Part shown: positions 1 through 64,000 of the stretch, one piece after another | How positions within the stretch are numbered: position 1 is the stretch's first letter | Layout of the letters: each line of letters begins with the position of its first letter | Assembly (NCBI GenBank): GCA_022823945.1 | Contig: JAJEBK010000009.1 | Span: 124,001 to 188,000 of the forward strand | Length of the DNA stretch: 64,000 nucleotides | Direction: 5' to 3' | DNA from: Anaerolineae bacterium | GTDB lineage: Bacteria; Chloroflexota; Anaerolineae; Aggregatilineales; Phototrophicaceae | Program-made: the position numbers and the translations under genes | Notes under the pieces: generated by a model | What the model saw: only the letters and a program-made list of their open reading frames with translations | What the model was told of the DNA's origin: nothing | Databases searched by the model: none

Positions 1-3000
1 TTGTACCAGCCGCGCACGCGGAAATCGGCTTGATGAATGCCACTGGTATGAAAAACGGATATGCGCCGGTTCCAGGTGTTGGCGATATACAGTCGCCCGT
101 CGCTCGCTGTTGCCAAACCGGCCGGCTCGTCCAGTTCGCCGGTGGCGCTGCCACCGTTGCCGATGTCGAATTGGTGCACAGCCAAGCCAGCTTCCAACGT
201 ATAAACGCGAATGCGCTTGTTGCCTGTATCGGCGATGTAGATGCGTCCCGTGTTGTCGATGACCACATCGCGCGGACCCCAAAAGCCGTGGGTTGGATCG
301 GGCGGCGCGGCAAATCCATACTCGCCCGGCTCACCCCAGCTATAGATATGGTTGCCACCCCCATCAATATGCTGGATGCGGTAATTCCAGGTGTCGACCA
401 CCAGCATATCGCCATTTGACAACACGGCCACGCTGTTGGGGCGGTTGAAACGGATGCCGTCAGCGCCGCCGACCGTGCGCAGGGGCGAACCATCGACAGC
501 CGAGAATACCTGCACCTGGTGAGCAGTTTCGTCAGCGACATAGACTCTGCCGTCCACGACTGTCAGCGCCAGTGGGTGCTGCATGATCAATGCGCTGGTA
601 TTGAAATCGCCGAGCGGCAATCGTGGCTGCCAGTTGGCGGCGCATTGATTGACATCGGACGGCGCTTCGACTGGCACTTGGCCATCGCCGACGCCATATT
701 CCCAAATTTCGGCGGCGAAATCTTTGCGGATGAAAACATGCATGCGGTCGGAAACGGGCCAATTCGTCAACGAGAAATCCTTGCCGGTGGCCTCTGCATA
801 GCGGTCATAATCGCGCGCCCACCAGATATCAAAGATGCCTCGGCGCAGCGCTGACGCCTGCGTGTTGCCCGGCGAGAAATCCAACACATTCAGCAGCCGT
901 TCGGGCGTCAAGCCAAAATACTCTTGCATGGGCCACCACATGCGCATGTAGTCGCGTCGGATATAGCGGTCTTCCAGGATCGGTTCCACATCGCCACGAT
1001 GCCCGGCGCCGACCACCACAAAGGCAGCCTCTTCGGTATTTTGCAAGGTCGGATTGCCGCCCACGAAGACAGCCTTGGGGAAGTCGCGAAAGTACCAGCT
1101 ATAGGGCCACGACACTTCATCATCATAGGCGAAGCGCAAATCCTTGCCGTCGGTGGTGCGCAAGCTCATCTCGTTGATGTCATCCAGCACCCACTTCACG
1201 CCGGGAGCGGAATGGGCATATACCAGCAATTCGGTCGGCAGGTCATAATTGATGAAAGATGCCATCCAGGCCGCGCGAGCAGTCAAGGCGCACAGCAACG
1301 CAAAAATCGTGAGCGCGCACAAACGCCGCAAGTGCAGCCAGCCCAGATCGCGCGCCCAACGTGCCAGCAAAGCGCCACTGCCAACTGCCGCCAGCAGCGC
1401 AGCCAGCCATTGATAGGTGCGCTCCAGTTGATGCAGCGCCAAGCCCATGAAAGGCGGGTCGCCAACGATGTATGCTCCCACAACCTGGGCGCCAGCGATG
1501 ACGAACACCGGCATCGCCAGCAGCGCCAGCCAGCCGCTATTCCACAATTTGCGCTGGTTGATGCGTGATATCACGCCGCCGAAATACCAGGCGCTCATCA
1601 AGATCAGCGGCAGCGTCATGTGCGTGCCCAGCCAGGGCATCTTTTCGCCAGCTAGCGAATATCCGACCAGACTCAATATCGCCCACCAAGCCAGCAGCAG
1701 AACAAAAGACAAGCGCTTCAGCTTGCCGTCCTCTGTGGCGGCTTCACGAACAATCCGCGCTGTCGGTTCTTTCTCCGCGTCTTGTTCTGCCAATTCCGCT
1801 TCGAGCAGCTGCAACTTTTCCTGCTCGATGATTCGCTCGCGGCGCGCTTTCCAATAGCAGGTTACGCCCGCGAACATGGCGGTGACCGAGCCGATGATAG
1901 GCAGGAAAGCGTAAGTCGGCAGAATGATCATCAGGTAATAGTATTGTGGCTGGCTGCCGCGGCGCACCCCCTGCTGTTCCAGCCAATAACCCAGGCTATA
2001 GATCATGCCAGTGCCCAAGCCGGCGATATTCGTGAAGACGCTGGTGAAAAAGATGGCGAAAACCACATGGAATATCGTGGCGGATATCAGCCAGCGCTTC
2101 TTGTTCCAAGCCAAGCCGATGACCAGTGACAGAAGCGCCAGTGGCAGGAAGACTGACGCGCCAGCCAGGAATTGTCCGCTGCCGCCGCCAACGCCAGGCA
2201 CTGCCGACAACAGGCTGTTGACGCCCTCGGGCAGCGATGCGGCGAGAGCAGCAAAGGCCTCACCCGAACCGCCCATCATGCGCGTGAACAGGGCAGTGGT
2301 CCAAGGCAATATCAGGGTGATCATGAGCACGAGAAAATCGATTTCGGGGAATTGCTGCAAATAGCCCCAGAGGCCGCCAGGAGAATCGTCATCTTCTGGC
2401 TCGGCGATTCTGGTTCGCCGCCGGTCGCGCAGCAAGATCGCGCTGACGCCAAGCAAGATCGCCCAAAGCGCCAGTGGAGGCAGCCAGCTAATTGGCATAA
2501 CGGCTGTGTCTGTTGTATTTGTGTCTGCGGCGACGCTGGATTCCAACCCGTGCGAAAGCTCCTCGATGAATAGCAACCCGCCAGCAGTCAGCAGCGCCAT
2601 GAGGAAGATAAAGACCAGTTCGCGCCAGGGAATGCGCCTCATAGAATTGCGGAATGCGTAGAGTGCTGTTGTCGTCAAGACAAATCCGCCGCTGAATAAC
2701 GCAAGCGCCATCCAACCGGCAAAAGTTGACTGGTGCAAGTCGCTTAATGCGTCCCAGCTTGTGCCGCGACCCGGGATAATTTGCGCCGGGATAATGTCGG
2801 CGACGATATACATGCCCAAGGTCATCATCCCGCCCAGCAATATGCCCAGCATGATCTGTTGAAACAGGGGTTTGCCGCGCAAGTCCAAGCGAGCCTGCGC
2901 CAGCCGCACCAGGAAAAAGATCGTCAGGAAGCTGCCGAAAATGGCCAGGTAAATGAAGGCGGTTTCTTTTGACCCCAGATTCAAAATCATCGCCGCGGCG

Positions 3001-3548
3001 AAGAGATAGAGCCAATAAGCGCGCCGCCGAACGCGTTCCTCGCCATCCAGATATTGCAGGATGCAATAGGCCATGATCATCCCGAACAGGATGGATGGCG
3101 TATCATGGCGGATGTAGCGGTTGTAATAGAGCAGCAAAGGCGAGATCAAAATCATCAGCGAAGCCAGCAGCGCGCCCCACCTGCCCAGCCAGCGCCGCCA
3201 CAGCAATGGAAACATCACCAGCATGACGCCCAGCGCGGCAGTGTAGATGCGTCCGCTAAAGTCGCTGTCGCCGAAGAAGTAGAAGGACAGGGCAGTGGCA
3301 TGGAAGAGCACCGGACCGTGCATCAGCGGCGTATGCGTGAAATTGCCTTCGTTGTACAAGTTGTAGGAATAGCGCGTGTGCAGGCTCTCGTCGTGGCTCA
3401 TGACGCGCTCGCCCAGCATGTGAAAGCGGCTGAACACAGCCAGCAAGAAAATGAGGATCGCTGCGATGAGATACCAGTTTGCGGTCAGGCGCAGGCTCAA
3501 AAGGCGGCTGAGCGCGTTGTCTTCAATTTGATTGGGTGTCGTAATCAT
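1..3548 (-). CDS. Agl23-like (TIGR03663) membrane protein with C-terminal NHL beta-propeller, 3' end off window
   Basis: This reading frame is absent from the ORF track because it has no stop inside the window. It is open on the minus strand from an ATG at 3548 to base 1 (over 1180 codons). The N-terminus has a membrane segment, then the block VMSHDESLHTRYSYNLY followed by HGPVLFHATALSFYFFG, which matches the flippase-associated Agl23 family of GT-C-like proteins. Long hydrophobic stretches follow. The last visible part has repeats of the type VVDTWNYRIQHID and IANTWNRRISVF, typical of NHL propeller blades. It likely acts in lipid-linked sugar handling or protein glycosylation at the membrane, with the propeller outside; that role is inferred. 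It lies 55 bases after the anti-sigma gene and is probably the distal gene of the envelope operon. Upstream in-frame sequence has no better start; the Shine-Dalgarno is weak. Confidence 0.82.
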   Translation of the reverse strand, partial: MITTPNQIEDNALSRLLSLRLTANWYLIAAILIFLLAVFSRFHMLGERVMSHDESLHTRYSYNLYNEGNFTHTPLMHGPVLFHATALSFYFFGDSDFSGRIYTAALGVMLVMFPLLWRRWLGRWGALLASLMILISPLLLYYNRYIRHDTPSILFGMIMAYCILQYLDGEERVRRRAYWLYLFAAAMILNLGSKETAFIYLAIFGSFLTIFFLVRLAQARLDLRGKPLFQQIMLGILLGGMMTLGMYIVADIIPAQIIPGRGTSWDALSDLHQSTFAGWMALALFSGGFVLTTTALYAFRNSMRRIPWRELVFIFLMALLTAGGLLFIEELSHGLESSVAADTNTTDTAVMPISWLPPLALWAILLGVSAILLRDRRRTRIAEPEDDDSPGGLWGYLQQFPEIDFLVLMITLILPWTTALFTRMMGGSGEAFAALAASLPEGVNSLLSAVPGVGGGSGQFLAGASVFLPLALLSLVIGLAWNKKRWLISATIFHVVFAIFFTSVFTNIAGLGTGMIYSLGYWLEQQGVRRGSQPQYYYLMIILPTYAFLPIIGSVTAMFAGVTCYWKARRERIIEQEKLQLLEAELAEQDAEKEPTARIVREAATEDGKLKRLSFVLLLAWWAILSLVGYSLAGEKMPWLGTHMTLPLILMSAWYFGGVISRINQRKLWNSGWLALLAMPVFVIAGAQVVGAYIVGDPPFMGLALHQLERTYQWLAALLAAVGSGALLARWARDLGWLHLRRLCALTIFALLCALTARAAWMASFINYDLPTELLVYAHSAPGVKWVLDDINEMSLRTTDGKDLRFAYDDEVSWPYSWYFRDFPKAVFVGGNPTLQNTEEAAFVVVGAGHRGDVEPILEDRYIRRDYMRMWWPMQEYFGLTPERLLNVLDFSPGNTQASALRRGIFDIWWARDYDRYAEATGKDFSLTNWPVSDRMHVFIRKDFAAEIWEYGVGDGQVPVEAPSDVNQCAANWQPRLPLGDFNTSALIMQHPLALTVVDGRVYVADETAHQVQVFSAVDGSPLRTVGGADGIRFNRPNSVAVLSNGDMLVVDTWNYRIQHIDGGGNHIYSWGEPGEYGFAAPPDPTHGFWGPRDVVIDNTGRIYIADTGNKRIRVYTLEAGLAVHQFDIGNGGSATGELDEPAGLATASDGRLYIANTWNRRISVFHTSGIHQADFRVRGWY

Positions 3549-3603
3549 CTGGGCATAGACCTGCGGGACAGAAATGGGTTTGCCATAGCTGGCCGGGCGC
3601 GCA

Positions 3604-4134
3604 TCAACGCGGCTCGGGCGTATTTTGCAACTGCGGATAGCTGGCGTAGGCGCGTGGCGGGGTCGCGGCGCTCACTGCCGGGCGATTAAAATTGCCTGAA
3701 GTCGGTATGCGCGCGCGCGAGACCAACTGCGGCGCGGGACGCATCTCGGAAGTGGCAAGCGATGCGTGGTAGCCCAGCGCGATCGGCAGCAGCACCGCCA
3801 GGCAGATGGCCACGGCTGCCAGACCATAACTGAAGTGCAAGCTGCTGCGGCGGGCAAAGTCGCCCAGGGTGTTGATCGGCTTGGCTGGCGCGACCAGTTC
3901 GCCTTGCAGCGCCAGCCACATGCCATCCAGTTGTTGTCGGCTGGGGCGTCCCAGCGTCGGCAGTTGACAAGACAAATTGCGGTCGAAGGCGCGGTGGCGC
4001 ATATATTCGCGGTAACAGTCCGGGCACTCGTCAATGTAACGGGCGATTCGCCGCCGCGCAGCATCGGAAAGATCGCCGGCGACAAAACGCGCCATGTGTA
4101 CTTTGCAATACTGGTATTTGAAACGAATCAGCAT
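3604..4134 (-). CDS. Anti-sigma factor, zf-HC2-like, single membrane span
   Basis: A 176-residue protein directly downstream (13 bases) of an ECF sigma gene, the standard position for its antagonist. The N-terminal 45 residues look like a zinc-binding anti-sigma domain, with C10 and ECPDC (C37, C40). The His that normally precedes the CxxC pair by three residues is replaced (YIDECPDC), so the zinc site may be incomplete or use H13. One hydrophobic helix follows at about 103-121, then a Pro/Ala-rich tail that would be extracytoplasmic. It presumably holds the sigma factor at the membrane until an envelope signal releases it. The family call rests on context plus the CxxC block; the signal is unknown. 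Confidence 0.78.
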   Translation of the reverse strand: MLIRFKYQYCKVHMARFVAGDLSDAARRRIARYIDECPDCYREYMRHRAFDRNLSCQLPTLGRPSRQQLDGMWLALQGELVAPAKPINTLGDFARRSSLHFSYGLAAVAICLAVLLPIALGYHASLATSEMRPAPQLVSRARIPTSGNFNRPAVSAATPPRAYASYPQLQNTPEPR

Positions 4135-4147
4135 AGCTTCGGCTGCC

Positions 4148-4753
4148 TCAATGTACGCGCAGCATTTCTTCGAGCAAGCCCAGGCCGACCGTCTGCAGCG
4201 ACTGGCGCAAACGTTGATGCCCCAGGCGCACGCGGCTTTCGGCTGTTTTCTGCGGACAACCCATGACCTCGGCGATTTCGCGATAAGTCATGCCTTGTCC
4301 ATAGCGCAGCACGATCGCTTCGCGCAAGCGTGGCGACAAATCACCCAACGCGCGTGTAATCGAGTCGCTGGCGTCACGACGGATGACCGCAGCTTCGGGC
4401 GCTTCGGCTGGCGGCGCTTTTAACTCTGCGCCGAACCATTGCGATATGTCGACGGTCAGAAACCGTTTGCGCCGATAGGTATTGCGGCAGCGGCTGACGG
4501 CGATGGTATACAGCCAGGTCTTCAGCGCCGACTTGCGCGCATCGTAGCGATGCAGATTTTTGAACGCGTACAAGAACGACTCCTGCAAGATGTCTTCGGC
4601 GTCTTGTTCATTCATCAACAAGCTGTAGCACAGCCGATACAGACCCGCTGCGAACTGGTCGTAGAGCGCGGCATACGCATTTTGATCGCCATGCAGGGCA
4701 CGCGCGATTGTCGCGTCAATCTCGGCATTGGTTTGCCCGCGGCTAACGGTCAT
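4148..4753 (-). CDS. ECF RNA polymerase sigma factor (sigma70 family)
   Basis: 201 residues, normal for the ECF group. Region 2 lies at about 22-96 with the polymerase-binding and -10 recognition helices (YDQFAAGLYRLCYSLL, DAEDILQESFLYAF, LKTWLYTIAVSRCRN). Region 4 lies at about 135-190 with the helix-turn-helix MTYREIAEVMGCPQKTAESR. Regions 1 and 3 are absent, as expected. The next gene is its likely anti-sigma factor. Both sit inside a run of membrane glycosyltransferase genes on the same strand, so the pair probably couples envelope state to expression of the glycosylation genes; that link is inferred from position. The ATG is preceded by a moderate purine stretch (CAGAGG). Confidence 0.93.
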   Translation of the reverse strand: MTVSRGQTNAEIDATIARALHGDQNAYAALYDQFAAGLYRLCYSLLMNEQDAEDILQESFLYAFKNLHRYDARKSALKTWLYTIAVSRCRNTYRRKRFLTVDISQWFGAELKAPPAEAPEAAVIRRDASDSITRALGDLSPRLREAIVLRYGQGMTYREIAEVMGCPQKTAESRVRLGHQRLRQSLQTVGLGLLEEMLRVH

Positions 4754-4819
4754 AGTCGACGCCTCTGGACGGCTGTTGGGCTGGCACTTCTATATCTACA
4801 CATCGCCACGGCATTTTCC

Positions 4820-6832
4820 TCAGTTTGTCCAGGAACTCGCTGCTTGAGGTGGCACGCCATCATATACATCCTGTCGCAGCCAGACGATGAGCGCGTCTTC
4901 GCTCAAGTTACTCGCGGGGCGGCGGCGTGTCTGCGTCCACCAAGCGGGTATATCCCAGACACTTTGCTGTGTCCACGACCAGTTGCGCTTGAGCAAGAAG
5001 CGCTGCCCGACATAAGCGCCACCCAACTGTGTCGGCTGTGCGTCATCGTCCATCAGCACGATGGGCTCGCCGGCAGCTTGCAAGGCGCTGGACACAAACT
5101 GCGCATTGACATAATCGCGAAGCAGCCAGGCGATCATGCCTTCGCTGCTGATGCCATGTTGATGATCTTCGACGATGGTCATATTGAGATGAGGGAAACC
5201 ACCAGTTTGCCGCGCAGACAGCTCGTGCAAGGTGCTTTGCAGCAGCTTGACATCTTGGCTGATCGCCCGCTGACGCCAAATTCCATCGGGCATAGTCGCG
5301 GCAGCCGCCGCAATCCCCCAGCCACCGCCCAGCCCGGACAGCAGCATCAAGCAGAGAAAGCCCAAGCCGATACCCTGCAAACAGGTCCCCGCGCCCCAGT
5401 AATTCGCCAGCAGCAGACAGACCGCTACCAGAACAATCGATGTCAGCAGCAGCATACCCAGCGAATGCAGCAACCGCAACAAACTGGCGTCCGCCAGCAA
5501 TCCCAGCGCCTCGACCAATCCTGCGTCAGCTGGCAGCTCCAGCATCAGCCGCGCCGTTTGCATGAATTGCACAGACATAATCAGCAGCAGAGTCAATACG
5601 ACTGCGCCGATCAGCCACTTTACCCACCAATAGGCGGTGCTGTACAGTTCAGAGCCGTCATTTTCGCCGGCGTCGCGCCCCTCGTCATCGCCAGCGTCCC
5701 ACAAGATGACCACGCGCCTGTCGACCATCAGTTGGGCGATGCCATAACTGGCCAGCAAAGTCAGCGGCAGCACGACCCACATGGCGTCGGCGGCTCCTGC
5801 GCCGGGATAAAGCAGCAATGCCAGCGCGCCAACCAGCGCCCAGGCCGCGGCGAAGCGGTCGATGTAGGTCACAGCGCCATGCCGCCACAGCAGCCAGGCA
5901 CCGCCCAGGGCAAAGACGATCAACAGCGGTTCGTAGGCGAGCAGCGCCGCAAGCCCCAGTCTTGTGTTGTCGAGCCCAGTGCCATGCGTGACGCCAGCCA
6001 GCGCATTGGCGATCAACTGGCTGACAGTGCGCAGTCCAGCGGGGTTCAACATGAAACTAGTGGCCACCAAACCAACCGCGGCCAGTGGCACAAAAGCGGT
6101 CTGCCCCAGCGGGAAGGCGCGCAGCCGGCGCATGGCCAGTTGCAGGATATCATCGCCGGGCAAGTCGAGTCGTTGGGGAGCGCTGATCGCCGTCCGCCAA
6201 ACCGCCAACCACCCTGCCACCAGCATGATAACCAGCAGGGGAATGCCTGACGGGCTGGACAACAGTGTCATCAGCGTAACCAACAGGAAAGCCCAGCGCG
6301 CGTCTGACAGTCGCTGCGAATACCAATAGCGGCGGACCATCCATACAGCCAGCAGCGCAAACAACAGCATAAAACTGGTGCCATCGGCTGTGCGCGCAGA
6401 GGCGATTGGAATGGCCAGCAATGACAGCAAGCCCGCCCAAACGAAAGTCCGCGTTCGCCCCAAATGGTCGCGGAAAAGCAGGGGCGTCAAGGTCAGGGCA
6501 AAGCCGGCCAGCATGGGCACGATGCGCGCGCTGAACTCGTTCGCGCCGAGCAGGCTGAATGTGAGAATCTGGCTGATATACGTTAGCGGGCTGCTGGCGG
6601 CGCTGGCATTGCCCGGCGCATCGTCTTCGATGCTGTGCCAGGCGTGAAGCGCATTGCCAACTTCGACATCGCCAAGCGGCAAAGTGTCCAGCTCGGCGAC
6701 GCGCAATAGCAGCCCCAACAGCGCCAGGCACAAATAAGCCAGCCACTCGGCAGATATGTCCCGGCGGGCTGCGCTGTCATCCGCCTGTGCAGATGCCGCG
6801 TTCAAGTCATTCAGTCCCGATGTCGCTGTCAA
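4820..6832 (-). CDS. GT-C-like (GT39/Agl23-related) membrane glycosyltransferase-like protein
   Basis: About 670 residues with many hydrophobic helices. The segment PLGDVEVGNALHAWH followed by SSPLTYISQILTFSLLGANEF resembles the first extracytoplasmic loop of GT39 and Agl23 proteins, where an acidic residue binds the metal or lipid donor. The C-terminal part (about 520-660) is soluble and would face outward. The ORF track starts at 6970, which would overlap the upstream gene by about 120 bases with an uncharacteristic Arg/Gln-rich N-terminus. A TTG at 6832 preceded by GGGAG fits better and lies 17 bases after the upstream stop. Likely role: transfer of sugars from a lipid carrier on the outer face of the membrane. 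Substrate unknown. Confidence 0.72.
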   Translation of the reverse strand: MTATSGLNDLNAASAQADDSAARRDISAEWLAYLCLALLGLLLRVAELDTLPLGDVEVGNALHAWHSIEDDAPGNASAASSPLTYISQILTFSLLGANEFSARIVPMLAGFALTLTPLLFRDHLGRTRTFVWAGLLSLLAIPIASARTADGTSFMLLFALLAVWMVRRYWYSQRLSDARWAFLLVTLMTLLSSPSGIPLLVIMLVAGWLAVWRTAISAPQRLDLPGDDILQLAMRRLRAFPLGQTAFVPLAAVGLVATSFMLNPAGLRTVSQLIANALAGVTHGTGLDNTRLGLAALLAYEPLLIVFALGGAWLLWRHGAVTYIDRFAAAWALVGALALLLYPGAGAADAMWVVLPLTLLASYGIAQLMVDRRVVILWDAGDDEGRDAGENDGSELYSTAYWWVKWLIGAVVLTLLLIMSVQFMQTARLMLELPADAGLVEALGLLADASLLRLLHSLGMLLLTSIVLVAVCLLLANYWGAGTCLQGIGLGFLCLMLLSGLGGGWGIAAAAATMPDGIWRQRAISQDVKLLQSTLHELSARQTGGFPHLNMTIVEDHQHGISSEGMIAWLLRDYVNAQFVSSALQAAGEPIVLMDDDAQPTQLGGAYVGQRFLLKRNWSWTQQSVWDIPAWWTQTRRRPASNLSEDALIVWLRQDVYDGVPPQAASSWTN

Positions 6833-6848
6833 GCTGCCCAGCTCCCGC

Positions 6849-9572
6849 TCATGATGGCGCAAGCGCTGTTGCGTACACGCGCGATTGTCCGGATTCGCAG
6901 ACGACTGGCAGGCGCGCTTGCAGGATATCTTCACCCAGGCTGCCATATTGCGATTGTTCTGTTTGTCCATACAGTATATGCGTGATGCCCTGCCGCGCTA
7001 TGCTGCCTTCGACCGCAGCGAAGTCGGCCGCGGTGTAGAGTTGGCGCAGATCGTCACGCCGTGTGCCAGCGATGGCAGGATATGTATTGCCGCGCCACTG
7101 CTGTTCGTGATTTTCCCAGCCCAGCACATTGGGGATGCCCGCCAGAGTGCCGACGCGTCCGTAGCGAATGTCATAGGCTTTCTGCACCGCTTCAGCCACG
7201 ACCGCTTCATCGCGTCCGACCAACTCGCTCAAACAAGCGATGACAGCCTGGTCGTCTTGGTGCAATCCGCCCAGATCGCCCTGCAAAGAGAGCGGCTTTT
7301 GCACGATCACCGCATCTCCGTCCAGCAGCGCCAGGCCATCATGCAGCGATATGACGCTGTCTGCGCTGTCGTCCGATTGGTTGCCGCCCCGAGAAAAAAG
7401 CTGCGAACCGCTCGATACCATTTGGCCCGCCGCGACATGGCGAATGCTGTCGCTCCAGCCGGGTGGAGCAGTGTAGCGCGCTGAAACTTGTGCTTGCTGC
7501 CGACCCGTTTCGATCCAGGCGCGGTGATTGACGGCGGCAATCGTATAGGCTGTGCCGGCGATGACACTGGCAGTGGTGATGCCCACAATCCCCAGGCGAA
7601 GCAGCGCGTGCGGAGCGGGTTGCTGGCGCTCAAGTGTCATGCTGAACAGGGCATAGGCGCAAGCGATGCTCCACAGCGCCCAGGCCTGATAATAGAATTT
7701 GAAGACTGTGTTGATGCGAGCGCCAAAGTTGTCGCGCAGGTAGAAAAATTCAACGAAGAAGGCGAGCGCCAAACCCATGGCAATCAGCAGCAGGGAAAAA
7801 CCGGTCGCTGGCGGATAAGTTATCCAGCGGACCGCCACGAACTCATCGCGGCGCGGGTTATAGCGGGCGGGAAAGAGACGCGCCACAACAAGCGCCATGC
7901 CCAGCAGCAGCATGATCGCAACCAGGCTATGCGAAAGCCGTCGTTCCAGGACCATCCCCAGCCATTCAGAGCCGGTTTTCGCCGATGCCGAGCCGATGCC
8001 AGGGAAAAGCTGCTGCGGATAGGCGAGCGCTTGCGCCAGCGCAGCCACAGTCAGCAACCCCGCGCCGATGCCCAAGACCGCGCAGCCCACCCGCCAGCCA
8101 AGCCGCCAGTTGAAGCGGGGAGTCGCTCTGCCGCGCCAGCTTTCGACCAGCAAGTAGGCCGACAGGATGATGATGAAGGGACCAAACATGATGAAGAAAC
8201 GTGGAAAATAGCTTGGGTTGACCAGGTTGGGCAAGATGCCGCCAGCCTGCGAGCGAAATCCCACGAAATAGGGCAGGTATGCCAGGACAGCGACTGATGC
8301 CAGCTTCACAGCGAAGCCGGCCAGCCCCAGCCAATCGTATCCCTCCAGCCTGCCGCGTTCGCTGGTCATCAATCGGCGCAGCGCCTCGACACCAACCATG
8401 CCACACAGATAAATTGGACCATCCCAGGCATTCAGAAAAGCGAGACCGCCCAGCGCCACGCCATATAGAACGATCTCCCAGCCATTTGGATGTCTGCGCA
8501 GCAGCAGCAAGTTCAGCATCAAACCAATGGTTGCAACCACAAAAGGCAGCGCCAGCACATGGGGATGATTGTCCGCCAGCACGAAACTGAAAGCCGGGAA
8601 TTCGTCTATCGGCTGGTAACCAGTCAGAGCGCCGTCCAGAGTGTAGTCGCTCAGCACGCGGCTGGCATGAAACCACCACCAATGCGACCAAGCGCTGGTG
8701 TCCAGGTTCAGACGGGAATCCATTGTGGTGACCGGGTTGGCTGGCAAGTCGTCCCGTTGTTGGATGCCCCAAAACTCAAAGTATTCCGCAGGCGCCGCGC
8801 GTGATTGATAGGGCGCTTCAATCAGCCAGAACTGAAAGCTGCCCATCAGTGTCAACATCACCACAGCCAGGCCGCCAGCGATCAACGCGCTGCCAGGCAC
8901 AGCCGCCTGCCGCCCACGCGAGCGGACGAGATTGTAGGCCACGCCAAAAGCGCAACTACCGGTTAGCGCGACCAACATGGCATTTGTCAAAGTGAAGGCG
9001 ATTGTGCTGCTCAAGCCGCTGAGAAGTGACAGCCCTGCAGACATCACATAGCCCAGATAATAATAGCTGATTACGTACCCCGACATCCAGGGGTCGGCGG
9101 GAGGAAAGCTCGGGCTGCGCTGGCTGGCGCTGATGAATGCCAGCTCCATTGGTTTTTCGGTTGTGTACAGCTCTGGCTGAAAAGCGCGGAAGAGCGCCCA
9201 GGCGATGAATAAGGCAGCGAAGATCAATTCGCTTGTCACGACCAGCGCTATATTTTCGCGCCACCACTCGCGGATAGAGAATCCGCCAGGCAGCATCCAG
9301 CAACACAGGCTCGATCCCGCCAGGATCAACAGCCAGCAAAATACCAGGCTGCCCGCCGAGTTATCCAGGAATCCGTAACTGCCCAGCAGCCAATACAGCG
9401 ACGCCACCAGCAGCAGACCAATGGCGCGAGCCAGTGTATAGCCGCGGTCGGGCAATCCGCCCAGCAGCCGCCAGCACAAGGGCAGCACAGCCGCGCCGGC
9501 CAGCGCAATCCACAACCACCAGCCCAGCAAATAATGCCCTTCGCGCGACAGCCAATCGATAACCAATGTCAT
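6849..9572 (-). CDS. DUF2298 (Chlor_Arch_YYY) multi-pass membrane protein
   Basis: 907 residues, strongly hydrophobic, with about fifteen or more membrane helices. The diagnostic block of the Chlor_Arch_YYY family is clear: TTEKPMELAFISASQ, SFPPADPWMSGYVISYYYLG, and later ADNHPHVLALPFV. The family is known mainly from Chloroflexi and Archaea and is thought to be GT-C-like, but no reaction is established. The start codon overlaps the stop of the upstream DUF2298 fusion by 4 bases (ATGA), indicating translational coupling. The soluble C-terminus (about 700-907) resembles the end of the upstream paralogue, with GIPNVLGWENHEQQW corresponding to GLPSVLGWNFHQRQQ there, so the two arose by duplication. 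Confidence 0.9.
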   Translation of the reverse strand: MTLVIDWLSREGHYLLGWWLWIALAGAAVLPLCWRLLGGLPDRGYTLARAIGLLLVASLYWLLGSYGFLDNSAGSLVFCWLLILAGSSLCCWMLPGGFSIREWWRENIALVVTSELIFAALFIAWALFRAFQPELYTTEKPMELAFISASQRSPSFPPADPWMSGYVISYYYLGYVMSAGLSLLSGLSSTIAFTLTNAMLVALTGSCAFGVAYNLVRSRGRQAAVPGSALIAGGLAVVMLTLMGSFQFWLIEAPYQSRAAPAEYFEFWGIQQRDDLPANPVTTMDSRLNLDTSAWSHWWWFHASRVLSDYTLDGALTGYQPIDEFPAFSFVLADNHPHVLALPFVVATIGLMLNLLLLRRHPNGWEIVLYGVALGGLAFLNAWDGPIYLCGMVGVEALRRLMTSERGRLEGYDWLGLAGFAVKLASVAVLAYLPYFVGFRSQAGGILPNLVNPSYFPRFFIMFGPFIIILSAYLLVESWRGRATPRFNWRLGWRVGCAVLGIGAGLLTVAALAQALAYPQQLFPGIGSASAKTGSEWLGMVLERRLSHSLVAIMLLLGMALVVARLFPARYNPRRDEFVAVRWITYPPATGFSLLLIAMGLALAFFVEFFYLRDNFGARINTVFKFYYQAWALWSIACAYALFSMTLERQQPAPHALLRLGIVGITTASVIAGTAYTIAAVNHRAWIETGRQQAQVSARYTAPPGWSDSIRHVAAGQMVSSGSQLFSRGGNQSDDSADSVISLHDGLALLDGDAVIVQKPLSLQGDLGGLHQDDQAVIACLSELVGRDEAVVAEAVQKAYDIRYGRVGTLAGIPNVLGWENHEQQWRGNTYPAIAGTRRDDLRQLYTAADFAAVEGSIARQGITHILYGQTEQSQYGSLGEDILQARLPVVCESGQSRVYATALAPS

Positions 9573-12500
9573 CGGTAACGGTCCACCAGATAATCGAGCA
9601 GGGCGTTCTCCTGCACTTTGTAAATTGTGCCACCATCTACGGCAAAGGCAACCGTCAGCAAACTGCGGTCTACCATGCGCTGGAACTTCTCCAAGCCTTC
9701 GGGCGTGGCAAGCGCCGCCTCGTAATCACTGACGATAATATACTTGACGGCGTAGAGATGCAGCAGATCGACAGCGATATCGATGCTGCCGGTGTTATAA
9801 AACTGGCGGACATTCGCATCGCGCTGGTTGATCATCTGGTGCATGGGGAAGAGGGTGCGCTGCTGCCGCTGATGGAAGTTCCAGCCCAGCACAGACGGCA
9901 ATCCCGTCGCGATGGATATGCGCCCGTTGTACTGGTATTCACTGGGAAAGTGCCGGCCTTCCATGATGACTGGCGAGCCATCGACATGCTCTTGCAGCCA
10001 GCGTATCAGCGCGAGGTCGGTGCGCAACGGTATCGCAGTGGGCGGGCCTCCCGTTTCAGCGAATTGGAAATGCTCCGCCAGCCGCATGTAATCGAGGCCA
10101 TTGAGCGTCAAGGGAGTTTCGGCTGCCATCCTGTCAAAGGAACGACCCCGCGTCGCCATAACCGGAAACAGCCCGGCAACGACAAAGAGCCCAAGGCAGG
10201 GCACGGTCCACAGCCAGCGCAATCCGGGGCTGAATGCTGCGCGGGACCACCACAGACACGCGAATGCCACGCCGCCGACAATGCTCAGCAGCAGCCAGGC
10301 TTGGATGTAGAACTTGAACACAGTATTTTGTCGGCCGATATCGCCGCCGATTACGATGATTTCCACGCCCAGCGTCAGCACCAGCGTCAAACCAGCCAAT
10401 ACCAGGGCAAAGCGCAGCGCCAGCGACTGCCCGGAACGGAAGAACAGCCAGGTGATCCAGCACACCAGTGGCAGCACAATCAGCGCGACTTGCACATGCG
10501 CCAATGTCATCGTCACAGCCATCAGCAAAATCGCCGCGCTGCCAGCCAATGCCCAGCGCAGTCGCCACCAGTTGGCTTGCAGGCTTTGCACGCGCGTCGT
10601 TCGCAGCCAGTGCGCCGTATCCCAAACCAGCAGCGAAACCAGCAGAAACAAGAAAAAGCCGTGAATATCCAGATAAGCCCAAAGCGGCGTCTTTCCCCCT
10701 TGCCAAAGCTCGATGCTGCCGTAGCTCGCTGCGTACCACGAGGTATAGGGCAGGGCAAATGCCCAGCACAGCAGCGCAAAGCCACCCAGCGTCGCCACCA
10801 GGTCCAGCGCCGATGCCCGCGTCAGCCAGTGGCGCAGGGCGAACCAGCCAATCGCCAGTCCCATGCACAGCAACAGTGCTGTCCGCACAGCCTTGGCGAC
10901 TTCGGAAAATAAGAGCGACGAACCGAACAAGTAGTCAAAATTGTTGGCGGCAATGGCCGAAAGCAAAGCGACAATCAGCGCCGCGACGCCGAGGAACGCT
11001 GCAAAGAAGCGCGCATCGGGCACGGGCCGGAATGCGGACCGCCAGCGCAAATGCCAGGCATAAGCCAAGCCCACCAGCGCAAAGAGCAGCATGGACGGAA
11101 AATCCCAGGTGTTGGTCGCCTGCATAATGCCGACTGTCAGCGCCAGAAGCGCCAGCGCCAGCCACCGCTCCAGCAAGCCTCGCCGCTCGCGCCCGATCTG
11201 CACCAGCTCGCTGAACAGGCAGAGCGCCGTCAGCAATATAAAAGGCATATTGATCATGTGCGCGTGCAGATCGCCATACACAAATGTGAAGAAGGGCATC
11301 TCGGTGATCGCGCCACCCCGAACGCCAGGGGTCTCGGCCAAAATGCGCGAAGGACCCCAATACCAGCGGTCACTGCCGATCGGCAACTGTTCGCCGGCCA
11401 GCGCCCGACCCAGTCCGCGGACGATGCTGCCTGCCAACTGCGCAGAATTGTCAAGTTCGTAGCGCAGCGAATCGACCAACGATCCCGCAGCCGCGCGTTC
11501 TGCCAATTCCTGGCGCGCTTCGACAGAGATGGCGAAATCGTTCGCCGCCAGGTATTCGTCAACCAGGAAAGGCTCCAAGCCCTCGGGGATGCTGTAGCCG
11601 CCCAGCCGAGCAAAGCCATGCCCCAACACGCGCACGGTATCGAGGTTGCCCAGCACGACGCACAGCAGCAGCGCCATCCCGCCAGCCAGCCAGGCGCTGC
11701 CACAGGCGCGGCTGCGTTTTGCGCTGCCTCCGCCATCATGTCTGCACAGGCGGTCGGTGATATTGAACGCGGCAGAAAATGCGCCCATCCCTGTCAGGCT
11801 GAAGATCGTGGGGATCATCAAATTATAGGCGAAGGCGGGCATGATCCCCAACAGCAGCGCCGGCGCGCCCAGCAGCACATAACCGAAATAATAATAGTTG
11901 ATGAAACCGCCCGCGAACCACGGATCAATGGGCGGGAAGGTCGTACTGCGCAGCACGCCATTCAAAAAGGCGAAGTCCATGGGTTTCTCGCCGCCTTTGT
12001 AGGGGTGCCACAAATCCGGGTTGGTCAGTCGAACGCCGATCATCAGCAAAAAAGCCGCGATCGAAAGCAGCTCCATCCAAGCCAGCCGCCGCCAATGCTC
12101 GCGCAGAAAATCCGACAGCCGCCGGCGATTGCGAAAACCGACCAGGGCGCTGAGCAAAGCAACCAACAGCAGCGACAAGACCAGGCCAGCCTGCGACCAT
12201 AGCGGAATCTTCAAGCTGGAAACCGCCCAGGCCAGCCAGGCAATTAGAAGCATGCCCACCAGCTTGCTGACGCCATAGCCGCCATCAGCCAAATTGGGAA
12301 AGATGCTGTGCACCAGCGGAAAAACCAGCACGCCGATGAGGAAGATCGCCGCGTACCAGACGATTACGCCTGCGACCTGATTGGTGTTGGCGATGCTCTC
12401 GCTAAAGAAGCGCTCCGACCAGGTCCCGCCCGCCGTTTGTGTCACGAGTTCTTCTGGCGGGAACATCAGCGCGGTCGGAGCCTGCTCGGCATCTTCCAGA

Positions 12501-15472
12501 TTCCAGTAGAACACGCCCAGGTCTTGCGCCACCTCGGCGTCCGTTCGCAATTCCTGATGCTGGAGCAGCGATACCTGGCTGAAAATGGCTTCGACCCGCT
12601 CCTGCGAATACTCGTCGGTCTTGCGAAAGATGAAAACGGCTGGATGATCATAAACATGATAGGCTTCGTCGGCTTCCAGCTCGTCCAGCCACACGGGCGA
12701 ATCATAGGTCGGCAGATGTTGGTCGGAAACGCGCCAGGGACCCCATTCAAAAGGCTCGTCTATGGTGAGTTCGAGTTCATAACCCAATTCGCCGGCAAAC
12801 AGCTTCTCATAATAGAGCGTCGACAGCGGCCAGCGTTTCAAGTTGCGCCGCAGGTGATCGTAGAAACGGTTGCTGGCGATGGTGAGGTAGTCGCCCAGCT
12901 CGAGGCTGCGCAGGATGTCATCCCGCTTGATCTGGTTATCGACCGGATATGACATAATCTGGTCGATTGAGTTGACCAGACCGTACCAGGCTTGCGTGCC
13001 GCGACAGTCGCGGGGGCGGAAGCTGCCGGCTGGCAAATCGTCCGCCAGGCTCATCCCGCTGGGCAAATCGCAGGTATGGATGCCGGTGACACGGTTGTCC
13101 CAAGTGCCTTCTACCAGCACCACCGAGCCCGAGCCAACGACATCGCCGCTGCCCGACAAAGTCTCTACTTCAAATGTATAGGTATCGCCAGCGCTGACTT
13201 CGGCCGGATTCGCAAACGGGATATCATAGGCCGCGCCAAGGGCATGCTTGTCGCGCGGCAAATTCTCGTACAGGGTCGCTTCTGCCAGGACCGTTGTGCC
13301 GTCTGCCTCGTACACGCGGATGACGAGGTGTTCTGGCTCTGCATCGTCGTGCGGGTCGAAGAGGTGTGGCGCATGCACCGACGATATCACGCCGCTGGCT
13401 GGCGCAACGAAAGCCTGGCGTCTTGCTTCGGTCTCTTGATAGAGGTTCGTGCCCAGATAAGGCGCGTTTTCAAAGCCGGGCAGGGGCACGCCGCTGTTGT
13501 GAAAGGCGATATTTATCAAGGGGGCGCGGCTGTCTGCGCCATCTATGCGTATGGCAAAGTCGCCTGGCACCTGCTCAAAAAGATAGCGCGAACCCTGCAC
13601 GAGCGTCGTCTGGTGCTGGTATCTGCCCGCGCTCATCAACCCCCAAATCAAGGCGAATCCCAGCGTGAAGCCGCCCAGCACAATGACGCGCCCACGGCGG
13701 AATCCGGGCGCGATGCCAGCAAACAGCAAGATCAGCCCCAAACCAATCGCCGTGATGGCGGTGGCGTCGGCAGCGACTCCCAGCGCATGCGCGGCACCGA
13801 CGGCGGCGAAGAACGCGCCAAAAAACAACAGCAGACCGGCCGCGATAGGCGAACTTCGCTCGGCGGACTGCGCTCGTCGCCACAATTCGACCAGGCACCA
13901 GCCGGCCAACACAGCCAGCGCGCCATAGAGCGGCAGATAATAGCGGATCGTCATGGCGAAGAGCCGCGCCATCCAGATCGTGTAGCCGCCGACCCAAACC
14001 AGCAGCAGCAGTTGACGAGTTGAGTCCGCGCCCAACCTCAGCACTCGCAGCGCCGACCAGCCCCAGCCAAACCAGCCCAGGACGCCGAAAGTGATGCCCA
14101 TGCCCCAAAACAGCATGTCCTTGGCTGGATGCACGATCGAAGACTTCGCCAACCACTGCCAGTTGGGAGGGAATTCTTGCGGACTGGAAACAGTGACGCT
14201 GACGCGCTCCATATTCTCCAGCCAGCGGTCATTTGGCAAGATGTTGAGGAAGCCTGGTCCTGCAAAGGCGTATGGGTTCAGGATGCGGAAAGCCAGGAAT
14301 GCGCCGAATCCCGCCAGCAACAAACCGGCGACAGTGTGCAAGACGAGTTGCCGGCGCAGTTTGTTGCCCGGCTGGAAGGCGAGCGCGGGCAGCAGTTGTA
14401 CAGCAGCCGCCAGCACGATGATGCCCGCCAGGGGCGCCAGGTTGATGCGGCTGGCCACCGCCGCGCCACAAGCGATGCCAAACCACCAGTACGCGCCGTG
14501 CCTGCCATGTTGTTGGACCCCCACCGCGAAATAGAGCGCCAGACAAACCCAAAAACAGGCGATGGCATTGACTGTGCCGAAGTGCGCCAACTGGATCGCC
14601 AGAGGAGATGACGCATAGAAGAGAGCCGCCAGCAAGCCCACCCGATGATCATGAACGCGCCGACCCAACAGAAAAACGACCAGAATCGACAAACTGTCGA
14701 AGACCATGCTGATGCCGCGCCAAACCAGATGCGGTGCCAAAAAGTCGAAGAATGGCCAACCGGCTTCTGTGCCCGCGCGCAATATCTCGCTGCCAAAGTG
14801 CGCCAAAAATATAGGCAAAGTCCCATATACAAAGAAAGACTGCGTGGCATTGTGCGGGTTCAATGGCGAACAGCGCGTATCAAAATAGCCGCCGACCCCA
14901 GCGCTGGCTGGGTTATGGTATCGGCAATACAGCTCTTGCAGGTTGGTCGACTCGATGGCATCCCGCTGCACGAGTTCAGCGTGCATCAGGGGCGTTGCGG
15001 CGCGTGCCAGCAAGACATCCACCTGCCGCGAACGCAGCGCATTTTGAGCGGCTGTCATGTCCCGGTAGCTGGCGACCGATCTGTCATTTGTCAGCCAGTG
15101 CGCCGCCTCAGCCGAGAATGTGCCCGCTACCACGCCCAGCCGCAAGGAAGCTGCGTTGAGAATGTCATATTGTGTTTGGACAGCGGGTCCCTGGGCATGG
15201 GCGATGATCTGCTGTCGAGGGAAATTGACTTCGTCCGGCGTAAAATTGTTGGCACCGCCGAAGTGTGGCAGCGACAACAAGGTCAGGAACATCTCGTCGG
15301 GATGCGTGTGCGAATAGTCATCCCAATTTTGTCCGACCAGGCGCAGGCCAACGCCATATATCAACACCAGCGCCAGCAGCAGGCTGATGATGATGCCTCG
15401 CCTCGAAAGCGCGTGTCGCAACGGCATAAGCCGCGCTGCCCGGATTTCGTTATGCGCTGGCGCTTGCGTCAT
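9569..15472 (-). CDS. GT39-like / DUF2298 fusion membrane protein (1967 aa)
   Basis: This very large protein has two membrane modules. Residues about 25-620 resemble a GT39/PMT-type glycosyltransferase: after the first helix comes DDYSHTHPDEMFLTLLSL, with the acidic loop typical of GT-C enzymes. Residues about 640-1040 form a mostly soluble region rich in beta-type sequence. From about 1080 the DUF2298 module begins, with GGEKPMDFAFLNGVL, TTFPPIDPWFAGGFINYYYFG and YGDLHAHMINMPF. It thus joins a candidate sugar transferase to a DUF2298 unit in one chain. Both ends are 4-base ATGA overlaps with the neighbouring genes, so the three are made together. Function is inferred to be surface glycosylation; donor and acceptor are unknown. 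Confidence 0.9.
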   Translation of the reverse strand: MTQAPAHNEIRAARLMPLRHALSRRGIIISLLLALVLIYGVGLRLVGQNWDDYSHTHPDEMFLTLLSLPHFGGANNFTPDEVNFPRQQIIAHAQGPAVQTQYDILNAASLRLGVVAGTFSAEAAHWLTNDRSVASYRDMTAAQNALRSRQVDVLLARAATPLMHAELVQRDAIESTNLQELYCRYHNPASAGVGGYFDTRCSPLNPHNATQSFFVYGTLPIFLAHFGSEILRAGTEAGWPFFDFLAPHLVWRGISMVFDSLSILVVFLLGRRVHDHRVGLLAALFYASSPLAIQLAHFGTVNAIACFWVCLALYFAVGVQQHGRHGAYWWFGIACGAAVASRINLAPLAGIIVLAAAVQLLPALAFQPGNKLRRQLVLHTVAGLLLAGFGAFLAFRILNPYAFAGPGFLNILPNDRWLENMERVSVTVSSPQEFPPNWQWLAKSSIVHPAKDMLFWGMGITFGVLGWFGWGWSALRVLRLGADSTRQLLLLVWVGGYTIWMARLFAMTIRYYLPLYGALAVLAGWCLVELWRRAQSAERSSPIAAGLLLFFGAFFAAVGAAHALGVAADATAITAIGLGLILLFAGIAPGFRRGRVIVLGGFTLGFALIWGLMSAGRYQHQTTLVQGSRYLFEQVPGDFAIRIDGADSRAPLINIAFHNSGVPLPGFENAPYLGTNLYQETEARRQAFVAPASGVISSVHAPHLFDPHDDAEPEHLVIRVYEADGTTVLAEATLYENLPRDKHALGAAYDIPFANPAEVSAGDTYTFEVETLSGSGDVVGSGSVVLVEGTWDNRVTGIHTCDLPSGMSLADDLPAGSFRPRDCRGTQAWYGLVNSIDQIMSYPVDNQIKRDDILRSLELGDYLTIASNRFYDHLRRNLKRWPLSTLYYEKLFAGELGYELELTIDEPFEWGPWRVSDQHLPTYDSPVWLDELEADEAYHVYDHPAVFIFRKTDEYSQERVEAIFSQVSLLQHQELRTDAEVAQDLGVFYWNLEDAEQAPTALMFPPEELVTQTAGGTWSERFFSESIANTNQVAGVIVWYAAIFLIGVLVFPLVHSIFPNLADGGYGVSKLVGMLLIAWLAWAVSSLKIPLWSQAGLVLSLLLVALLSALVGFRNRRRLSDFLREHWRRLAWMELLSIAAFLLMIGVRLTNPDLWHPYKGGEKPMDFAFLNGVLRSTTFPPIDPWFAGGFINYYYFGYVLLGAPALLLGIMPAFAYNLMIPTIFSLTGMGAFSAAFNITDRLCRHDGGGSAKRSRACGSAWLAGGMALLLCVVLGNLDTVRVLGHGFARLGGYSIPEGLEPFLVDEYLAANDFAISVEARQELAERAAAGSLVDSLRYELDNSAQLAGSIVRGLGRALAGEQLPIGSDRWYWGPSRILAETPGVRGGAITEMPFFTFVYGDLHAHMINMPFILLTALCLFSELVQIGRERRGLLERWLALALLALTVGIMQATNTWDFPSMLLFALVGLAYAWHLRWRSAFRPVPDARFFAAFLGVAALIVALLSAIAANNFDYLFGSSLLFSEVAKAVRTALLLCMGLAIGWFALRHWLTRASALDLVATLGGFALLCWAFALPYTSWYAASYGSIELWQGGKTPLWAYLDIHGFFLFLLVSLLVWDTAHWLRTTRVQSLQANWWRLRWALAGSAAILLMAVTMTLAHVQVALIVLPLVCWITWLFFRSGQSLALRFALVLAGLTLVLTLGVEIIVIGGDIGRQNTVFKFYIQAWLLLSIVGGVAFACLWWSRAAFSPGLRWLWTVPCLGLFVVAGLFPVMATRGRSFDRMAAETPLTLNGLDYMRLAEHFQFAETGGPPTAIPLRTDLALIRWLQEHVDGSPVIMEGRHFPSEYQYNGRISIATGLPSVLGWNFHQRQQRTLFPMHQMINQRDANVRQFYNTGSIDIAVDLLHLYAVKYIIVSDYEAALATPEGLEKFQRMVDRSLLTVAFAVDGGTIYKVQENALLDYLVDRYR

Positions 15473-18285
15473 GATGCGTATTGATCAATGAAGTCTTGCA
15501 AGCCCTGTTGCCCCAAAGCCGGCACGCGATAGACATAGAAGCCGCGGTTGGGGTGCTGCGCTTCTATGAACAAGCCTCTGCCTTGCGGAAACCACTGCGC
15601 CAGCATGATCGGCGTTTCCGGGTCGCTGTTGGCATAGAAGAAGAGCAAATCGCGCTGAGGATCCAGCGGCCACCGGGTTGGGCTGTGGGCGTTGCGGCGT
15701 ATTAGCGAGGGTATGTCGTCAATGAAACCCCCATTGTCGAAGTACATGACGCCCGCCTCGATGCCAACCGCCCGATGATCCAGCCAATGGGGAATCGCCA
15801 CGACAAAAGCATTGCCAAAGCTGCCATCACTATCCACAAATCCGCGCAGTAATGTGCCAGCCTCGACATAAGGATGCGACGAGGCGTTGAAGTTGTCGGT
15901 GAAATAGCCGAAGTAATAGTCGGCATTGAATTCGTTTGAAGCCAAAATCACCAGCGCCCCGAAGCCGATGCCAGCCAGCAACCCGAGCAGCTTCGGCAGG
16001 CAGCGAAAGATCTGGCGGCAGACCAAAGCCAGGGGCAGCGCGGCGATGAGATAACTCGGCGTGATGGCTGCGCTGGCGCGGGAAAAGCTCGGCACTTCGA
16101 TCGGGAAAGACAGAGCCAGCGCCGATGACAGATGCGCAAAAATCAGAAAAGCCGGCGCATACCAAACAAATGAGTCGCGCTTCTTTATCATCAGCACGAT
16201 CCAGGCGGCCACGCCCAATAACATAAAGGCGGCTGAGATGGGATCCATAGCTGGTTTGTCGGGCGCGCTGGTGATGAAAGTTTGCTCGCCATTGTAGTGA
16301 TACATCAGGAATTGGTCGTGCCAGTTTTTCAAAAAACGGGCGCCGCTTTCCAGCAAGAACTCTGTGCGTTCTTCTTCAGAAACGGGCATATCGCCAAACA
16401 TGCGCGTGCTGGTGCGCCGCATATAAGCTTCCGGATATTCTGTCCAATAGCGCATAATCGGCATAAAGACAGTGAAAGCGATGCCGGCCAGCACCGCCAG
16501 ATTCAGCAGATAGCTGGCGCGCGTGCGCCATGAATATCGGCGTATAAACAAGGCGATGCACACGCCGGCCACGAGGGAGGCGGGGAGCATGCGCATGGCT
16601 TGATAGCTGATCAAGCCATATCCGAGCAGCAATCCAGCCACAATATAATAGGAACGGCGGTTGCTGCGCAGCGCTCGCACAAAAAATATCATGATGGCGG
16701 GCACCCAAAACGAAGTTGTATTGATGCGCATGCCCTGCCTGCCCAGCACCACATGCCAAAAGCTGCCTGCCACCAAGCCCAGCATGGCCAAGCCAACGAT
16801 CAGCGCCCATTTTCGATCGCGCTGCAAGCCGTAGAAGATTTCCACTGTCATCCAAAACATCAGCGGCATCGCCAAAAGCGTCCACAACGCCGACATGTGT
16901 TTCAGCGCGAAGTGGTCGAAGTTCATGCCTTCCTGGCTGGCCATGATAGACAGCAGGTAAAAGTGCAGCGGCTCGCGGCCACCGATATTTTGCATAAAGA
17001 TGCGATAATCATCATGGTAATAGATCTTGTGGGCATCCTGGATTTTCTCGACCAGGTCGCCATACATATAGCGCGGATATTGGCCCAGCATGTCATAGCG
17101 GAAGCTGAAACCGAGGATTATTAACAAGACGAAGCCGATAATCACGCCTCGATATTTGCGCCAGCGGATGCGCCGCCAATGGTCGATGGCATCCGTCACC
17201 CAATCAAAGACATTCCAGCGCAGCGGCGCAAAGATGAAGCACCACAGCAACGAAGCGCCAAACCACACTTTGATCGTGTCCAGCGGTATGAAGTTGCCGG
17301 TCGAGTTCTCCCACACATGCAGGCTACCAATGCAGGCGATCACGATCATCACGACCCGCAATGGACTGATTTCGCGCCAAATGGGGGGTCGCAATGGCTG
17401 CCGCTTGCTGGTCAGGGCAGGTGCTTCTGTTGCCGACGCGCTTGCATTTGGCGGTTGATGCATGCGCTGGCGAATCCACCGAAAGCCCAGATTGATGCCC
17501 AGCCAGACAATTCCGCCGATGGCAAAGCGCAGAAGACCGTCAGCCGCCAGTCCTACAGATTGGTCAAATGGCGCGCTCAGAGAAGTCGCCAGCACAAAGA
17601 CGGCGCTGAGGCAAATTAGCGCAGGGATAATGCGCGCCAGCCAGCGCCAGCGATCGATTTCGTCGAGCCTTCGCCAGCCAGCGCGCAATTGCTGCCAATG
17701 GCCAACAAATTCCGCCAGCAGCCACAGCAGGAAGCCCGCCCACAAATAGGGTGCTGCAACTTGCATCGAATAGTAATTTGTACGCGGGATCTCTGGCGTG
17801 CCGCGCCCATAGACACTGCCGATATAGGCAAATAAAACGGCAGCCAAATACAGAACCAGCTGCAAATGCTTGCCCTGCAACAGCCGCCCGGTCGCCAGTT
17901 GCCATCCGCCTGCTCCCCCCGCTTCATGCGCCGACCGCGGCACAGGCGTTGCCGGCTCATTTTGCTGGGGTATTGGCGTGGCTGTGCGTTGGATGCGCTG
18001 CCTGGTTGCCAGTGGTTTTCTGATCAACAAGCCGAGAAGCTGCGCAACCGTCAACTCTTGCAAGGATGTTTCCAGGTTGGCATCCGCTGTGGATTCAGGA
18101 TTTTCTGGTCGAGCCGGGTCGTCAGTCGCTTGTCTATCTTGTTCGCTGTTCAACTGGTCATCCTCTGCGAGAGCCTGTTCTGTCGCATTGAGCGTGCTGC
18201 CCTGGCTTGCCGCGTCGCGACTATCGTTTGGCGCTTCGCTATTTTCACCTGGGCTTGTATGATTTTCGTCCATTGTAGCGACCAA
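15469..18285 (-). CDS. GT39-like membrane glycosyltransferase
   Basis: About 938 residues. The first 120 are hydrophilic and acidic (Glu/Asp/Ser-rich), probably a cytoplasmic tail. A multi-helix membrane region follows. The loop YMYGDLVEKIQDAHKIYY and then NIGGREPLHFYLLSI matches GT39-type proteins (ArnT/PMT fold), which transfer sugars from polyprenyl-phosphate donors outside the cytoplasmic membrane. The start shown is TTG with AGGGAA about nine bases upstream; ATG at 18273 is the alternative. It follows the GT4 gene by 16 bases and overlaps the next gene by ATGA, so it belongs to the same operon. Specific substrate cannot be read from sequence. Confidence 0.85.
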   Translation of the reverse strand: MVATMDENHTSPGENSEAPNDSRDAASQGSTLNATEQALAEDDQLNSEQDRQATDDPARPENPESTADANLETSLQELTVAQLLGLLIRKPLATRQRIQRTATPIPQQNEPATPVPRSAHEAGGAGGWQLATGRLLQGKHLQLVLYLAAVLFAYIGSVYGRGTPEIPRTNYYSMQVAAPYLWAGFLLWLLAEFVGHWQQLRAGWRRLDEIDRWRWLARIIPALICLSAVFVLATSLSAPFDQSVGLAADGLLRFAIGGIVWLGINLGFRWIRQRMHQPPNASASATEAPALTSKRQPLRPPIWREISPLRVVMIVIACIGSLHVWENSTGNFIPLDTIKVWFGASLLWCFIFAPLRWNVFDWVTDAIDHWRRIRWRKYRGVIIGFVLLIILGFSFRYDMLGQYPRYMYGDLVEKIQDAHKIYYHDDYRIFMQNIGGREPLHFYLLSIMASQEGMNFDHFALKHMSALWTLLAMPLMFWMTVEIFYGLQRDRKWALIVGLAMLGLVAGSFWHVVLGRQGMRINTTSFWVPAIMIFFVRALRSNRRSYYIVAGLLLGYGLISYQAMRMLPASLVAGVCIALFIRRYSWRTRASYLLNLAVLAGIAFTVFMPIMRYWTEYPEAYMRRTSTRMFGDMPVSEEERTEFLLESGARFLKNWHDQFLMYHYNGEQTFITSAPDKPAMDPISAAFMLLGVAAWIVLMIKKRDSFVWYAPAFLIFAHLSSALALSFPIEVPSFSRASAAITPSYLIAALPLALVCRQIFRCLPKLLGLLAGIGFGALVILASNEFNADYYFGYFTDNFNASSHPYVEAGTLLRGFVDSDGSFGNAFVVAIPHWLDHRAVGIEAGVMYFDNGGFIDDIPSLIRRNAHSPTRWPLDPQRDLLFFYANSDPETPIMLAQWFPQGRGLFIEAQHPNRGFYVYRVPALGQQGLQDFIDQYAS

Positions 18286-18301
18286 TTCTTGCTATTCCCT
18301 A

Positions 18302-19480
18302 TCATTTGCGCGCATGCTGCAGGAACAATTCCTCATAGCTTTGCACGGTTCTGTCAAATGAAAAAATCCGCGCGATCTCTTCCCGCGGTTTTGTATAGCT
18401 GGCACGATCTTCAAGCACAGCCAGCACAGCCTCGCCAATCGAGATGGCATCGCCCGCCTTCGCCAATACCCCCATGCCTGTCACCTGCACTGGCACGCGC
18501 CCGCCGGCAATGTCTGTCATAACCACCGCTGTGCCGCACAGCATGGCTTCGACCTGCACCAAGGCAAAACAGTCGCTGTCGCTGGGCAGCACCAACACAT
18601 CGCAGGCAGCATAAAAGTTTGCCAGTTCTTGTGGGTCGCGCAAGAGGCCCAAAAAGATAAGCTGCGATTGGTATTTTTTGACCAGGGCTTCGTGCCGCTG
18701 CCAGGTGCCTTCGTAGGGAATGTCGTATTCGCCGGCGAAGATGATACGCGCGTGCGGATGGCGCTTGTTGATGACATCCAGCGCGCGGATCAGCAGGTCG
18801 GGCCGTTTTTCCTGCACGAATCGGCCCGAAAAGCCGATGACTGGTCCGCCTTTGTGCTGCCAGGCGGCGCGCCACTCGCTTGCCTTTGCCTGGTTGGGCA
18901 ATGGGATCTGCACCGGCGGATAAATGATGCGCACCTTGTCACGAAATGGCCGCAGGTAATACGAGTTGTCCGCATAATCATCGCTGTAACCGACCAGACA
19001 GGCGACTCGCCGCGCCATCTGCTTGTACAAGGCGAACATGACACTTGTGATGAGGCGATTGAAGCGCCCCGCTGGCAAGATCAAGTCGCCGTGATGTGTG
19101 GCGATGAGCTTGACGCCAGCCAAGCCCGACAGAAAAGCAACCAGCGCCGTCTCCAGCAGCGGGATATGTATGTTGACGATGTCGTGCTGGCGGATGAGGC
19201 GGTAAATCTGCCAGGGATAGGTGGGCATGATAAAGCCACGGCTGATGCGCACCGGCGCCCACAAACGCACAACGCGCACGCCATTGAGCATGGCCTCTCC
19301 ACGCGGCAGCGCCTTCGTATGCTGCGAAGCCACGACGGTGACCTCGTGCCCGCGCTGCACCAGCGCCTCTGCCAGCATTCGCACATAATTCGTCAAGCCG
19401 GTGGAATGCGGGTAATAATAGAGGAGCAGCATCAAGATCTTGAGCTTGCGCTGGACGGCCGGTTTTCCGGCAGAAGACAT
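18302..19480 (-). CDS. Glycosyltransferase family 4 (GT-B fold)
   Basis: A retaining GT-B glycosyltransferase of about 392 residues. The N-terminal domain carries LLYYYPHSTGLTNYVRMLAEAL, the usual acceptor-side Gly-rich loop. The C-terminal domain has VIGFSGRFVQEKRPDLLI and the nucleotide-sugar binding block VLPSDSDCFALVQVEAMLCGTAVV, including the family EX7E arrangement. It is soluble and acts on the cytoplasmic face, probably building a lipid-linked or surface glycan. The ORF track begins at 19549, but the -10 box TAGAAT at 19515-19520 lies inside that extension, so I use the ATG at 19480. It is the first gene of the envelope operon. Confidence 0.9.
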   Translation of the reverse strand: MSSAGKPAVQRKLKILMLLLYYYPHSTGLTNYVRMLAEALVQRGHEVTVVASQHTKALPRGEAMLNGVRVVRLWAPVRISRGFIMPTYPWQIYRLIRQHDIVNIHIPLLETALVAFLSGLAGVKLIATHHGDLILPAGRFNRLITSVMFALYKQMARRVACLVGYSDDYADNSYYLRPFRDKVRIIYPPVQIPLPNQAKASEWRAAWQHKGGPVIGFSGRFVQEKRPDLLIRALDVINKRHPHARIIFAGEYDIPYEGTWQRHEALVKKYQSQLIFLGLLRDPQELANFYAACDVLVLPSDSDCFALVQVEAMLCGTAVVMTDIAGGRVPVQVTGMGVLAKAGDAISIGEAVLAVLEDRASYTKPREEIARIFSFDRTVQSYEELFLQHARK

Positions 19481-19514
19481 CGTGTATGCCAATCGTTGCT
19501 GAACGCAGCGGCGC

Positions 19515-19523
19515 ATTCTATCA
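19515..19523 (-). promoter_or_regulatory. Extended -10 promoter of the envelope glycosylation operon
   Basis: On the minus strand the sequence TGATAGAAT gives an extended -10 element (TGn-TAGAAT) about 35 bases before the GT4 start at 19480. No good -35 is visible. It overlaps a more upstream ATG, which argues against that start. Confidence 0.45.
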
Positions 19524-19593
19524 CAATCGCTTTTTGCGCATAGTCCCAAGGGGCGTCAATAACAAGGCAATCACATCAAATTATTTTGCCACC

Positions 19594-19812
19594 GAGTATA
19601 CCGAGATGAAGAGGTATGCCGAGAGTTTGTTGTACGCACATAATGAAAGTGGTTGCGCTTTGTGCCAATGTGGCGCGGGTGGTTCGCCGCTAGACGCCGT
19701 TTAGATTGCAAAATGTTTCCTTTTCTCGCGTAAGTCGCGTCGACACGGTGCAAAACCTTTGCTTTCCTCTCGGTGCACTCAAATGTACTCTGTGAACTCG
19801 GTGGCAAAGCGT
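19594..19812. repeat. CTCGGTG/CTCTGTG-type intergenic repeat (copy A) in a gene-free spacer
   Basis: The spacer 19524-19879 has no convincing gene. It holds degenerate tandem units such as CACCGAGTATACCGAGATGA at the left and CTCTGTGAACTCGGTGGC at the right. The same type of unit occurs at 33028, 45181 and 59101. The small ORFs reading through it give His/Arg/Glu-rich peptides and are not believed. Confidence 0.55.
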
Positions 19813-19879
19813 TAGAGAGGATTCCCTAGCATTGAGTTTCATTTTAATACGATCGCCCTGCGCAATATACCACAGCGGC

Positions 19880-19908
19880 TTGACAAAGGCAGAGGCGAAC
19901 CCTAGACT
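19880..19908 (+). promoter_or_regulatory. Sigma70 promoter of tRNA-Gly
   Basis: TTGACA, a 17-base spacer and TAGACT. The expected start falls about 5 bases before the mature tRNA, typical of a stable RNA promoter. Confidence 0.82.
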
Positions 19909-19919
19909 ACAGACGATGC

Positions 19920-19992
19920 GCGGGTATAGCTCAGTCGGTAGAGTGACTGCTTCCCAAGCAGTAGGTCACGGGTTCGAGTCCCGTTACCCGCT
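19920..19992 (+). tRNA. tRNA-Gly (anticodon CCC)
   Basis: A complete 73-base cloverleaf. The acceptor stem GCGGGTA pairs with TACCCGC. The anticodon stem ACTGC/GCAGT encloses the loop TTCCCAA, giving anticodon CCC, which reads GGG. The T arm is ACGGG-TTCGAGT-CCCGT. The discriminator base is T(U), as usual for bacterial tRNA-Gly. CCA is not encoded. It has its own sigma70 promoter directly upstream. Confidence 0.97.
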
Positions 19993-20036
19993 TTTAAGGG
20001 TTGTCCCGATATTTGTGTGCCAGCGCGTCTCGCCTA

Positions 20037-20065
20037 TTGACTTGCGCGCAACTGGGCAATAGTAT
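20037..20065 (+). promoter_or_regulatory. Sigma70 promoter of rplY
   Basis: TTGACT, 17-base spacer, TAGTAT, giving a 5' leader of about 60 bases before the rplY start. Confidence 0.7.
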
Positions 20066-20134
20066 GGGCGCGAACCATTTTCTGTAACAGCAGCATGCGC
20101 GCCACCCGCTGCGCGCGCACAGGAGCGCAAACCC

Positions 20135-20776
20135 ATGTCCGACTTCCAACTTGCCGCCCAAAAGCGCCGGGCGCGAGGCAAGAAAAATCGTCAGCTGCGG
20201 CGCGACGGCTTTGTGCCTGGCATCCTCTATGGTCCCTCAACCGACCCGCTCAGCGTGCAATTTCCTTATCGCTCGGTCGAAGTGATGCTGATGGAAGCCG
20301 GCGGCACCAACCTGATCGACATAGAAGTCGAAGGGGCGGTTTATCCTTCGCTGGCTCGCGAAGTGCAACGCGATGTCGTGCGCGGCGATATTCTGCATGT
20401 CGACTTCCTGGCTGTCGACCAGACACAGCGCATCTCGGTGGAAGTGCCGATTGTCATGGAGGGCCGCAGTCCGGTGGTTGTGGCGCGCGAAGGCATCCTC
20501 ATCACCGGTCGCAGTTCGCTGACTCTGGAGGTCTACCCCAGCGATATCCGCGATCGCATCATCATTGACCTGACGGGGCTGACCGAATTGGGCTCAGAGG
20601 TGTTGGTGCGCGATCTCTCTTTTGGCGAGAATGTCACCGTGCACAATGACCCCAACGAAATGCTGGCGAAGATCGTACAGCCTGCCGCCGCGCGCGCCGA
20701 AGAAGACCTGGAAGGCGAAGAAGGCGAAATTGAGGGCGAAGAAGTAGAAGGCGCAGACGAAGCGTCCGACGAGTAA
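20135..20776 (+). CDS. rplY: 50S ribosomal protein L25/general stress protein Ctc
   Basis: 213 residues of the long CTC/TL5 form of L25, which binds 5S rRNA in the large subunit. The N-terminal domain has the signature KNRQLRRDGFVPGILYG and ends near residue 95 (DILHVDFLAV). The C-terminal beta domain (VEVPIVMEGRSPVV to LSFGENVTVHND) is complete. It ends in a strongly acidic tail of about 25 residues made mostly of Glu, Gly and Asp. A Shine-Dalgarno AGGAG precedes the ATG by nine bases. It is transcribed alone, from its own promoter, just downstream of tRNA-Gly. Confidence 0.96.
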   Translation: MSDFQLAAQKRRARGKKNRQLRRDGFVPGILYGPSTDPLSVQFPYRSVEVMLMEAGGTNLIDIEVEGAVYPSLAREVQRDVVRGDILHVDFLAVDQTQRISVEVPIVMEGRSPVVVAREGILITGRSSLTLEVYPSDIRDRIIIDLTGLTELGSEVLVRDLSFGENVTVHNDPNEMLAKIVQPAAARAEEDLEGEEGEIEGEEVEGADEASDE

Positions 20777-20794
20777 TCTGCCTCCATCCCCTGG

Positions 20795-20877
20795 CCCCTT
20801 CCCCCACAAGGAGGGAAGGGGAGCTAAGCAATCTGAGGATTAAGCAATAGAGCCCCTCCCTCACTTTGGGGGAGGGG
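20795..20877. repeat. Two G/C-rich hairpins after rplY
   Basis: Two consecutive inverted repeats: CCCCTTCCC...GGGAAGGGG (20795-20821, 9-bp stem) and CCCCTCCC...GGGAGGGG (20853-20877, 8-bp stem). Neither has a clear T tract, so they may act as weak terminators or simply be interspersed repeats. The rest of the spacer between rplY and gyrA (convergent genes) holds nothing else I can support. Confidence 0.5.
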
Positions 20878-21041
20878 GGTTTGGTGCCGCGCAGCTCTTC
20901 AAACCTTCTCTTTTGCAGAATTGCGGACAAGCCTTTATAGAGACAAGCGCTCTCTTGCTTGATTTATCATTGGGGCGATGTCACCCACAGCGCCAGCCTT
21001 GCGCCCCGGGGCGACTCACGGAGTAGTCCAAGCGGCAGACT

Positions 21042-23585
21042 TTATAATAGCTGACCGTTGCTCGCTGGCTGTTCTGCGTCCGCCTCGAGTTCGGGAGTGG
21101 TTTGTTCTTCTTCGCCGCGCATGATGGCGATGCCAGCCACCTCGTCATCTTCATCAATATTCATCAGGATGACGCCTTGGGTGTTGCGCCCGATCACGCT
21201 GATTTCGGCGATCTGGGTGCGCAGGACCTTGCCTTTTTCGGTGATCAGCATAAGCATCAATTTGTCGCCATGCCGCACGCTGCGCACAGCCACGACCGGT
21301 CCCGTGCGCTGGCTGATCTTCTGTGTGCGCAAACCCAGCCCGCCACGCGCTTGCACACGATAGTCGTCCAGCGGCGTTACTTTGCCCAGCCCCTTTTGCG
21401 TCGTCACGAGCACATGCGTGTCGTCTGTGCCCACGACATCCATGCTGACCACATGATCGCCTTCGCGCAGGTCGATGCCGCGGACGCCGGCTGCTTGTCG
21501 CCCCATCGCGCGCACATCGCTCTCGTGAAACAGGATACACTGCCCATCAGCTGTGGCCATCAGGATTTGCTGGTCGCCTTCCGTACGCTTGACCCAGCGC
21601 AGCGAATCGCCGGGCAGCAAGCTCATGGCGATCAAACCGCTGGGGCGGATGTCAATGAATTCTCGTTGTTCGACGCGCTTGATTTTGCCGCGAGCTGTCG
21701 CCAGCGCAAAGTAGCCGGTTTCATCGCCGGCTTGGTCATCGGGCAAAGCGAAAATGGCGCTGATCTTCTCATCACCTTCCAACGGCAGCAGCGCCTGGAT
21801 GAGCGTGCCGCGTTTTTCGCGCGTTGTTTCGGCTATCTCGTAGGCGATGCATGAATAGACGCGCCCACGATCGCTGAAGAACAGAATGGTATCGTGACTA
21901 TAGGCGAAAAAGACATCCAACAAGGCATCGTCGTCTTTCAGCGTGAAGCCGCGCATACCCTTGCCGCCGCGCCGCTGTTGTCGATAATGCCGCGCCGCCA
22001 CCCGTTTGATATAGCCATTTTCGGTCAAACTGATGACGACATTTTCGCGCCGATACAAGTCGCCTTCGTTAAAGTCGATATTGCCAAAGACCACATCGGT
22101 ATTGCGCTCGTCGCCATAGTTCTCGGCGATCTCTTGAATATCGTCGCGAATGAGTTGCAAGACTTTATAGGGTGAAGCCAGCAAGTCTTCCAGATAAGCG
22201 ATGCGCGCTTGCACTGTCTCATATTCGTCTTGCAGCTTTTGGCGTTCCAGCGCCGCCAGCCGCCGCAACTGCATATCGAGGATGGCGTTGGCTTGCGTTT
22301 CGTCCAGCGCGAAGTTCGCCATCAGTCGGGCGCGGGCTGCTTCTACATCGGGCGAGCTGCGGATGGTTTGGATGACCGCGTCAATGTTGGCAACCGCCTT
22401 CAGCAAGCCGCTCAAGACATGAGCGCGGGCAAGTTGCCGCCGCAGGTCGTACTGCGAGCGCCGCACGATGACATCGCGCCGATGCTCAATATACACGCGC
22501 AGGCTTCGTTTCAGGCTGAGCGTGCGCGGCTCGCCATCGACCAGCGCCAGCATCTGGATGCTGAAGACGCCTTGCAGCTGGGTATAGCGATACAGCTGAT
22601 TCAGCACGCGCTGTGGCTGGGCGTGTCGCTTCAGCTCGACCACCAGGCGTAGTCCCTGCCGGTCGGATTCGTCCCGCAGGTCGCGGATAGCTTCGATGCG
22701 GCCGTCACGCACCAGGCTGACGATGCGCTCGATGATGGTCGATTTGCTCAGCTGATACGGGATTGAAGTAAAGACGATGTTGAAGCCATCGCCAGCAGCT
22801 TCTTCAAAATGAGCGCTGGAGCGGACGACGACCCGCCCCTTGCCCGTGGCATAGGCTTCCTTGAGTTCGTCACCGACCACGATGGTAGCGCCGGTCGGGA
22901 AGTCTGGACCCTTTACGAATTGCATCAGATCGTCGACGGTCACTGTCTCGATGTTGTCGTAGTTGTCGATGAGATGGATGATGGCCGCCGCCAGCTCACG
23001 CAAATTGTGCGGCGGGATATTGGTAGCCATGCCCACGGCGATACCGCTGGCGCCATTCAGCAGCAGGTTGGGCAACCGCGCTGGCAGCACGCTGGGTTCG
23101 TCTTGGGTCGTGTCATAATTCTCGACGAAATCGACCGTATCCATATTGATATCGGTCAGCATTTCGCCAGCGATATTGGCCATTCGCGCTTCGGTGTAGC
23201 GCATGGCGGCGGGTTTGTCGCCATCCTGGCTGCCGAAGTTGCCTTGCCCGTCCACCAATGGATAACGCAGCGAAAAATCTTGCGCCAAACGGGCCATGGC
23301 ATCGTAGATCGCCTGGTCGCCATGCGGGTGATACTTGCCCATCACCTCGCCGACCAGCCGAGCGCTTTTTTTGTACGAGGTGCCGGGTCGCAAGCCCATA
23401 TCGTGCATGGCATACAAGATGCGGCGGTGCACAGGTTTCAAACCATCGCGAGCATCGGGCAGGGCGCGCGCAACGATTACGCTCATGGCATAGCTGAGGT
23501 AGCTGCCGCGCATTTCTTCGTTGATGGCGACGCTGCGGATGCTGCCGGTGAAATCGTCGCTTGCGCTGGTCGTTGTTTCGTCCAT
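21042..23585 (-). CDS. gyrA: DNA gyrase subunit A
   Basis: 847 residues, the usual GyrA length. It is the breakage-reunion subunit of gyrase, which introduces negative supercoils with GyrB. The winged-helix/tower region is at the N-terminus with [20 protein letters not shown]. The catalytic tyrosine is Y130 in [10 protein letters not shown]. The C-terminal pinwheel carries the GyrA box QRRGGKG, which separates gyrase from topoisomerase IV. In the quinolone-determining loop the sequence is [10 protein letters not shown]: the E. coli Ser83 position is Gln here (Q91), while the Asp87 position is kept (D95). It is monocistronic and convergent with rplY, with an extended -10 upstream. Confidence 0.97.
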
Positions 23586-23645
23586 ATTGTGCGGCTTTCC
23601 GCCCTCGATTCTTCTTGCGATACCGTCCCCCGATTATCCTATAGA

Positions 23646-23654
23646 ATTGTATCA
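23646..23654 (-). promoter_or_regulatory. Extended -10 element of gyrA
   Basis: On the minus strand TGATACAAT (TGn plus TACAAT) lies about 60 bases before the gyrA ATG. The -35 region is weak, which suits an extended -10 promoter. Confidence 0.55.
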
Positions 23655-23799
23655 CATAGGCGGGAAACATGCTATGCCAGACGCGCGCTTGAAAGGGCGT
23701 ATGCCTGTGCCTAGCTGTATGTGGGCGCGGAAGATTTGGAAGCGCCGCAGACCAGCAATCTCAACAGTCTGCGTGAAAAAAGAAGCCATATCGAAAAAA

Positions 23800-23829
23800 T
23801 TGTTGCAGAATCCAATTTTGGGTTATACT
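23800..23829 (+). promoter_or_regulatory. Sigma70 promoter of the small membrane protein gene
   Basis: TTGTTG, 18-base spacer, TATACT. This gives a leader of about 100 bases before the gene at 23935; no riboswitch fold was recognised in it. Confidence 0.6.
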
Positions 23830-23934
23830 AATACATAAGTTGTCTGGCGGCGTTGTCAGCCGAGAAAGGAGACCAGCGCGCAAATTCCCATTCCAACGGA
23901 AAGTAGTAATGCAGTGCTTAGAGGAGGAATCTAA

Positions 23935-24351
23935 ATGGACAGCGACAAATTGATGAAGGGTATCATCCCGGGCATTATGTCTGGGTATGTGTTCATGGCG
24001 TTTATGGGTCCGGGCATGGCGGACATGGTCGGCGGGATGATTTCGGCTGATGCCCTGATTGGCTTCATCCTGCATATCATCATCAGCGCAGTGATCGGCG
24101 CGCTTTACACGGGTCTCTTCACGGAATATGTCAAGATGAACAACCCGCTGGTGGACATTGCGGTTGGCGGCCTCATCTATGGCGTGATCTGGTGGATTGT
24201 CGGCGGCCTCATCATTATGCCCGCTATCGCCGGTGGGGAATTGCTGCAGATTTCGCTGACAGATCCCAGCCTCTTTGGGCATATCATTTTCGGCCATGTA
24301 CTGGCATTCCTGGTCGTCCTGCGCAATGCCGCAATGGGCATGGACGGCTAA
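23935..24351 (+). CDS. Small integral membrane protein, four predicted helices, unknown function
   Basis: 138 residues, almost entirely hydrophobic, with helices at roughly 8-27, 40-62, 75-100 and 112-131. Small residues (Gly, Ala) and Met are abundant, and GxxxG-like spacings are common, suggesting tightly packed helices. I do not recognise a family with confidence. The start is certain: an excellent Shine-Dalgarno (GAGGAGG) lies a few bases upstream, and a sigma70-like promoter lies about 105 bases upstream. It is a single-gene unit between gyrA (divergent) and the birA group (convergent). The opposite-strand ORF of 178 residues is a shadow. Confidence 0.82.
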   Translation: MDSDKLMKGIIPGIMSGYVFMAFMGPGMADMVGGMISADALIGFILHIIISAVIGALYTGLFTEYVKMNNPLVDIAVGGLIYGVIWWIVGGLIIMPAIAGGELLQISLTDPSLFGHIIFGHVLAFLVVLRNAAMGMDG

Positions 24352-24383
24352 TCAGCCCTTGCCCTCCAAGTCAGATCACTTCG

Positions 24384-24409
24384 CCCGGGTTGGTATTGCC
24401 CAGCCCGGG
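24384..24409. terminator. Bidirectional hairpin between convergent genes
   Basis: A 10-bp stem (CCCGGGTTGG with CCAGCCCGGG, one G-T pair) and a 6-base loop lie between two convergent stop codons. There is no long T tract on either side, so it is only a probable terminator. Confidence 0.5.
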
Positions 24410-24421
24410 ACTTCCTTCGCA

Positions 24422-25255
24422 CTATAAGCCGAAATCCCAATTGTCGTTGATCAGTTTGTAGAGCGACGCGGCCTGTTCGCTGTCAAATGGCTTGTCGGCG
24501 CGGACGCGGTCCAGATATGGCGAGCGAAGCATCAACTGGCCTGCGCCTGCATCCATCCAGAGTAGCGGTTCTTCCAAATCGGGGACGATATCAATTTGCA
24601 GCTTCCCGCCATCGTCACAGGCAGTGGCAGCGCACTGAGCATTGAACCAGTTTGCCAAATCAGCACCCAACTGCCTGGCGAAAGTCGCATCGGCATCTCG
24701 GTAATTGACGACTACGCGCCCCGCTTCGCTTCGTTGTCGCTCGCCCCAAAATGTGAAATCAAGCGCGGTATGCCGCCAGATTCTATCTGCCCGAACATAG
24801 AAAGACAGCCGCGCATAGGGCAAGCCATTTACATCTTCCCGCACCAGGGCGCGCGCTCGTTCACCTTCGATTGTCACCGACAAAATGTCGCCAGACAGCT
24901 CGATTGCATTCGCGGCTTTCAATGTCTGATAGCGCTCGAAAAGTGTCGATTGCGCCGCCAGCCAGCTTTCATCGCCGCTTTGTATCTGTAAAAAAGTGCT
25001 GCGATCGCCGATGCGCAGGGCTGCCACCTCCACTTTGATGGTGTCAGTAAGCTGTTGCGCAATCTCGTTCTGCACTTGCACAAGCCGCAGGTGCAAGGCC
25101 AACCCGCCCAACAGGATTGCAGCAACCAGCAGCGCGGTCAATAGCAGCAATCGACGCAGGTTGCGGCGGCGATTTCGCTTGAGTTGCGGATCTTCGCCAT
25201 CGGGCTGGTCGATTGTGTCCGCCTCGACCTCCCACTCAAATCGGATGCGGCTCAC
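24422..25255 (-). CDS. Single-span membrane protein with extracytoplasmic domain, unknown function
   Basis: 277 residues. A charged N-terminus ending in a run of Arg (RNRRRNLRR) leads into one hydrophobic helix at about 35-55, so the remaining 220 residues should be extracytoplasmic. The mature part has alternating strand-like segments, for example ILSVTIEGERARALVREDV and RLSFYVRADRIWRHTALDFTFWG, which resemble an NTF2-like or Tim44-like fold around a conserved aromatic core; this is a weak impression. Its ATG overlaps the birA stop by 4 bases, so it is co-translated with birA although no functional link is obvious. Confidence 0.75.
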   Translation of the reverse strand: MSRIRFEWEVEADTIDQPDGEDPQLKRNRRRNLRRLLLLTALLVAAILLGGLALHLRLVQVQNEIAQQLTDTIKVEVAALRIGDRSTFLQIQSGDESWLAAQSTLFERYQTLKAANAIELSGDILSVTIEGERARALVREDVNGLPYARLSFYVRADRIWRHTALDFTFWGERQRSEAGRVVVNYRDADATFARQLGADLANWFNAQCAATACDDGGKLQIDIVPDLEEPLLWMDAGAGQLMLRSPYLDRVRADKPFDSEQAASLYKLINDNWDFGL

Positions 25256-26010
25256 TGGATCTTGCCCGCCCGTGCCAATGGCGCAAGCTCGCCGACATGG
25301 CTGGTATGCTGCTCGCCGAATTCATCAATGACGAGCAATGCGCCATCCGCCGTTACATCCAGCGCCTTTCCAGCTACACCGCCCGCATTCACCAACTGGC
25401 CGAGCACATTCAGTCGACTTCGCCAATTGTCAAACAGCGCGTCAGTTTCGATGCGCCGCTGCCAATGCAGAATCCGATTCGTCAAGTCTCCCGCCAGTTG
25501 CGCTCGATCGAGCCGCGCGCCGACTGCCGATTCCAGGCTGGTTGCAGTTGCCGCCAGCTCGCTGCCCTGGAAGTCTGTGCGCACATTGATGCCGATGCCC
25601 AATACCGCGCCGCAGAGCCGTTCTCCCGACCAGGTCGCCTCGCACAAAATGCCGCTGACCTTCTTGCCAGCGATCTGTACATCATTGGGCCACTTGATGC
25701 TGACATCTTCGCAGCCTAGACTCTCTGCCAGTTCACAAACAGCCAGCCCGCCCAACATCGTGACTCGTGACAGCCAGCGCGCGCCCGGGCACAGTATCAC
25801 CGACAAAGCCAGCGCTGTGCCAGGCGGTGTCTGCCAGCTTTTGCCCCGGCGACCGCGGCCCGCAAACTGCTCGTCGGCGATGACAAGAGCGCCAACCGGC
25901 GCGTCATGCTCCAGCCAGTCGAGGGCGGCATCGTTGGTGCTACCAATGCACTCATAATAGCGAAATGGCACCGACAGAGTCTTCGTCAGGCGATCATGCG
26001 ATAAAGTCAT
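25252..26010 (-). CDS. birA: Biotin--[acetyl-CoA-carboxylase] ligase
   Basis: 252 residues, a class I biotin protein ligase without the N-terminal DNA-binding domain, so it should be enzyme only, not a repressor. It activates biotin with ATP and attaches it to the biotin carboxyl carrier protein. The catalytic loop GRGRRGKSWQTPPGTALALS is intact, as is IKWPNDVQIAGKKVSGILCE, which binds biotinyl-AMP. The C-terminal SH3-like domain is present (about 200-250). It is the first gene of a two-gene unit and is divergent from the HIT gene, with overlapping promoters. Confidence 0.94.
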   Translation of the reverse strand: MTLSHDRLTKTLSVPFRYYECIGSTNDAALDWLEHDAPVGALVIADEQFAGRGRRGKSWQTPPGTALALSVILCPGARWLSRVTMLGGLAVCELAESLGCEDVSIKWPNDVQIAGKKVSGILCEATWSGERLCGAVLGIGINVRTDFQGSELAATATSLESAVGARLDRAQLAGDLTNRILHWQRRIETDALFDNWRSRLNVLGQLVNAGGVAGKALDVTADGALLVIDEFGEQHTSHVGELAPLARAGKIQ

Positions 26011-26040
26011 AGTGCTCTCGCGGCGGCTAGCATCCTGCGC

Positions 26041-26069
26041 ATTGTATCAGACGCGGCTGTCGCTAGAAT
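26041..26069. promoter_or_regulatory. Overlapping divergent promoters of birA and the HIT gene
   Basis: On the plus strand TTGTAT, 16 bases, TAGAAT drives the HIT gene. On the minus strand TGATACAAT, an extended -10, drives birA. The plus -35 and the minus -10 share the same bases, so the two promoters should compete. Confidence 0.55.
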
Positions 26070-26101
26070 ATGCTGGCCGACCAACCCGTAGCGAGCCAAA
26101 C

Positions 26102-26608
26102 TTGGACCAGCTCTACACTCCCTGGCGCATGCCCTACATCAAACGCAAACGCGGGAGTGGGGCAGTTGGCTGCCTATTCTGTGATATTCCCTCCCGCGAT
26201 GAAGCGGCTCCCGACAACCTGATCGTCGCCCGAGGCGCAGACTGCTATGCCGTGCTGAACCGCTATCCCTATACATTTGGACATACCCTGGTCGTCCCCT
26301 ACGCGCATAGCCCTTCGCCCGAATCGCTGCCGGCGGGGGTTTTGGCAGAAGTGATGTCCATGTCAAACTGCGCCATGCGCGTATTGCGCGAGATCGCCAA
26401 TCCCGATGGTTTCAATATCGGCGCGAACATCGGCGCGGCGGCTGGAGCGGGCATCGCGGCGCACTTTCATTTCCATATTGTGCCGCGCTGGTCGGGCGAC
26501 GCCAATTTCATGGTCAGTATCGGTGAGACGCAAACGATTGCGGCTGAATTGTCGGTCATCCGCCAGCAGATGCGGGAAACCTGGCGAAAACTCTATGGCG
26601 CTGCCTGA
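26102..26608 (+). CDS. HIT family hydrolase/phosphorylase (Ap4A-type)
   Basis: About 168 residues. The histidine triad AHFHFHIVPRW is complete; the central His forms a nucleotidyl intermediate when nucleotidyl phosphates such as Ap4A are cleaved. The N-terminus LDQLYTPWRMPYIKR and the CLFCDI pair match the bacterial Ap4A phosphorylase-like branch. The ORF track begins at 26012, but a promoter (-10 at 26064) lies inside that extension, so I choose TTG at 26102, where family homology starts. Its end overlaps the convergent GT-C-like gene by 16 bases. Confidence 0.9.
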   Translation: MDQLYTPWRMPYIKRKRGSGAVGCLFCDIPSRDEAAPDNLIVARGADCYAVLNRYPYTFGHTLVVPYAHSPSPESLPAGVLAEVMSMSNCAMRVLREIANPDGFNIGANIGAAAGAGIAAHFHFHIVPRWSGDANFMVSIGETQTIAAELSVIRQQMRETWRKLYGAA

Positions 26609-29178
26609 CTTTCGTCCGCGCTGTCTTCACTACCAGGCGTGGGCGCAGGCGTCGGGGTAAGCGCGAGGACTTCTGCCGCCGCATCCCAAATGATGGTGTA
26701 GGCATCCAGGCTCTGTTCGGTTTCGGCTGCTAAATCCTCGTCCATCTGGTCATCGGTTGTCGCTTCGGTTTCCACGCTCAAGTCTGTATCAAGTTCTGGC
26801 GGCTGAGCGTCTGCTTGCGGCTGCAGGACGAATTCGGCTTTGGGATAGCCTTGTACATCGCGCAGATACAAGCCGACCACGACCTGGTGGTCCAGCATAG
26901 GTGGCTCGGTGGGGAATTGATGATAAGTGGTGAAAGCCTCGCCCCAGCGCCAGTAGCTGGTGGGCAGGCGCGGCGCGGCATCGGCTTGAGACAGGATATC
27001 GCCCGATTCGTCCAGCAGGTGCGCGAAGATGGTGTAATTCTCTTCTGGCGCAGAGTCCGCTTTCCAGTGCAGGCTGATCTCGTTGCGGCTGATATCCAGC
27101 TTGAAGCCTTCGAGGCGGATGACCTCGTCAAAGACGGGCTGGTCATCAGCAAGAATTTCATTGAATTCGATGGCGGCAGTTTGCTGGCGCGGCGTTACGA
27201 CTGCGCCAATATCCAGCAGGACAGGCTCAATCTGCCGCCCGACGACGTCGGTGGCGAGAATGCTCCCCTCGCCGTTTTGCCATTCCACGCGCAAATCGAA
27301 TGGATAGCTCCCATAAGCCGCCGAACTGATCGGGATGATGTATTCGTCCGGGTAAATCGCATCTGCGCGCCACCTGGATGTACGCAGGCTGCCAGCGCCA
27401 GGATAAGTCGTATAACTGCCGATTGTCTGTTGGTTATCGTCCACCAGGCGCAAGTACAGGCTGTTGTCGACTGTGGATGGCGCGCGCACCTGCCAATACA
27501 ATGTCAGGCGGATCTGGTCGCCGGCCGAATAGCGCCGGTCGCTGTGTTCATAGGCGACTAGCGCGACATCTCCAAACTCGGCATACACCGGTCTGGCGCT
27601 TGGCGGCGGCGCATCGACTGGGCTGGGCGCGCCATATTGACCGGCGATGACTGTCAGTGGCGCCAAAAATGCGGCTATGCCCAGCGCGCGCAGCTGCCAC
27701 AGCATGCACCTTTGCAGCAACTCCTTGGGCACCGCATCGCCAGCGCGCACAAAGTCCAGGTTGGGCGGGCGCAGCCAAAAGACCAGCCACCACACTGTTT
27801 CTACCAACCCCACCGCCAGCAGCGGGCCAAGCGCGCCAATCAAAGGAAAGAGCACCCGCCCCTGCGTAACCGGCGTCAGTGAGCTGAGGTAGATGATGCC
27901 CAGCCACAATAATCCCAGCCCGCTTGCCAGCGTCAGCAGATGCGCCAGTTCATACCGAGCGTAGGCAAAGTCGCGTATCGCAAGCAGTTGCAAAATCAAG
28001 AACAGGCAACCAGCCAAGCCGAGGAAAGTGCCCAGGTCGAACAAGACATAAAAGATGCTTGCCAGTTGGATGTTGGATGCGCCAAACAGCCCCCAAAATG
28101 ACATGCGAAACTGATGGAATTCGGCGAATAAATCAGCCAGATCAAAATACATCCCGCGCGAACCAGCCAGGGTCGCCTGGGTGATGATGCCAAGTGGCTC
28201 GCCATACAGTTGCAGATTGCGAATATGCCACCAGCCCGCGATCAGCAGCCAGCACAGCAGCAGCAGGTAGAGCATGGCCAGCAGGCCGCGGCGGTCGTCT
28301 GTCTTGCGCCGCACAAAATATGCCGCGCCAACCAAAACTGGCAGCAAGACCAGCGAAGTCGTTTTGGTCAGGCAAGCCAGGCCAAAGAGCGCAGCCATCG
28401 CCAGGCTGACGCGAGTAGAGAAGCCGTCGCGCAGCGTGCGCAGCAGCAGCAGGATCAGCGCGCTGTTCAGGCACATGGCCAGGCTGTCGTTGGTGACCGA
28501 GGCGCTGATAAAAATGAACATGGGGTTCAAACCGGTCAGGGCGGCAGCCACAAACGCGACAGTTGGGCGCTGCGGCGAGATCAGCCGGCCAATGCGGTGG
28601 ACAAAAAATATCGTGCCAGCGCCCAGCAGCAAACCAAATGCGCGCGCCACCAACACAGCCAGGCCGGTGCCCCGCGTAGCTCCCCAGCCTTCATCATGCG
28701 TAACCCGGTTTTTATTGCCGAATGCCCCAGGCTGGTCGGCCAACACATGTGGATTCAGTTGGCGGTAGGGCTCGGCATCATCCAGGCTTATCGGCGCGGT
28801 TAAGAGCGCAACTGCCACATAGTAGAGCGGGGGCTGGCTGCCGTGCTGTCCATAAAGCGTGTCGCGCGCCGCCAAATCTTGCACGGGCAGGCTGCTGGTC
28901 TCGCGCAGGTGCTGCACATAACCGAAGTGCCACAATTCCTCATTCGCTTCAAATATCGGTGTGGCGAACAGATATAGCAGGCCGAAGACCGCATAGAAAC
29001 CAAGCAGCCATTGCAGCGGACTCAGCGGAATATCCAGCGAGTCGAACCAGCGCCAGACCGCCACAATCAACGTCAAAACGCGCAAGCTGAGCCATCGCGC
29101 CGTTGCTCGCAAAGAAGCCAAACCGCGCCCCAGCCAGGCCAGGGCAGCGCGTGTGACCCTGCCCGCAGCTGTTTTCAT
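26593..29178 (-). CDS. GT-C-like membrane protein with C-terminal soluble domain
   Basis: 861 residues. Residues about 50-520 form a multi-helix membrane module. The first outside loop reads FEANEELWHFGYVQHLRE and is followed by GQHGSQPPLYYVAVALL, the pattern of GT39/ArnT-like sugar transferases using lipid-phosphate donors. Residues about 530-800 form two beta-rich soluble domains, with segments like RLTLYWQVRAP and ISLHWKADSAPEENYTIFAHL, also found in other Chloroflexi membrane proteins and in the gene ending at 33062. The C-terminus is acidic and low in complexity. It lies 27 bases after the ABC exporter pair and may be co-transcribed with it. Exact enzymatic function is unknown. Confidence 0.8.
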   Translation of the reverse strand: MKTAAGRVTRAALAWLGRGLASLRATARWLSLRVLTLIVAVWRWFDSLDIPLSPLQWLLGFYAVFGLLYLFATPIFEANEELWHFGYVQHLRETSSLPVQDLAARDTLYGQHGSQPPLYYVAVALLTAPISLDDAEPYRQLNPHVLADQPGAFGNKNRVTHDEGWGATRGTGLAVLVARAFGLLLGAGTIFFVHRIGRLISPQRPTVAFVAAALTGLNPMFIFISASVTNDSLAMCLNSALILLLLRTLRDGFSTRVSLAMAALFGLACLTKTTSLVLLPVLVGAAYFVRRKTDDRRGLLAMLYLLLLCWLLIAGWWHIRNLQLYGEPLGIITQATLAGSRGMYFDLADLFAEFHQFRMSFWGLFGASNIQLASIFYVLFDLGTFLGLAGCLFLILQLLAIRDFAYARYELAHLLTLASGLGLLWLGIIYLSSLTPVTQGRVLFPLIGALGPLLAVGLVETVWWLVFWLRPPNLDFVRAGDAVPKELLQRCMLWQLRALGIAAFLAPLTVIAGQYGAPSPVDAPPPSARPVYAEFGDVALVAYEHSDRRYSAGDQIRLTLYWQVRAPSTVDNSLYLRLVDDNQQTIGSYTTYPGAGSLRTSRWRADAIYPDEYIIPISSAAYGSYPFDLRVEWQNGEGSILATDVVGRQIEPVLLDIGAVVTPRQQTAAIEFNEILADDQPVFDEVIRLEGFKLDISRNEISLHWKADSAPEENYTIFAHLLDESGDILSQADAAPRLPTSYWRWGEAFTTYHQFPTEPPMLDHQVVVGLYLRDVQGYPKAEFVLQPQADAQPPELDTDLSVETEATTDDQMDEDLAAETEQSLDAYTIIWDAAAEVLALTPTPAPTPGSEDSADESQAAP

Positions 29179-29205
29179 CTGTCCCCGTCCCTGCCCGCAG
29201 CCATA

Positions 29206-31026
29206 TTACGAGCCCGCCGCCGCGAACATCTCTTTCGCGCTTTCGACATATTGCAGTGATTGATGCCGAAAATAAGTGTTGTAGAGCTCGGCATAGTGCC
29301 CAGCAGCGAGCAAAAGCTGTTCGTGATTGCCTTCTTCTATGATCTCGCCAGCGCGCAGCACAATGATGCGGTCGGCGCTGCGCACTGTGCTCAGGCGATG
29401 CGCGATCAAGATGGCGGTCGAGCGCGCCAGGATCAATTCAATGGCGTCTTGGATCTGCGATTCGGTAAATGGATCGATGCTGGCGGTGGCTTCGTCCAGG
29501 ATGAATATGGAAGGCTTTTGCACCAGCACGCGCAGCAAGCTGACCAGTTGCCGCTGCCCGACGCTGAGCATGGCACCGCGTTCGCCCACATCGCTATTCA
29601 GCCCATCTGGCAGGCTGTCCAGCCATTCGCCATTGCCAATGCTCTGCGAGACTTGGTTGATTTCGTCCAATGTCGCCAGTGGATTGCCATAGCGGATGTT
29701 GTCCAGCACGGTGCCGCTGAACAGGAAAGGCTGCTGTGGCACGATGCCCAGGCGCGCGCGATAACTGGGCATATCCAATGTGCGAATGTCGGCACCGTCA
29801 ATCAAGATGCGCCCTCGCTGGAACTCGTAATAGCGCGTGATCAGCTTGGTGATTGTGCTTTTGCCCGCACCGGTGTGCCCCACAAAAGCTACATTTTCAC
29901 CGGGTTTGATATCCAGGCAGAAGTCTCGCAAGACCGGTTCGCCGCGGTCGTATTGGAAGGTCACGCCAGCAAACTCGATGTGCCCGGGCAGCTGGGTAAC
30001 TTTGTTGCTGGCGGATTGCAAAACAGAGTTTTCGGCATCAATCAAGGCGAAGATGCGCTCGGCGGCGCTCAGCCCCTGCTGGAATTGGCTCCAAAATGAA
30101 GCCAGATTCATGAAAGGAAACCAGAAGCGATCCACGCCCTGGATGAAGAGATACCATGCGCCTGCGCTGATCATGCCGGCCAGCACCGATTCTGCGCCAG
30201 CCCAAACCAGCACCGACATCGCCACAGCCGACAACACGCCCATCGTGGGGAAAACCAGCGACATAACCATGCCGCGCCGCAGGTTGATCGTATAGCTCAA
30301 ATTGTTGACCGTCGAAAACTCGCGGTAGATCATCGCTTCCTGGCGGAAATTCTTGGCGACGCTGATGCCGGTCACACTCTCCTGGATATTGTCATTGACC
30401 ACAGCCATTGCGCGCGCGCCCTGCCGGGTCACGATTCGCGCCAAGAAGCGAAACACCAGCGCAGCCAGGACTACCATAGGCATCGTCAGCAGCAAAATGA
30501 CTGTTAAATCGACTGAGTAGCTCAGCAGCGCGGCGAAGAGGATCACCACGCTGAGGAATTGCGAGACGACATCGCTGCCCAGCAGCATGACATCGCCAAA
30601 TTCCTGCGTGTCGCTGGTGATGCGGCTGATCACCGCGCCGGACTTTTGCCGGTCATAGAAAGCCAGGTCGCGCTCGATGGCTGCCTCGAAAGCGTCTTTG
30701 CGAAGCTGTGCCACCACGCGGCCGATGACAACCACAGTGAAGCGCCGCCTGCCATAATTGAACAGGTATTCCGAGGCGGCGATGACAGCCAGCGCCATGA
30801 AAATCAAGGTCATTGCATCGCCAGCTGTCACCATGTCATCGATAGCCGCGCTGATGAAGACGGGGCGCACAGCCCGCGCGATGCCCACCACCAAAAAGCC
30901 CAGCAAGCCCAGCCAGACGATCCGCTTGTGCTCGCCCAGATATTCGCCAATCCGCCGAAAAAGATAAGCATCTGTATAGTGCCGATCGTACTTGTCACTT
31001 TGCAATCCGCCAAATATCGCCGCCAT
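29206..31026 (-). CDS. ABC exporter half-transporter, subunit with LSVGQ signature
   Basis: 606 residues with an N-terminal six-helix ABC membrane domain (about 30-330) and a C-terminal ATPase (about 365-600). Walker A is GHTGAGKST. The signature reads LSVGQ instead of LSGGQ. Walker B ends FILDEATAS with the catalytic Glu present, and the H-loop is IAHRLS. The partner gene immediately upstream (3-base gap) shows the opposite defect, so the two form a heterodimer like TM287/288 or BmrCD with one consensus and one degenerate ATP site. Such exporters move lipids or drugs. Substrate is unknown; GT-C-like neighbours hint at a lipid or glycolipid. Confidence 0.9.
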   Translation of the reverse strand: MAAIFGGLQSDKYDRHYTDAYLFRRIGEYLGEHKRIVWLGLLGFLVVGIARAVRPVFISAAIDDMVTAGDAMTLIFMALAVIAASEYLFNYGRRRFTVVVIGRVVAQLRKDAFEAAIERDLAFYDRQKSGAVISRITSDTQEFGDVMLLGSDVVSQFLSVVILFAALLSYSVDLTVILLLTMPMVVLAALVFRFLARIVTRQGARAMAVVNDNIQESVTGISVAKNFRQEAMIYREFSTVNNLSYTINLRRGMVMSLVFPTMGVLSAVAMSVLVWAGAESVLAGMISAGAWYLFIQGVDRFWFPFMNLASFWSQFQQGLSAAERIFALIDAENSVLQSASNKVTQLPGHIEFAGVTFQYDRGEPVLRDFCLDIKPGENVAFVGHTGAGKSTITKLITRYYEFQRGRILIDGADIRTLDMPSYRARLGIVPQQPFLFSGTVLDNIRYGNPLATLDEINQVSQSIGNGEWLDSLPDGLNSDVGERGAMLSVGQRQLVSLLRVLVQKPSIFILDEATASIDPFTESQIQDAIELILARSTAILIAHRLSTVRSADRIIVLRAGEIIEEGNHEQLLLAAGHYAELYNTYFRHQSLQYVESAKEMFAAAGS

Positions 31027-31029
31027 GAA

Positions 31030-32823
31030 CTAGCCTCCCCGCGCCACTTGCGATTGATTGTCGGCTGAGGAATAACGGTCGAAGATATGCCGATACGATT
31101 GTGACCGACGCAGCAAGTCCTGGTGCGTGCCCTGCGCCACCACCCGACCCTTGCGGAGCACAACGATATGGTCTGCCCAGCGAATCTGTGACAGGCGATG
31201 GGTGATCAGCAGCGTCGTGCGTCCGCGAGCTGCCGACCAAATGGCACGCTGAATCTTGTCTTCCGTGGCGCTGTCGATGGCGCTGGTGCTGTCATCGAGG
31301 ATGAGCACGGGTGGATCGGTCTGGAAGGCGCGCGCCAATGCCAGCCGCTGCCGCTGGCCGCCACTGAGTGTCATGCCGCGCTGGCCGATGATGGTGTTAT
31401 AACCGTCCGGGAAGCTGGAAATGAAATCGTGCGCCTGCGCAGCTTTCGCCGAGTCGACGATGCCGTCCATATCGAGATGCTCTGTGCCGAAGGCGATATT
31501 TTCTGCCACGCTGCGGCTGAACAAGAAAATGTCCTGCTCAATGATGCTGATCTGTGAGCGCAGCGCTTGCAGATTCCAGTCGCGCACATCAACGCCGTCC
31601 ACCAGCACGCGCCCACTATCAACATCATACATACGGTTTATCAGCTTGCTTAACGTGCTCTTGCCCGAGCCAGTCTGCCCGACGATGGCGACCGTCTGCC
31701 CGGGCTGCACACGAAACGATACATCACAGAGTACTTCATCTTCTGGCGAATAGCCGAAGCTGACTTTGTCAAATACGATTTCGCCCTGGAGATCTTCGCT
31801 GTAGCCGCGTTCGTTTTGATCCAGCAATGTGCGCGTCGTCATCACTTCCAGGATGCGGGCGGCGCTGGCATACCCCGATGCGATGCGCGATGACGAAAAG
31901 AGTGATATGAACACGGGGAACTGAAAGAGGTTGATCAAACCCAGAAATGCGATCACATCGCCTTCTGCGATCGCTCGCGCCTCGTAGAGACTGGCCGCAT
32001 GCGCCAAAGCCGCCACCACCGTCAAGCCAAACAGAAAGACCGAGAGATAGCGCGCCTCGAATTCGCCCTGGTCGATGAACTTGTCGCGCACCAGGTCGGC
32101 CAGGCTGTTGAATGCGCCCATTTCGCTTTGTTCCTGCGCCGCGCCTTTGACCACTTCCAAGCCATCCAGGGCTTCAGCCAAACGCGCGTTCATGCGCCCG
32201 AAACTGCCGCGAACTTGCTGAGCGATCGGATGCAGGCGCAAAACAAAAAACACTTGCACACAGATATGCGCGACGATGAAAAGCAGCGGCACCAGGATCA
32301 ACTGCGGGTGTATGCTCGGCGCATACAAAGCGGGCATGATCAAAAACATATTCGCGCCCGTAACCAGATTGATGCCCGGATTCATCATCAGATTCATCTC
32401 GCGCACATCGTTGGTCACGCGCGCCATCGTCTCGCCGACCGGCTGTCTGTCGTGATAACTCATGCTCTTGCCCAGCAGGCTGGAATACAGCTCATCGCGG
32501 ATATCGCGCTCAAAACGTTGGGCGAAAACCTCTGCCGAGAAATTGCGCACAAATTGCAGCAGCGAGCGCAAGGACTGCGAGCCGATGATGAGCAGCACGC
32601 TGTTCACGATCAAGCCCATCGTCTGCTCGTTCCCCAGCAGGATGGCATCAAAAGCGCTGCCCAGCGCTCCTGGCACGACGCCAGCCAAAAAGGCGTTGCA
32701 AAATGCGCCCGCCACCAGCAGCAGCGCGGCTATCGGATGCCGCAGGATGTGCGAAAGGATGAAGCGGAAAGGGCTGCTGTGGTTGGTAGCTATTGGCGAA
32801 TTGACGACAAATTCAGCGGACAT
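31030..32823 (-). CDS. ABC exporter half-transporter, subunit with degenerate Walker B (LDD)
   Basis: About 597 residues, same layout as its partner. The membrane domain spans about 20-320, the ATPase about 350-590. Walker A is GQTGSGKST and the signature LSGGQRQR is canonical, but Walker B reads VLILDDSTSAID, with Asp where the catalytic Glu should be. In a heterodimer this Walker site pairs with the partner's LSVGQ, making a degenerate site, while the other site is consensus. The ORF track starts at a GTG (32853); ATG at 32823 with GAGACGAG upstream is more likely. It is the first gene of the exporter pair. Confidence 0.9.
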   Translation of the reverse strand: MSAEFVVNSPIATNHSSPFRFILSHILRHPIAALLLVAGAFCNAFLAGVVPGALGSAFDAILLGNEQTMGLIVNSVLLIIGSQSLRSLLQFVRNFSAEVFAQRFERDIRDELYSSLLGKSMSYHDRQPVGETMARVTNDVREMNLMMNPGINLVTGANMFLIMPALYAPSIHPQLILVPLLFIVAHICVQVFFVLRLHPIAQQVRGSFGRMNARLAEALDGLEVVKGAAQEQSEMGAFNSLADLVRDKFIDQGEFEARYLSVFLFGLTVVAALAHAASLYEARAIAEGDVIAFLGLINLFQFPVFISLFSSSRIASGYASAARILEVMTTRTLLDQNERGYSEDLQGEIVFDKVSFGYSPEDEVLCDVSFRVQPGQTVAIVGQTGSGKSTLSKLINRMYDVDSGRVLVDGVDVRDWNLQALRSQISIIEQDIFLFSRSVAENIAFGTEHLDMDGIVDSAKAAQAHDFISSFPDGYNTIIGQRGMTLSGGQRQRLALARAFQTDPPVLILDDSTSAIDSATEDKIQRAIWSAARGRTTLLITHRLSQIRWADHIVVLRKGRVVAQGTHQDLLRRSQSYRHIFDRYSSADNQSQVARGG

Positions 32824-32906
32824 ATCTCGTCTCTTATGAAGGGAGAGGCGCACAGCCGCAGTCTAACCGAGTCTGGCAAAAAGCAGAATAAGAGATTCTA
32901 TTTCAA

Positions 32907-32988
32907 CCCCCCTCAGTCCCCCCGACGAGTCAGGGGGAAGCGCAATCACCCCCCTCAGTCCCCCTACGAGTCAGGGGGAAGCGCGATT
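32907..32988. repeat. Two tandem copies of a C-rich CCCCCTCAG/AGTCAGGGGG repeat
   Basis: Two near-identical units of about 41 bases, each with CCCCCCTCAGTCCCCC at the left and GAGTCAGGGGGAAGCGC at the right; the arms can pair as a hairpin. A third, diverged copy in the opposite orientation is at 61811-61845. Confidence 0.75.
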
Positions 32989-32997
32989 CGTTCGTAT

Positions 32998-33027
32998 CAG
33001 TGGGCGAGGCGGCGACTCGCCCCTACA
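32998..33027. repeat. GGGCGAG-CTCGCCC hairpin repeat (copy 1)
   Basis: A 7-bp stem, GGGCGAG/CTCGCCC, with loop GCGGCGA, flanked by CAGT and CTACA. A second copy with the same flanks and an inverted loop is at 59065-59094. Confidence 0.7.
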
Positions 33028-33061
33028 TCACATCTCTGTGACCTATGTGTTCTCTGTGTAA
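33028..33061. repeat. CTCTGTG-type intergenic repeat (copy B)
   Basis: Short tandem units ending in TGTGTTCTCTGTGTAATC. It stops immediately at the stop codon of the membrane protein gene. Confidence 0.5.
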
Positions 33062-35464
33062 TCATTTTTCATTGCTAACGCTGATTTCGACCGGCAAAAC
33101 GCCAATCTCGCCCTGGTGCACAGACTTCCCGCTGGTCACCGGCAAACGTCTGATATCGCCGATTTCACTATCCCATCGATACATTGCCAGCCACAACTGC
33201 AGATCTCCGCTTGGCGCGTCATCGGGCAGGCGCAGCGCTCGGTTGTCCCATACGCCACCTGTCCAACTGGATGTCGGCGCGAAACCAGCTTGCGGCGCAG
33301 AGTCGTGCCCCTGCGCGATCACCTGCTGCGCGACCGCGTCGGCGGCGAAGAGGGCCACCGTGTACTCTTCAGCGAGGGGCGCATCCGTCTGCCAATGCAG
33401 CGAGATTTCGATTGTCGCGCCCGGCTGATAAAGCAAACCATTGGGCAGCGTGATGCTGGCCAGACGAATGTTCTCGCCAAAGCGCAGGTCGGTTGGCATA
33501 TCGCCGGCGAAGGGCGACAGCGGGTTGGGCGCGGCCGAGCGTGTGCTGTATTCCAGCAGGCGCACAGTCGGGTCGTTATGCTCCAGCGCGACCTCCCGCA
33601 GCGGGTAGAAATGCAGCGCCAGATACCGCTCCAGCGGGCGGAAGCTCCAGTCCATGAAAGGGCTGGTTTCCGCCAGCAGCCACAGCCGTTCTTGTCGATG
33701 AGCCAGATGCTGAATCGTGCGGATGCTTTGCAGGTCCAGCCAGTCGTTGGGATTGGCCGATATGACCAGCGCTGGTTGTCTTTCGCTGGCTGCCTGTGCG
33801 AGCGGACGCGGTAAAGCGATCGGGCGCGGCTGGTCGCCATCCAGATGATTCATGACGAAACCGGCATAATCGCCGCTGCCCAGCAACAACACATCATCGG
33901 CACGGCTATGCGCCACCAGATAATCCAATGCCTCGTGCAGCGCCCCGCTTTTCGAGCGGGTTCGCGGATCCTGGTCATAGGCTGCGCTGAGGTTAAGCAG
34001 CGTCAAGGGCAAGCACAAGAAGGCCAGGGGCAGGGCGGCATGTCTCCAGCGGCTGCCTGGGTCTTGCAGGCTTCGCCACAGGCAAATGGCAAGGAGGGCG
34101 AACAGAACGGCGAAACTGATGCCCCAGACAGGTAGATTGGCGCGAGTCCAGAGAAAGTCAAAGCCGAGATCAGCCCAGCGCCGCGGCAAAACGAACCAGC
34201 GAAAGTACTGCGGCTGCATCATCGATGGCAGCCACTCTGCCAACCCTTCCGACTCCGCGGGCAGGGATGCGCTATAATGCTCCCAACTGAGCGATACTGC
34301 ACTGAACTGAATCCATACGCCATAAAGCAGCAGCGCGACCCACAAGGCGGCCAGTTTGCGCCTGCGCCCTTGCAAAATTCGTTGGATCACTGGCGCGCTC
34401 CCCAGCATCAACACCGGCAAGACGGGCGTCAGGAAACGCGGCGGGAAGCTCAGTCCGCCAAACCAGTGCCTGTCCACTAAAAGCGCATGCCCCAGCGCAT
34501 ATCCCCCTGCCAGCAGGACAATGGTCGTTGGCAATCGCCAGCGCCGCCGCTGAATCAGCAGCAGGCAGCCACCGACAGCCAACAGCGCGACTGGCGAAGT
34601 GCCCCAGATGCCCGCGCCCGGGCTCAAGAGATAGCTGCGCAAGGCGATGCCCACATAGCCGCCATCCAGCCCTACGCGAGCTAGCCGGTCGAGCAGCGCG
34701 TCAGGCAGCGGATCCAGCAGCAGCAGGACTGCCAGCGCCACCAGCGGCACAGCCAATAGCGCTTTGTAGAGCTTTGCCAGCCAACGGGACGACTCTTCTG
34801 GCTCGGGCAGAGCAAAGACCAATGCAGCCGGCAATGCCAGCGCTGCCGAGAATTTGACTTGCGTGGCCAGCAGCAGCGTCCCGGCCGCGCATAGCCAGCC
34901 GAGCAGCCGCAGCCACCAGCTGTGCCGCCTGCCGATTTGCAGACACAACAACGTCAAAAGAATGAAGAATGCCGCCAGTGGCTCACGGAACAGCGCCTGG
35001 CTGTATGCCCACAGATTCGTCGCCAGCCCGCTGCTGATGGCGACGAGCAGTGATGTGGCATCGCTATAACCCAGCGCACGCGCGAGCAGAAAAATCAGCG
35101 CGATAGTCAGCGCGGTAACGACGACATTGAAAAGCCAGACGGCGTGAATGTTGCCGAGGCGGGGAAGGCTTTGCGCCACCCTCAGCCAGGGCAGGGCGAG
35201 CTTTGCCTGCAGCCGCTCTTCGACATCATACTCGCGCAGGGGCAACACATCGGACTGGTGGATGCGCAGCGGCAGTTCTGTCCAGGCCGATTCGTCCAGC
35301 AGCCAATCGCCATAGCGCGCGTAACTGGTTATGGCATCAAAGGCGCGTAATGTATCGCCCGACTGGATCACCGCGCGGAAGCTCAGCAGATAGACGCCAG
35401 CCATCAGCGCAACCAGCAGCAGGCACAGTCGGGCGCTGTGGAATAGCTTGCGTCTGCCTGTCAT
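33062..35464 (-). CDS. GT-C-like membrane protein with C-terminal beta domain
   Basis: About 800 residues. A first helix (about 11-29) is followed by the outside loop SGDTLRAFDAITSYARYGDW and then a series of hydrophobic helices up to about residue 480. The arrangement resembles GT-C membrane glycosyltransferases but lacks a motif strong enough to name one. The C-terminal 300 residues include a beta-type module (TIEISLHWQTDAPLAEEYTV) related to the one in the protein at 26593-29178. The ORF track start at 35611 would overlap the upstream regulator; ATG at 35464 lies 10 bases after that gene's stop. It is probably co-transcribed with the regulator. Confidence 0.8.
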   Translation of the reverse strand: MTGRRKLFHSARLCLLLVALMAGVYLLSFRAVIQSGDTLRAFDAITSYARYGDWLLDESAWTELPLRIHQSDVLPLREYDVEERLQAKLALPWLRVAQSLPRLGNIHAVWLFNVVVTALTIALIFLLARALGYSDATSLLVAISSGLATNLWAYSQALFREPLAAFFILLTLLCLQIGRRHSWWLRLLGWLCAAGTLLLATQVKFSAALALPAALVFALPEPEESSRWLAKLYKALLAVPLVALAVLLLLDPLPDALLDRLARVGLDGGYVGIALRSYLLSPGAGIWGTSPVALLAVGGCLLLIQRRRWRLPTTIVLLAGGYALGHALLVDRHWFGGLSFPPRFLTPVLPVLMLGSAPVIQRILQGRRRKLAALWVALLLYGVWIQFSAVSLSWEHYSASLPAESEGLAEWLPSMMQPQYFRWFVLPRRWADLGFDFLWTRANLPVWGISFAVLFALLAICLWRSLQDPGSRWRHAALPLAFLCLPLTLLNLSAAYDQDPRTRSKSGALHEALDYLVAHSRADDVLLLGSGDYAGFVMNHLDGDQPRPIALPRPLAQAASERQPALVISANPNDWLDLQSIRTIQHLAHRQERLWLLAETSPFMDWSFRPLERYLALHFYPLREVALEHNDPTVRLLEYSTRSAAPNPLSPFAGDMPTDLRFGENIRLASITLPNGLLYQPGATIEISLHWQTDAPLAEEYTVALFAADAVAQQVIAQGHDSAPQAGFAPTSSWTGGVWDNRALRLPDDAPSGDLQLWLAMYRWDSEIGDIRRLPVTSGKSVHQGEIGVLPVEISVSNEK

Positions 35465-35474
35465 CGCGCCGACA

Positions 35475-36215
35475 TCAAGACGCGGCATTGGACTCGGCGA
35501 AGTCGCGTTCAGCGCGCGCGTTGATGATGGCCAAGAGCGCATCGGCGATGCGGTGCAAGTCGTCTGCCCTGATGTGCCGAAAAGCCATCGCCAGCCGAAT
35601 AAAGGCGGCATTTTGGCGGTCGGTGGCGAAGTCAGTCAATGCCGTTGCGCCGTCGTCGACTGGTTGCGCGGCGCTGGGCATTACGAAAGGTCTTTCTGTT
35701 ATGCCGGCTTCCAGGAATGCGCTCAAATCCAAGCCCAAGACCTGAGCCAGCGCGCAGAGATCTGCCATCGGGGCGCTGTGTTCGCCCAGTTCATAGGCGC
35801 TGAGTCTGTCGGGAGGTATTGTTGCCTGGGCAAGGTCTGCATCTGAATTCAGACGCGCCTTTTGAATCAGAACGCCGATGATGCGTTGGCGCAGCAGCAG
35901 GTAGTCGCTTTGTCGACGCGGAGTCGGCGCGCCTTGCAAAAAGCTGGCGAGCAACTCAAGCTCAGGCAGACTCGGCGCTTCTTCGCCAGTTTCCCAAGCC
36001 TCGAATTGCTCTGGCGTCACTTGCAAGAAGGCGGCGCATTCCTCAGGCGCGCAGTCGGCCGCCAGCCGAACCTTGCGCAGCAGCACGCCAATGATCCTGG
36101 CGCGCAAACACTTCGCCAGAGGCAGATTCTGGAGCGCTGGCTGTTTATCGGCTGCGGGCTGCAGCGCGTCTATGGCGGCGCTCGCCAAGTCGGTTTCGAT
36201 CATCAGATCGCTCAT
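35475..36215 (-). CDS. Twin helix-turn-helix regulator (XRE/Cro-like)
   Basis: 246 residues with two related segments. The first (about 35-95) reads RIIGVLLRKVRLAADCAPEECAAFLQVTPEQFEAWETGEEAPSLPELE; the second (about 108-165) reads RIIGVLIQKARLNSDADLAQATIPPDRLSAYELGEHSAPMADLCALAQ. Both have the XRE pattern of a helix-turn-helix followed by a Glu-Gly turn, so one chain holds two DNA-binding units. The C-terminal 80 residues are unrecognised. A strong promoter lies only about 9 bases before the start, so the mRNA is nearly leaderless. It is divergent from the methyltransferase gene, whose -35 is five bases away; regulation of both genes is plausible. Confidence 0.78.
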   Translation of the reverse strand: MSDLMIETDLASAAIDALQPAADKQPALQNLPLAKCLRARIIGVLLRKVRLAADCAPEECAAFLQVTPEQFEAWETGEEAPSLPELELLASFLQGAPTPRRQSDYLLLRQRIIGVLIQKARLNSDADLAQATIPPDRLSAYELGEHSAPMADLCALAQVLGLDLSAFLEAGITERPFVMPSAAQPVDDGATALTDFATDRQNAAFIRLAMAFRHIRADDLHRIADALLAIINARAERDFAESNAAS

Positions 36216-36230
36216 AATCGTCTAGCGAGC

Positions 36231-36259
36231 ATTATAGTCCGCGCGAGTCGCAGCGGCAA
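36231..36259 (-). promoter_or_regulatory. Sigma70 promoter of the twin-HTH regulator
   Basis: On the minus strand TTGCCG, 17 bases, TATAAT (perfect -10). The predicted RNA start is about 9 bases before the start codon. Confidence 0.72.
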
Positions 36260-36264
36260 GTTGC

Positions 36265-36293
36265 TTGCAGGTGGACGATCATGCGACTAGAAT
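36265..36293 (+). promoter_or_regulatory. Sigma70 promoter of the methyltransferase gene
   Basis: TTGCAG, 17 bases, TAGAAT. Its -35 lies five bases from the -35 of the divergent regulator promoter. The ORF-track start at 36281 falls in the spacer, so the gene must start later. Confidence 0.65.
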
Positions 36294-36331
36294 GCTCGCT
36301 GCCCATCCAAAAGCGAAAATCAGGCTCCGCC

Positions 36332-37186
36332 ATGCCCAACCGAACGCATCACGAGATCAACCGCTTGTCCTGGAATGCAGGCACAAAGGCGCACAACAGC
36401 CACAAGGGCGACCAGGCGGCATTCTTCCGGGCCGGTGGCAATACGCTATTCTCCGAAGAAATGGCGCTGCTCGGCGATGTCTCTGGCAAACGTTTGTTGC
36501 ATCTGCAATGCAATTGCGGGCAAGATACATTGAGCCTGGCCGGGCATCTGGGCGCGCGCTGCACTGGCGTGGATATCAGCGACGAAGCGATTCGCTTTGC
36601 GCGGCAGCTTTCATGCGACACGGGCATCGCTGCCGACTTCCTGCGCGCCGATATCTACGACTATTTTGACCAAAACAAGCTGCAATATGATGCCGTTTTT
36701 TCATCCTATGGCGTGCTGTGCTGGCTGTCTGATCTGGCTGCCTGGGGACGCGGCATCGCCAACTGCTTGAGGCCGGGCGGAAGCTTTGTGCTGGTGGACT
36801 TTCATCCGGCCTTTGCCATATTTGACGAGCAATGGCGGCTGCGCCACGACTTCATGGGCGGTGTGGTACATGAATTCGATTCCGGCGTCGGCGATTATGT
36901 GGCCTTGACTGGCAGCGCCGCAGAAACCAACCAGCTTCAGCCTGGCGTGGTCGACTTTGTGAATCCATATCCCGGGGTCGAATACCAGTGGGGCACCGCC
37001 GAGGTCGTTATGGCGCTTGTAGACGCGGGCTTGACGCTGGCACACCTGCGCGAATATGACTATTGCAACGGATTCAAGCCCATGCCCGACATGCGCGAGC
37101 TGGGCGGGCGTCGCTATGCTATGCCTGCCCACCTGCCCCAGCGCATCCCGCTGATGCTGAGCGTTGTCGCAGAAAAGATCGTGTAA
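36332..37186 (+). CDS. Class I SAM-dependent methyltransferase
   Basis: About 284 residues. Motif I is LLHLQCNCGQDTLSLA, the unusual form seen in one branch of class I methyltransferases where the Gly-rich loop reads LQC(H/N)xGQDT. Motif II is TGVDISDEAI, and an acidic motif near YDAVFSSYGVLCWLSDL places the SAM adenine. The target is unknown. I take ATG at 36332 (MPNRTHHEINRLSWNAG) since the longer ORF would begin inside the promoter. It is a single-gene unit divergent from the twin-HTH regulator. Confidence 0.9.
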   Translation: MPNRTHHEINRLSWNAGTKAHNSHKGDQAAFFRAGGNTLFSEEMALLGDVSGKRLLHLQCNCGQDTLSLAGHLGARCTGVDISDEAIRFARQLSCDTGIAADFLRADIYDYFDQNKLQYDAVFSSYGVLCWLSDLAAWGRGIANCLRPGGSFVLVDFHPAFAIFDEQWRLRHDFMGGVVHEFDSGVGDYVALTGSAAETNQLQPGVVDFVNPYPGVEYQWGTAEVVMALVDAGLTLAHLREYDYCNGFKPMPDMRELGGRRYAMPAHLPQRIPLMLSVVAEKIV

Positions 37187-37215
37187 CTCGCAGGCGCTGC
37201 CGACCATCTCGCAAT

Positions 37216-39693
37216 TCAGGCGCGCGTATCTGTGTCGATCTCCGCCATGAGTTGCAGCGCTTCGTCTTTCATTTGTGGGGTCAGCAGAAATTCACGACTG
37301 AAATAGGCTGATTCTGGAAAGCGGTAATTCCAGGCGCGGTAGAAATCGGCGCGTTGCTCATCGCGGCTGAGGTTGCAATCGAAGCGCACCAGGTAACTAT
37401 CCGCTAGCGGTCCCGCATCGTCGTGATGGATGTGCGACAAGCCCCAGGTGATGCCGCGTCCGTCCTGGTTGTCGGTGAAGGCATCGGGCACATAGGGTCC
37501 CGCGGCAACTGGCGGCACAGACACTTTGCCGGCCACTTGAAAGTTCAAGCCGTCGCTCGCGTATTGGACTGTGTTCTTCTCGGGACCTTCGTGGCTGGTG
37601 ATGGCGACAATGCCTTCGCGAAAAGGATAGAGGAAGGTCTCGTGGCCGCTGTTGGTGAGCGGATTCAAAGGCGACTTGACGAAAGGACCCTGCGGGTCAT
37701 CGGCTCTGGCGACCCCCCAGCCGATGCCCAGATCGTGTCGATAAGTCCGCCCATATTGCACCCCTTTGTAATAGAGCCAAATCTGCCCGCGGTAGAGCAG
37801 TACAAAGGGGTCATGCAATTTGTGCGAGTCCCATTCGCCGAAGCTGCCGATAGCGTCGGCATCATCTTCAGCGCCAGAAAACTCGCCAGCTCGACCAGGC
37901 TGCAGGACAGGCTGGTCCAGCTTCGTCCAGGGACCCTGAGGCGCATCTGCCCATGCCATGCCGATACGGTGCCGCGTCCGCTGCGCCCATACGCCTTGTA
38001 TCACCTGATAGTAGAGATAGAATTTGCCGCCGTGCATCAGGATATCGGGGGTGAATACCGAGCGGTCGTCAAAGCTGCCGGGCGCGCCACGCATCACAGC
38101 TGGCCCACGTTCCCGCCAATGGAAGCCATCTATCGATTCGGCGTACCAGATATCCGCCATGTCCCAAGCCCAGGCTGGGCGCGTTTCGCTGGCTTGCTGG
38201 ATTCCGCGCCAGGTCTCTGCAGTTTTGCGGCGCGTATACCAGACATAATACTTGTCGCCAACTCGAATGACTTTGGACGGATCGCGCCGCGTGACGCCGG
38301 CTTCCTTGCCTAGTCCGCTGAGTGGCGAATACTTGAATGCCGAGAAGAATTCGCTGCCTCGGTCTTTGAATACGCCATAGGTCTTGTACACCCGTTGAGA
38401 AGCCCGGCTCAGTGGAGTTGGCGGCGGCTCCTCTGGAGGTTTCTGCGGCTCGCTGGCAAAGCGCAGTGGCTGTTTGTTCCGCTCGTTCAGCGCCATATCC
38501 GGCGAGAAATAAACGGCTTCGGGGAAGCGGATATTTGTGCCGCGAAAGCCAGGTCGCTCGAGCCCGCGGCGCAAGTTGCAATCAAAGCGGATGATATATG
38601 AGTTGCCGCTCTTCATCTCTTCGGTGGCAATATGCGCGAGTCCCCAGGCGATGCCGCTGCCATCACGCGTATGCTCATACGAATCTGGCGCAAAGGGACC
38701 CCCGGCTGGCGGCGGCAGCGTAACATAAGCGACCACTTCAAAGTTCAGCCCGTCAGCCGCGTATTGGATGGTGTCTTTCTCGGGACCATCGTGCCCGCAA
38801 ATAGCCAGCACGCCTTCGCCATAAGGAAACAGACAGGTTTCGTGCCCGCTGTTGGTGACAGGATTCAGCGGTGATTTGACAAAAGGACCTTCCGGCTTGT
38901 CGGCGATGGCGACTCCCCAGCCTATACCGCGCGAATAGCGGGTCGTCCAGCCCATGGGCTGCCCCTTGTAATAGAGCCAATAGCTGCCATCCCGCGCCAA
39001 AATGAAGGGATCGTGCACCTTGTGGCTGTCCCAGTCGCCATAGCGGATTACTTCGTCCGTGTCGTCCTCGCCCAGCCATTCTCCAGCGGCACCCGGTCGC
39101 AGCACAGGCGTTTCGGCGCGCTGCCAGGGACCATGCGGCGAGCTGGCAAAAGACAGGCCGATGCTGTTGCGCGTTCGCGTACAATAAGGGTAATCGACAG
39201 CCTGGTAATAGAGATAAAAGCCGTCCGCCGTCATCAGGACATCGGGCGTGAAAACCGAGCGCCCATCGTAGGCATCTTTCGGTCCGCGCCTGATGGCCAC
39301 ACCGCGCTCTTGCCATCTGAATCCGTCTGTAGATGTGGCGTACCAGATCTCCGCCAGATCCCAATCAAAGACCGGCGTATCCCAAGTCTGCTGCTGGTGA
39401 GGCGGCTTGTTGCGGTGGTCGCGATCATTTGCGGTTTGACGGCGCGTGTACCAGACGAAATAGGTGCCGTTGATGCGCAGCACCGAGGTCGGGTCGCGCC
39501 GTGTGATGCCGGCTTCCTTGCCGATCCCCGCAAGGCGGCTGTATTTGAAGGTCGTGTAGAATTCGCTGGTGGAATCTTGATAGCGCCCCCACTTGTCATA
39601 CAGACGTTGCGTTGCGGCGCTAAGCTGGCGGTCGTTCGGCTTGACAGCGCTTGGCTCGCCGGGCAGGCGTGGCTTGCGCTCTGGCGTGGTCAT
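37216..39693 (-). CDS. Tandem GH117-like glycoside hydrolase (two complete propeller domains)
   Basis: 825 residues with two complete copies of the same domain, about 22-400 and 428-805, joined by a Pro-rich linker (EEPPPTPLS). Each copy has an N-terminal helical piece and then five-bladed propeller motifs: RRDPxxV, FVWYTRR/YVWYTRR, FTPD(V/I)L, DSHK(V/L)HDPF, NSGHET and GPEK(D/N)TxQYA. The likely catalytic set in copy 1 is D67, D228 and H284-E285, and in copy 2 D471, D628 and H684-E685. Order and spacing agree with what I recall for GH117 (Asp90, Asp245, His302, Glu303), which releases 3,6-anhydro-L-galactose from neoagaro-oligosaccharides. GH117 normally forms domain-swapped dimers through its N-terminus; the fusion may be a built-in dimer. 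There is no signal peptide. It is coupled by ATGA to the GMC oxidoreductase. Confidence 0.85.
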   Translation of the reverse strand: MTTPERKPRLPGEPSAVKPNDRQLSAATQRLYDKWGRYQDSTSEFYTTFKYSRLAGIGKEAGITRRDPTSVLRINGTYFVWYTRRQTANDRDHRNKPPHQQQTWDTPVFDWDLAEIWYATSTDGFRWQERGVAIRRGPKDAYDGRSVFTPDVLMTADGFYLYYQAVDYPYCTRTRNSIGLSFASSPHGPWQRAETPVLRPGAAGEWLGEDDTDEVIRYGDWDSHKVHDPFILARDGSYWLYYKGQPMGWTTRYSRGIGWGVAIADKPEGPFVKSPLNPVTNSGHETCLFPYGEGVLAICGHDGPEKDTIQYAADGLNFEVVAYVTLPPPAGGPFAPDSYEHTRDGSGIAWGLAHIATEEMKSGNSYIIRFDCNLRRGLERPGFRGTNIRFPEAVYFSPDMALNERNKQPLRFASEPQKPPEEPPPTPLSRASQRVYKTYGVFKDRGSEFFSAFKYSPLSGLGKEAGVTRRDPSKVIRVGDKYYVWYTRRKTAETWRGIQQASETRPAWAWDMADIWYAESIDGFHWRERGPAVMRGAPGSFDDRSVFTPDILMHGGKFYLYYQVIQGVWAQRTRHRIGMAWADAPQGPWTKLDQPVLQPGRAGEFSGAEDDADAIGSFGEWDSHKLHDPFVLLYRGQIWLYYKGVQYGRTYRHDLGIGWGVARADDPQGPFVKSPLNPLTNSGHETFLYPFREGIVAITSHEGPEKNTVQYASDGLNFQVAGKVSVPPVAAGPYVPDAFTDNQDGRGITWGLSHIHHDDAGPLADSYLVRFDCNLSRDEQRADFYRAWNYRFPESAYFSREFLLTPQMKDEALQLMAEIDTDTRA

Positions 39694-41270
39694 CGTCTGT
39701 TGTCCTCGCGGATCATGTGCGCCGCTTTTTCGCCGATCATGATGCAGGGCGCATTGGTGTTGGCGTTGATGATGCGCGGCATAATCGAAGCGTCAGCCAC
39801 GCGCAGCCCTTCCAACCCATGCACGCGCAGCCGTTCGTCCACCACCGCCAACCGATCATCGCCCATCTTGCAGGTGCAGGCTGGATGATAAATCGTGGTG
39901 GCGAATTCGCGGATGAAATGAATGAGTTCCGCGTCCGCTGTGACCTGCGCGCCGGGCAAAAATTCATCGCCGCGAACCGCATCAAATGCGCTTGCCTGGG
40001 CGATCTGTCGCGCAAGTTTGACCCCCGTCAGCAGAATGCGAACATCGTCATCGTGGCTCAGGCAGGCGAAGTCGATCAATGGTGCCGCGCAGGGATCTGC
40101 CGATGCCAACTCGAGCTTGCCGGCGCTCTTTGTGCCGACCAAGCCAGCCAGAATCGTGAAGCCATGCCCGTCAGGTGTCGCGAAGCCGTGGCGTATGAAC
40201 CAGTCGGGACCAAAGTGATATTGCAACTCGGGCGCGGGCGAACGCGGGTCGAGCCGCACGAATCCGCCCGCCTCGCCCAGGTTTGATGTCAGCAAGCCCA
40301 TGCGCTCTTGTTCATAAAGCCGTTGCTGCTCCGGCGCGTTCTTCCCGACCAGGCTGATTGACGCATGGCAATGATAGGCGACCGGCACCTGCATATGATC
40401 TGTCAAGCCCTGCCCAACGCCCGGCAGGTCCGCTACCACGGGGATGCCGTGTCTTGCCAACTGCGCAGCCGCCCCAATGCCCGAAATCAACAGCAGTTGT
40501 GGCGAGTTGATCGCGCCGCCACAGACGATAACTTCCTTTCTCGCCTGTGCTGTCTTGCGCTCACCCTCGTGCCAAAGCTCGACTCCCTGGCAGCGTCTGC
40601 CCTCAAAACACAAGCGCGTGACGCGGGCATAGGGCAAAGCGGTGAAATTCGGTCGCTGCAAGGCTGTTTGCAGGTAACCGACGGCACTGCTGTGTCGCTG
40701 TCCGCGCTTCTGCGTAACCTGGTAGAGCCCAAAGCCCTCTTGTTCGCCAGCATTAAAATCCTCGCGCGGCGCATATCCCAGTTCCAGCGCGCCAGCCACA
40801 AATGCGCGGCTCAACGGATTTGGATCTCGCAGGTCCGCTACATTGATCGGCCCGCCGATGCCGTGATGCCGCGATGCGCCGCGTTCCTGATGCTGCATTT
40901 TTTTGAACCAGGGCAGCACATCCCGGTATGCCCAGCCACTGTTGCCCGCCTCCGCCCAGCCATCATAATCGGATGGATGTCCGCGCTGATAGACCATGGC
41001 ATTCATGGAACTGGTGCCGCCATATACTTTGCCGCGCGGCACATATTCTCGCCGTCCGTTCAGCCCCGGTTGGGGCACAGTTTCATAATCCCAATCGAAC
41101 TCGCTGTGAAAGAGGTCGGAAAAACGCGCCGGCACATGGATAGCCGGATCGCTGTCGGGTCCGCCCGCTTCCAGCAGCAGCACAGCCGCATGCGGGTCTT
41201 CGCTCAAGCGCGCCGCGACAGCTGCCCCGGCCGAGCCCGCGCCGATGATGATGTAGTCTGCCTCGTGCAT
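39690..41270 (-). CDS. GMC family FAD-dependent oxidoreductase
   Basis: About 526 residues, normal for the choline/glucose dehydrogenase family. The FAD site is YIIIGAGSAGAAVAARL with the second part LLEAGG. GMC signature 1 is GKVYGGTSSMNAMVYQRG and signature 2 is GGAINSPQLLLISGIG. The active-site His region reads YHPACTCKMG near the C-terminus, and the partner Asn lies in INANTNAPC. It oxidises an alcohol or sugar hydroxyl with FAD. It is followed by the tandem GH117-like gene with a 4-base overlap, so the sugar released there is a plausible substrate; this is inference. The ATG at 41270 has AGGAAGAG upstream; the ORF track uses the preceding GTG. Confidence 0.93.
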   Translation of the reverse strand: MHEADYIIIGAGSAGAAVAARLSEDPHAAVLLLEAGGPDSDPAIHVPARFSDLFHSEFDWDYETVPQPGLNGRREYVPRGKVYGGTSSMNAMVYQRGHPSDYDGWAEAGNSGWAYRDVLPWFKKMQHQERGASRHHGIGGPINVADLRDPNPLSRAFVAGALELGYAPREDFNAGEQEGFGLYQVTQKRGQRHSSAVGYLQTALQRPNFTALPYARVTRLCFEGRRCQGVELWHEGERKTAQARKEVIVCGGAINSPQLLLISGIGAAAQLARHGIPVVADLPGVGQGLTDHMQVPVAYHCHASISLVGKNAPEQQRLYEQERMGLLTSNLGEAGGFVRLDPRSPAPELQYHFGPDWFIRHGFATPDGHGFTILAGLVGTKSAGKLELASADPCAAPLIDFACLSHDDDVRILLTGVKLARQIAQASAFDAVRGDEFLPGAQVTADAELIHFIREFATTIYHPACTCKMGDDRLAVVDERLRVHGLEGLRVADASIMPRIINANTNAPCIMIGEKAAHMIREDNRR

Positions 41271-41302
41271 CACCTTGTTCTCTTCCTACTTTGAGCGATT
41301 AG

Positions 41303-41331
41303 TTGACCTGGACTTGTCAATTGTCTACAAT
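41303..41331 (+). promoter_or_regulatory. Sigma70 promoter of the GH117-like gene at 41411, -10 inside the operator
   Basis: TTGACC, 17 bases, TACAAT. The -10 hexamer forms the right half of the palindrome ATTGTCTACAAT, so a bound regulator would block polymerase. Confidence 0.75.
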
Positions 41332-41336
41332 TGACA
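41315..41336. promoter_or_regulatory. Operator 1: perfect 22-bp palindrome, GntR-type
   Basis: TGTCAATTG and CAATTGACA form a perfect 9-bp inverted repeat around four bases. The core ATTGTCTACAAT recurs at 58982 and, as ATTGTCAACAAT, at 47545. The TTGTnnACAA form is typical of FadR-subfamily GntR operators. It lies between the GMC gene and the divergent GH117-like gene and could control both. Confidence 0.78.
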
Positions 41337-41410
41337 GCATAGGTGTCAAGGTATGCAAATCTCATATGCGGCTATTTTCGCTTGTCGAATGCAGGGAAAA
41401 GGGAGACACA

Positions 41411-42646
41411 ATGAACGAAGACAGCAAAAAACCTCGCGCTTTCCCTGGCATGCTGCCACAGACCAAACCCACCGACCGCCCTTTGAGCGCGGCTACCCAG
41501 CGCGTTTATGACATGTGGACGCCCAAGCAAGACCCTGGCAACCCCTTCTATACCAACTTCATGTATTCGCGCGTCACGGGCATCGGCAAAGACGAATCGG
41601 AAATGTCGGTTTCGCGGCGCGACCCGTCCAAGGTGCTCAAGATCGGCGATACCTATTATGTTTGGTACACGCGGCGCATCACCGAGCATGTGCCAGTGGG
41701 CATGCGCCACCACGACCAGGCGAATGAAGAGATCCCCGCTGTCGACTGGGACCTGGCCGATATCTGCTATGCCACCTCGAAAGATGGTTTCGACTGGGTG
41801 GAGCAGGGCATCGCCGTGCCGCGCGCGCCCAAAGGCACTTATGGCGATCGCTCGCTTTCCACGCCGGATATCCTGGTCTGGAAAGGGCGATATTATCTGT
41901 ATTACCAGTGCTTCACGACCAAGTGGCGGGCGCATGACTGCGTTGGCGTCAGCATGGCGCATGCCGATTCGCCGGATGGTCCCTGGGCGCGCATGGATGT
42001 GCCGATTGTCCCGCAAGGCGCGCCCGGCGAATGGGACAGCTGCGCCATCCACGACCCGTATCCGCTGGTCTACAAGGGACAGGTTTGGCTCTATTACAAA
42101 GGCTCGCCATTTGAGAAAGTCTCAGGCGGTTTGCTGCGCGCGCAGGGTGTCGCCATCGCCGACCAGCCAGAGGGTCCCTTCATCAAGTCCGAACTGAACC
42201 CGGTCACCAATTCCGGGCATGAAACCATGTATTGGAATTACAAAGGCGGCATTGCTACATTGCTGATCCTGGATGGGCCGGAAAAAGACACCATTCAATT
42301 TGCGCCAGACGGACTGAACTTCCAGCCCATGGCGCATGTGCAGTTGTCGCCGGTGGCGCCTGGTCCCTTCTGCCCCGATGCCTTCGCGGATAACGGCGAT
42401 GGGCGCGGCATCACCTGGGGACTCAGCCACATCACGCCGCCTGGCGATGGTTCGCGCAGGGGCTGTCATATCATCCGCTTCGATTGTGACTTGTCGCGCG
42501 ACTGTCATCGCCCAGAATTCAAGCGCAGCAACCTGCACTTCGGCGAAGAGACTTTCTTTCAGCGGGTGGCGCGTCTGCCCGCAGACTGGCGCGAGCGCAT
42601 CCTGGCGGAACAAGCCGCCTTCGATAAGCCGACCATCGGCGTCTAA
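41411..42646 (+). CDS. GH117-like glycoside hydrolase (single domain)
   Basis: 411 residues, one propeller domain with the N-terminal helical extension (PLSAATQRVYDMW) that both domains of the tandem protein also have. Motifs in order are RRDPSKV (D71), YVWYTRR, WDLADICYATSKDG, STPDIL, IHDPY (H214-D215), NSGHET (H270-E271) and GPEKDTIQFA. The predicted catalytic residues D71, D215, H270 and E271 are all kept. There is no signal peptide, so it should work in the cytoplasm on imported oligosaccharides. The start is set by GGGAG five bases before the ATG; the ORF-track start at 41303 is inside the promoter. Transcription begins at the operator-controlled promoter just upstream. Confidence 0.86.
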   Translation: MNEDSKKPRAFPGMLPQTKPTDRPLSAATQRVYDMWTPKQDPGNPFYTNFMYSRVTGIGKDESEMSVSRRDPSKVLKIGDTYYVWYTRRITEHVPVGMRHHDQANEEIPAVDWDLADICYATSKDGFDWVEQGIAVPRAPKGTYGDRSLSTPDILVWKGRYYLYYQCFTTKWRAHDCVGVSMAHADSPDGPWARMDVPIVPQGAPGEWDSCAIHDPYPLVYKGQVWLYYKGSPFEKVSGGLLRAQGVAIADQPEGPFIKSELNPVTNSGHETMYWNYKGGIATLLILDGPEKDTIQFAPDGLNFQPMAHVQLSPVAPGPFCPDAFADNGDGRGITWGLSHITPPGDGSRRGCHIIRFDCDLSRDCHRPEFKRSNLHFGEETFFQRVARLPADWRERILAEQAAFDKPTIGV

Positions 42647-42652
42647 ATTCGC

Positions 42653-43423
42653 TCAGCGCCCCATCCAGCCGCCGTCGACAACCAGAATCTCGCCATTGAC
42701 GAAATCGGAGGCGGCCGATGCCAGGAAGACGACGGGTCCCTTAAAATCGTCTATCGTGCCCCAGCGCCCGGCCGGGATGCGCTCTGTGATGGCGCGGTAC
42801 CGTTCGGGATCATTTTGCAGCGCTTCGGTTACATCGGTGCGCACATAACCGGGCGCTATGGCATTCACCTGTACGCCGCCGCTCGCCCATTCGTTCGCCA
42901 GCGCCTTCGTCAATTGCCCGATGCCGCCCTTGCTGGCTGCATAGCCCGGCACCGTGATGCCGCCTTGAAAAGTCAGCAACGAGGCCGTGAAGATGATCTT
43001 GCCGCTGCCTCGCTCCAGCATGCGCGCGCCGAGCTCGCGACTGAGCACGAACTGGGCGCTCAGGTTGATTTCGATGATGCGATCCCAATAGTCATCGCTG
43101 TGCGATGCGGCCGGCTCGCGCAGGACAGCCCCCGCGTTGTTGACCAAAATGTCGATGACGGGGTGTTCACTCGTCACCTGCCCGATAAATTCGTGCAGTT
43201 TGTCGCGTTTTGAGAAGTCGCAGCGATAGCCAGCGAAGCGCCGCCCCTGCGCCAGGACAGCCCGCTCAATATCGCTGCCGCTGGCTTCCAGGCTGGCGCT
43301 GACCGCGATGATATCCGCGCCAGATTCTGCCAGTGCGCTGGCCATGGCGAATCCAATGCCGCGGCGCGCGCCGGTCACCAGCGCTGTCTTGCCATCCAGC
43401 CGAAATGTATCGAGTACGTTCAT
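42653..43423 (-). CDS. KduD-like short-chain dehydrogenase (2-keto-3-deoxy-aldonate 5-dehydrogenase type)
   Basis: 256 residues with the classical SDR layout: TGARRGIG (17-24) for NAD(P), NNAG at 95-98, catalytic S148, Y161 and K165 in YAASK. The closest family I recognise is KduD of uronate metabolism: ASLLTFQGGITVPGYAASK, NEWASGGVQVNAIAPGY and IPAGRWG...VNGEILVVDGGW correspond block by block. KduD interconverts 2-keto-3-deoxygluconate and the 2,5-diketo form. Here it follows the MDR gene with a TGATG junction and a GGAGGTG Shine-Dalgarno, so the two enzymes are made together, fitting a two-step oxidation-reduction at C5. Confidence 0.9.
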   Translation of the reverse strand: MNVLDTFRLDGKTALVTGARRGIGFAMASALAESGADIIAVSASLEASGSDIERAVLAQGRRFAGYRCDFSKRDKLHEFIGQVTSEHPVIDILVNNAGAVLREPAASHSDDYWDRIIEINLSAQFVLSRELGARMLERGSGKIIFTASLLTFQGGITVPGYAASKGGIGQLTKALANEWASGGVQVNAIAPGYVRTDVTEALQNDPERYRAITERIPAGRWGTIDDFKGPVVFLASAASDFVNGEILVVDGGWMGR

Positions 43424-44439
43424 CACACCTCCAACAGAATCTTCATGACGCGTCCGCCTTTTTCCATGTCCTGAAAGACGGACTGCAGCGCATTCAAGGG
43501 GCGGATATCGGTAATCAGCTCGTCCAGCGGCAGCGCGCCAGAAGCAGCCAGGTCGATGGCTGTGGCGAAGTCTTGACTTTCATAAACGCGCACCCCTTGC
43601 AGACGCAGCTCGCGCCAAAAGAAGCGAAACAGGTCCAGCTTTGGCGGCTGGGCGAAGATCGCGACCACCACTGCCAATCCGCGCGTGCGCAGCAACTCGG
43701 TCATCACATCTGCGCCAGCCTGCGAGCCCGATACTTCAAAGACGATATCGGCGCCAGCGCCACCGGTGCGCCGCAGCACCGCCGCCAGCAGATCAGCCTC
43801 GCGTGGATTTATCGCCTCGAACCCAAGCTGCCTCGCCAGGTCGACGCGGTAGGGATTGATTTCGGAGACGATCACATCTGCGCCAGCCTGCTGCGCCACC
43901 AGCGCCACCAGCATGCCGATGGGACCGCCGCCCAGCACGACCACCTGATCGCCCGCCTGCACATTTGCCAGCCGCACATCATGACAGGCGACTGCCAGCG
44001 GCTCGATCAGTGCGCCATGTTGCAGCGAAAGCGAGGCAGGTACGCGGTGCAATGTATTGGCTGGTACCGTCCAGTAGCTCTGGAATGCGCCTGGCGTGTC
44101 GATGCCCAGGAAGTCCAGATTGTGGCAGATGTGGCTGTGACCGGCTGCGCAAGCGGGGCAGTTGTAGCAGGCTGCCAGCGGCATGACGACCACCCGGTCG
44201 CCTGGCGCGAACTCGTCGACGCCTGCGCCCAGCGTGTGCACTGTGCCCGACATTTCGTGCCCCATCACCAGCGGCATCTGCACGCGCGCATCCATCGCGC
44301 CGTGAAAAATGTGCAGGTCTGTGCCGCAAATGCCACAGTGTGAAACGCGCAACTGCACCTCGTCTGCGGCAGGCGGACGCGGCTCGCATTCGCCCTGCCG
44401 GATGCGGCGCTCACCTTCATAAAAAGCTGCGATTGCCAT
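43423..44439 (-). CDS. Zinc-dependent medium-chain dehydrogenase (threonine/sorbitol dehydrogenase-like)
   Basis: About 338 residues. Catalytic zinc ligands are C38 in GICGTD and H61-E62 in GHEMSG. The structural zinc lobe has C91, C94, C97 and C105 in CYNCPACAAGHSHIC. The NAD site is VVLGGGPIGML. The family oxidises secondary alcohols of polyols, aldonates and threonine. Together with the KduD-like SDR directly downstream it would complete the epimerisation of 2-keto-3-deoxy-galactonate through the 2,5-diketo intermediate; this is inferred from context, not from specificity residues. The ATG at 44439 is preceded by AGGACGAG; the ORF track begins six codons earlier. Confidence 0.92.
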   Translation of the reverse strand: MAIAAFYEGERRIRQGECEPRPPAADEVQLRVSHCGICGTDLHIFHGAMDARVQMPLVMGHEMSGTVHTLGAGVDEFAPGDRVVVMPLAACYNCPACAAGHSHICHNLDFLGIDTPGAFQSYWTVPANTLHRVPASLSLQHGALIEPLAVACHDVRLANVQAGDQVVVLGGGPIGMLVALVAQQAGADVIVSEINPYRVDLARQLGFEAINPREADLLAAVLRRTGGAGADIVFEVSGSQAGADVMTELLRTRGLAVVVAIFAQPPKLDLFRFFWRELRLQGVRVYESQDFATAIDLAASGALPLDELITDIRPLNALQSVFQDMEKGGRVMKILLEV

Positions 44440-44497
44440 GTCTCGTCCTGTTTCCATTCGGGCGAGTCATCGCCACGCCCCTGGATATAGATAGCTG

Positions 44498-45106
44498 TTA
44501 CTGGATATTGGCGTAAAGCGCGTTGATTGCGCCTGGCTTGTCGCCGCTGCGGATAGCATCCAGGATGCGCTTGTGCTCGCGGTAGCTTTCCATGATATCG
44601 CCATGACGCGTATATTGCATCATCATGCGCATGGCGATCGGCTGCCACAGCGTGAAGATGTCTTTGTCATCGTGGCTCTGGATAATCGCCTGGTGGAAGC
44701 GCAGGTCGCAGTCGGTCAGCGCATCGACATCGTTGTTTTGACACGCTGCGTGGATATCCGCCAGGATATCTTCCCAACGCCCGATATCGATCTCGGTGAT
44801 GCGATCGAAGATGCTGTCCAGCACAAAAGTCTCGATAGTTCGGCGCAACTGCACGACTAGCGGCCGCACCTCCACGCTGGGATTTTGGGCGACACGCGCG
44901 CCTTTGTTGGGCTCGAGCACCAGCAAACCCTGTTGGGTAAGCTGGCGGAATGCCTCGCGCACGGGTCCGCGGCTGACCCCGAATCGCTGCGAAAGGTCAG
45001 CCTCGCGCAGGGGATCGCCGGGTTTCAGTTTGTTGGAAAGCACTTCACGGCGCAGGCGCGCGGCGATCTGCTCGGGCAGCGTACGATAGATTTCGATTGT
45101 CGTCAT
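44498..45106 (-). CDS. GntR family transcriptional regulator, FCD domain
   Basis: 202 residues. The winged helix spans about 8-75 with ADLSQRFGVSRGPVREAFRQL, the GntR recognition helix. The FCD effector domain follows (about 90-200) with metal-binding His in RFHQAI and REHKRIL, so the effector is probably a carboxylic acid such as an aldonate held through a metal. It belongs to the FadR subfamily, whose operators have the form TTGTnnACAA. Three such palindromes overlap promoters of the surrounding island, so it is the likely local repressor, released by a pathway intermediate. It lies 58 bases upstream of the MDR gene, on the same strand. Confidence 0.93.
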   Translation of the reverse strand: MTTIEIYRTLPEQIAARLRREVLSNKLKPGDPLREADLSQRFGVSRGPVREAFRQLTQQGLLVLEPNKGARVAQNPSVEVRPLVVQLRRTIETFVLDSIFDRITEIDIGRWEDILADIHAACQNNDVDALTDCDLRFHQAIIQSHDDKDIFTLWQPIAMRMMMQYTRHGDIMESYREHKRILDAIRSGDKPGAINALYANIQ

Positions 45107-45180
45107 CGACTCATTTCTACTTCCGCTAGTTGTGCATCAATACAATCAGAAGTGAAAGCAATAAAGTGTTGCGCATTTTT

Positions 45181-45272
45181 CGACACAGAGAACACAGAGG
45201 CCCAAGAGAGCACAGAGGTATTTATCACTCGGTGTACTCTGTCAACTCGGTGAACTCGGTGGTTCATTTTTT
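45181..45272. repeat. CTCGGTG/CACAGAG-type intergenic repeat (copy C)
   Basis: The clearest copy of the repeat: ACACAGAGAACACAGAGG on the left, then CTCGGTGTACTCTGTC and AACTCGGTGAACTCGGTGG. It fills most of the spacer upstream of the GntR gene (45107-45313). Peptides such as HREHRGPREHRG read through it are artefacts. Confidence 0.65.
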
Positions 45273-45313
45273 CTTTCATTACCTTATCGGTCTTACTGAG
45301 TGTAGCAGCAGAA

Positions 45314-46459
45314 TCATTGTTTGTAGGGGTCGGCGGCATCTCGCAAGCCATCGCCCAGGAAGTTGAATGCCAGCACGGTCACGATGACAAAGAGTCCCGG
45401 GATCAAGAGCCAGGGACTTTGGCTGAGGCTGCGGATATTTTGCGCGTCTTGCAGCAGCACACCCCAGCTGACGGCGGGTGGGCGAATGCCGATCTGCAAG
45501 AAACTCAGCGATGTCTCGGCAAGGATCATGCCCGGCACCGCCAGGCTGAGCACAACGATCAAGAAGCTGGCGAACGATGGCAGCAGGTGCTTCAAGATGA
45601 TATCCAGGTCGCCCATGTTGGATATGCGCGCCGCCATGACGAAATCAGCCTCGCGCAGTTCCAGCAATTTGCCGCGCACCGCTCTTGCCAGCGTCGTCCA
45701 GCCGACGGTGGCCAGCACCAACGTGATGCCAAAATACACTTGGGTCGAACTCCACTCGGCGGGCAGAGCAGCCGCCAGTGCAATAATCAGCGGGATTGAC
45801 GGGATCGATATCAAAAATTCGATCAGGCGCTGTATCACCAGATCGACCACGCCGCCGAAGTAGCCAGAGATGCCGCCGAACAGACAGCCAAGCACAAAAC
45901 TGATGATGACGCCCAGGAAACCGATCGACAGCGAGATTCGCGCCGCGTGCATGGTGCGGGAGTATAAATCGCGCCCCAGGTCATCTGTGCCAAATGGGAA
46001 GAAGACGCCCGGCGCTTCCACGCCCATCAGATGGATGTTGCTTTCTAGCAAGCCGAGAATCTTGTAGGGCTCGCCCTGCACGAAGAAGTGGATCGGATAC
46101 TTTTTGTCGCGCACTTCGGAATAATTGCGCTGCAAAGTGTCCATATCCAGGGTTTGCTTCATCTGATAAATGAAGGGTTGCAGGCTGAAAATGCCCGCGT
46201 CATCGACAAAGTAAATGGTATGCGGCGGAGACTTCGCAAACTGGACATGGCGCTTTTGGTAGTCGTTGATGGCATAAAATTCGGAGAAGAGCGCCATCGA
46301 ATAGAGAACGATGATGACAGCCAGCGACCCGATCGCCAGGCGATGCCGCCGAAATTTGCGCCAGATCAGCTGCCACTGCGATGCGAGATAATAGCTCTCG
46401 TCATAAGCGGTGGCTTCCGCTTCGGCTGTTTTGCGCCTGATGCCGATTCGCCGCAACAT
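45314..46459 (-). CDS. ABC transporter permease, OppC/DppC family
   Basis: 381 residues with an N-terminal helix (about 42-60), a long outside segment (about 65-155), then five helices of the BPD_transp_1 domain. The EAA loop reads LREADFVMAARISNMGDLDIILKHLLP, the contact site for the ATPases. The N-terminal OppC_N type extension is longer than average. It follows the OppB-like gene by 12 bases with a GGCGGAG Shine-Dalgarno. With OppB, the solute-binding protein at 48840 and the two ATPases at 56882-58949 it completes a family-5 importer, here probably for oligosaccharides. Confidence 0.94.
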   Translation of the reverse strand: MLRRIGIRRKTAEAEATAYDESYYLASQWQLIWRKFRRHRLAIGSLAVIIVLYSMALFSEFYAINDYQKRHVQFAKSPPHTIYFVDDAGIFSLQPFIYQMKQTLDMDTLQRNYSEVRDKKYPIHFFVQGEPYKILGLLESNIHLMGVEAPGVFFPFGTDDLGRDLYSRTMHAARISLSIGFLGVIISFVLGCLFGGISGYFGGVVDLVIQRLIEFLISIPSIPLIIALAAALPAEWSSTQVYFGITLVLATVGWTTLARAVRGKLLELREADFVMAARISNMGDLDIILKHLLPSFASFLIVVLSLAVPGMILAETSLSFLQIGIRPPAVSWGVLLQDAQNIRSLSQSPWLLIPGLFVIVTVLAFNFLGDGLRDAADPYKQ

Positions 46460-46471
46460 CGTAAGCTCCGC

Positions 46472-47467
46472 CTAATCTGCCGCGCGTTCCATGCGGATGC
46501 GCGGGTCGACAACGACCAGCAGAATATCGGATACCGTCGTGCCGATGACGGTAAGAATCGTGACGAACATCAGCAAGCTCGCTGTCAAGAAAGTGTCTTG
46601 TGTCAGCAGGGAGCGCAGCAGCATCGGTCCCGCCGTGGGCAAGCCCAGCACATAGGCGGTGATGGTGCCGCCCGATATCAAGCTGGGGAAGAGCCAGGCG
46701 AGGCTGCTGACGATTGGGTTGAGCGCCACACGCACTGGATATTTGAAGAGCAATCTAACTTCGCCCACGCCTTTGCTGCGCGCGGTGATGACATACTGCT
46801 TGTTCAGCTCGTCCAGCAGCGTGCCGCGCATGACGCGAATCAAGCCGGCCGTGCCGCTCGTGCCGACCACGATGATGGGAATGGGTAGGTGTTTGGCCAG
46901 GTCGACCAGCTTCGCCAAATCCCAGGGCGCGCCTTGAAACTCCTGAGAAAACAAACCGGTCAAATTCAGACCAAATTGCGACCACGCCACATAAAGCATG
47001 ATCAGCGCCAGCATAAAGTTGGGAATCGACAAGCCGATGAAGCCGATGAAAGAAACGATGTAATCGCTGATGGAGTATTGCCGCGCTGCGGAATAAATGC
47101 CGATGGGGATGGCCACCGCATAAGTGAAGATGGCGGTCAGAATCGCAATCGTGAAAGTCAAAGCAAGCCGCTCGCCGATGATATCGCGCACCGGCTGCTG
47201 CCAATCAAACGAGAATCCGAACTCACCCTGCAGCACTTGCCGAAACCAGCTGAAGTAGCGGGCATAAATGGGCAGGTCCAACCCATACTGGCGGCGCAGG
47301 TTCGTCACCTGCTCGTCCGAAAGCTGCTCTCCCGCCTGTTCCAGACGGCTGATGTAGCTGGAAAGATAGTCGCCCGGCGGCAGCTGAATCACGATGAAAG
47401 TTACGATGGTGACCAGCCACAGCAGGAAGACCATATAGACCAGGCGCTGCAGCACATAATTTCTCAT
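46472..47467 (-). CDS. ABC transporter permease, OppB/DppB family
   Basis: 331 residues, the standard OppB size, with six helices. The N-terminus MRNYVLQRLVYMVFLLWLVTIVTF is typical, and the ATPase-contact loop is DELNKQYVITARSKGVGEVRLLFKYPVR. It is the first gene of a two-gene permease unit and is divergent from the enolase-SBP operon. Its promoter (TTGACA-17-TACAAT) overlaps the second operator copy at 47545, so importer permease expression should follow the GntR regulator. Confidence 0.95.
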   Translation of the reverse strand: MRNYVLQRLVYMVFLLWLVTIVTFIVIQLPPGDYLSSYISRLEQAGEQLSDEQVTNLRRQYGLDLPIYARYFSWFRQVLQGEFGFSFDWQQPVRDIIGERLALTFTIAILTAIFTYAVAIPIGIYSAARQYSISDYIVSFIGFIGLSIPNFMLALIMLYVAWSQFGLNLTGLFSQEFQGAPWDLAKLVDLAKHLPIPIIVVGTSGTAGLIRVMRGTLLDELNKQYVITARSKGVGEVRLLFKYPVRVALNPIVSSLAWLFPSLISGGTITAYVLGLPTAGPMLLRSLLTQDTFLTASLLMFVTILTVIGTTVSDILLVVVDPRIRMERAAD

Positions 47468-47523
47468 GCGCTTGCGCCCGCCGCCGCTGCCGACATCAAA
47501 TAACCTAAGCTGGTCATAGGCGC

Positions 47524-47552
47524 ATTGTAGTCGCTGAATTGCAGATTGTCAA
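47524..47552 (-). promoter_or_regulatory. Sigma70 promoter of the oppB-oppC-like permease genes
   Basis: On the minus strand TTGACA (consensus), 17 bases, TACAAT. The -35 lies inside the operator palindrome. Confidence 0.78.
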
Positions 47553-47556
47553 CAAT
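47545..47556. promoter_or_regulatory. Operator 2: ATTGTCAACAAT, GntR-type
   Basis: A palindromic half-site pair ATTGT-CA-ACAAT, matching the cores at 41320 and 58982 except for the central dinucleotide. It overlaps the -35 of the permease promoter and lies just upstream of the -35 of the divergent enolase promoter. A second inverted pair, ATTGTCA and TGACAAT, spans 47545-47570. Confidence 0.7.
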
Positions 47557-47562
47557 GTACAC

Positions 47563-47590
47563 TTGACAATTTGCCGAGAGTCGGTTATTT
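47563..47590 (+). promoter_or_regulatory. Probable promoter of the enolase-SBP-GH117-sulfatase operon
   Basis: TTGACA, 16 bases, TTATTT; with a 17-base spacer the -10 is TATTTC. The -35 is perfect and the -10 is weak. It is adjacent to operator 2. Confidence 0.5.
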
Positions 47591-47674
47591 CTAGGTTATG
47601 TTGCCTCACATGACCTCTTCTGCAGGCAGTACACCGACAGCCAGGCTGCTTGTTGCATGTCGGGAGCGCCCTCA

Positions 47675-48778
47675 ATGAACGAGCCCTTGCGCATCGCCTG
47701 CGTCGAAACCCGACATTTCTTGCTGCCGCTCAGCCATCCCATGACCGATGCCACGCATGGCGTGCACACCGAGTTTGAGGTGGTGGCTGTGCGCCTGGAA
47801 AGCGATTGTGGCACCAGCGGCATCGGCTATACCTACACAATTGGGCGTGGCGGCGCGGCGATCCGCTCTTTGATCCAGCGCGATGTACAAGCGCTGCTGC
47901 TGGGCGCTGACGCCTGGCGCATAGAGCAGATCTGGGAGCGCATGTGGCGCTGCCTGCATTATGTGGGGCGGGGCGGGCTGGCAGCCTTCGCCATGTCGGC
48001 GGTCGATATCGCCTTGTGGGATCTGCTGGCGCGCAGCCAGAGGCAGCCGCTTTGGAAGCTGCTGGGCGGATATTCTGGCGAGGCGCGCGCCTATGCCGGC
48101 GGCATTGATTTGCAGTTGGGACCAGACGAACTGGTCGAGCAGACGCGCTGCAACCTTGCTGACGGCTTCCGCGCCATCAAAATCAAGGTGGGCCGCGACA
48201 AACTGTCCGAAGATATCGCCAGGCTGCGGGCGGTGCGCGATTGTCTGGGACCCGATATTCCGCTGATGGTCGATGCCAACATGCGCTGGACAACCGAACA
48301 GGCGATCCGCGCGGCGCGCAGTTTCCACGACTATGATGTCTTCTGGCTGGAAGAGCCGACTATCCCCGACGATTACGCCGGCTTGAGCCGAATCGCGCGG
48401 GAAGGCGGTTTGCCCATCGCCGCGGGCGAAAACCTGCGCACGATCTATGAATTCCGCCACACACTCGAGGCTGGCATCGCTTTTGCCGAACCCGATGTAT
48501 CCAACATAGGCGGCATCACCAACTGGATGCGCGTGGCGCGGCTGGCCTATGCGCACAACTTGCCAGTTACTTCGCATGGCGTGCACGAGCTGCACTTGCA
48601 CTTGTTGGCGGCTATCCCCAATGCTTCATACTTGGAAGTGCACAGCTTCGGCTTGGAGCGCTTCATTTTGAATCCGCCCAAACTGCATGATGGCGTGATG
48701 CGCGCCGGCGCAGAGCCAGGCCACGGCGTGCAATTTGAGTGGGACAAACTGCGTGAATACGAAGTGAAAGGAGACTGA
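47675..48778 (+). CDS. Enolase superfamily, mandelate racemase type (candidate anhydro-aldonate cycloisomerase)
   Basis: About 367 residues. Every key residue of the mandelate racemase subgroup is present at nearly the family's numbering: K169-x-K171 (IKIKVG), metal ligands D200 (MVDAN), E226 (LEEP) and E252 (GEN), and the His-Asp dyad D274 (EPDVSNIGG) and H301 (SHGVHE). These enzymes abstract a proton next to a carboxylate, so an aldonate substrate is expected. The 3,6-anhydro-L-galactonate cycloisomerase of agar-degrading Vibrio belongs to this superfamily; with GH117-like neighbours that activity is a good candidate, though a plain aldonate dehydratase cannot be excluded. ATG at 47675 has GGGAG upstream. 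First gene of a six-gene operon. Confidence 0.92.
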   Translation: MNEPLRIACVETRHFLLPLSHPMTDATHGVHTEFEVVAVRLESDCGTSGIGYTYTIGRGGAAIRSLIQRDVQALLLGADAWRIEQIWERMWRCLHYVGRGGLAAFAMSAVDIALWDLLARSQRQPLWKLLGGYSGEARAYAGGIDLQLGPDELVEQTRCNLADGFRAIKIKVGRDKLSEDIARLRAVRDCLGPDIPLMVDANMRWTTEQAIRAARSFHDYDVFWLEEPTIPDDYAGLSRIAREGGLPIAAGENLRTIYEFRHTLEAGIAFAEPDVSNIGGITNWMRVARLAYAHNLPVTSHGVHELHLHLLAAIPNASYLEVHSFGLERFILNPPKLHDGVMRAGAEPGHGVQFEWDKLREYEVKGD

Positions 48779-48839
48779 ATGAAGCTTGCTGACCTGCATA
48801 TTACCTGATGTCGTTCACAGCTTTGAGAGGAGCTTACGC

Positions 48840-50849
48840 ATGAAACGAAGTCAATTTGTACTCATGACTGTCTTGGCATTGGTCTTGCTGCCGACTGTCG
48901 TTTTCGGGCAAGCCATGCACGAGGGCGAACTGGTCTATCCATTCCAATATGCCGACCTCGCTGCCTACTCCGCCGCAACTGGCAACAGCATCGAAAGCTG
49001 GGGCGAGGCGCCTATGCTGGCGGAGAAAGTCGCCGCTGGCGAGCTGCCACCGGTAGAAGAGCGCCTGCCCGCGCAACCTGTCGTCGTCCAGCCGCTGGAG
49101 CAAATCGGCGAATATGGCGGCGAGCTGAAGGGTCCGTCGGCGCTGCCCACTTGCTGTGGCTGGGATGTGCTGGAGATGCGTTTGCAGAAGCTGCTGACCA
49201 TCGATACCGACTTGATCAGCATCATCCCCAATGTCGCGCAATCCTTTGATGTTTCTGACGACCAGACGACCTTCACTTTCACACTTCGCGAGGGGCACAG
49301 ATGGTCGGACGGCGAAGCATTCACCACCGATGACTTCCGCTTCTGGTTCGAGGATGTGCTTGGCAACCCCGAGCTGACTCCCGCGCCGGGCGGTCCCTGG
49401 GTGCTGGATGGCGAACTGCCAGCGATGGAGATCATTGACGAGCGGACGATCCGTTTCTCGTATCCAGAAGCCCGTCCCACGCTCCTCATCGCCATCGGCA
49501 GCGAGATCAATCATCGCGGCTATCGGCCCGCTCACTACTTTGAGCAGTATCACATCGACTACAACCCTGACGCGAGCGCGCTGGCGGACGAACTGGGCTT
49601 TGAAAGCTGGGTGCAGATGTTCAACGCCAAGATGAACACCTACAACAACACCTGGAATCTGGGCTCGGAGACCGATCCCTATTCGCCAACCCTGAACACC
49701 TTTGTGTTTGTGAGCGAAGACGCCTTTGGCAACAAGCTCTACGAACGCAACCCCTACTTCTTCAAGGTCGACACGGCTGGCAATCAGCTGCCATATACCG
49801 ATACCTTGCGCCGCCTGCTGGTAGAAGATGTGCAGGTGCAGGATTTGAAAGGCATCGCTGGCGAATACACGCACTTTGGCTGGGGCTCGCTGGGCAGCTA
49901 TCCGACCTATCGCGAGAATGAAGAAGCGGGCGGCTATCGCACAGCGCTGGCGGAATACAGCCGCGCCAACGAGTATTCGCTGATGTTCAACTTCACGACC
50001 GAAAACCTCCCCCTGCGCGAGATCTTCTGGGATGTGCGCTTCCGCCAAGCCATGTCTGTCGCCATCAACCGCGACGAGATCAATGAGTTGGTCTACTTCG
50101 GCTTGGCCAATCCCTCACAGAGTGCGCCGGTGCCCTCCTCGGCTTTCTATGAGCCTTGGATGACCACCAACTACGCGCAGTACGATCCCGACTTGGCCAA
50201 TCAGTTGCTGGACGAGATGGGGCTGGACCAGCGCGATGCCGATGGCTTCCGCATGCGCCCGGATGGCGAGACGCTCTTCATCAACTTCCAGGTCTATGTG
50301 CCAGAAGATTCCTGGCGTCAGATCGGCGAGTTGATCACCTCCTATTGGAACGAAGTCGGCGTCAAGACTCAGTACAAGATCATTGGCGATGGGCTCTTCC
50401 GCGAGCTGCGCAACAGCAATTCGCTGGATATCTCGGCTTGGGCTGCCGACATCCTGGATATCGGCGCGATGGCCAGCGGCCTGAGCAATATGCGCGTAAG
50501 CTGGGGCAACCGCGCTTCGGGCATCCCCTGGCGGGATTGGATCCTCAACGACGGCGAAATCGGCGAAGAGCCACCGCAGGAGATCATCGACCTGTATGAA
50601 ATGGGCGAGACTTATCTGTCCCAACGCTATGGTTCCGATGAGTGGCTGGAGGCTGGCAAAGCCTTCTACAACACTTCCTTCGGCGGTCTCTATCAGATCG
50701 GCACCATCCAGCGTCCGCCGCAGCCGCTGCTCTTCAAGACGAACTTGAAGAACACGCCGCCCAATGACACGGTCGGTCAGTGGGCGTGGAGCTACCGGCA
50801 GTGGGTCATGTTCATGCCCGAACAATGGTACTTCGAAGGCGGCAGCTAG
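48840..50849 (+). CDS. ABC transporter solute-binding protein, family 5 (SBP_bac_5)
   Basis: 669 residues. A signal peptide is clear: MKRSQFVLMTVLALVLLPTVVFG, probably cut before QAMHEG by signal peptidase I; there is no lipobox Cys. The SBP_bac_5 core is recognisable by FTFTLREGHRWSDGEAFTTDDF, typical of the family, and later VRFRQAMSVAINRDEI. It is longer than peptide-binding members because of an inserted N-terminal segment. Family-5 proteins bind peptides, nickel or oligosaccharides; the surrounding glycosidases and sulfatase point to an oligosaccharide. GAGGAG precedes the ATG. It is the receptor for the permeases at 45314-47467. Confidence 0.94.
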   Translation: MKRSQFVLMTVLALVLLPTVVFGQAMHEGELVYPFQYADLAAYSAATGNSIESWGEAPMLAEKVAAGELPPVEERLPAQPVVVQPLEQIGEYGGELKGPSALPTCCGWDVLEMRLQKLLTIDTDLISIIPNVAQSFDVSDDQTTFTFTLREGHRWSDGEAFTTDDFRFWFEDVLGNPELTPAPGGPWVLDGELPAMEIIDERTIRFSYPEARPTLLIAIGSEINHRGYRPAHYFEQYHIDYNPDASALADELGFESWVQMFNAKMNTYNNTWNLGSETDPYSPTLNTFVFVSEDAFGNKLYERNPYFFKVDTAGNQLPYTDTLRRLLVEDVQVQDLKGIAGEYTHFGWGSLGSYPTYRENEEAGGYRTALAEYSRANEYSLMFNFTTENLPLREIFWDVRFRQAMSVAINRDEINELVYFGLANPSQSAPVPSSAFYEPWMTTNYAQYDPDLANQLLDEMGLDQRDADGFRMRPDGETLFINFQVYVPEDSWRQIGELITSYWNEVGVKTQYKIIGDGLFRELRNSNSLDISAWAADILDIGAMASGLSNMRVSWGNRASGIPWRDWILNDGEIGEEPPQEIIDLYEMGETYLSQRYGSDEWLEAGKAFYNTSFGGLYQIGTIQRPPQPLLFKTNLKNTPPNDTVGQWAWSYRQWVMFMPEQWYFEGGS

Positions 50850-50921
50850 CTCGCTCGACCTTCGCAGCTACAAGGGGACTGGTCTACGCGATCGGTTCCC
50901 TTTTCACTTGGAGGCACGCCC

Positions 50922-52007
50922 ATGACTATCAGCGCCGCCATGCGCCGGTTTCAGCGACCGGACAGAGTAAATCCCTGGTTTGCCAAGTTCAAATATAGCC
51001 CGGTGACTGGGCTGGGCTACGAGAAAGGCATCGTGCGCCGCGACCCCAGCGCCATCTTGCGCATTGATGGCGAATACTTCATCTGGTATACCCGCGCCGC
51101 TCACCCATGCCCGCCAGTCGGCTTCGACCGCATGACGGATACGTTGCCGGCGACGCCCTGGGACTTGGCAGATGTCTGGTATGCCACCTCGGCCGATGGG
51201 CATCATTGGAACGAAATCGGTCCCGCTGTCGAGCGCGGCGGTCCTGGCGCATACGACGAGCGTGGCGTCTTCACGGCCGATGTCGTGCAAATCGACGGGC
51301 GCTATTACATGGTCTACCAGGTGGCACCCAATCCCAACTATCGCAGCACGCCGGAATCTATCGCCATCGCCTGGGCAGATTCGCCGCATGGTCCCTGGAC
51401 GAAGAGCGCAGCGCCCATCCTCGAGCCGCATCCATCGGGCCAGGTCGATGAGCGCAAAGATCGCGAGGATTGCATTGAGCCGGGCGAGTGGGATAGCCTG
51501 CAAGTGCATGATCCTGCCTTGATGCTTCGCGAAGGCAAATACTGGCTCTACTACAAAGGCGAGGGCATCGGCATCCACCACATGGAGAGCAAGTGGGGCG
51601 TCGCTATCGCCGACGATCCTCTGGGTCCATACACCCGCTCGCCATTCAATCCCGTCACGAATAGCGGGCACGAGGTGGTCGTCTGGCAATACGCTGGCGG
51701 CGTGGCCGGCTTGGTCAATCGCTGCGGTCCGGAGAAAAATACAATTCAGTTCGCAGCCGACGGCATCAACTTCGAGATCATGTCGCAGCTGGTTGTGCCG
51801 CCGCAAGCCGCTGGACCTTTTCGCGTCGATGAGGCGGAGAATACCGAGCCGCTCTCGCGATTCCGCTGGGGCTTGAGCCATGTCATCCCGCGCAGCTCCC
51901 ACCTTGTCATGCAGGGACGGGATCCCTTGGGCTTGGCGGCTGTCGAAGAGCCTTGGGATTTCCTCGTTCGCTGGGACCTTGATTTCGAGCGCCGCGAGTA
52001 TATCTGA
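50922..52007 (+). CDS. GH117-like glycoside hydrolase (short form)
   Basis: 361 residues, shorter at the N-terminus than the copies at 37216 and 41411. Motifs are RRDPSAI (D41), FIWYTR, WDLADVWYATSADG, VHDPA (H196-D197), NSGHEV (H250-E251) and GPEKNTIQFA. The predicted catalytic set is complete. Two differences mark this pair of short proteins: FTADVV replaces FTPDIL here, and both carry a GRDPLGL segment near the C-terminus. There is no signal peptide. GGAGG precedes the ATG. It lies 72 bases after the binding-protein gene and 22 before its close paralogue, so a recent duplication is likely. Confidence 0.86.
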   Translation: MTISAAMRRFQRPDRVNPWFAKFKYSPVTGLGYEKGIVRRDPSAILRIDGEYFIWYTRAAHPCPPVGFDRMTDTLPATPWDLADVWYATSADGHHWNEIGPAVERGGPGAYDERGVFTADVVQIDGRYYMVYQVAPNPNYRSTPESIAIAWADSPHGPWTKSAAPILEPHPSGQVDERKDREDCIEPGEWDSLQVHDPALMLREGKYWLYYKGEGIGIHHMESKWGVAIADDPLGPYTRSPFNPVTNSGHEVVVWQYAGGVAGLVNRCGPEKNTIQFAADGINFEIMSQLVVPPQAAGPFRVDEAENTEPLSRFRWGLSHVIPRSSHLVMQGRDPLGLAAVEEPWDFLVRWDLDFERREYI

Positions 52008-52029
52008 CCGCCGCGAGAGGAGAAACCGC

Positions 52030-53121
52030 ATGCACAGCGCTGCCATGGCACGCTACCAGCCCGACCGCCACAATCCCTGGTTCACGCGCTTTCGCTACCA
52101 ACTGGTCGAAGGGCTGGGTTATGAGCGCGGCATCGTTCGGCGCGACCCCAGCTGCATCATCCAGGTCGATGGCACATACTTCGTTTGGTATACGCGCGGC
52201 GCGCATCCCTGCGTCCCGGTTGGGCACGATCATGCGACCGAGACAGCGCCCGCTGTCGCCTGGGATTTGTGCGATGTCTGGTATGCCACTTCCCGCGATG
52301 GACACAGCTGGCAAGAACAGGGCCCAGCCGTAAAGCGCGGTCCCGCTGGCAGTTATGACGAACGCAGCGTCTTCACGCCCGATGTGCTGGCGCATGACGG
52401 ACGGTATTACCTCGTTTATCAGGTTACGAGGGCACCTTCTTATCGCAGCACACCCGAGTCGATCGCCATCGCCCACGCCGATTCGCCGCATGGTCCCTGG
52501 ACCAAGTCTCCCGCGCCGGTTGTCGAGCCAGATCCATCGGGAGAAGTCGATGAACGCGCGCATCCCGAACAGGCGACTGTGCCGGGCAGCTTCGACAGCC
52601 TGCGCGTGCACGACCCGGCGTTGCTCTTCCGCGATGGGCGCTATTGGCTCTATTTCAAGGGCGAAGGCATCGGTCACAGCAATATGGAAAGCAAGTGGGG
52701 CGTGGCCATCGCCGATGATGCGCTGGGTCCATATACCAAATCGCCATTGAACCCCATCACCAACAGCGGTCACGAGGTCATGGTATGGGAATACGCTGGC
52801 GGCGTCGGCGCGCTGTTGACTCGCTGCGGTCCCGAGAAAAATACCATCCAGTTCGCCGCGGACGGCCTCAACTTCCAGCCCATGTCCACCATCATCGCGC
52901 CTCCCCAAGCCACCGGCGCACTGCGCGTGCCAGCCAGCGACAACAACGAGCCTTTGTCCGGCTTGAGCTGGGGGCTCAGCCATGTGACGACTTACAGCGC
53001 CCACCTGTCATGGCAGGGACGCGATCCACTGGGCCTGAGCGAAATCGACGAGCCTTGGGATTTCATCATCCGCTGGGAACGCGAAGGGCTGCCAAAGGGC
53101 GCAGACGGGCACGATGCCTAG
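52030..53121 (+). CDS. GH117-like glycoside hydrolase (short form, paralogue)
   Basis: 363 residues, closely similar along its length to the preceding gene. Motifs are RRDPSCI (D39), FVWYTRG, WDLCDVWYATSRDG, FTPDVL, VHDPA (H194-D195), NSGHEV (H248-E249) and GPEKNTIQFA. The predicted catalytic residues are kept, so both paralogues should be active, perhaps on differently substituted oligosaccharides. The N-terminal Asn-Pro-Trp segment (RHNPWFTRFRY) replaces the longer helical region of the other copies. The ATG at 52030 follows GAGAGGAG; the ORF track begins inside the previous gene. Its end overlaps the sulfatase start by 8 bases. Confidence 0.87.
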   Translation: MHSAAMARYQPDRHNPWFTRFRYQLVEGLGYERGIVRRDPSCIIQVDGTYFVWYTRGAHPCVPVGHDHATETAPAVAWDLCDVWYATSRDGHSWQEQGPAVKRGPAGSYDERSVFTPDVLAHDGRYYLVYQVTRAPSYRSTPESIAIAHADSPHGPWTKSPAPVVEPDPSGEVDERAHPEQATVPGSFDSLRVHDPALLFRDGRYWLYFKGEGIGHSNMESKWGVAIADDALGPYTKSPLNPITNSGHEVMVWEYAGGVGALLTRCGPEKNTIQFAADGLNFQPMSTIIAPPQATGALRVPASDNNEPLSGLSWGLSHVTTYSAHLSWQGRDPLGLSEIDEPWDFIIRWEREGLPKGADGHDA

Positions 53122-54757
53122 ACCGCCCAATGTCGTCTTCGTCATCACCGACGACCAGGGCTACGGCGATATCGGCTGCCACGGTAATCCCCATCTGAAA
53201 ACGCCCCACCTCGACCGGCTGGCTGACGAAAGCGCCCAGTTGGACGATCATCACCACGACCCGCTGTGCTCGCCTTCTCGCGCAGCGCTGCTGACGGGCC
53301 AATATGCGGCGCGCAACGGCGTGTGGCATGTCATCCAGGGGCGGCATCTGTTGGACCCAGGCGCAGTCTGCATGACGGAGATCTTCGCCCAAAACGGATA
53401 TCACACGGGCATGTTTGGCAAGTGGCATCTGGGCGACAATTATCCGTTTGCTCCACAATATCGTGGCTTTGACGAAACGCTTTGCCATCGTGGCGGCGGC
53501 GTTGGCGAACTGCCAGATTATTGGGGAAACAGCTATATTGACGATGTCTATTTTCGGGATGGGTCGCCTTTGCAGTGCGCTGGCTATTGCACAGATGTCT
53601 TCTTTGATGCCGCGCTGGATTTTATACAACGCCACAGCAACCAGCCCTTCTTTGTCTACCTGGCCACCAATGCTATGCACGCGCCTTTCATCGTGCCAGA
53701 GCGATATGCCGCGCCATACCGGACGATGGATATGCCGGCGGATCGCGCCAATTTCTATGGCATGATCGCCAATTTCGACGAAAACATGGGCAGGCTGCTG
53801 GATCATCTGCGCGCGCTGGGGCTGGACAGCAATACAATCGTCCTCTTCACCGCCGATCATGGCACAGCCGCTGGCTGGGACGAAGCAGCGAATTGCGGCT
53901 TCAACGCGGCCATGCGCGGGGCGAAAGGCTCGGTCTATGAAGGCGGGCATCGCGTCAACTGCTTCTTGCGCTGGAAAGGGACGATTCCCGCAGGTCGGAA
54001 AATGTCCGGGCTGACGGCGCATGTTGATGTGCTGCCGACTCTGCTCGACCTGTGCGATTTGGAAAGCGACGCACCTTTCGATGGCATCAGCCTGGCAAAG
54101 CAGCTGCTCGGCGCGGAAAGCGATTTGCCGCAGCGGTCCCTGGTCGTCCAACTGCAGCCGGATACGCCGCGGAAGTGGCATCATTGCGTTGTGCTGAATG
54201 GCAAGTGGCGGCTTGTCGGTGGCAGCGAATTGTATAACATCGAAAGCGATCCTGCGCAGCAGCGCGATGTGGCGGCGGCGAATCCACAGGTTCTCGCGGC
54301 GCTGCGAAATGATTACGAAAGCTGGTGGCAAGACCATAGAGACGCATTTGCTCGCACGGTAGCGATACCGGTCGGGACAAAGTATGAAAATACTGTGCTG
54401 CTGTCGGCGCGCGATTGGCATCCGACCGTGGGCCAAGTCCCCTGGCTGCAAGCCTGGATCGACGACCCCGCTTATGACTCCAATGGCTGGTGGCTGGTCG
54501 ATATTGCGCAGATAGGGCAGTATCGCATTGAACTGCGCACACATCCACGCGAGGCGAACCGTGCCATGAACTCCTCAACAGCGCGACTGCAAGTGGGTGA
54601 AACAACGGTGGAAAGGGCGGTGTTGGCTGGCGACATCGCGGCGGTCTTCAGGCTGGATTTGCCCAGGGGCGAAGTCAAATTGCAGACCTGGCTGGACGAC
54701 GAATCCGGCTCCCGGCGGCGCGGCGCGTATTATGTTTATGTGACGAAAGTCGTGTAG
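53114..54757 (+). CDS. Type I sulfatase (formylglycine-dependent, S1 family)
   Basis: 547 residues. Metal ligands begin with ITDDQG (D13, D14). The maturation site is C52-S-P-S-R56 followed by AALLTGQ, the cysteine type that a formylglycine-generating enzyme converts; no such enzyme is in the window. Later blocks GKWHLGD and FTADHGTAAGWDE fit the S1 fold. There is no signal peptide, so it should act in the cytoplasm on imported sulfated oligosaccharides, unlike many periplasmic polysaccharide sulfatases. The last 120 residues (from about 430) form a C-terminal beta domain common in arylsulfatase A-like proteins. Translational overlap with the GH117-like gene suggests coordinated desulfation and hydrolysis. 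Confidence 0.95.
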   Translation: MPRPPNVVFVITDDQGYGDIGCHGNPHLKTPHLDRLADESAQLDDHHHDPLCSPSRAALLTGQYAARNGVWHVIQGRHLLDPGAVCMTEIFAQNGYHTGMFGKWHLGDNYPFAPQYRGFDETLCHRGGGVGELPDYWGNSYIDDVYFRDGSPLQCAGYCTDVFFDAALDFIQRHSNQPFFVYLATNAMHAPFIVPERYAAPYRTMDMPADRANFYGMIANFDENMGRLLDHLRALGLDSNTIVLFTADHGTAAGWDEAANCGFNAAMRGAKGSVYEGGHRVNCFLRWKGTIPAGRKMSGLTAHVDVLPTLLDLCDLESDAPFDGISLAKQLLGAESDLPQRSLVVQLQPDTPRKWHHCVVLNGKWRLVGGSELYNIESDPAQQRDVAAANPQVLAALRNDYESWWQDHRDAFARTVAIPVGTKYENTVLLSARDWHPTVGQVPWLQAWIDDPAYDSNGWWLVDIAQIGQYRIELRTHPREANRAMNSSTARLQVGETTVERAVLAGDIAAVFRLDLPRGEVKLQTWLDDESGSRRRGAYYVYVTKVV

Positions 54758-54773
54758 TGGCGGAGCGAAAACA

Positions 54774-56564
54774 ATGGCTTTGAAACGGTCGGATGTCTTG
54801 ATCACGCGGCCTTGTGGCATGGAAGTCTATCGGCGTTATCGCGCGACCGGGCTGGGCTGGGGCTTTTTGCCAGAACCGGACCGGCGTGGGCTGCCACCAG
54901 ACGAAGAGATGATGCGCGATGTCGACGAAGCGCATCGCTGTGGCGTCAAGTTTCAAGGGCGTGTCGAACTGGACGCCGACTGGATGGGCATGATCGACTT
55001 CGATTCCAACTTCATGGAGTCGACCGTGCGCGACCTGAACAACCGTCCCGCCATCACCTGGTGGACGCACACATATAAAGGGCATCCCGCCTATCATTAT
55101 TGCACCAACGCGCCTGGATATCGGCATTATCTCTTTTATCAGTTGCATCGCGTGCTGTCGGCTGGCGCAGACTGGCTGATGATCGACTCGGCCATCCCGA
55201 CCATCGGGGCGCTGAATGCGCGGTATGGCGGCTGCTTTTGCCAACATTGTATGGCGGGCTTCCGCGAATTCCTGCGCGAGACAATGGCACCCGAGCAACT
55301 GCAATCCGCAGGTATAGAGGACATCGACCGCTTCGATTATGGCGAGTTTCTGCGCGCGCGTGGCATCACCGACCAACGTTATCGCGCCGAGATTCTGGCA
55401 TTCCCGCCGACATTGCCGCTGGCAAAAGCCTATTTCGATTTTCAGTGGCGCGAGGTCAACGCACTATTCCGGGCATTCAAACGCGCCGGACGAGCATACG
55501 GCGTGAATGTGCCCATGAGCTCCAATTCGCCTTTTTACTGGGCGGAGTTCATCTATGCGGTTGATGCGCATGACTTCTACACCAACGAAATGGAATACCA
55601 GCCGCCGGATGTCGAGATCTTGCCGAGCGAGCCGATCTACACATTCAAATTGGCAGACGCCCTGGACAAGCTGATCGCGATAACCGGCGTGCCACGCGCC
55701 TTCGAACCCTATCGTTTGCAGCCGCGCCCGAGCCACATTGGCTTCTGGATCGCGCAAGCCTACGCGCATGGGCATGTCTTCATGGTCCCCGACAAGATGT
55801 GGACCTTGCGCAGCCCGGGCAAAGCCGACCGCTGGTATTATGCCGACCCCGATGATTACACGGCGCTCTATCATTTTGTGCGCGACTTTCCCCAGCTATT
55901 CAATGACTACGAGGCCGTCGCTTCAATTGCGCTCATTTTCAGCAACAAGGCCGTTCGTCAATATCTGGGCGAGCGCTTGAGTCAGGGGCATCTCGGCGGG
56001 CAAAATCGCAGCGCCCCGCGCACACCATTGTATGAAGCCTGCCAGTCGCTGAGCCGCGCCAACATCCCTTTCTGTTTGCTGGTGGCGGGTGATGACTGGG
56101 TCGCCGATCGCTTGCTGGATGCGGATCTGTCGGCTTATGGCACCGTGGTGCGCTTCGAGCCATCACACTTGAACGAAGGGCAGGAAAGCATCCTGCGCGA
56201 ATGTGGCGAGAAACTGCTGACATACCGCGGCGCAGATGACTTGCTCTCACAGCTAGACGCGGACATCAACATCGCCGGCGCGGACAATATCTCCGTGCTG
56301 CTGCGCCACAAACCCGACGACGAAGGCGCGCCTCTGGTTTGCCACTTGCTGAATGCCAATTATGACGCTGATGCGGACGGATACGAAACAGCCCGCGACC
56401 TTGAATTGCGCATCGACCACCGCCTGCTGGGCAGAACTTTCACTCGCGCCTGGCTCTTCGCGCCGGGCCGGGAACCGCGGGAAATCGCTTGCCGGGCTGA
56501 TGCGCAGATGACGACCATCACAGTGCCCGAACTGGACATGTGGGCGATTGTTCGGTTGTCCTAA
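54774..56564 (+). CDS. Unclassified TIM-barrel glycoside hydrolase-like protein
   Basis: 596 residues, not assigned to a family by me. The first 340 residues look like a (beta/alpha)8 barrel: ADWLMIDSAIP ends a strand with D138, then YGGCFCQHCMAGFREFL gives the CxC-x2-C pattern seen in GH42-like and related barrels. YTNEMEYQPP (E272, E274) could hold a second acid. Residues about 370-480 resemble a beta-galactosidase trimerisation-type domain (VASIALIFSNKAVRQYLGE). A C-terminal beta domain follows (about 505-596). There is no signal peptide. As the last gene of the enolase-SBP-GH117-sulfatase operon it probably cleaves the same oligosaccharide. Catalytic residues are guesses. Confidence 0.7.
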   Translation: MALKRSDVLITRPCGMEVYRRYRATGLGWGFLPEPDRRGLPPDEEMMRDVDEAHRCGVKFQGRVELDADWMGMIDFDSNFMESTVRDLNNRPAITWWTHTYKGHPAYHYCTNAPGYRHYLFYQLHRVLSAGADWLMIDSAIPTIGALNARYGGCFCQHCMAGFREFLRETMAPEQLQSAGIEDIDRFDYGEFLRARGITDQRYRAEILAFPPTLPLAKAYFDFQWREVNALFRAFKRAGRAYGVNVPMSSNSPFYWAEFIYAVDAHDFYTNEMEYQPPDVEILPSEPIYTFKLADALDKLIAITGVPRAFEPYRLQPRPSHIGFWIAQAYAHGHVFMVPDKMWTLRSPGKADRWYYADPDDYTALYHFVRDFPQLFNDYEAVASIALIFSNKAVRQYLGERLSQGHLGGQNRSAPRTPLYEACQSLSRANIPFCLLVAGDDWVADRLLDADLSAYGTVVRFEPSHLNEGQESILRECGEKLLTYRGADDLLSQLDADINIAGADNISVLLRHKPDDEGAPLVCHLLNANYDADADGYETARDLELRIDHRLLGRTFTRAWLFAPGREPREIACRADAQMTTITVPELDMWAIVRLS

Positions 56565-56567
56565 CGG

Positions 56568-56882
56568 TCAATCGTCGAAACGACTCGACCAGTCCTGTCG
56601 CACCTGCTCAAGCTCGGCCAGCAGGCTCTCGCGCGTCGACTCCTCGTCGTAGAAGGGGCTATCTTCATAGAACCGGATCATTTCTTCCAGTCGCTTGCGA
56701 GGACCCTTGCGTTTTCCAAGCCAGTGCGGCGGCGGCTCGCCGGTGTCCAGGATGTGGTCGGCGTCCTGGAAGTGCCGCGTGATGGCATGACCTGCCGCGC
56801 GATTGCTCGTCCAATAGATGACGAAGGCCACGCAGCCCGCGCCGACGAGAGACGCCAGAATGAACAACGTGAGAAAACCCAT
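56568..56882 (-). CDS. Small single-span membrane protein, unknown function
   Basis: 104 residues. One N-terminal helix (about 2-25, GFLTLFILASLVGAGCVAFV) is followed by a charged cytoplasmic tail with Lys/Arg- and Glu-rich segments (LGKRKGPRKRLEEM, ESLLAELEQVRQDW), the latter able to form a short coiled coil. I recognise no family. Its ATG overlaps the stop of the OppF-like gene by one base (TAATG) and the GGAGG inside that gene serves as ribosome site, so it is translated with the transporter ATPases. The ORF track extends it into the upstream gene, which is unlikely. It could be an accessory of the importer, on position alone. Confidence 0.72.
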   Translation of the reverse strand: MGFLTLFILASLVGAGCVAFVIYWTSNRAAGHAITRHFQDADHILDTGEPPPHWLGKRKGPRKRLEEMIRFYEDSPFYDEESTRESLLAELEQVRQDWSSRFDD

Positions 56883-57934
56883 TATCGACCCTCCTCGACG
56901 CCGCGCAGCTCCAGCTCGTCCGCGAAGTGACAAGCAGCGAAATGTTGCGGCGCGACTTCGCTCCATTGCGGCTCGTCGGTCATGCAGATGTCTTGCGCAT
57001 AGCGGCAGCGTGGATGGAAGTAGCAACCGCTGGGCGGATTGGCTGGATTGGCGACCTCGCCGGGCAAAATGATGCGATCCATTTTGATTTCGGGATCGGT
57101 GGTGGGCACAGCTGACAGCAACGCTTCGGTATAAGGATGTTTGGGCTGGGCGAAAAGCGACTCGGTATCCGCCATTTCCACCAGTTTGCCGACATACATC
57201 ACGCCGACGCGGTCGGATATATGTTCAACCACAGACAAATCGTGCGCGATGAACAAGAAGGTCAGGTCAAATTCTTCTTGCAAATCCTCCAACAAGTTGA
57301 GGATCTGCGCTTGAATCGACACATCCAGCGCCGAGACTGCCTCATCGCAGACGATCAGCCGCGGGTTGGGCGCAAGCGAGCGCGCGATGCCGATACGTTG
57401 ACGTTGCCCGCCCGAAAAAGCGTGCGGATAACGGTTGAGGTGCTGAATGTCCAAGCCAACCACTTCCATCAGTTCGCGCACACGATTTTGGATATCGCGC
57501 GAATCGGCGAGCAGCTGGTTGTTGCGGATCGGCTCGGCGATGATCTCGAGCACCGACATGCGCGGATCCAGCGACGAATAGGGGTCCTGGAAGATCATGT
57601 GAAAATGTTTGCGAATATCGCGCAATTCCTGCTTGTCCAGCTCGGCGACATCGACAGTTTCGCCTTCTGGCAGACGAAAGAAGACCTGTCCATCTGTTGG
57701 CTCGATAGCGCGCACAACACAACGGCCCAGCGTCGTCTTGCCACTGCCCGATTCGCCGACCAGGCCGAAGGTCTCGCCCTCGCGGATGATAAAGCTGACG
57801 CCGTCAACTGCCTTGACATGCCCTTTAACAGTGCGAAAGAAGCCTTTTTCGATCGGGAAGTGCTTCTTCAGGTCGCGCACTTCCAACAAAACATCGCCAG
57901 GTTGTCGCGCGGGTGGGGCAGGAGTCTCAGGCAT
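56882..57934 (-). CDS. ABC transporter ATP-binding protein, OppF/DppF type
   Basis: About 350 residues. Walker A is [13 protein letters not shown], the signature is [15 protein letters not shown], and Walker B is [12 protein letters not shown], whose DEAVSALD form is characteristic of the OppF half. The C-terminal oligopeptide/dipeptide extension with its Cys cluster ([14 protein letters not shown]) is present. The start is ATG at 57934, overlapping the OppD-like gene by 8 bases; the ORF track adds 54 residues in the wrong frame context. It energises the importer formed with the permeases at 45314-47467. Confidence 0.95.
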
Positions 57935-58949
57935 GGACAGGCTCACTTTCCTGGCTGTGCAAATAGCAGCGCACATGGTGATGGCTGCCCATGTCGACAA
58001 GCGCTGGCACAGCCGCATCACAAACGCCCGCCATGAATTCGTCGCAGCGCGAGCAGAAACCACATTGCGCGGGTGGATTGAGAGGCACCGGCACATTGCC
58101 GCGGATGGCTTCGAGCCGGCGTCCGCGTCCGCCCAGACGAGGGATGGACTTCAGCAGGCGCTGGGTATACGGATGCAGGGGATTCTTGAAAAGTTCACGG
58201 GTCGAAGCGCGCTCTACCACCCGCCCCAGGTACATCACATTGACCTCGTCGGCGATCTCGGCAATGACGCCCAGGTCGTGCGTGATATACATAATCGCCA
58301 TGCCAAACTCGTCTTGCAGCTCTTTCATCAGCTCCAAAATCTGCGCCTGAACAGTGACATCCAGCGCGGTTGTGGGTTCGTCGGCGATCAATAGCGAAGG
58401 ACTGCAGGAAAGCGCCATGGCGATCATCGCCCGCTGCCGCATGCCGCCCGATAGTTGGTGTGGGTATTCGTCAAAGCGCTGGCGGGGGTTGGATATGCCG
58501 ACGCGGTTGATCATGTCCAGCGCCAAGCCTTTCGCCTTGTTTTTGTCGCGGGTGATGTGCAGGCGGATCGCCTCGACAATCTGCGCGCCGATCGTGTGCA
58601 CCGGCGACAGACTGGTCATTGGCTCCTGGAAAACCATGGAGATTTCTGCGCCGCGTATCTCGCGGATTTTGCGGCTGCGCGGGTCCAACTGGCACAGGTC
58701 GGTCGTGCTGCCGTCCGGGCGAGAAAGCAAGATCTGCCCTGACCGGATATAGCCGGGCGTGGGCACGATCTGCAAGATTGACTGCGCTGTCACGCTCTTG
58801 CCAGAGCCCGACTCGCCGATGATGCCAACAGTCTGGCGCGGCGCAATCGCAAAGTCCACGCCATCGACCGCCTTGAGCGTGCCCTCTGTCAGTTTGAAAT
58901 AGGTGCGCAGGTCGTGGACTTCCAGGATGCTTTTGGCGGCGAAGCTCAT
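57927..58949 (-). CDS. ABC transporter ATP-binding protein, OppD/DppD type
   Basis: 340 residues. Walker A is [15 protein letters not shown], the signature is [15 protein letters not shown], and Walker B is [12 protein letters not shown], the OppD form. The C-terminal extension includes the Cys-rich segment [15 protein letters not shown], common in OppD proteins. It is the first gene of the ATPase unit, under a promoter whose -10 lies in the third operator copy, so the ATPases and the permeases, 11 kb apart and on separate transcripts, should respond to the same regulator. Confidence 0.95.
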
Positions 58950-58981
58950 CTCGGCAGGCGCTCTTCTACTGATATTGTCAT

Positions 58982-58993
58982 ATTGTAGACAAT
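58982..58993. promoter_or_regulatory. Operator 3: ATTGTCTACAAT, GntR-type
   Basis: Read on the minus strand the 12 bases are identical to the core of operator 1, and again the right half is the -10 TACAAT of a promoter. Confidence 0.75.
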
Positions 58994-59010
58994 TTACAAA
59001 GTTGCGTCAA
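58982..59010 (-). promoter_or_regulatory. Sigma70 promoter of the oppD-oppF-like ATPase unit
   Basis: On the minus strand TTGACG, 17 bases, TACAAT, about 33 bases before the OppD-like ATG. Confidence 0.75.
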
Positions 59011-59064
59011 GCAAAGAAAATTTAGTCTTTAGTAAAGGGACCGTAGAACACAAAGAGCCTTATT

Positions 59065-59094
59065 CAGTGGGCGAGTCACCGCCTCGCCCCTACA
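59065..59094. repeat. GGGCGAG-CTCGCCC hairpin repeat (copy 2)
   Basis: Same arms and same flanks (CAGT, CTACA) as 32998-33027, but the loop is TCACCGC, nearly the reverse complement of the loop in copy 1. Confidence 0.68.
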
Positions 59095-59100
59095 CCAGCC

Positions 59101-59170
59101 TACAGCTCTGTGTCTCAGTGCCTTTATGGCAAAGAATCGTCGTGGACTTTGTGTCTTTGTGATTGGTTTG
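59101..59170. repeat. CTCTGTG/CTTTGTG-type intergenic repeat (copy D)
   Basis: Degenerate units such as CTCTGTGTCTCAGTGCC and CTTTGTGTCTTTGTGATT. It occupies the spacer between the island and tRNA-Val. Nothing else is visible in 59011-59211 except related fragments near 59042. Confidence 0.5.
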
Positions 59171-59211
59171 TTGCAAGACTTGCTTCTGAGGCGAATCTGC
59201 GAGAACGATTG

Positions 59212-59242
59212 CCAAACAAAAAGCGCCGGCATCAGCCAGCGC
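59212..59242 (-). terminator. Rho-independent terminator of tRNA-Val
   Basis: On the minus strand GCGCTGGC, loop TGAT, GCCGGCGC (8-bp stem, one G-T pair), followed by TTTTTGTTT. It begins 15 bases after the tRNA. Confidence 0.85.
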
Positions 59243-59257
59243 CTGCGAAATGCGAGG

Positions 59258-59330
59258 TGGGCGATGTAAGACTCGAACTTACAACCTTCCAGGTGTAAAC
59301 CGGATACTCTGCCAATTGAGCTAATCGCCC
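59258..59330 (-). tRNA. tRNA-Val (anticodon TAC)
   Basis: A 73-base cloverleaf on the minus strand. The acceptor stem GGGCGAT pairs with ATCGCCC; the D arm is GCTC-AATTGGCA-GAGT; the anticodon stem TCCGG/CTGGA encloses TTTACAC, giving anticodon TAC, which reads GTA and wobble Val codons. The T arm is GTAAG-TTCGAGT-CTTAC. The discriminator is A. CCA is not encoded. It has its own promoter and terminator, so it is an independent unit. Confidence 0.96.
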
Positions 59331-59342
59331 ACTGCGCATCCA

Positions 59343-59372
59343 AGTGTAGCGTATGGCAGTCGCGCGCGTCAA
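59343..59372 (-). promoter_or_regulatory. Sigma70 promoter of tRNA-Val
   Basis: On the minus strand TTGACG, 18 bases, TACACT, ending 12 bases before the mature tRNA. Confidence 0.75.
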
Positions 59373-59384
59373 GACGAAGATCGT

Positions 59385-59939
59385 CTACATGCGCGGCGGC
59401 GTCACGCCAGTTTGTCCCTGATACTTGCCTTTCTTGTCGGCATAGGATTGTTCGCAGACTTCGTCGGCTTCGAAGAAGAGCACCTGCGCCAAACCTTCGT
59501 TGGCATATACCTTGGCCGGCAGGGGCGTGGTATTGCTGATTTCCAGCGTGACAAATCCTTCCCATTCCGGCTCAAAGGGCGTCACATTGACGATCAAGCC
59601 GCAGCGGGCATAAGTCGATTTGCCCAGGCAGATCGTCAAAACCTTGCGCGGGATGCGGAAGTATTCCACCGAGCGCGCCAGCACGAAAGAATTTGGGGGG
59701 ATGATGCAGACATCGCCACGGAAGTCTACAAAAGAAGCTGTGTCGAAGTGCTTGGGATCGACCACCGCCGAACGCACATTGGTGAAGATCTTGAATTCGT
59801 CCGAGACGCGCATGTCATACCCATACGAAGAAACGCCATAGCTTATCGCGCCGTCGCGCACCTGGGCATCGACAAAGGGCTCGATCATGCGGTGGCGGCG
59901 CACCATGTCTTTGATCCAGTGGTCAGGTTTTAATCCCAC
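59385..59939 (-). CDS. dcd: dCTP deaminase
   Basis: 184 residues, the usual Dcd length. It deaminates dCTP to dUTP in thymidylate synthesis and forms a homotrimer. The active-site block [23 protein letters not shown] and the downstream [26 protein letters not shown] are intact, including the catalytic Glu in TLEIS. The C-terminal [17 protein letters not shown] is the flexible lid that closes on the triphosphate. It follows argS by 9 bases and is probably co-transcribed. Whether it is the monofunctional or the bifunctional (dUTP-forming or dUMP-forming) type cannot be decided here. Confidence 0.96.
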
Positions 59940-59948
59940 AGCACAACC

Positions 59949-61673
59949 TCACATTCGTTCTGGCGCGCTCATGCCCATAAGTTCCAATAAATAACGGAAG
60001 ATGCTTTTGCAGGCACGGTAGAAGCGCAAACGGGCTTTGGCAGTCTCGGCGGGCACTTCGCTGTGCAGCACGCGCACCTCATCATAAATCGGGTGAAAGA
60101 CGCCAGCCAGTTCGTGCGCAAAGAAGGCGATCTTTTGCGGCTCGTACTGCGTTACCGCCTGCTCAATGACATTGCCAAGTTCCAGCGCCTTGCGGACAAA
60201 ACGCAGTTCGCTTTCGGTCAACAAGGTCAAGTCGGCGTCATCGTCATCAAAGCCGCGGCCGGCCGCCTCGCGAAAGATTCCTGCACAGCGCACATAGGCG
60301 TTTTGAATGTAGTAAACCGGATTTTCATTGCTCTGTTTGACAACCTGGTCGACATCAAAGTCCAACTGCGAATTGGGGCTGCGCGCCAGCATATGATAAC
60401 GCACGGCATCGGCGCTGGTCATGGCGACCAGGTCATCCAGCGTGTCGAAGTCGCCGGCGCGTTTGGATTGCTTGACCGCTTCAAAGTCGCCCAGCCTCTT
60501 GTTCCAGCGGACGGCGCGCACCATCTGCAGGAAGATGACATCTATAGGCGCGGGGTCCATTCCCAGCGCGCGGATGCCATGCCGGACGACTTGCGCCTGC
60601 GAGAAGTGATCTGTGCCCAGCACATTGACGGCGATATCAAAGCCGCGCTCCAGCTTGTCGCGGTGGTAAGCGATATCGGGCAGGGTATAGGTAGGCACGC
60701 CATCGCTCTTGACCATGACGCGGTCTTTTTCGTCGCCGAATTTGCTGCTGCGGAACCAGGTGGCTGGCTCATAACCTTTTGCGGTGACATCGGCGATCTC
60801 GTCTGCGTCCGCGCCTTCCCAATGCGTCGCCTGGTAGATATGTCCGTTCTCACGCATGGCTTCCAGCACAGACCAGATTTGCCCGGATTCGAAGAGCGAG
60901 GTTTCGTTGAAGAAGGCATCGTGCTGGATGTTGATAGCGGCCAGCGAGCGCTTGATCCAGGCAAACATGACGCGCTCGGCTTCGTCGCGGAAGCGCTGCC
61001 AGCCAGCGTTGCGCAGGGACTCGCCGTGTTTCTCCGCCAGGTCGCGCGCGACATCGACCAGGTATTCGCCCTGATAATGATCGTCGGGCAGGGGCACGTC
61101 TTCGCCCAGTTGCTGCAGGTAACGCAGCTGCAAGCTCTTGCCGAGGATGATCATCTGGTTGCCGGCGTTGTTGTAATAATATTCGCGCTGCACGGCATAG
61201 CCGGCCGCTTCCAGCAGGCGCGCCAAGGCATCGCCGACGACGGCATTGCGCGTGTGTCCGATCGTGATGGGACCGCTGGGGTTGGCGCTGACGAACTCGA
61301 CTTGCGCGCGCTTGCCCACGCCGATATCCAGTTGAAAGAAATCTTGACAACCGGTCAGCATGGCATCAATCTGTTTGCGCAAGTAGTCATCGGCGATTGT
61401 GCAATTGATGAAGCCGGGCGGCGCAATTTCAATCTTGCCAGCGAAATCCAACGTTGGCAGGCGGTCGACGATGAGCCGGGCGATATCCAGCGGACTCTTG
61501 CGAGCCAGCCGCGCCAAGCCCATGGCCGGATATGCCCAGTCGCCTTGGCCGGCGCGTTTGGGCGGGCTGACAGGGATGCGCGGAATCTCGAATTGCGGCA
61601 GATCGCCAGCCTTCTGCGCGGACAGCAACGCGCTTTCGATGGCGGCTTCCAGCCTTCTGTTCAGTTGTTCCAA
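59949..61673 (-). CDS. argS: Arginyl-tRNA synthetase
   Basis: About 574 residues, class I synthetase. The N-terminal Add1 domain (about 1-100) is followed by VEFVSANPSGPITIGHTRN, where the HIGH motif takes the form IGHT. The region AVKQSKRAGDFDTLDDL corresponds to the degenerate KMSKS site of bacterial ArgRS, and the C-terminal DALR anticodon domain ends in YRACKSIFRYLLELMGMSAPERM, a standard terminus. I place the start at TTG 61673 (LEQLNRRLEAAIES), where homology to other ArgRS begins; the ORF-track N-terminus includes Cys/Trp-rich sequence from the spacer. A -10-like TAGACT lies a little upstream. Confidence 0.95.
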   Translation of the reverse strand: MEQLNRRLEAAIESALLSAQKAGDLPQFEIPRIPVSPPKRAGQGDWAYPAMGLARLARKSPLDIARLIVDRLPTLDFAGKIEIAPPGFINCTIADDYLRKQIDAMLTGCQDFFQLDIGVGKRAQVEFVSANPSGPITIGHTRNAVVGDALARLLEAAGYAVQREYYYNNAGNQMIILGKSLQLRYLQQLGEDVPLPDDHYQGEYLVDVARDLAEKHGESLRNAGWQRFRDEAERVMFAWIKRSLAAINIQHDAFFNETSLFESGQIWSVLEAMRENGHIYQATHWEGADADEIADVTAKGYEPATWFRSSKFGDEKDRVMVKSDGVPTYTLPDIAYHRDKLERGFDIAVNVLGTDHFSQAQVVRHGIRALGMDPAPIDVIFLQMVRAVRWNKRLGDFEAVKQSKRAGDFDTLDDLVAMTSADAVRYHMLARSPNSQLDFDVDQVVKQSNENPVYYIQNAYVRCAGIFREAAGRGFDDDDADLTLLTESELRFVRKALELGNVIEQAVTQYEPQKIAFFAHELAGVFHPIYDEVRVLHSEVPAETAKARLRFYRACKSIFRYLLELMGMSAPERM

Positions 61674-61810
61674 TGTGGAATTCTCTTTTGCAGACGGGCA
61701 ATGCGCACAGTCTAGCAAAGGCGCTCGGATGCTTGTAGGGGCTACTTGCCAGTGCCATTGCGACAACATGAAGCCTCGCGTTGCAATCGCGAGAACCCGC
61801 ACGCACATTC

Positions 61811-61845
61811 CTTCCCCCTGACCTGTCGGGGGGATTGAGGGGGGT
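61811..61845. repeat. C-rich CCCCCTCA/TCAGGGGG repeat (copy 3, inverted)
   Basis: Read on the minus strand it has CCCCCCTCAATCCCCCCGAC and GGTCAGGGGGAAGG, closely matching the two units at 32907-32988. A small unrelated hairpin (CTCGCG...CGCGAG) lies next to it at about 61772-61790. The spacer holds no gene. Confidence 0.65.
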
Positions 61846-61849
61846 GTTC

Positions 61850-62530
61850 TTACATCGGCTTGCGCGCCCAGACCTGGCTGTAGTCTTCCTGCCAGATGGC
61901 GAAGTGGATATCGCGCAGGCCCAGCGCTGTCAAGACTTCGCGCATTTTCGATTCCTTCCAGGTGCGATCGGGCATCCAGCGCGTGTCGATGCGAATGGTG
62001 GTCAGCAGGATGCCGCCCCTTTTCAAAACGCGCGCCATCTCTGCCAGCGCGACAGCCTGGTCGGGCATGAATTCCAACGCTTCCAGGCAGGTTACGACAT
62101 CAAAATGCTCAGCGGGGAAAGGCAACTGCGACGCGTCACCCCGCAGCAGGGTGATAAAGCTGTCGAATCCCTGTGCTATCCGTTTTGCTCGCGCCACAGA
62201 CAACATGCGCCTGCTGGCATCCATGCCCACGACATGCCCGTGGAAGCCGGCGCTGCTCGCCATCAGCAGGGGAACGCGGCCTGTGCCGGTCGCGACATCG
62301 AGGATGAGTGGATCGGTCTTAGGCGCGATGGCAGCCGTCAAAGCCTGCGAAACCAGCACATGATCGGCGTATTCGTCGAATTGCTTGATGCGGTCGTAGC
62401 GATGCGCCACCAGATCGTATAGCGCAATCACAACCCGCCGACCCAAATAGACGCCCTCGGTTTCGATCAGCAGCCACCAGATCAAGAAGCAAACGATTCC
62501 CAGCCCGAGCGCCAATGCGAGCAAAGTCAT
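61850..62530 (-). CDS. Membrane-anchored class I SAM methyltransferase (UbiE/Methyltransf_11 type)
   Basis: 226 residues. An N-terminal hydrophobic helix (about 3-22) anchors it to the membrane. The methyltransferase domain starts with YDLVAHRYDRIKQFDEY, then motif I ILDVATGTGRVPLL, motif II VVGMDASRRML and motif IV FDVVTCLEALEFM. The pattern is of the UbiE-like group that often methylates quinones or lipids, consistent with a membrane location. Its ATG overlaps the stop of the ABC exporter gene by 4 bases (ATGA), so exporter and methyltransferase are co-translated and may act on the same lipophilic molecule. Confidence 0.9.
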   Translation of the reverse strand: MTLLALALGLGIVCFLIWWLLIETEGVYLGRRVVIALYDLVAHRYDRIKQFDEYADHVLVSQALTAAIAPKTDPLILDVATGTGRVPLLMASSAGFHGHVVGMDASRRMLSVARAKRIAQGFDSFITLLRGDASQLPFPAEHFDVVTCLEALEFMPDQAVALAEMARVLKRGGILLTTIRIDTRWMPDRTWKESKMREVLTALGLRDIHFAIWQEDYSQVWARKPM

Positions 62531-64000
62531 GTTGTGGCGAGCAGGTCGGACTCGCGAAATTGCATCGCATAGAGCCGGGCGTACAATCCCCGCGCCGCCA
62601 TCAGATCATCATGCGTGCCCAGCTCGATGATGCGCCCCTCGTCCAGCACGGCGATGCGATTTGCCACGCGCACGGTGCTGAGGCGATGGGCGATGATCAG
62701 GGTGGTGCGGTTGCGCATCAGCCGCCCCAGCGCCTCTTGCACCAGTTGCTCGCTTTCGCTATCCAGGCTGGAGGTCGCTTCGTCCAGCAGCAGGATGGCC
62801 GGGTCTTTTAGCAAGGCGCGCGCAATGGCGACTCGCTGACGTTGCCCGCCACTCAGCTTGATGCCGCGCTCGCCGACCACGGTGTCATAGCCCTTGGGCA
62901 ATTGACTGATGAAGTCGTGGGCGTTGGCTGATCGGGCTGCGGCGATCAGCTCTGTTTCGCTGGCCTCCAGCTTGCCATAGAGGATGTTTTCGCGGATGCT
63001 GCCGCCGAAGAGCAGCGTCTCTTGCGGGACAATGCCGATTTGTTCGCGCAGGCTGGCTTGGGTCACATCACGGATGTCGCTGCCGTCCACAAAGATCGCG
63101 CCAGAATCGGGATCATAAAAGCGCGGAATCAGGTTGAACAATGTGCTTTTGCCCGCGCCGCTGGGTCCAACCAGGGCGATGACCTCCCCGGCGGCGATCT
63201 CCAGATTGATATCGCACAGCACAATTTGTTCTGCTTCATAAGCAAAGCTGAGGCTGCGCAGCGCAATCGTGCCTTGCACCGGCTTCAGCTTCCGCGCATT
63301 GGGCGCATCTTGTACATCCGGCTGCGTATCCAGGATCTCAAAGACGCGCTTGGTCGCCCCCAACGCTTCTTGCAATTGCGAATAAACGCCGATGACACCC
63401 GCAAAGCTGCCCGCCACCGTCAAGCCATAAATCAAAAAGGCGATCAGCTCGCCCGCCGTCAGCCGCCCGTCCAGGACCTCGCGACCGCCAAACCACAAAA
63501 TCAGCGCCAAGCCCGAGAAAGCGATAAAGGCGATGATGGGACCAAAGACCGAGCGCACAGTCAACAGCTTGACCGCCGCTCGAAAAGCTACTTCTATCGC
63601 GCTGTTAAAGCGGTTGATTTCGTATTGTTCGCGCACGAAGCTCTTGACTTCGCGGATATTTTGGAAGACTTCTTCCGCCACGACAGTCGCGCCGGCGAGC
63701 TCGTCCTGGACGCGCGTGCTGGTGCGCTGGATGGCTCTGCCCAGCACCGTGCCCACCACGACCACCAGCGGCATCAATACGATGATGAACAGTGTGAGCC
63801 GCCAATTCAGCCAAAACATGACTGCCACCGCGCCGACGAGCGTGAGCGCCTGTTGCAGCACGGTGGCGATGTTGCCGGTGAGCACCGTGCGCACCACAGT
63901 CACATCGGACGACAAGCGGCTGATCAGCTCGCCCACGCGCCGGTCGGCATAATAGCGCAGCGACAGAGTCTGCAAATGCGCATATAGCTGGCAGCGCAAA
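62527..64000 (-). CDS. ABC exporter with fused membrane and ATPase domains (MsbA-like), 5' end off window
   Basis: At least 491 residues; the N-terminus, including the first helices, lies beyond the right edge. The visible membrane domain includes RYYADRRVGELISRLSSDV, a coupling-helix region of lipid/drug exporters. The ATPase is canonical: Walker A GPSGAGKST, signature LSGGQRQRVAIARALL, Walker B ILLLDEATSSLD with catalytic Glu, H-loop IAHRLS. Unlike the pair at 29206-32823 both halves of the ATP site are consensus, so it can work as a homodimer. It is upstream of, and overlaps, the membrane methyltransferase gene. Confidence 0.93.
   Translation of the reverse strand, partial: LRCQLYAHLQTLSLRYYADRRVGELISRLSSDVTVVRTVLTGNIATVLQQALTLVGAVAVMFWLNWRLTLFIIVLMPLVVVVGTVLGRAIQRTSTRVQDELAGATVVAEEVFQNIREVKSFVREQYEINRFNSAIEVAFRAAVKLLTVRSVFGPIIAFIAFSGLALILWFGGREVLDGRLTAGELIAFLIYGLTVAGSFAGVIGVYSQLQEALGATKRVFEILDTQPDVQDAPNARKLKPVQGTIALRSLSFAYEAEQIVLCDINLEIAAGEVIALVGPSGAGKSTLFNLIPRFYDPDSGAIFVDGSDIRDVTQASLREQIGIVPQETLLFGGSIRENILYGKLEASETELIAAARSANAHDFISQLPKGYDTVVGERGIKLSGGQRQRVAIARALLKDPAILLLDEATSSLDSESEQLVQEALGRLMRNRTTLIIAHRLSTVRVANRIAVLDEGRIIELGTHDDLMAARGLYARLYAMQFRESDLLATT

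Follow-up and report, generated by a model that had tools for sequence, protein, structure and literature searches.

Introduction

In the described pathways for 3,6-anhydro-L-galactose (AHG), an ALDH-type dehydrogenase makes 3,6-anhydro-L-galactonate, an unusual ring-shaped sugar acid from red-algal agar, and these dehydrogenases can be far apart in sequence, SCO3486 of Streptomyces coelicolor being 40% identical to VejAHGD (PMC9706016). The next step belongs to the anhydrogalactonate cycloisomerases (ACIs): SCO3480 of S. coelicolor converts anhydro-L-galactonate into 2-keto-3-deoxygalactonate, as established by TLC and mass spectrometry (PMC9706016), and VejACI of Vibrio EJY3 is represented by the structure 5xd7. 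The subsequent epimerization involves a 2-keto-3-deoxy-L-galactonate 5-dehydrogenase and a 2,5-diketo-3-deoxy-L-galactonate 5-reductase (PMC5943477; PMC5069468). Upstream, the GH96 family of α-agarases counts only nine characterised members; Cm-AGA has D994 and E1129 as catalytic residues (PMC11311870), located here via the mutagenesis primers of that study.

Here, we analyze a window, by which we mean the whole 64,000-nucleotide stretch of DNA studied (contig C52 of a 3.5-Mb genome), from an Anaerolineae bacterium. A preliminary description had singled out one of its genes as a candidate anhydro-galactonate cycloisomerase. The enzyme family is known, and the encoded protein adds a member to it in a setting not reported before. 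Of interest are the locus in which it lies, a GH96 relative, and an AHG dehydrogenase that is apparently absent.

Assignment of the probable cycloisomerase

At 47675-48778 (+ strand) lies an uninterrupted frame for a protein of 367 residues, which would be six residues longer if translation began at the in-frame ATG at 47657. The frame is no chance product: each of 25 genus genomes, counting that of the window, has an ortholog, with 74-95% identity outside the window's own genome. Among 301 phylum genomes drawn evenly, nothing besides the genus orthologs scored above 326 bits against it. Pfam finds both domains of the mandelate racemase-type enolase that had been announced (MR_MLE_N, 1.9e-20; MR_MLE_C, 6.5e-62), and the six active-site residues listed in the preliminary description (K171, D200, E226, E252, D274, and H301) are exactly where it placed them. 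With K169, which completes a K-x-K motif with K171, they provide a Mg2+ ligand set (D200, E226, E252) and a His-Asp dyad (H301, D274), and K169/K171/D200/E226/E252/D274/H301 align with K164/K166/D195/E221/E247/D270/H297, the active-site set of SCO3480 (PMC9706016). Near the metal site, three residues past E252, residue 255 (window 48437-48439) is an Arg here and in the nearest relatives; His occupies this position in most of the genus and is invariant in five reference ACIs, so that the Arg counts against the ACI assignment.

Two solved structures stand apart as matches, 2ovl (402 bits, 2.2e-119) and 5xd7 (378 bits, 3.8e-112), after which the next solved protein falls to 197 bits (5.2e-57). 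The PDB title of 2ovl is a putative racemase from S. coelicolor. We equate it with SCO3480 because the latter's cloning primers encode an N-terminal MIERVRT and a C-terminal RLAVG (PMC9706016) and RVRTD is found at residue 6 of the 2ovl sequence. The AF2 model of our protein (pLDDT 88) likewise has 2ovl as its top Foldseek match (rmsd 1.5), with 5xd7-9 also at the top and DauB at rank 43.

As the preliminary description had proposed, the protein was placed in a phylogeny with characterised cycloisomerases and aldonate dehydratases (maximum likelihood, 43 rows, including SCO3480, VejACI, TalrD, the GalD-like 3rr1, DauB, and GCI). It groups with SCO3480 and VejACI in a 19-member clade (94/84) that holds one of these characterised ACIs in each half, and its sister is formed by SCO3480 and a Caballeronia protein (98/88). 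TalrD, 3rr1, DauB, and GCI all lie outside; placement in a dehydratase clade, named beforehand as the refuting outcome, did not occur. The protein keeps 100 of the 112 positions invariant in five ACI/agar-linked proteins, and it has 14/14 diagnostic residues vs 0-4/14 in eight outgroups, although these 14 positions were chosen from the same alignment and are partly circular, describing membership rather than proving it independently. The sister of the ACI clade is a group from Chloroflexota (L070-L074), whose three aligned members have 0/14 of these residues. The genome of the window also encodes an enolase-superfamily paralog with one in-frame TAG stop (contig C54:4474-5565; L053).

These data bear directly on whether the gene could encode a galactonate, talarate/galactarate, or other classical aldarate/aldonate dehydratase. 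Such enzymes have the superfamily residues in common with our protein, and the NCBIfam talarate/galactarate dehydratase model matches it at 1e-70. However, every NCBIfam equivalog cut-off is missed widely (140.6 of 311 bits for galactonate and 238.6 of 500 bits for talarate/galactarate dehydratase), TalrD itself has none of the 14 diagnostic residues, and the tree places the protein elsewhere. We rejected this assignment on the cut-offs and the tree, and consider it extremely improbable.

A second possibility is a DauB-like cycloisomerase acting on the mirror-image anhydro-D-galactonate. The superfamily and chemistry are common to both, and the sulfatase of the locus has as its nearest solved relative an exo-4S-κ-carrageenan S1 sulfatase (6prm, 2.1e-54). 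Against this, the protein is merely 30% identical to DauB (5olc, 144 bits), which sits in a separate clade, the GH117 enzymes and the ADH/SDR pair of the locus belong to the L route, and the genome has a separate DauB-like paralog that is 52% identical to DauB. Score, tree, and the better paralog led us to reject the D-type assignment, which we judge very unlikely, and the L-enantiomer is the sole reading favoured for the substrate. The DauB-like paralog (contig C35:2873-4000; L046, L089, L100) occurs in 16 of 17 genomes of the genus that were searched; the neighbouring 16 kb contains no carrageenan genes. The genus may handle both anhydrogalactonate enantiomers.

The substrate could vary within the ACI clade because some members have no GH117 gene nearby; such kin from soil and plant bacteria (Priestia, Geobacillus, Mesorhizobium, Caballeronia) count against the ACI assignment. 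Clade members that adjoin sugar ABC transporters without GH117, and a 65% identical gene beside a GH32-type gene in L041, would fit an enzyme (aldonate dehydratase or cycloisomerase) that acts on some other sugar acid, not derived from agar. That gene (L041:6045-7232) is on a mine-derived contig labelled Thermotoga, which lacks GH117; its neighbours also include sugar ABC transporter genes, an MBL-fold gene, and an SDR. The ACI of the window, in contrast, is bracketed by characterised ACIs in the tree, and the genus-conserved locus in which it lies also encodes a GH96 relative and five GH117 domains. Moreover, ADH and SDR of the types found here occur in the Roseibium and Paracoccus clusters, suggesting that these too handle L-KDGal. 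A non-agar substrate appears unlikely. Judging from sequence, tree, gene context, and conservation, 47675-48778 very probably encodes a 3,6-anhydro-L-galactonate cycloisomerase (EC 5.5.1.25); the closest structures, the tree, and neighbours resembling agarolytic pathway enzymes support the cycloisomerase first proposed.

Organization and putative regulation of the locus

The gene had been described as heading a run with a solute-binding protein (SBP), GH117-like genes, and a sulfatase. The + strand run is indeed composed in this way, with two GH117 genes, and it further contains a glycosidase gene at 54774 that had gone unnamed (Table 1). The GH117 identification holds as well, through resemblance to the AhgA structures and through four residues (Asp, Asp, His, Glu), which we take to be catalytic and which are kept in all five GH117 domains of the locus, both halves of the 825-residue protein included. 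Linked genes of the L-AHG pathway are found near ACI: GH117, the candidate 5-dehydrogenase, and the candidate 5-reductase, the Catenovulum copy of the last being annotated as 2,5-diketo-3-deoxy-L-galactonate 5-reductase. The ADH and SDR were compared with ACI partners on Catenovulum, B. uniformis, Microscilla, Paracoccus, and Roseibium plasmids.

Table 1 Features of the locus (window coordinates)
Feature	Position	Strand	Evidence or remark
Tandem double GH117, 825 aa	37216..39693	-	Two GH117 domains 53% alike, D/D/H/E kept in both
GMC flavin oxidoreductase, candidate anhydrogalactose oxidiser	39690..41273	-	Pfam GMC N+C; PDB 9lq0 1e-124, choline dehydrogenase-like
Second palindrome copy TTGTCAATTGTCTACAATTGACAG in divergent GMC/GH117_B promoter	41314..41337		One arm mismatch
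GH117_B	41414..42646	+	41-42% to AhgA structures, D/D/H/E kept
SDR, candidate 2,5-diketo-3-deoxy-L-galactonate 5-reductase	42653..43426	-	64-69% to ACI partners on agarolytic plasmids
Zn alcohol dehydrogenase (ADH), candidate 2-keto-3-deoxy-L-galactonate 5-dehydrogenase	43423..44457	-	47-53% to plasmid ACI partners
GntR/FCD-type regulator	44498..45106	-	Pfam GntR + FCD; 37% to GntR adjoining Catenovulum ACI
OppC-type permease	45314..46459	-	Pfam BPD_transp_1 + OppC_N
OppB-type permease	46472..47467	-	Pfam BPD_transp_1
Palindrome TTGTCAACAATGTACACTTGACAA in divergent OppB/ACI promoter	47546..47569		Candidate operator of FCD-type regulator
ACI (probable 3,6-anhydro-L-galactonate cycloisomerase, MR-type enolase)	47675..48778	+	PDB matches, tree, 14/14 diagnostic residues, AF2 model
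Opp-type SBP (SBP_bac_5), N-terminal hydrophobic signal-like stretch	48840..50849	+	Pfam 6.3e-57
GH117_C, anhydro-L-galactosidase type	50922..52007	+	PDB 3r4y 5.2e-97, 3p2n 1.3e-92, 4ak5 1.5e-92; D/D/H/E kept
GH117_D	52030..53121	+	51% to 3r4y, D/D/H/E kept
S1 sulfatase, C-x-P-S-R formylglycine motif (Cys52)	53114..54757	+	Pfam 2.5e-62
GH96 α-agarase relative (activity putative), 596 aa	54774..56564	+	Profile of 16 orthologs vs 9m0b
OppF-type ATPase	56882..58096	-	Pfam ABC_tran + oligo_HPY
OppD-type ATPase	57927..58949	-	Pfam ABC_tran + oligo_HPY

The 54774 protein has no Pfam or NCBIfam match and no obvious signal peptide. A profile of 16 orthologs nevertheless finds the α-agarase structure 9m0b of Catenovulum maritimum (E=1e-48, residues 18-595), and its D138 and E272, invariant in 16/16 orthologs, align with Cm-AGA D994 and E1129. 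Foldseek also ranks 9m0b first, starting from a weak AF2 model (pLDDT 57); the link to GH96 rests on the sequence profile because that model is poor. Relatives were found neither in viral contigs nor on plasmids. The gene is a divergent GH96 relative with a putative α-agarase activity, and its presence in the operon strengthens the agar reading of the locus. Counted against that reading is the lack of a GH16 agarase in the genome, where a GH2 β-galactosidase is only a marginal match.

A 24-bp palindrome in the OppB/ACI intergenic region is kept in 14 of the 14 regions aligned, whereas the remainder of these regions has diverged and their mean column identity is 45%. Allowing up to one mismatch, the genome contains just this site and the copy between GMC and GH117_B, and no site for a reversed control pattern; within this mismatch limit, no further operator site reveals a missing pathway gene. 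The palindrome is a candidate operator that the FCD-type regulator may bind, and its occurrence at both promoters ties the operon of GMC and tandem GH117 to the ACI promoter. Several relatives have an additional copy between ACI and the SBP gene, and many (L023, L024, L026, L027, and others) carry a second SBP gene in tandem after the first, about 61% identical to it.

Candidate enzymes for anhydrogalactose oxidation

The locus holds no ALDH-type AHG dehydrogenase, which is a usual pathway partner and not a defining feature of ACI. Among 17 genomes of the genus searched for an enzyme of the agarolytic type, the best ALDH is 33-36% identical at no more than 290 bits, a background level, whereas the dehydrogenases of agarolytic plasmids are mutually 57-69% identical. 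This counts against the ACI assignment: with no aldehyde dehydrogenase of the AHGD type found, no known enzyme accounts for how ACI obtains its substrate. A divergent ALDH, for which the gene at contig C31:82736-84142 is a candidate, could perform this oxidation, given that SCO3486 and VejAHGD are themselves so dissimilar.

GMC enzymes can oxidise aldehyde hydrates. In view of this chemistry, its place in the locus, a 4-bp overlap of its gene with that of the tandem GH117, and the operator copy at its promoter, the GMC flavoenzyme is the leading, if unproven, candidate to replace the AHG dehydrogenase. The GMC sequence alone is uninformative because plasmids of many bacteria commonly encode homologs at about the 50% level, and on this ground we discarded the idea of a dedicated, family-specific AHG enzyme. 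GMC genes also occur near ACI-like genes on Mesorhizobium, Caballeronia, Paracoccus, and Roseibium plasmids (L083, L084, L086, L087); the Mesorhizobium and Caballeronia enzymes, the two compared, are only about 36% identical to that of the window.

Conservation and apparent host setting

About 30 sponge-type Chloroflexi MAGs share the locus, with few changes in the order GH117dbl, GMC, GH117_B, SDR, ADH, GntR, OppC, OppB, ACI, SBP, GH117_C, GH117_D, sulfatase, GH96-like, OppF, OppD. Its GC content (0.59) equals that of the rest of the window and thus gives no compositional sign of recent transfer. In one species (L016/G014), the GMC and tandem GH117 genes have disappeared together with most of the Zn-ADH, of which about 95 codons remain (L016:3500-8000), and this joint loss suggests a decaying locus; the DauB-like paralog was not found in this genome either.

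Named relatives are Anaerolineae/Chloroflexi MAGs, and they appear to come from sponges, as several bin names (COS, RHO, CAR, APA) would match the initials of sponge hosts named in PMC8163846. Neither GH117 nor any word starting with "agar" occurs in the main text of this study, and part of the text of a paper on Chloroflexi symbionts (PMC6306507) mentions no agar route.

Discussion

We infer the catalytic steps, transport, and regulation of a pathway from the sequence, tree, gene context, and conservation observed here. The Opp transporter would import agar-type oligosaccharides, which the GH96-like enzyme, the sulfatase, and the GH117 enzymes would trim, releasing 3,6-anhydro-L-galactose. 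After oxidation by an enzyme that is uncertain, the sugar acid would be isomerised by ACI. By family analogy, the C2 proton of 3,6-anhydro-L-galactonate may be abstracted by K171 or by the H301-D274 dyad, while Mg2+ held by D200, E226, and E252 would stabilize the enediolate; opening of the 3,6-ether would follow, and the enol would give 2-keto-3-deoxy-L-galactonate. ADH and SDR would then epimerise C5, leading to 2-keto-3-deoxy-D-gluconate. Two KDPG-aldolase-type genes lie elsewhere in the genome.

A broader proposal, which we put forward tentatively as a possibility somewhat short of probable, is a genus-wide agar-sugar pathway of sponge Chloroflexi in which GMC replaces the NADP-dependent AHG dehydrogenase by oxidising hydrated 3,6-anhydro-L-galactose to the acid on which ACI acts, fed by a cytoplasmic GH96-type α-agarase and the tandem GH117. 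If this flavoenzyme replacement is true, evolution has arrived more than once at a way of providing ACI with its substrate. The locus would also place catabolism of agar's defining sugar in uncultured Chloroflexi whose related MAGs are apparently sponge-derived, and the 54774 protein would extend the GH96 family by a divergent branch that is apparently cytoplasmic.

Among known systems, one of the closest is that of S. coelicolor: SCO3480 (PDB 2OVL, 3CK5) is 52% identical over aligned columns, belongs to the same clade, has all active-site residues, and adjoins a GH117 (SCO3481), just as GH117 genes lie near the ACI of the window. It differs in being accompanied by the ALDH-type SCO3486 and secreted β-agarases, whereas no AHGD-type ALDH or GH16 was found in the window's genome. 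VejACI (Vibrio sp. EJY3, PDB 5XD7/8/9) has 46% identity, 14/14 diagnostic residues, and a model TM of about 0.93-0.95, but sits in the other half of the clade. DauB (Zobellia galactanivorans, PDB 5OLC) catalyses an equal type of reaction on the mirror-image substrate; it is separated from our enzyme by identity and clade, and is more closely matched by the paralog elsewhere in the genome. Cm-AGA (GH96, PDB 9M0B) matches the 54774 protein in its catalytic core and both catalytic acids, at about 20% identity, but the latter is without N-terminal modules or an obvious signal peptide. Finally, B. uniformis pBUN1, Microscilla pSD15, and Catenovulum pCadTS8_2 combine ACI with Zn-ADH and SDR homologs, and pBUN1 and the Catenovulum plasmid also have GH117 in the cluster. 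In these three, the AHG dehydrogenase is of the aldA type and uptake is through a symporter or a TonB/Sus-type system, whereas the locus of the window has Opp ABC uptake, a GMC oxidoreductase, a GH96-like protein, and five GH117 domains.
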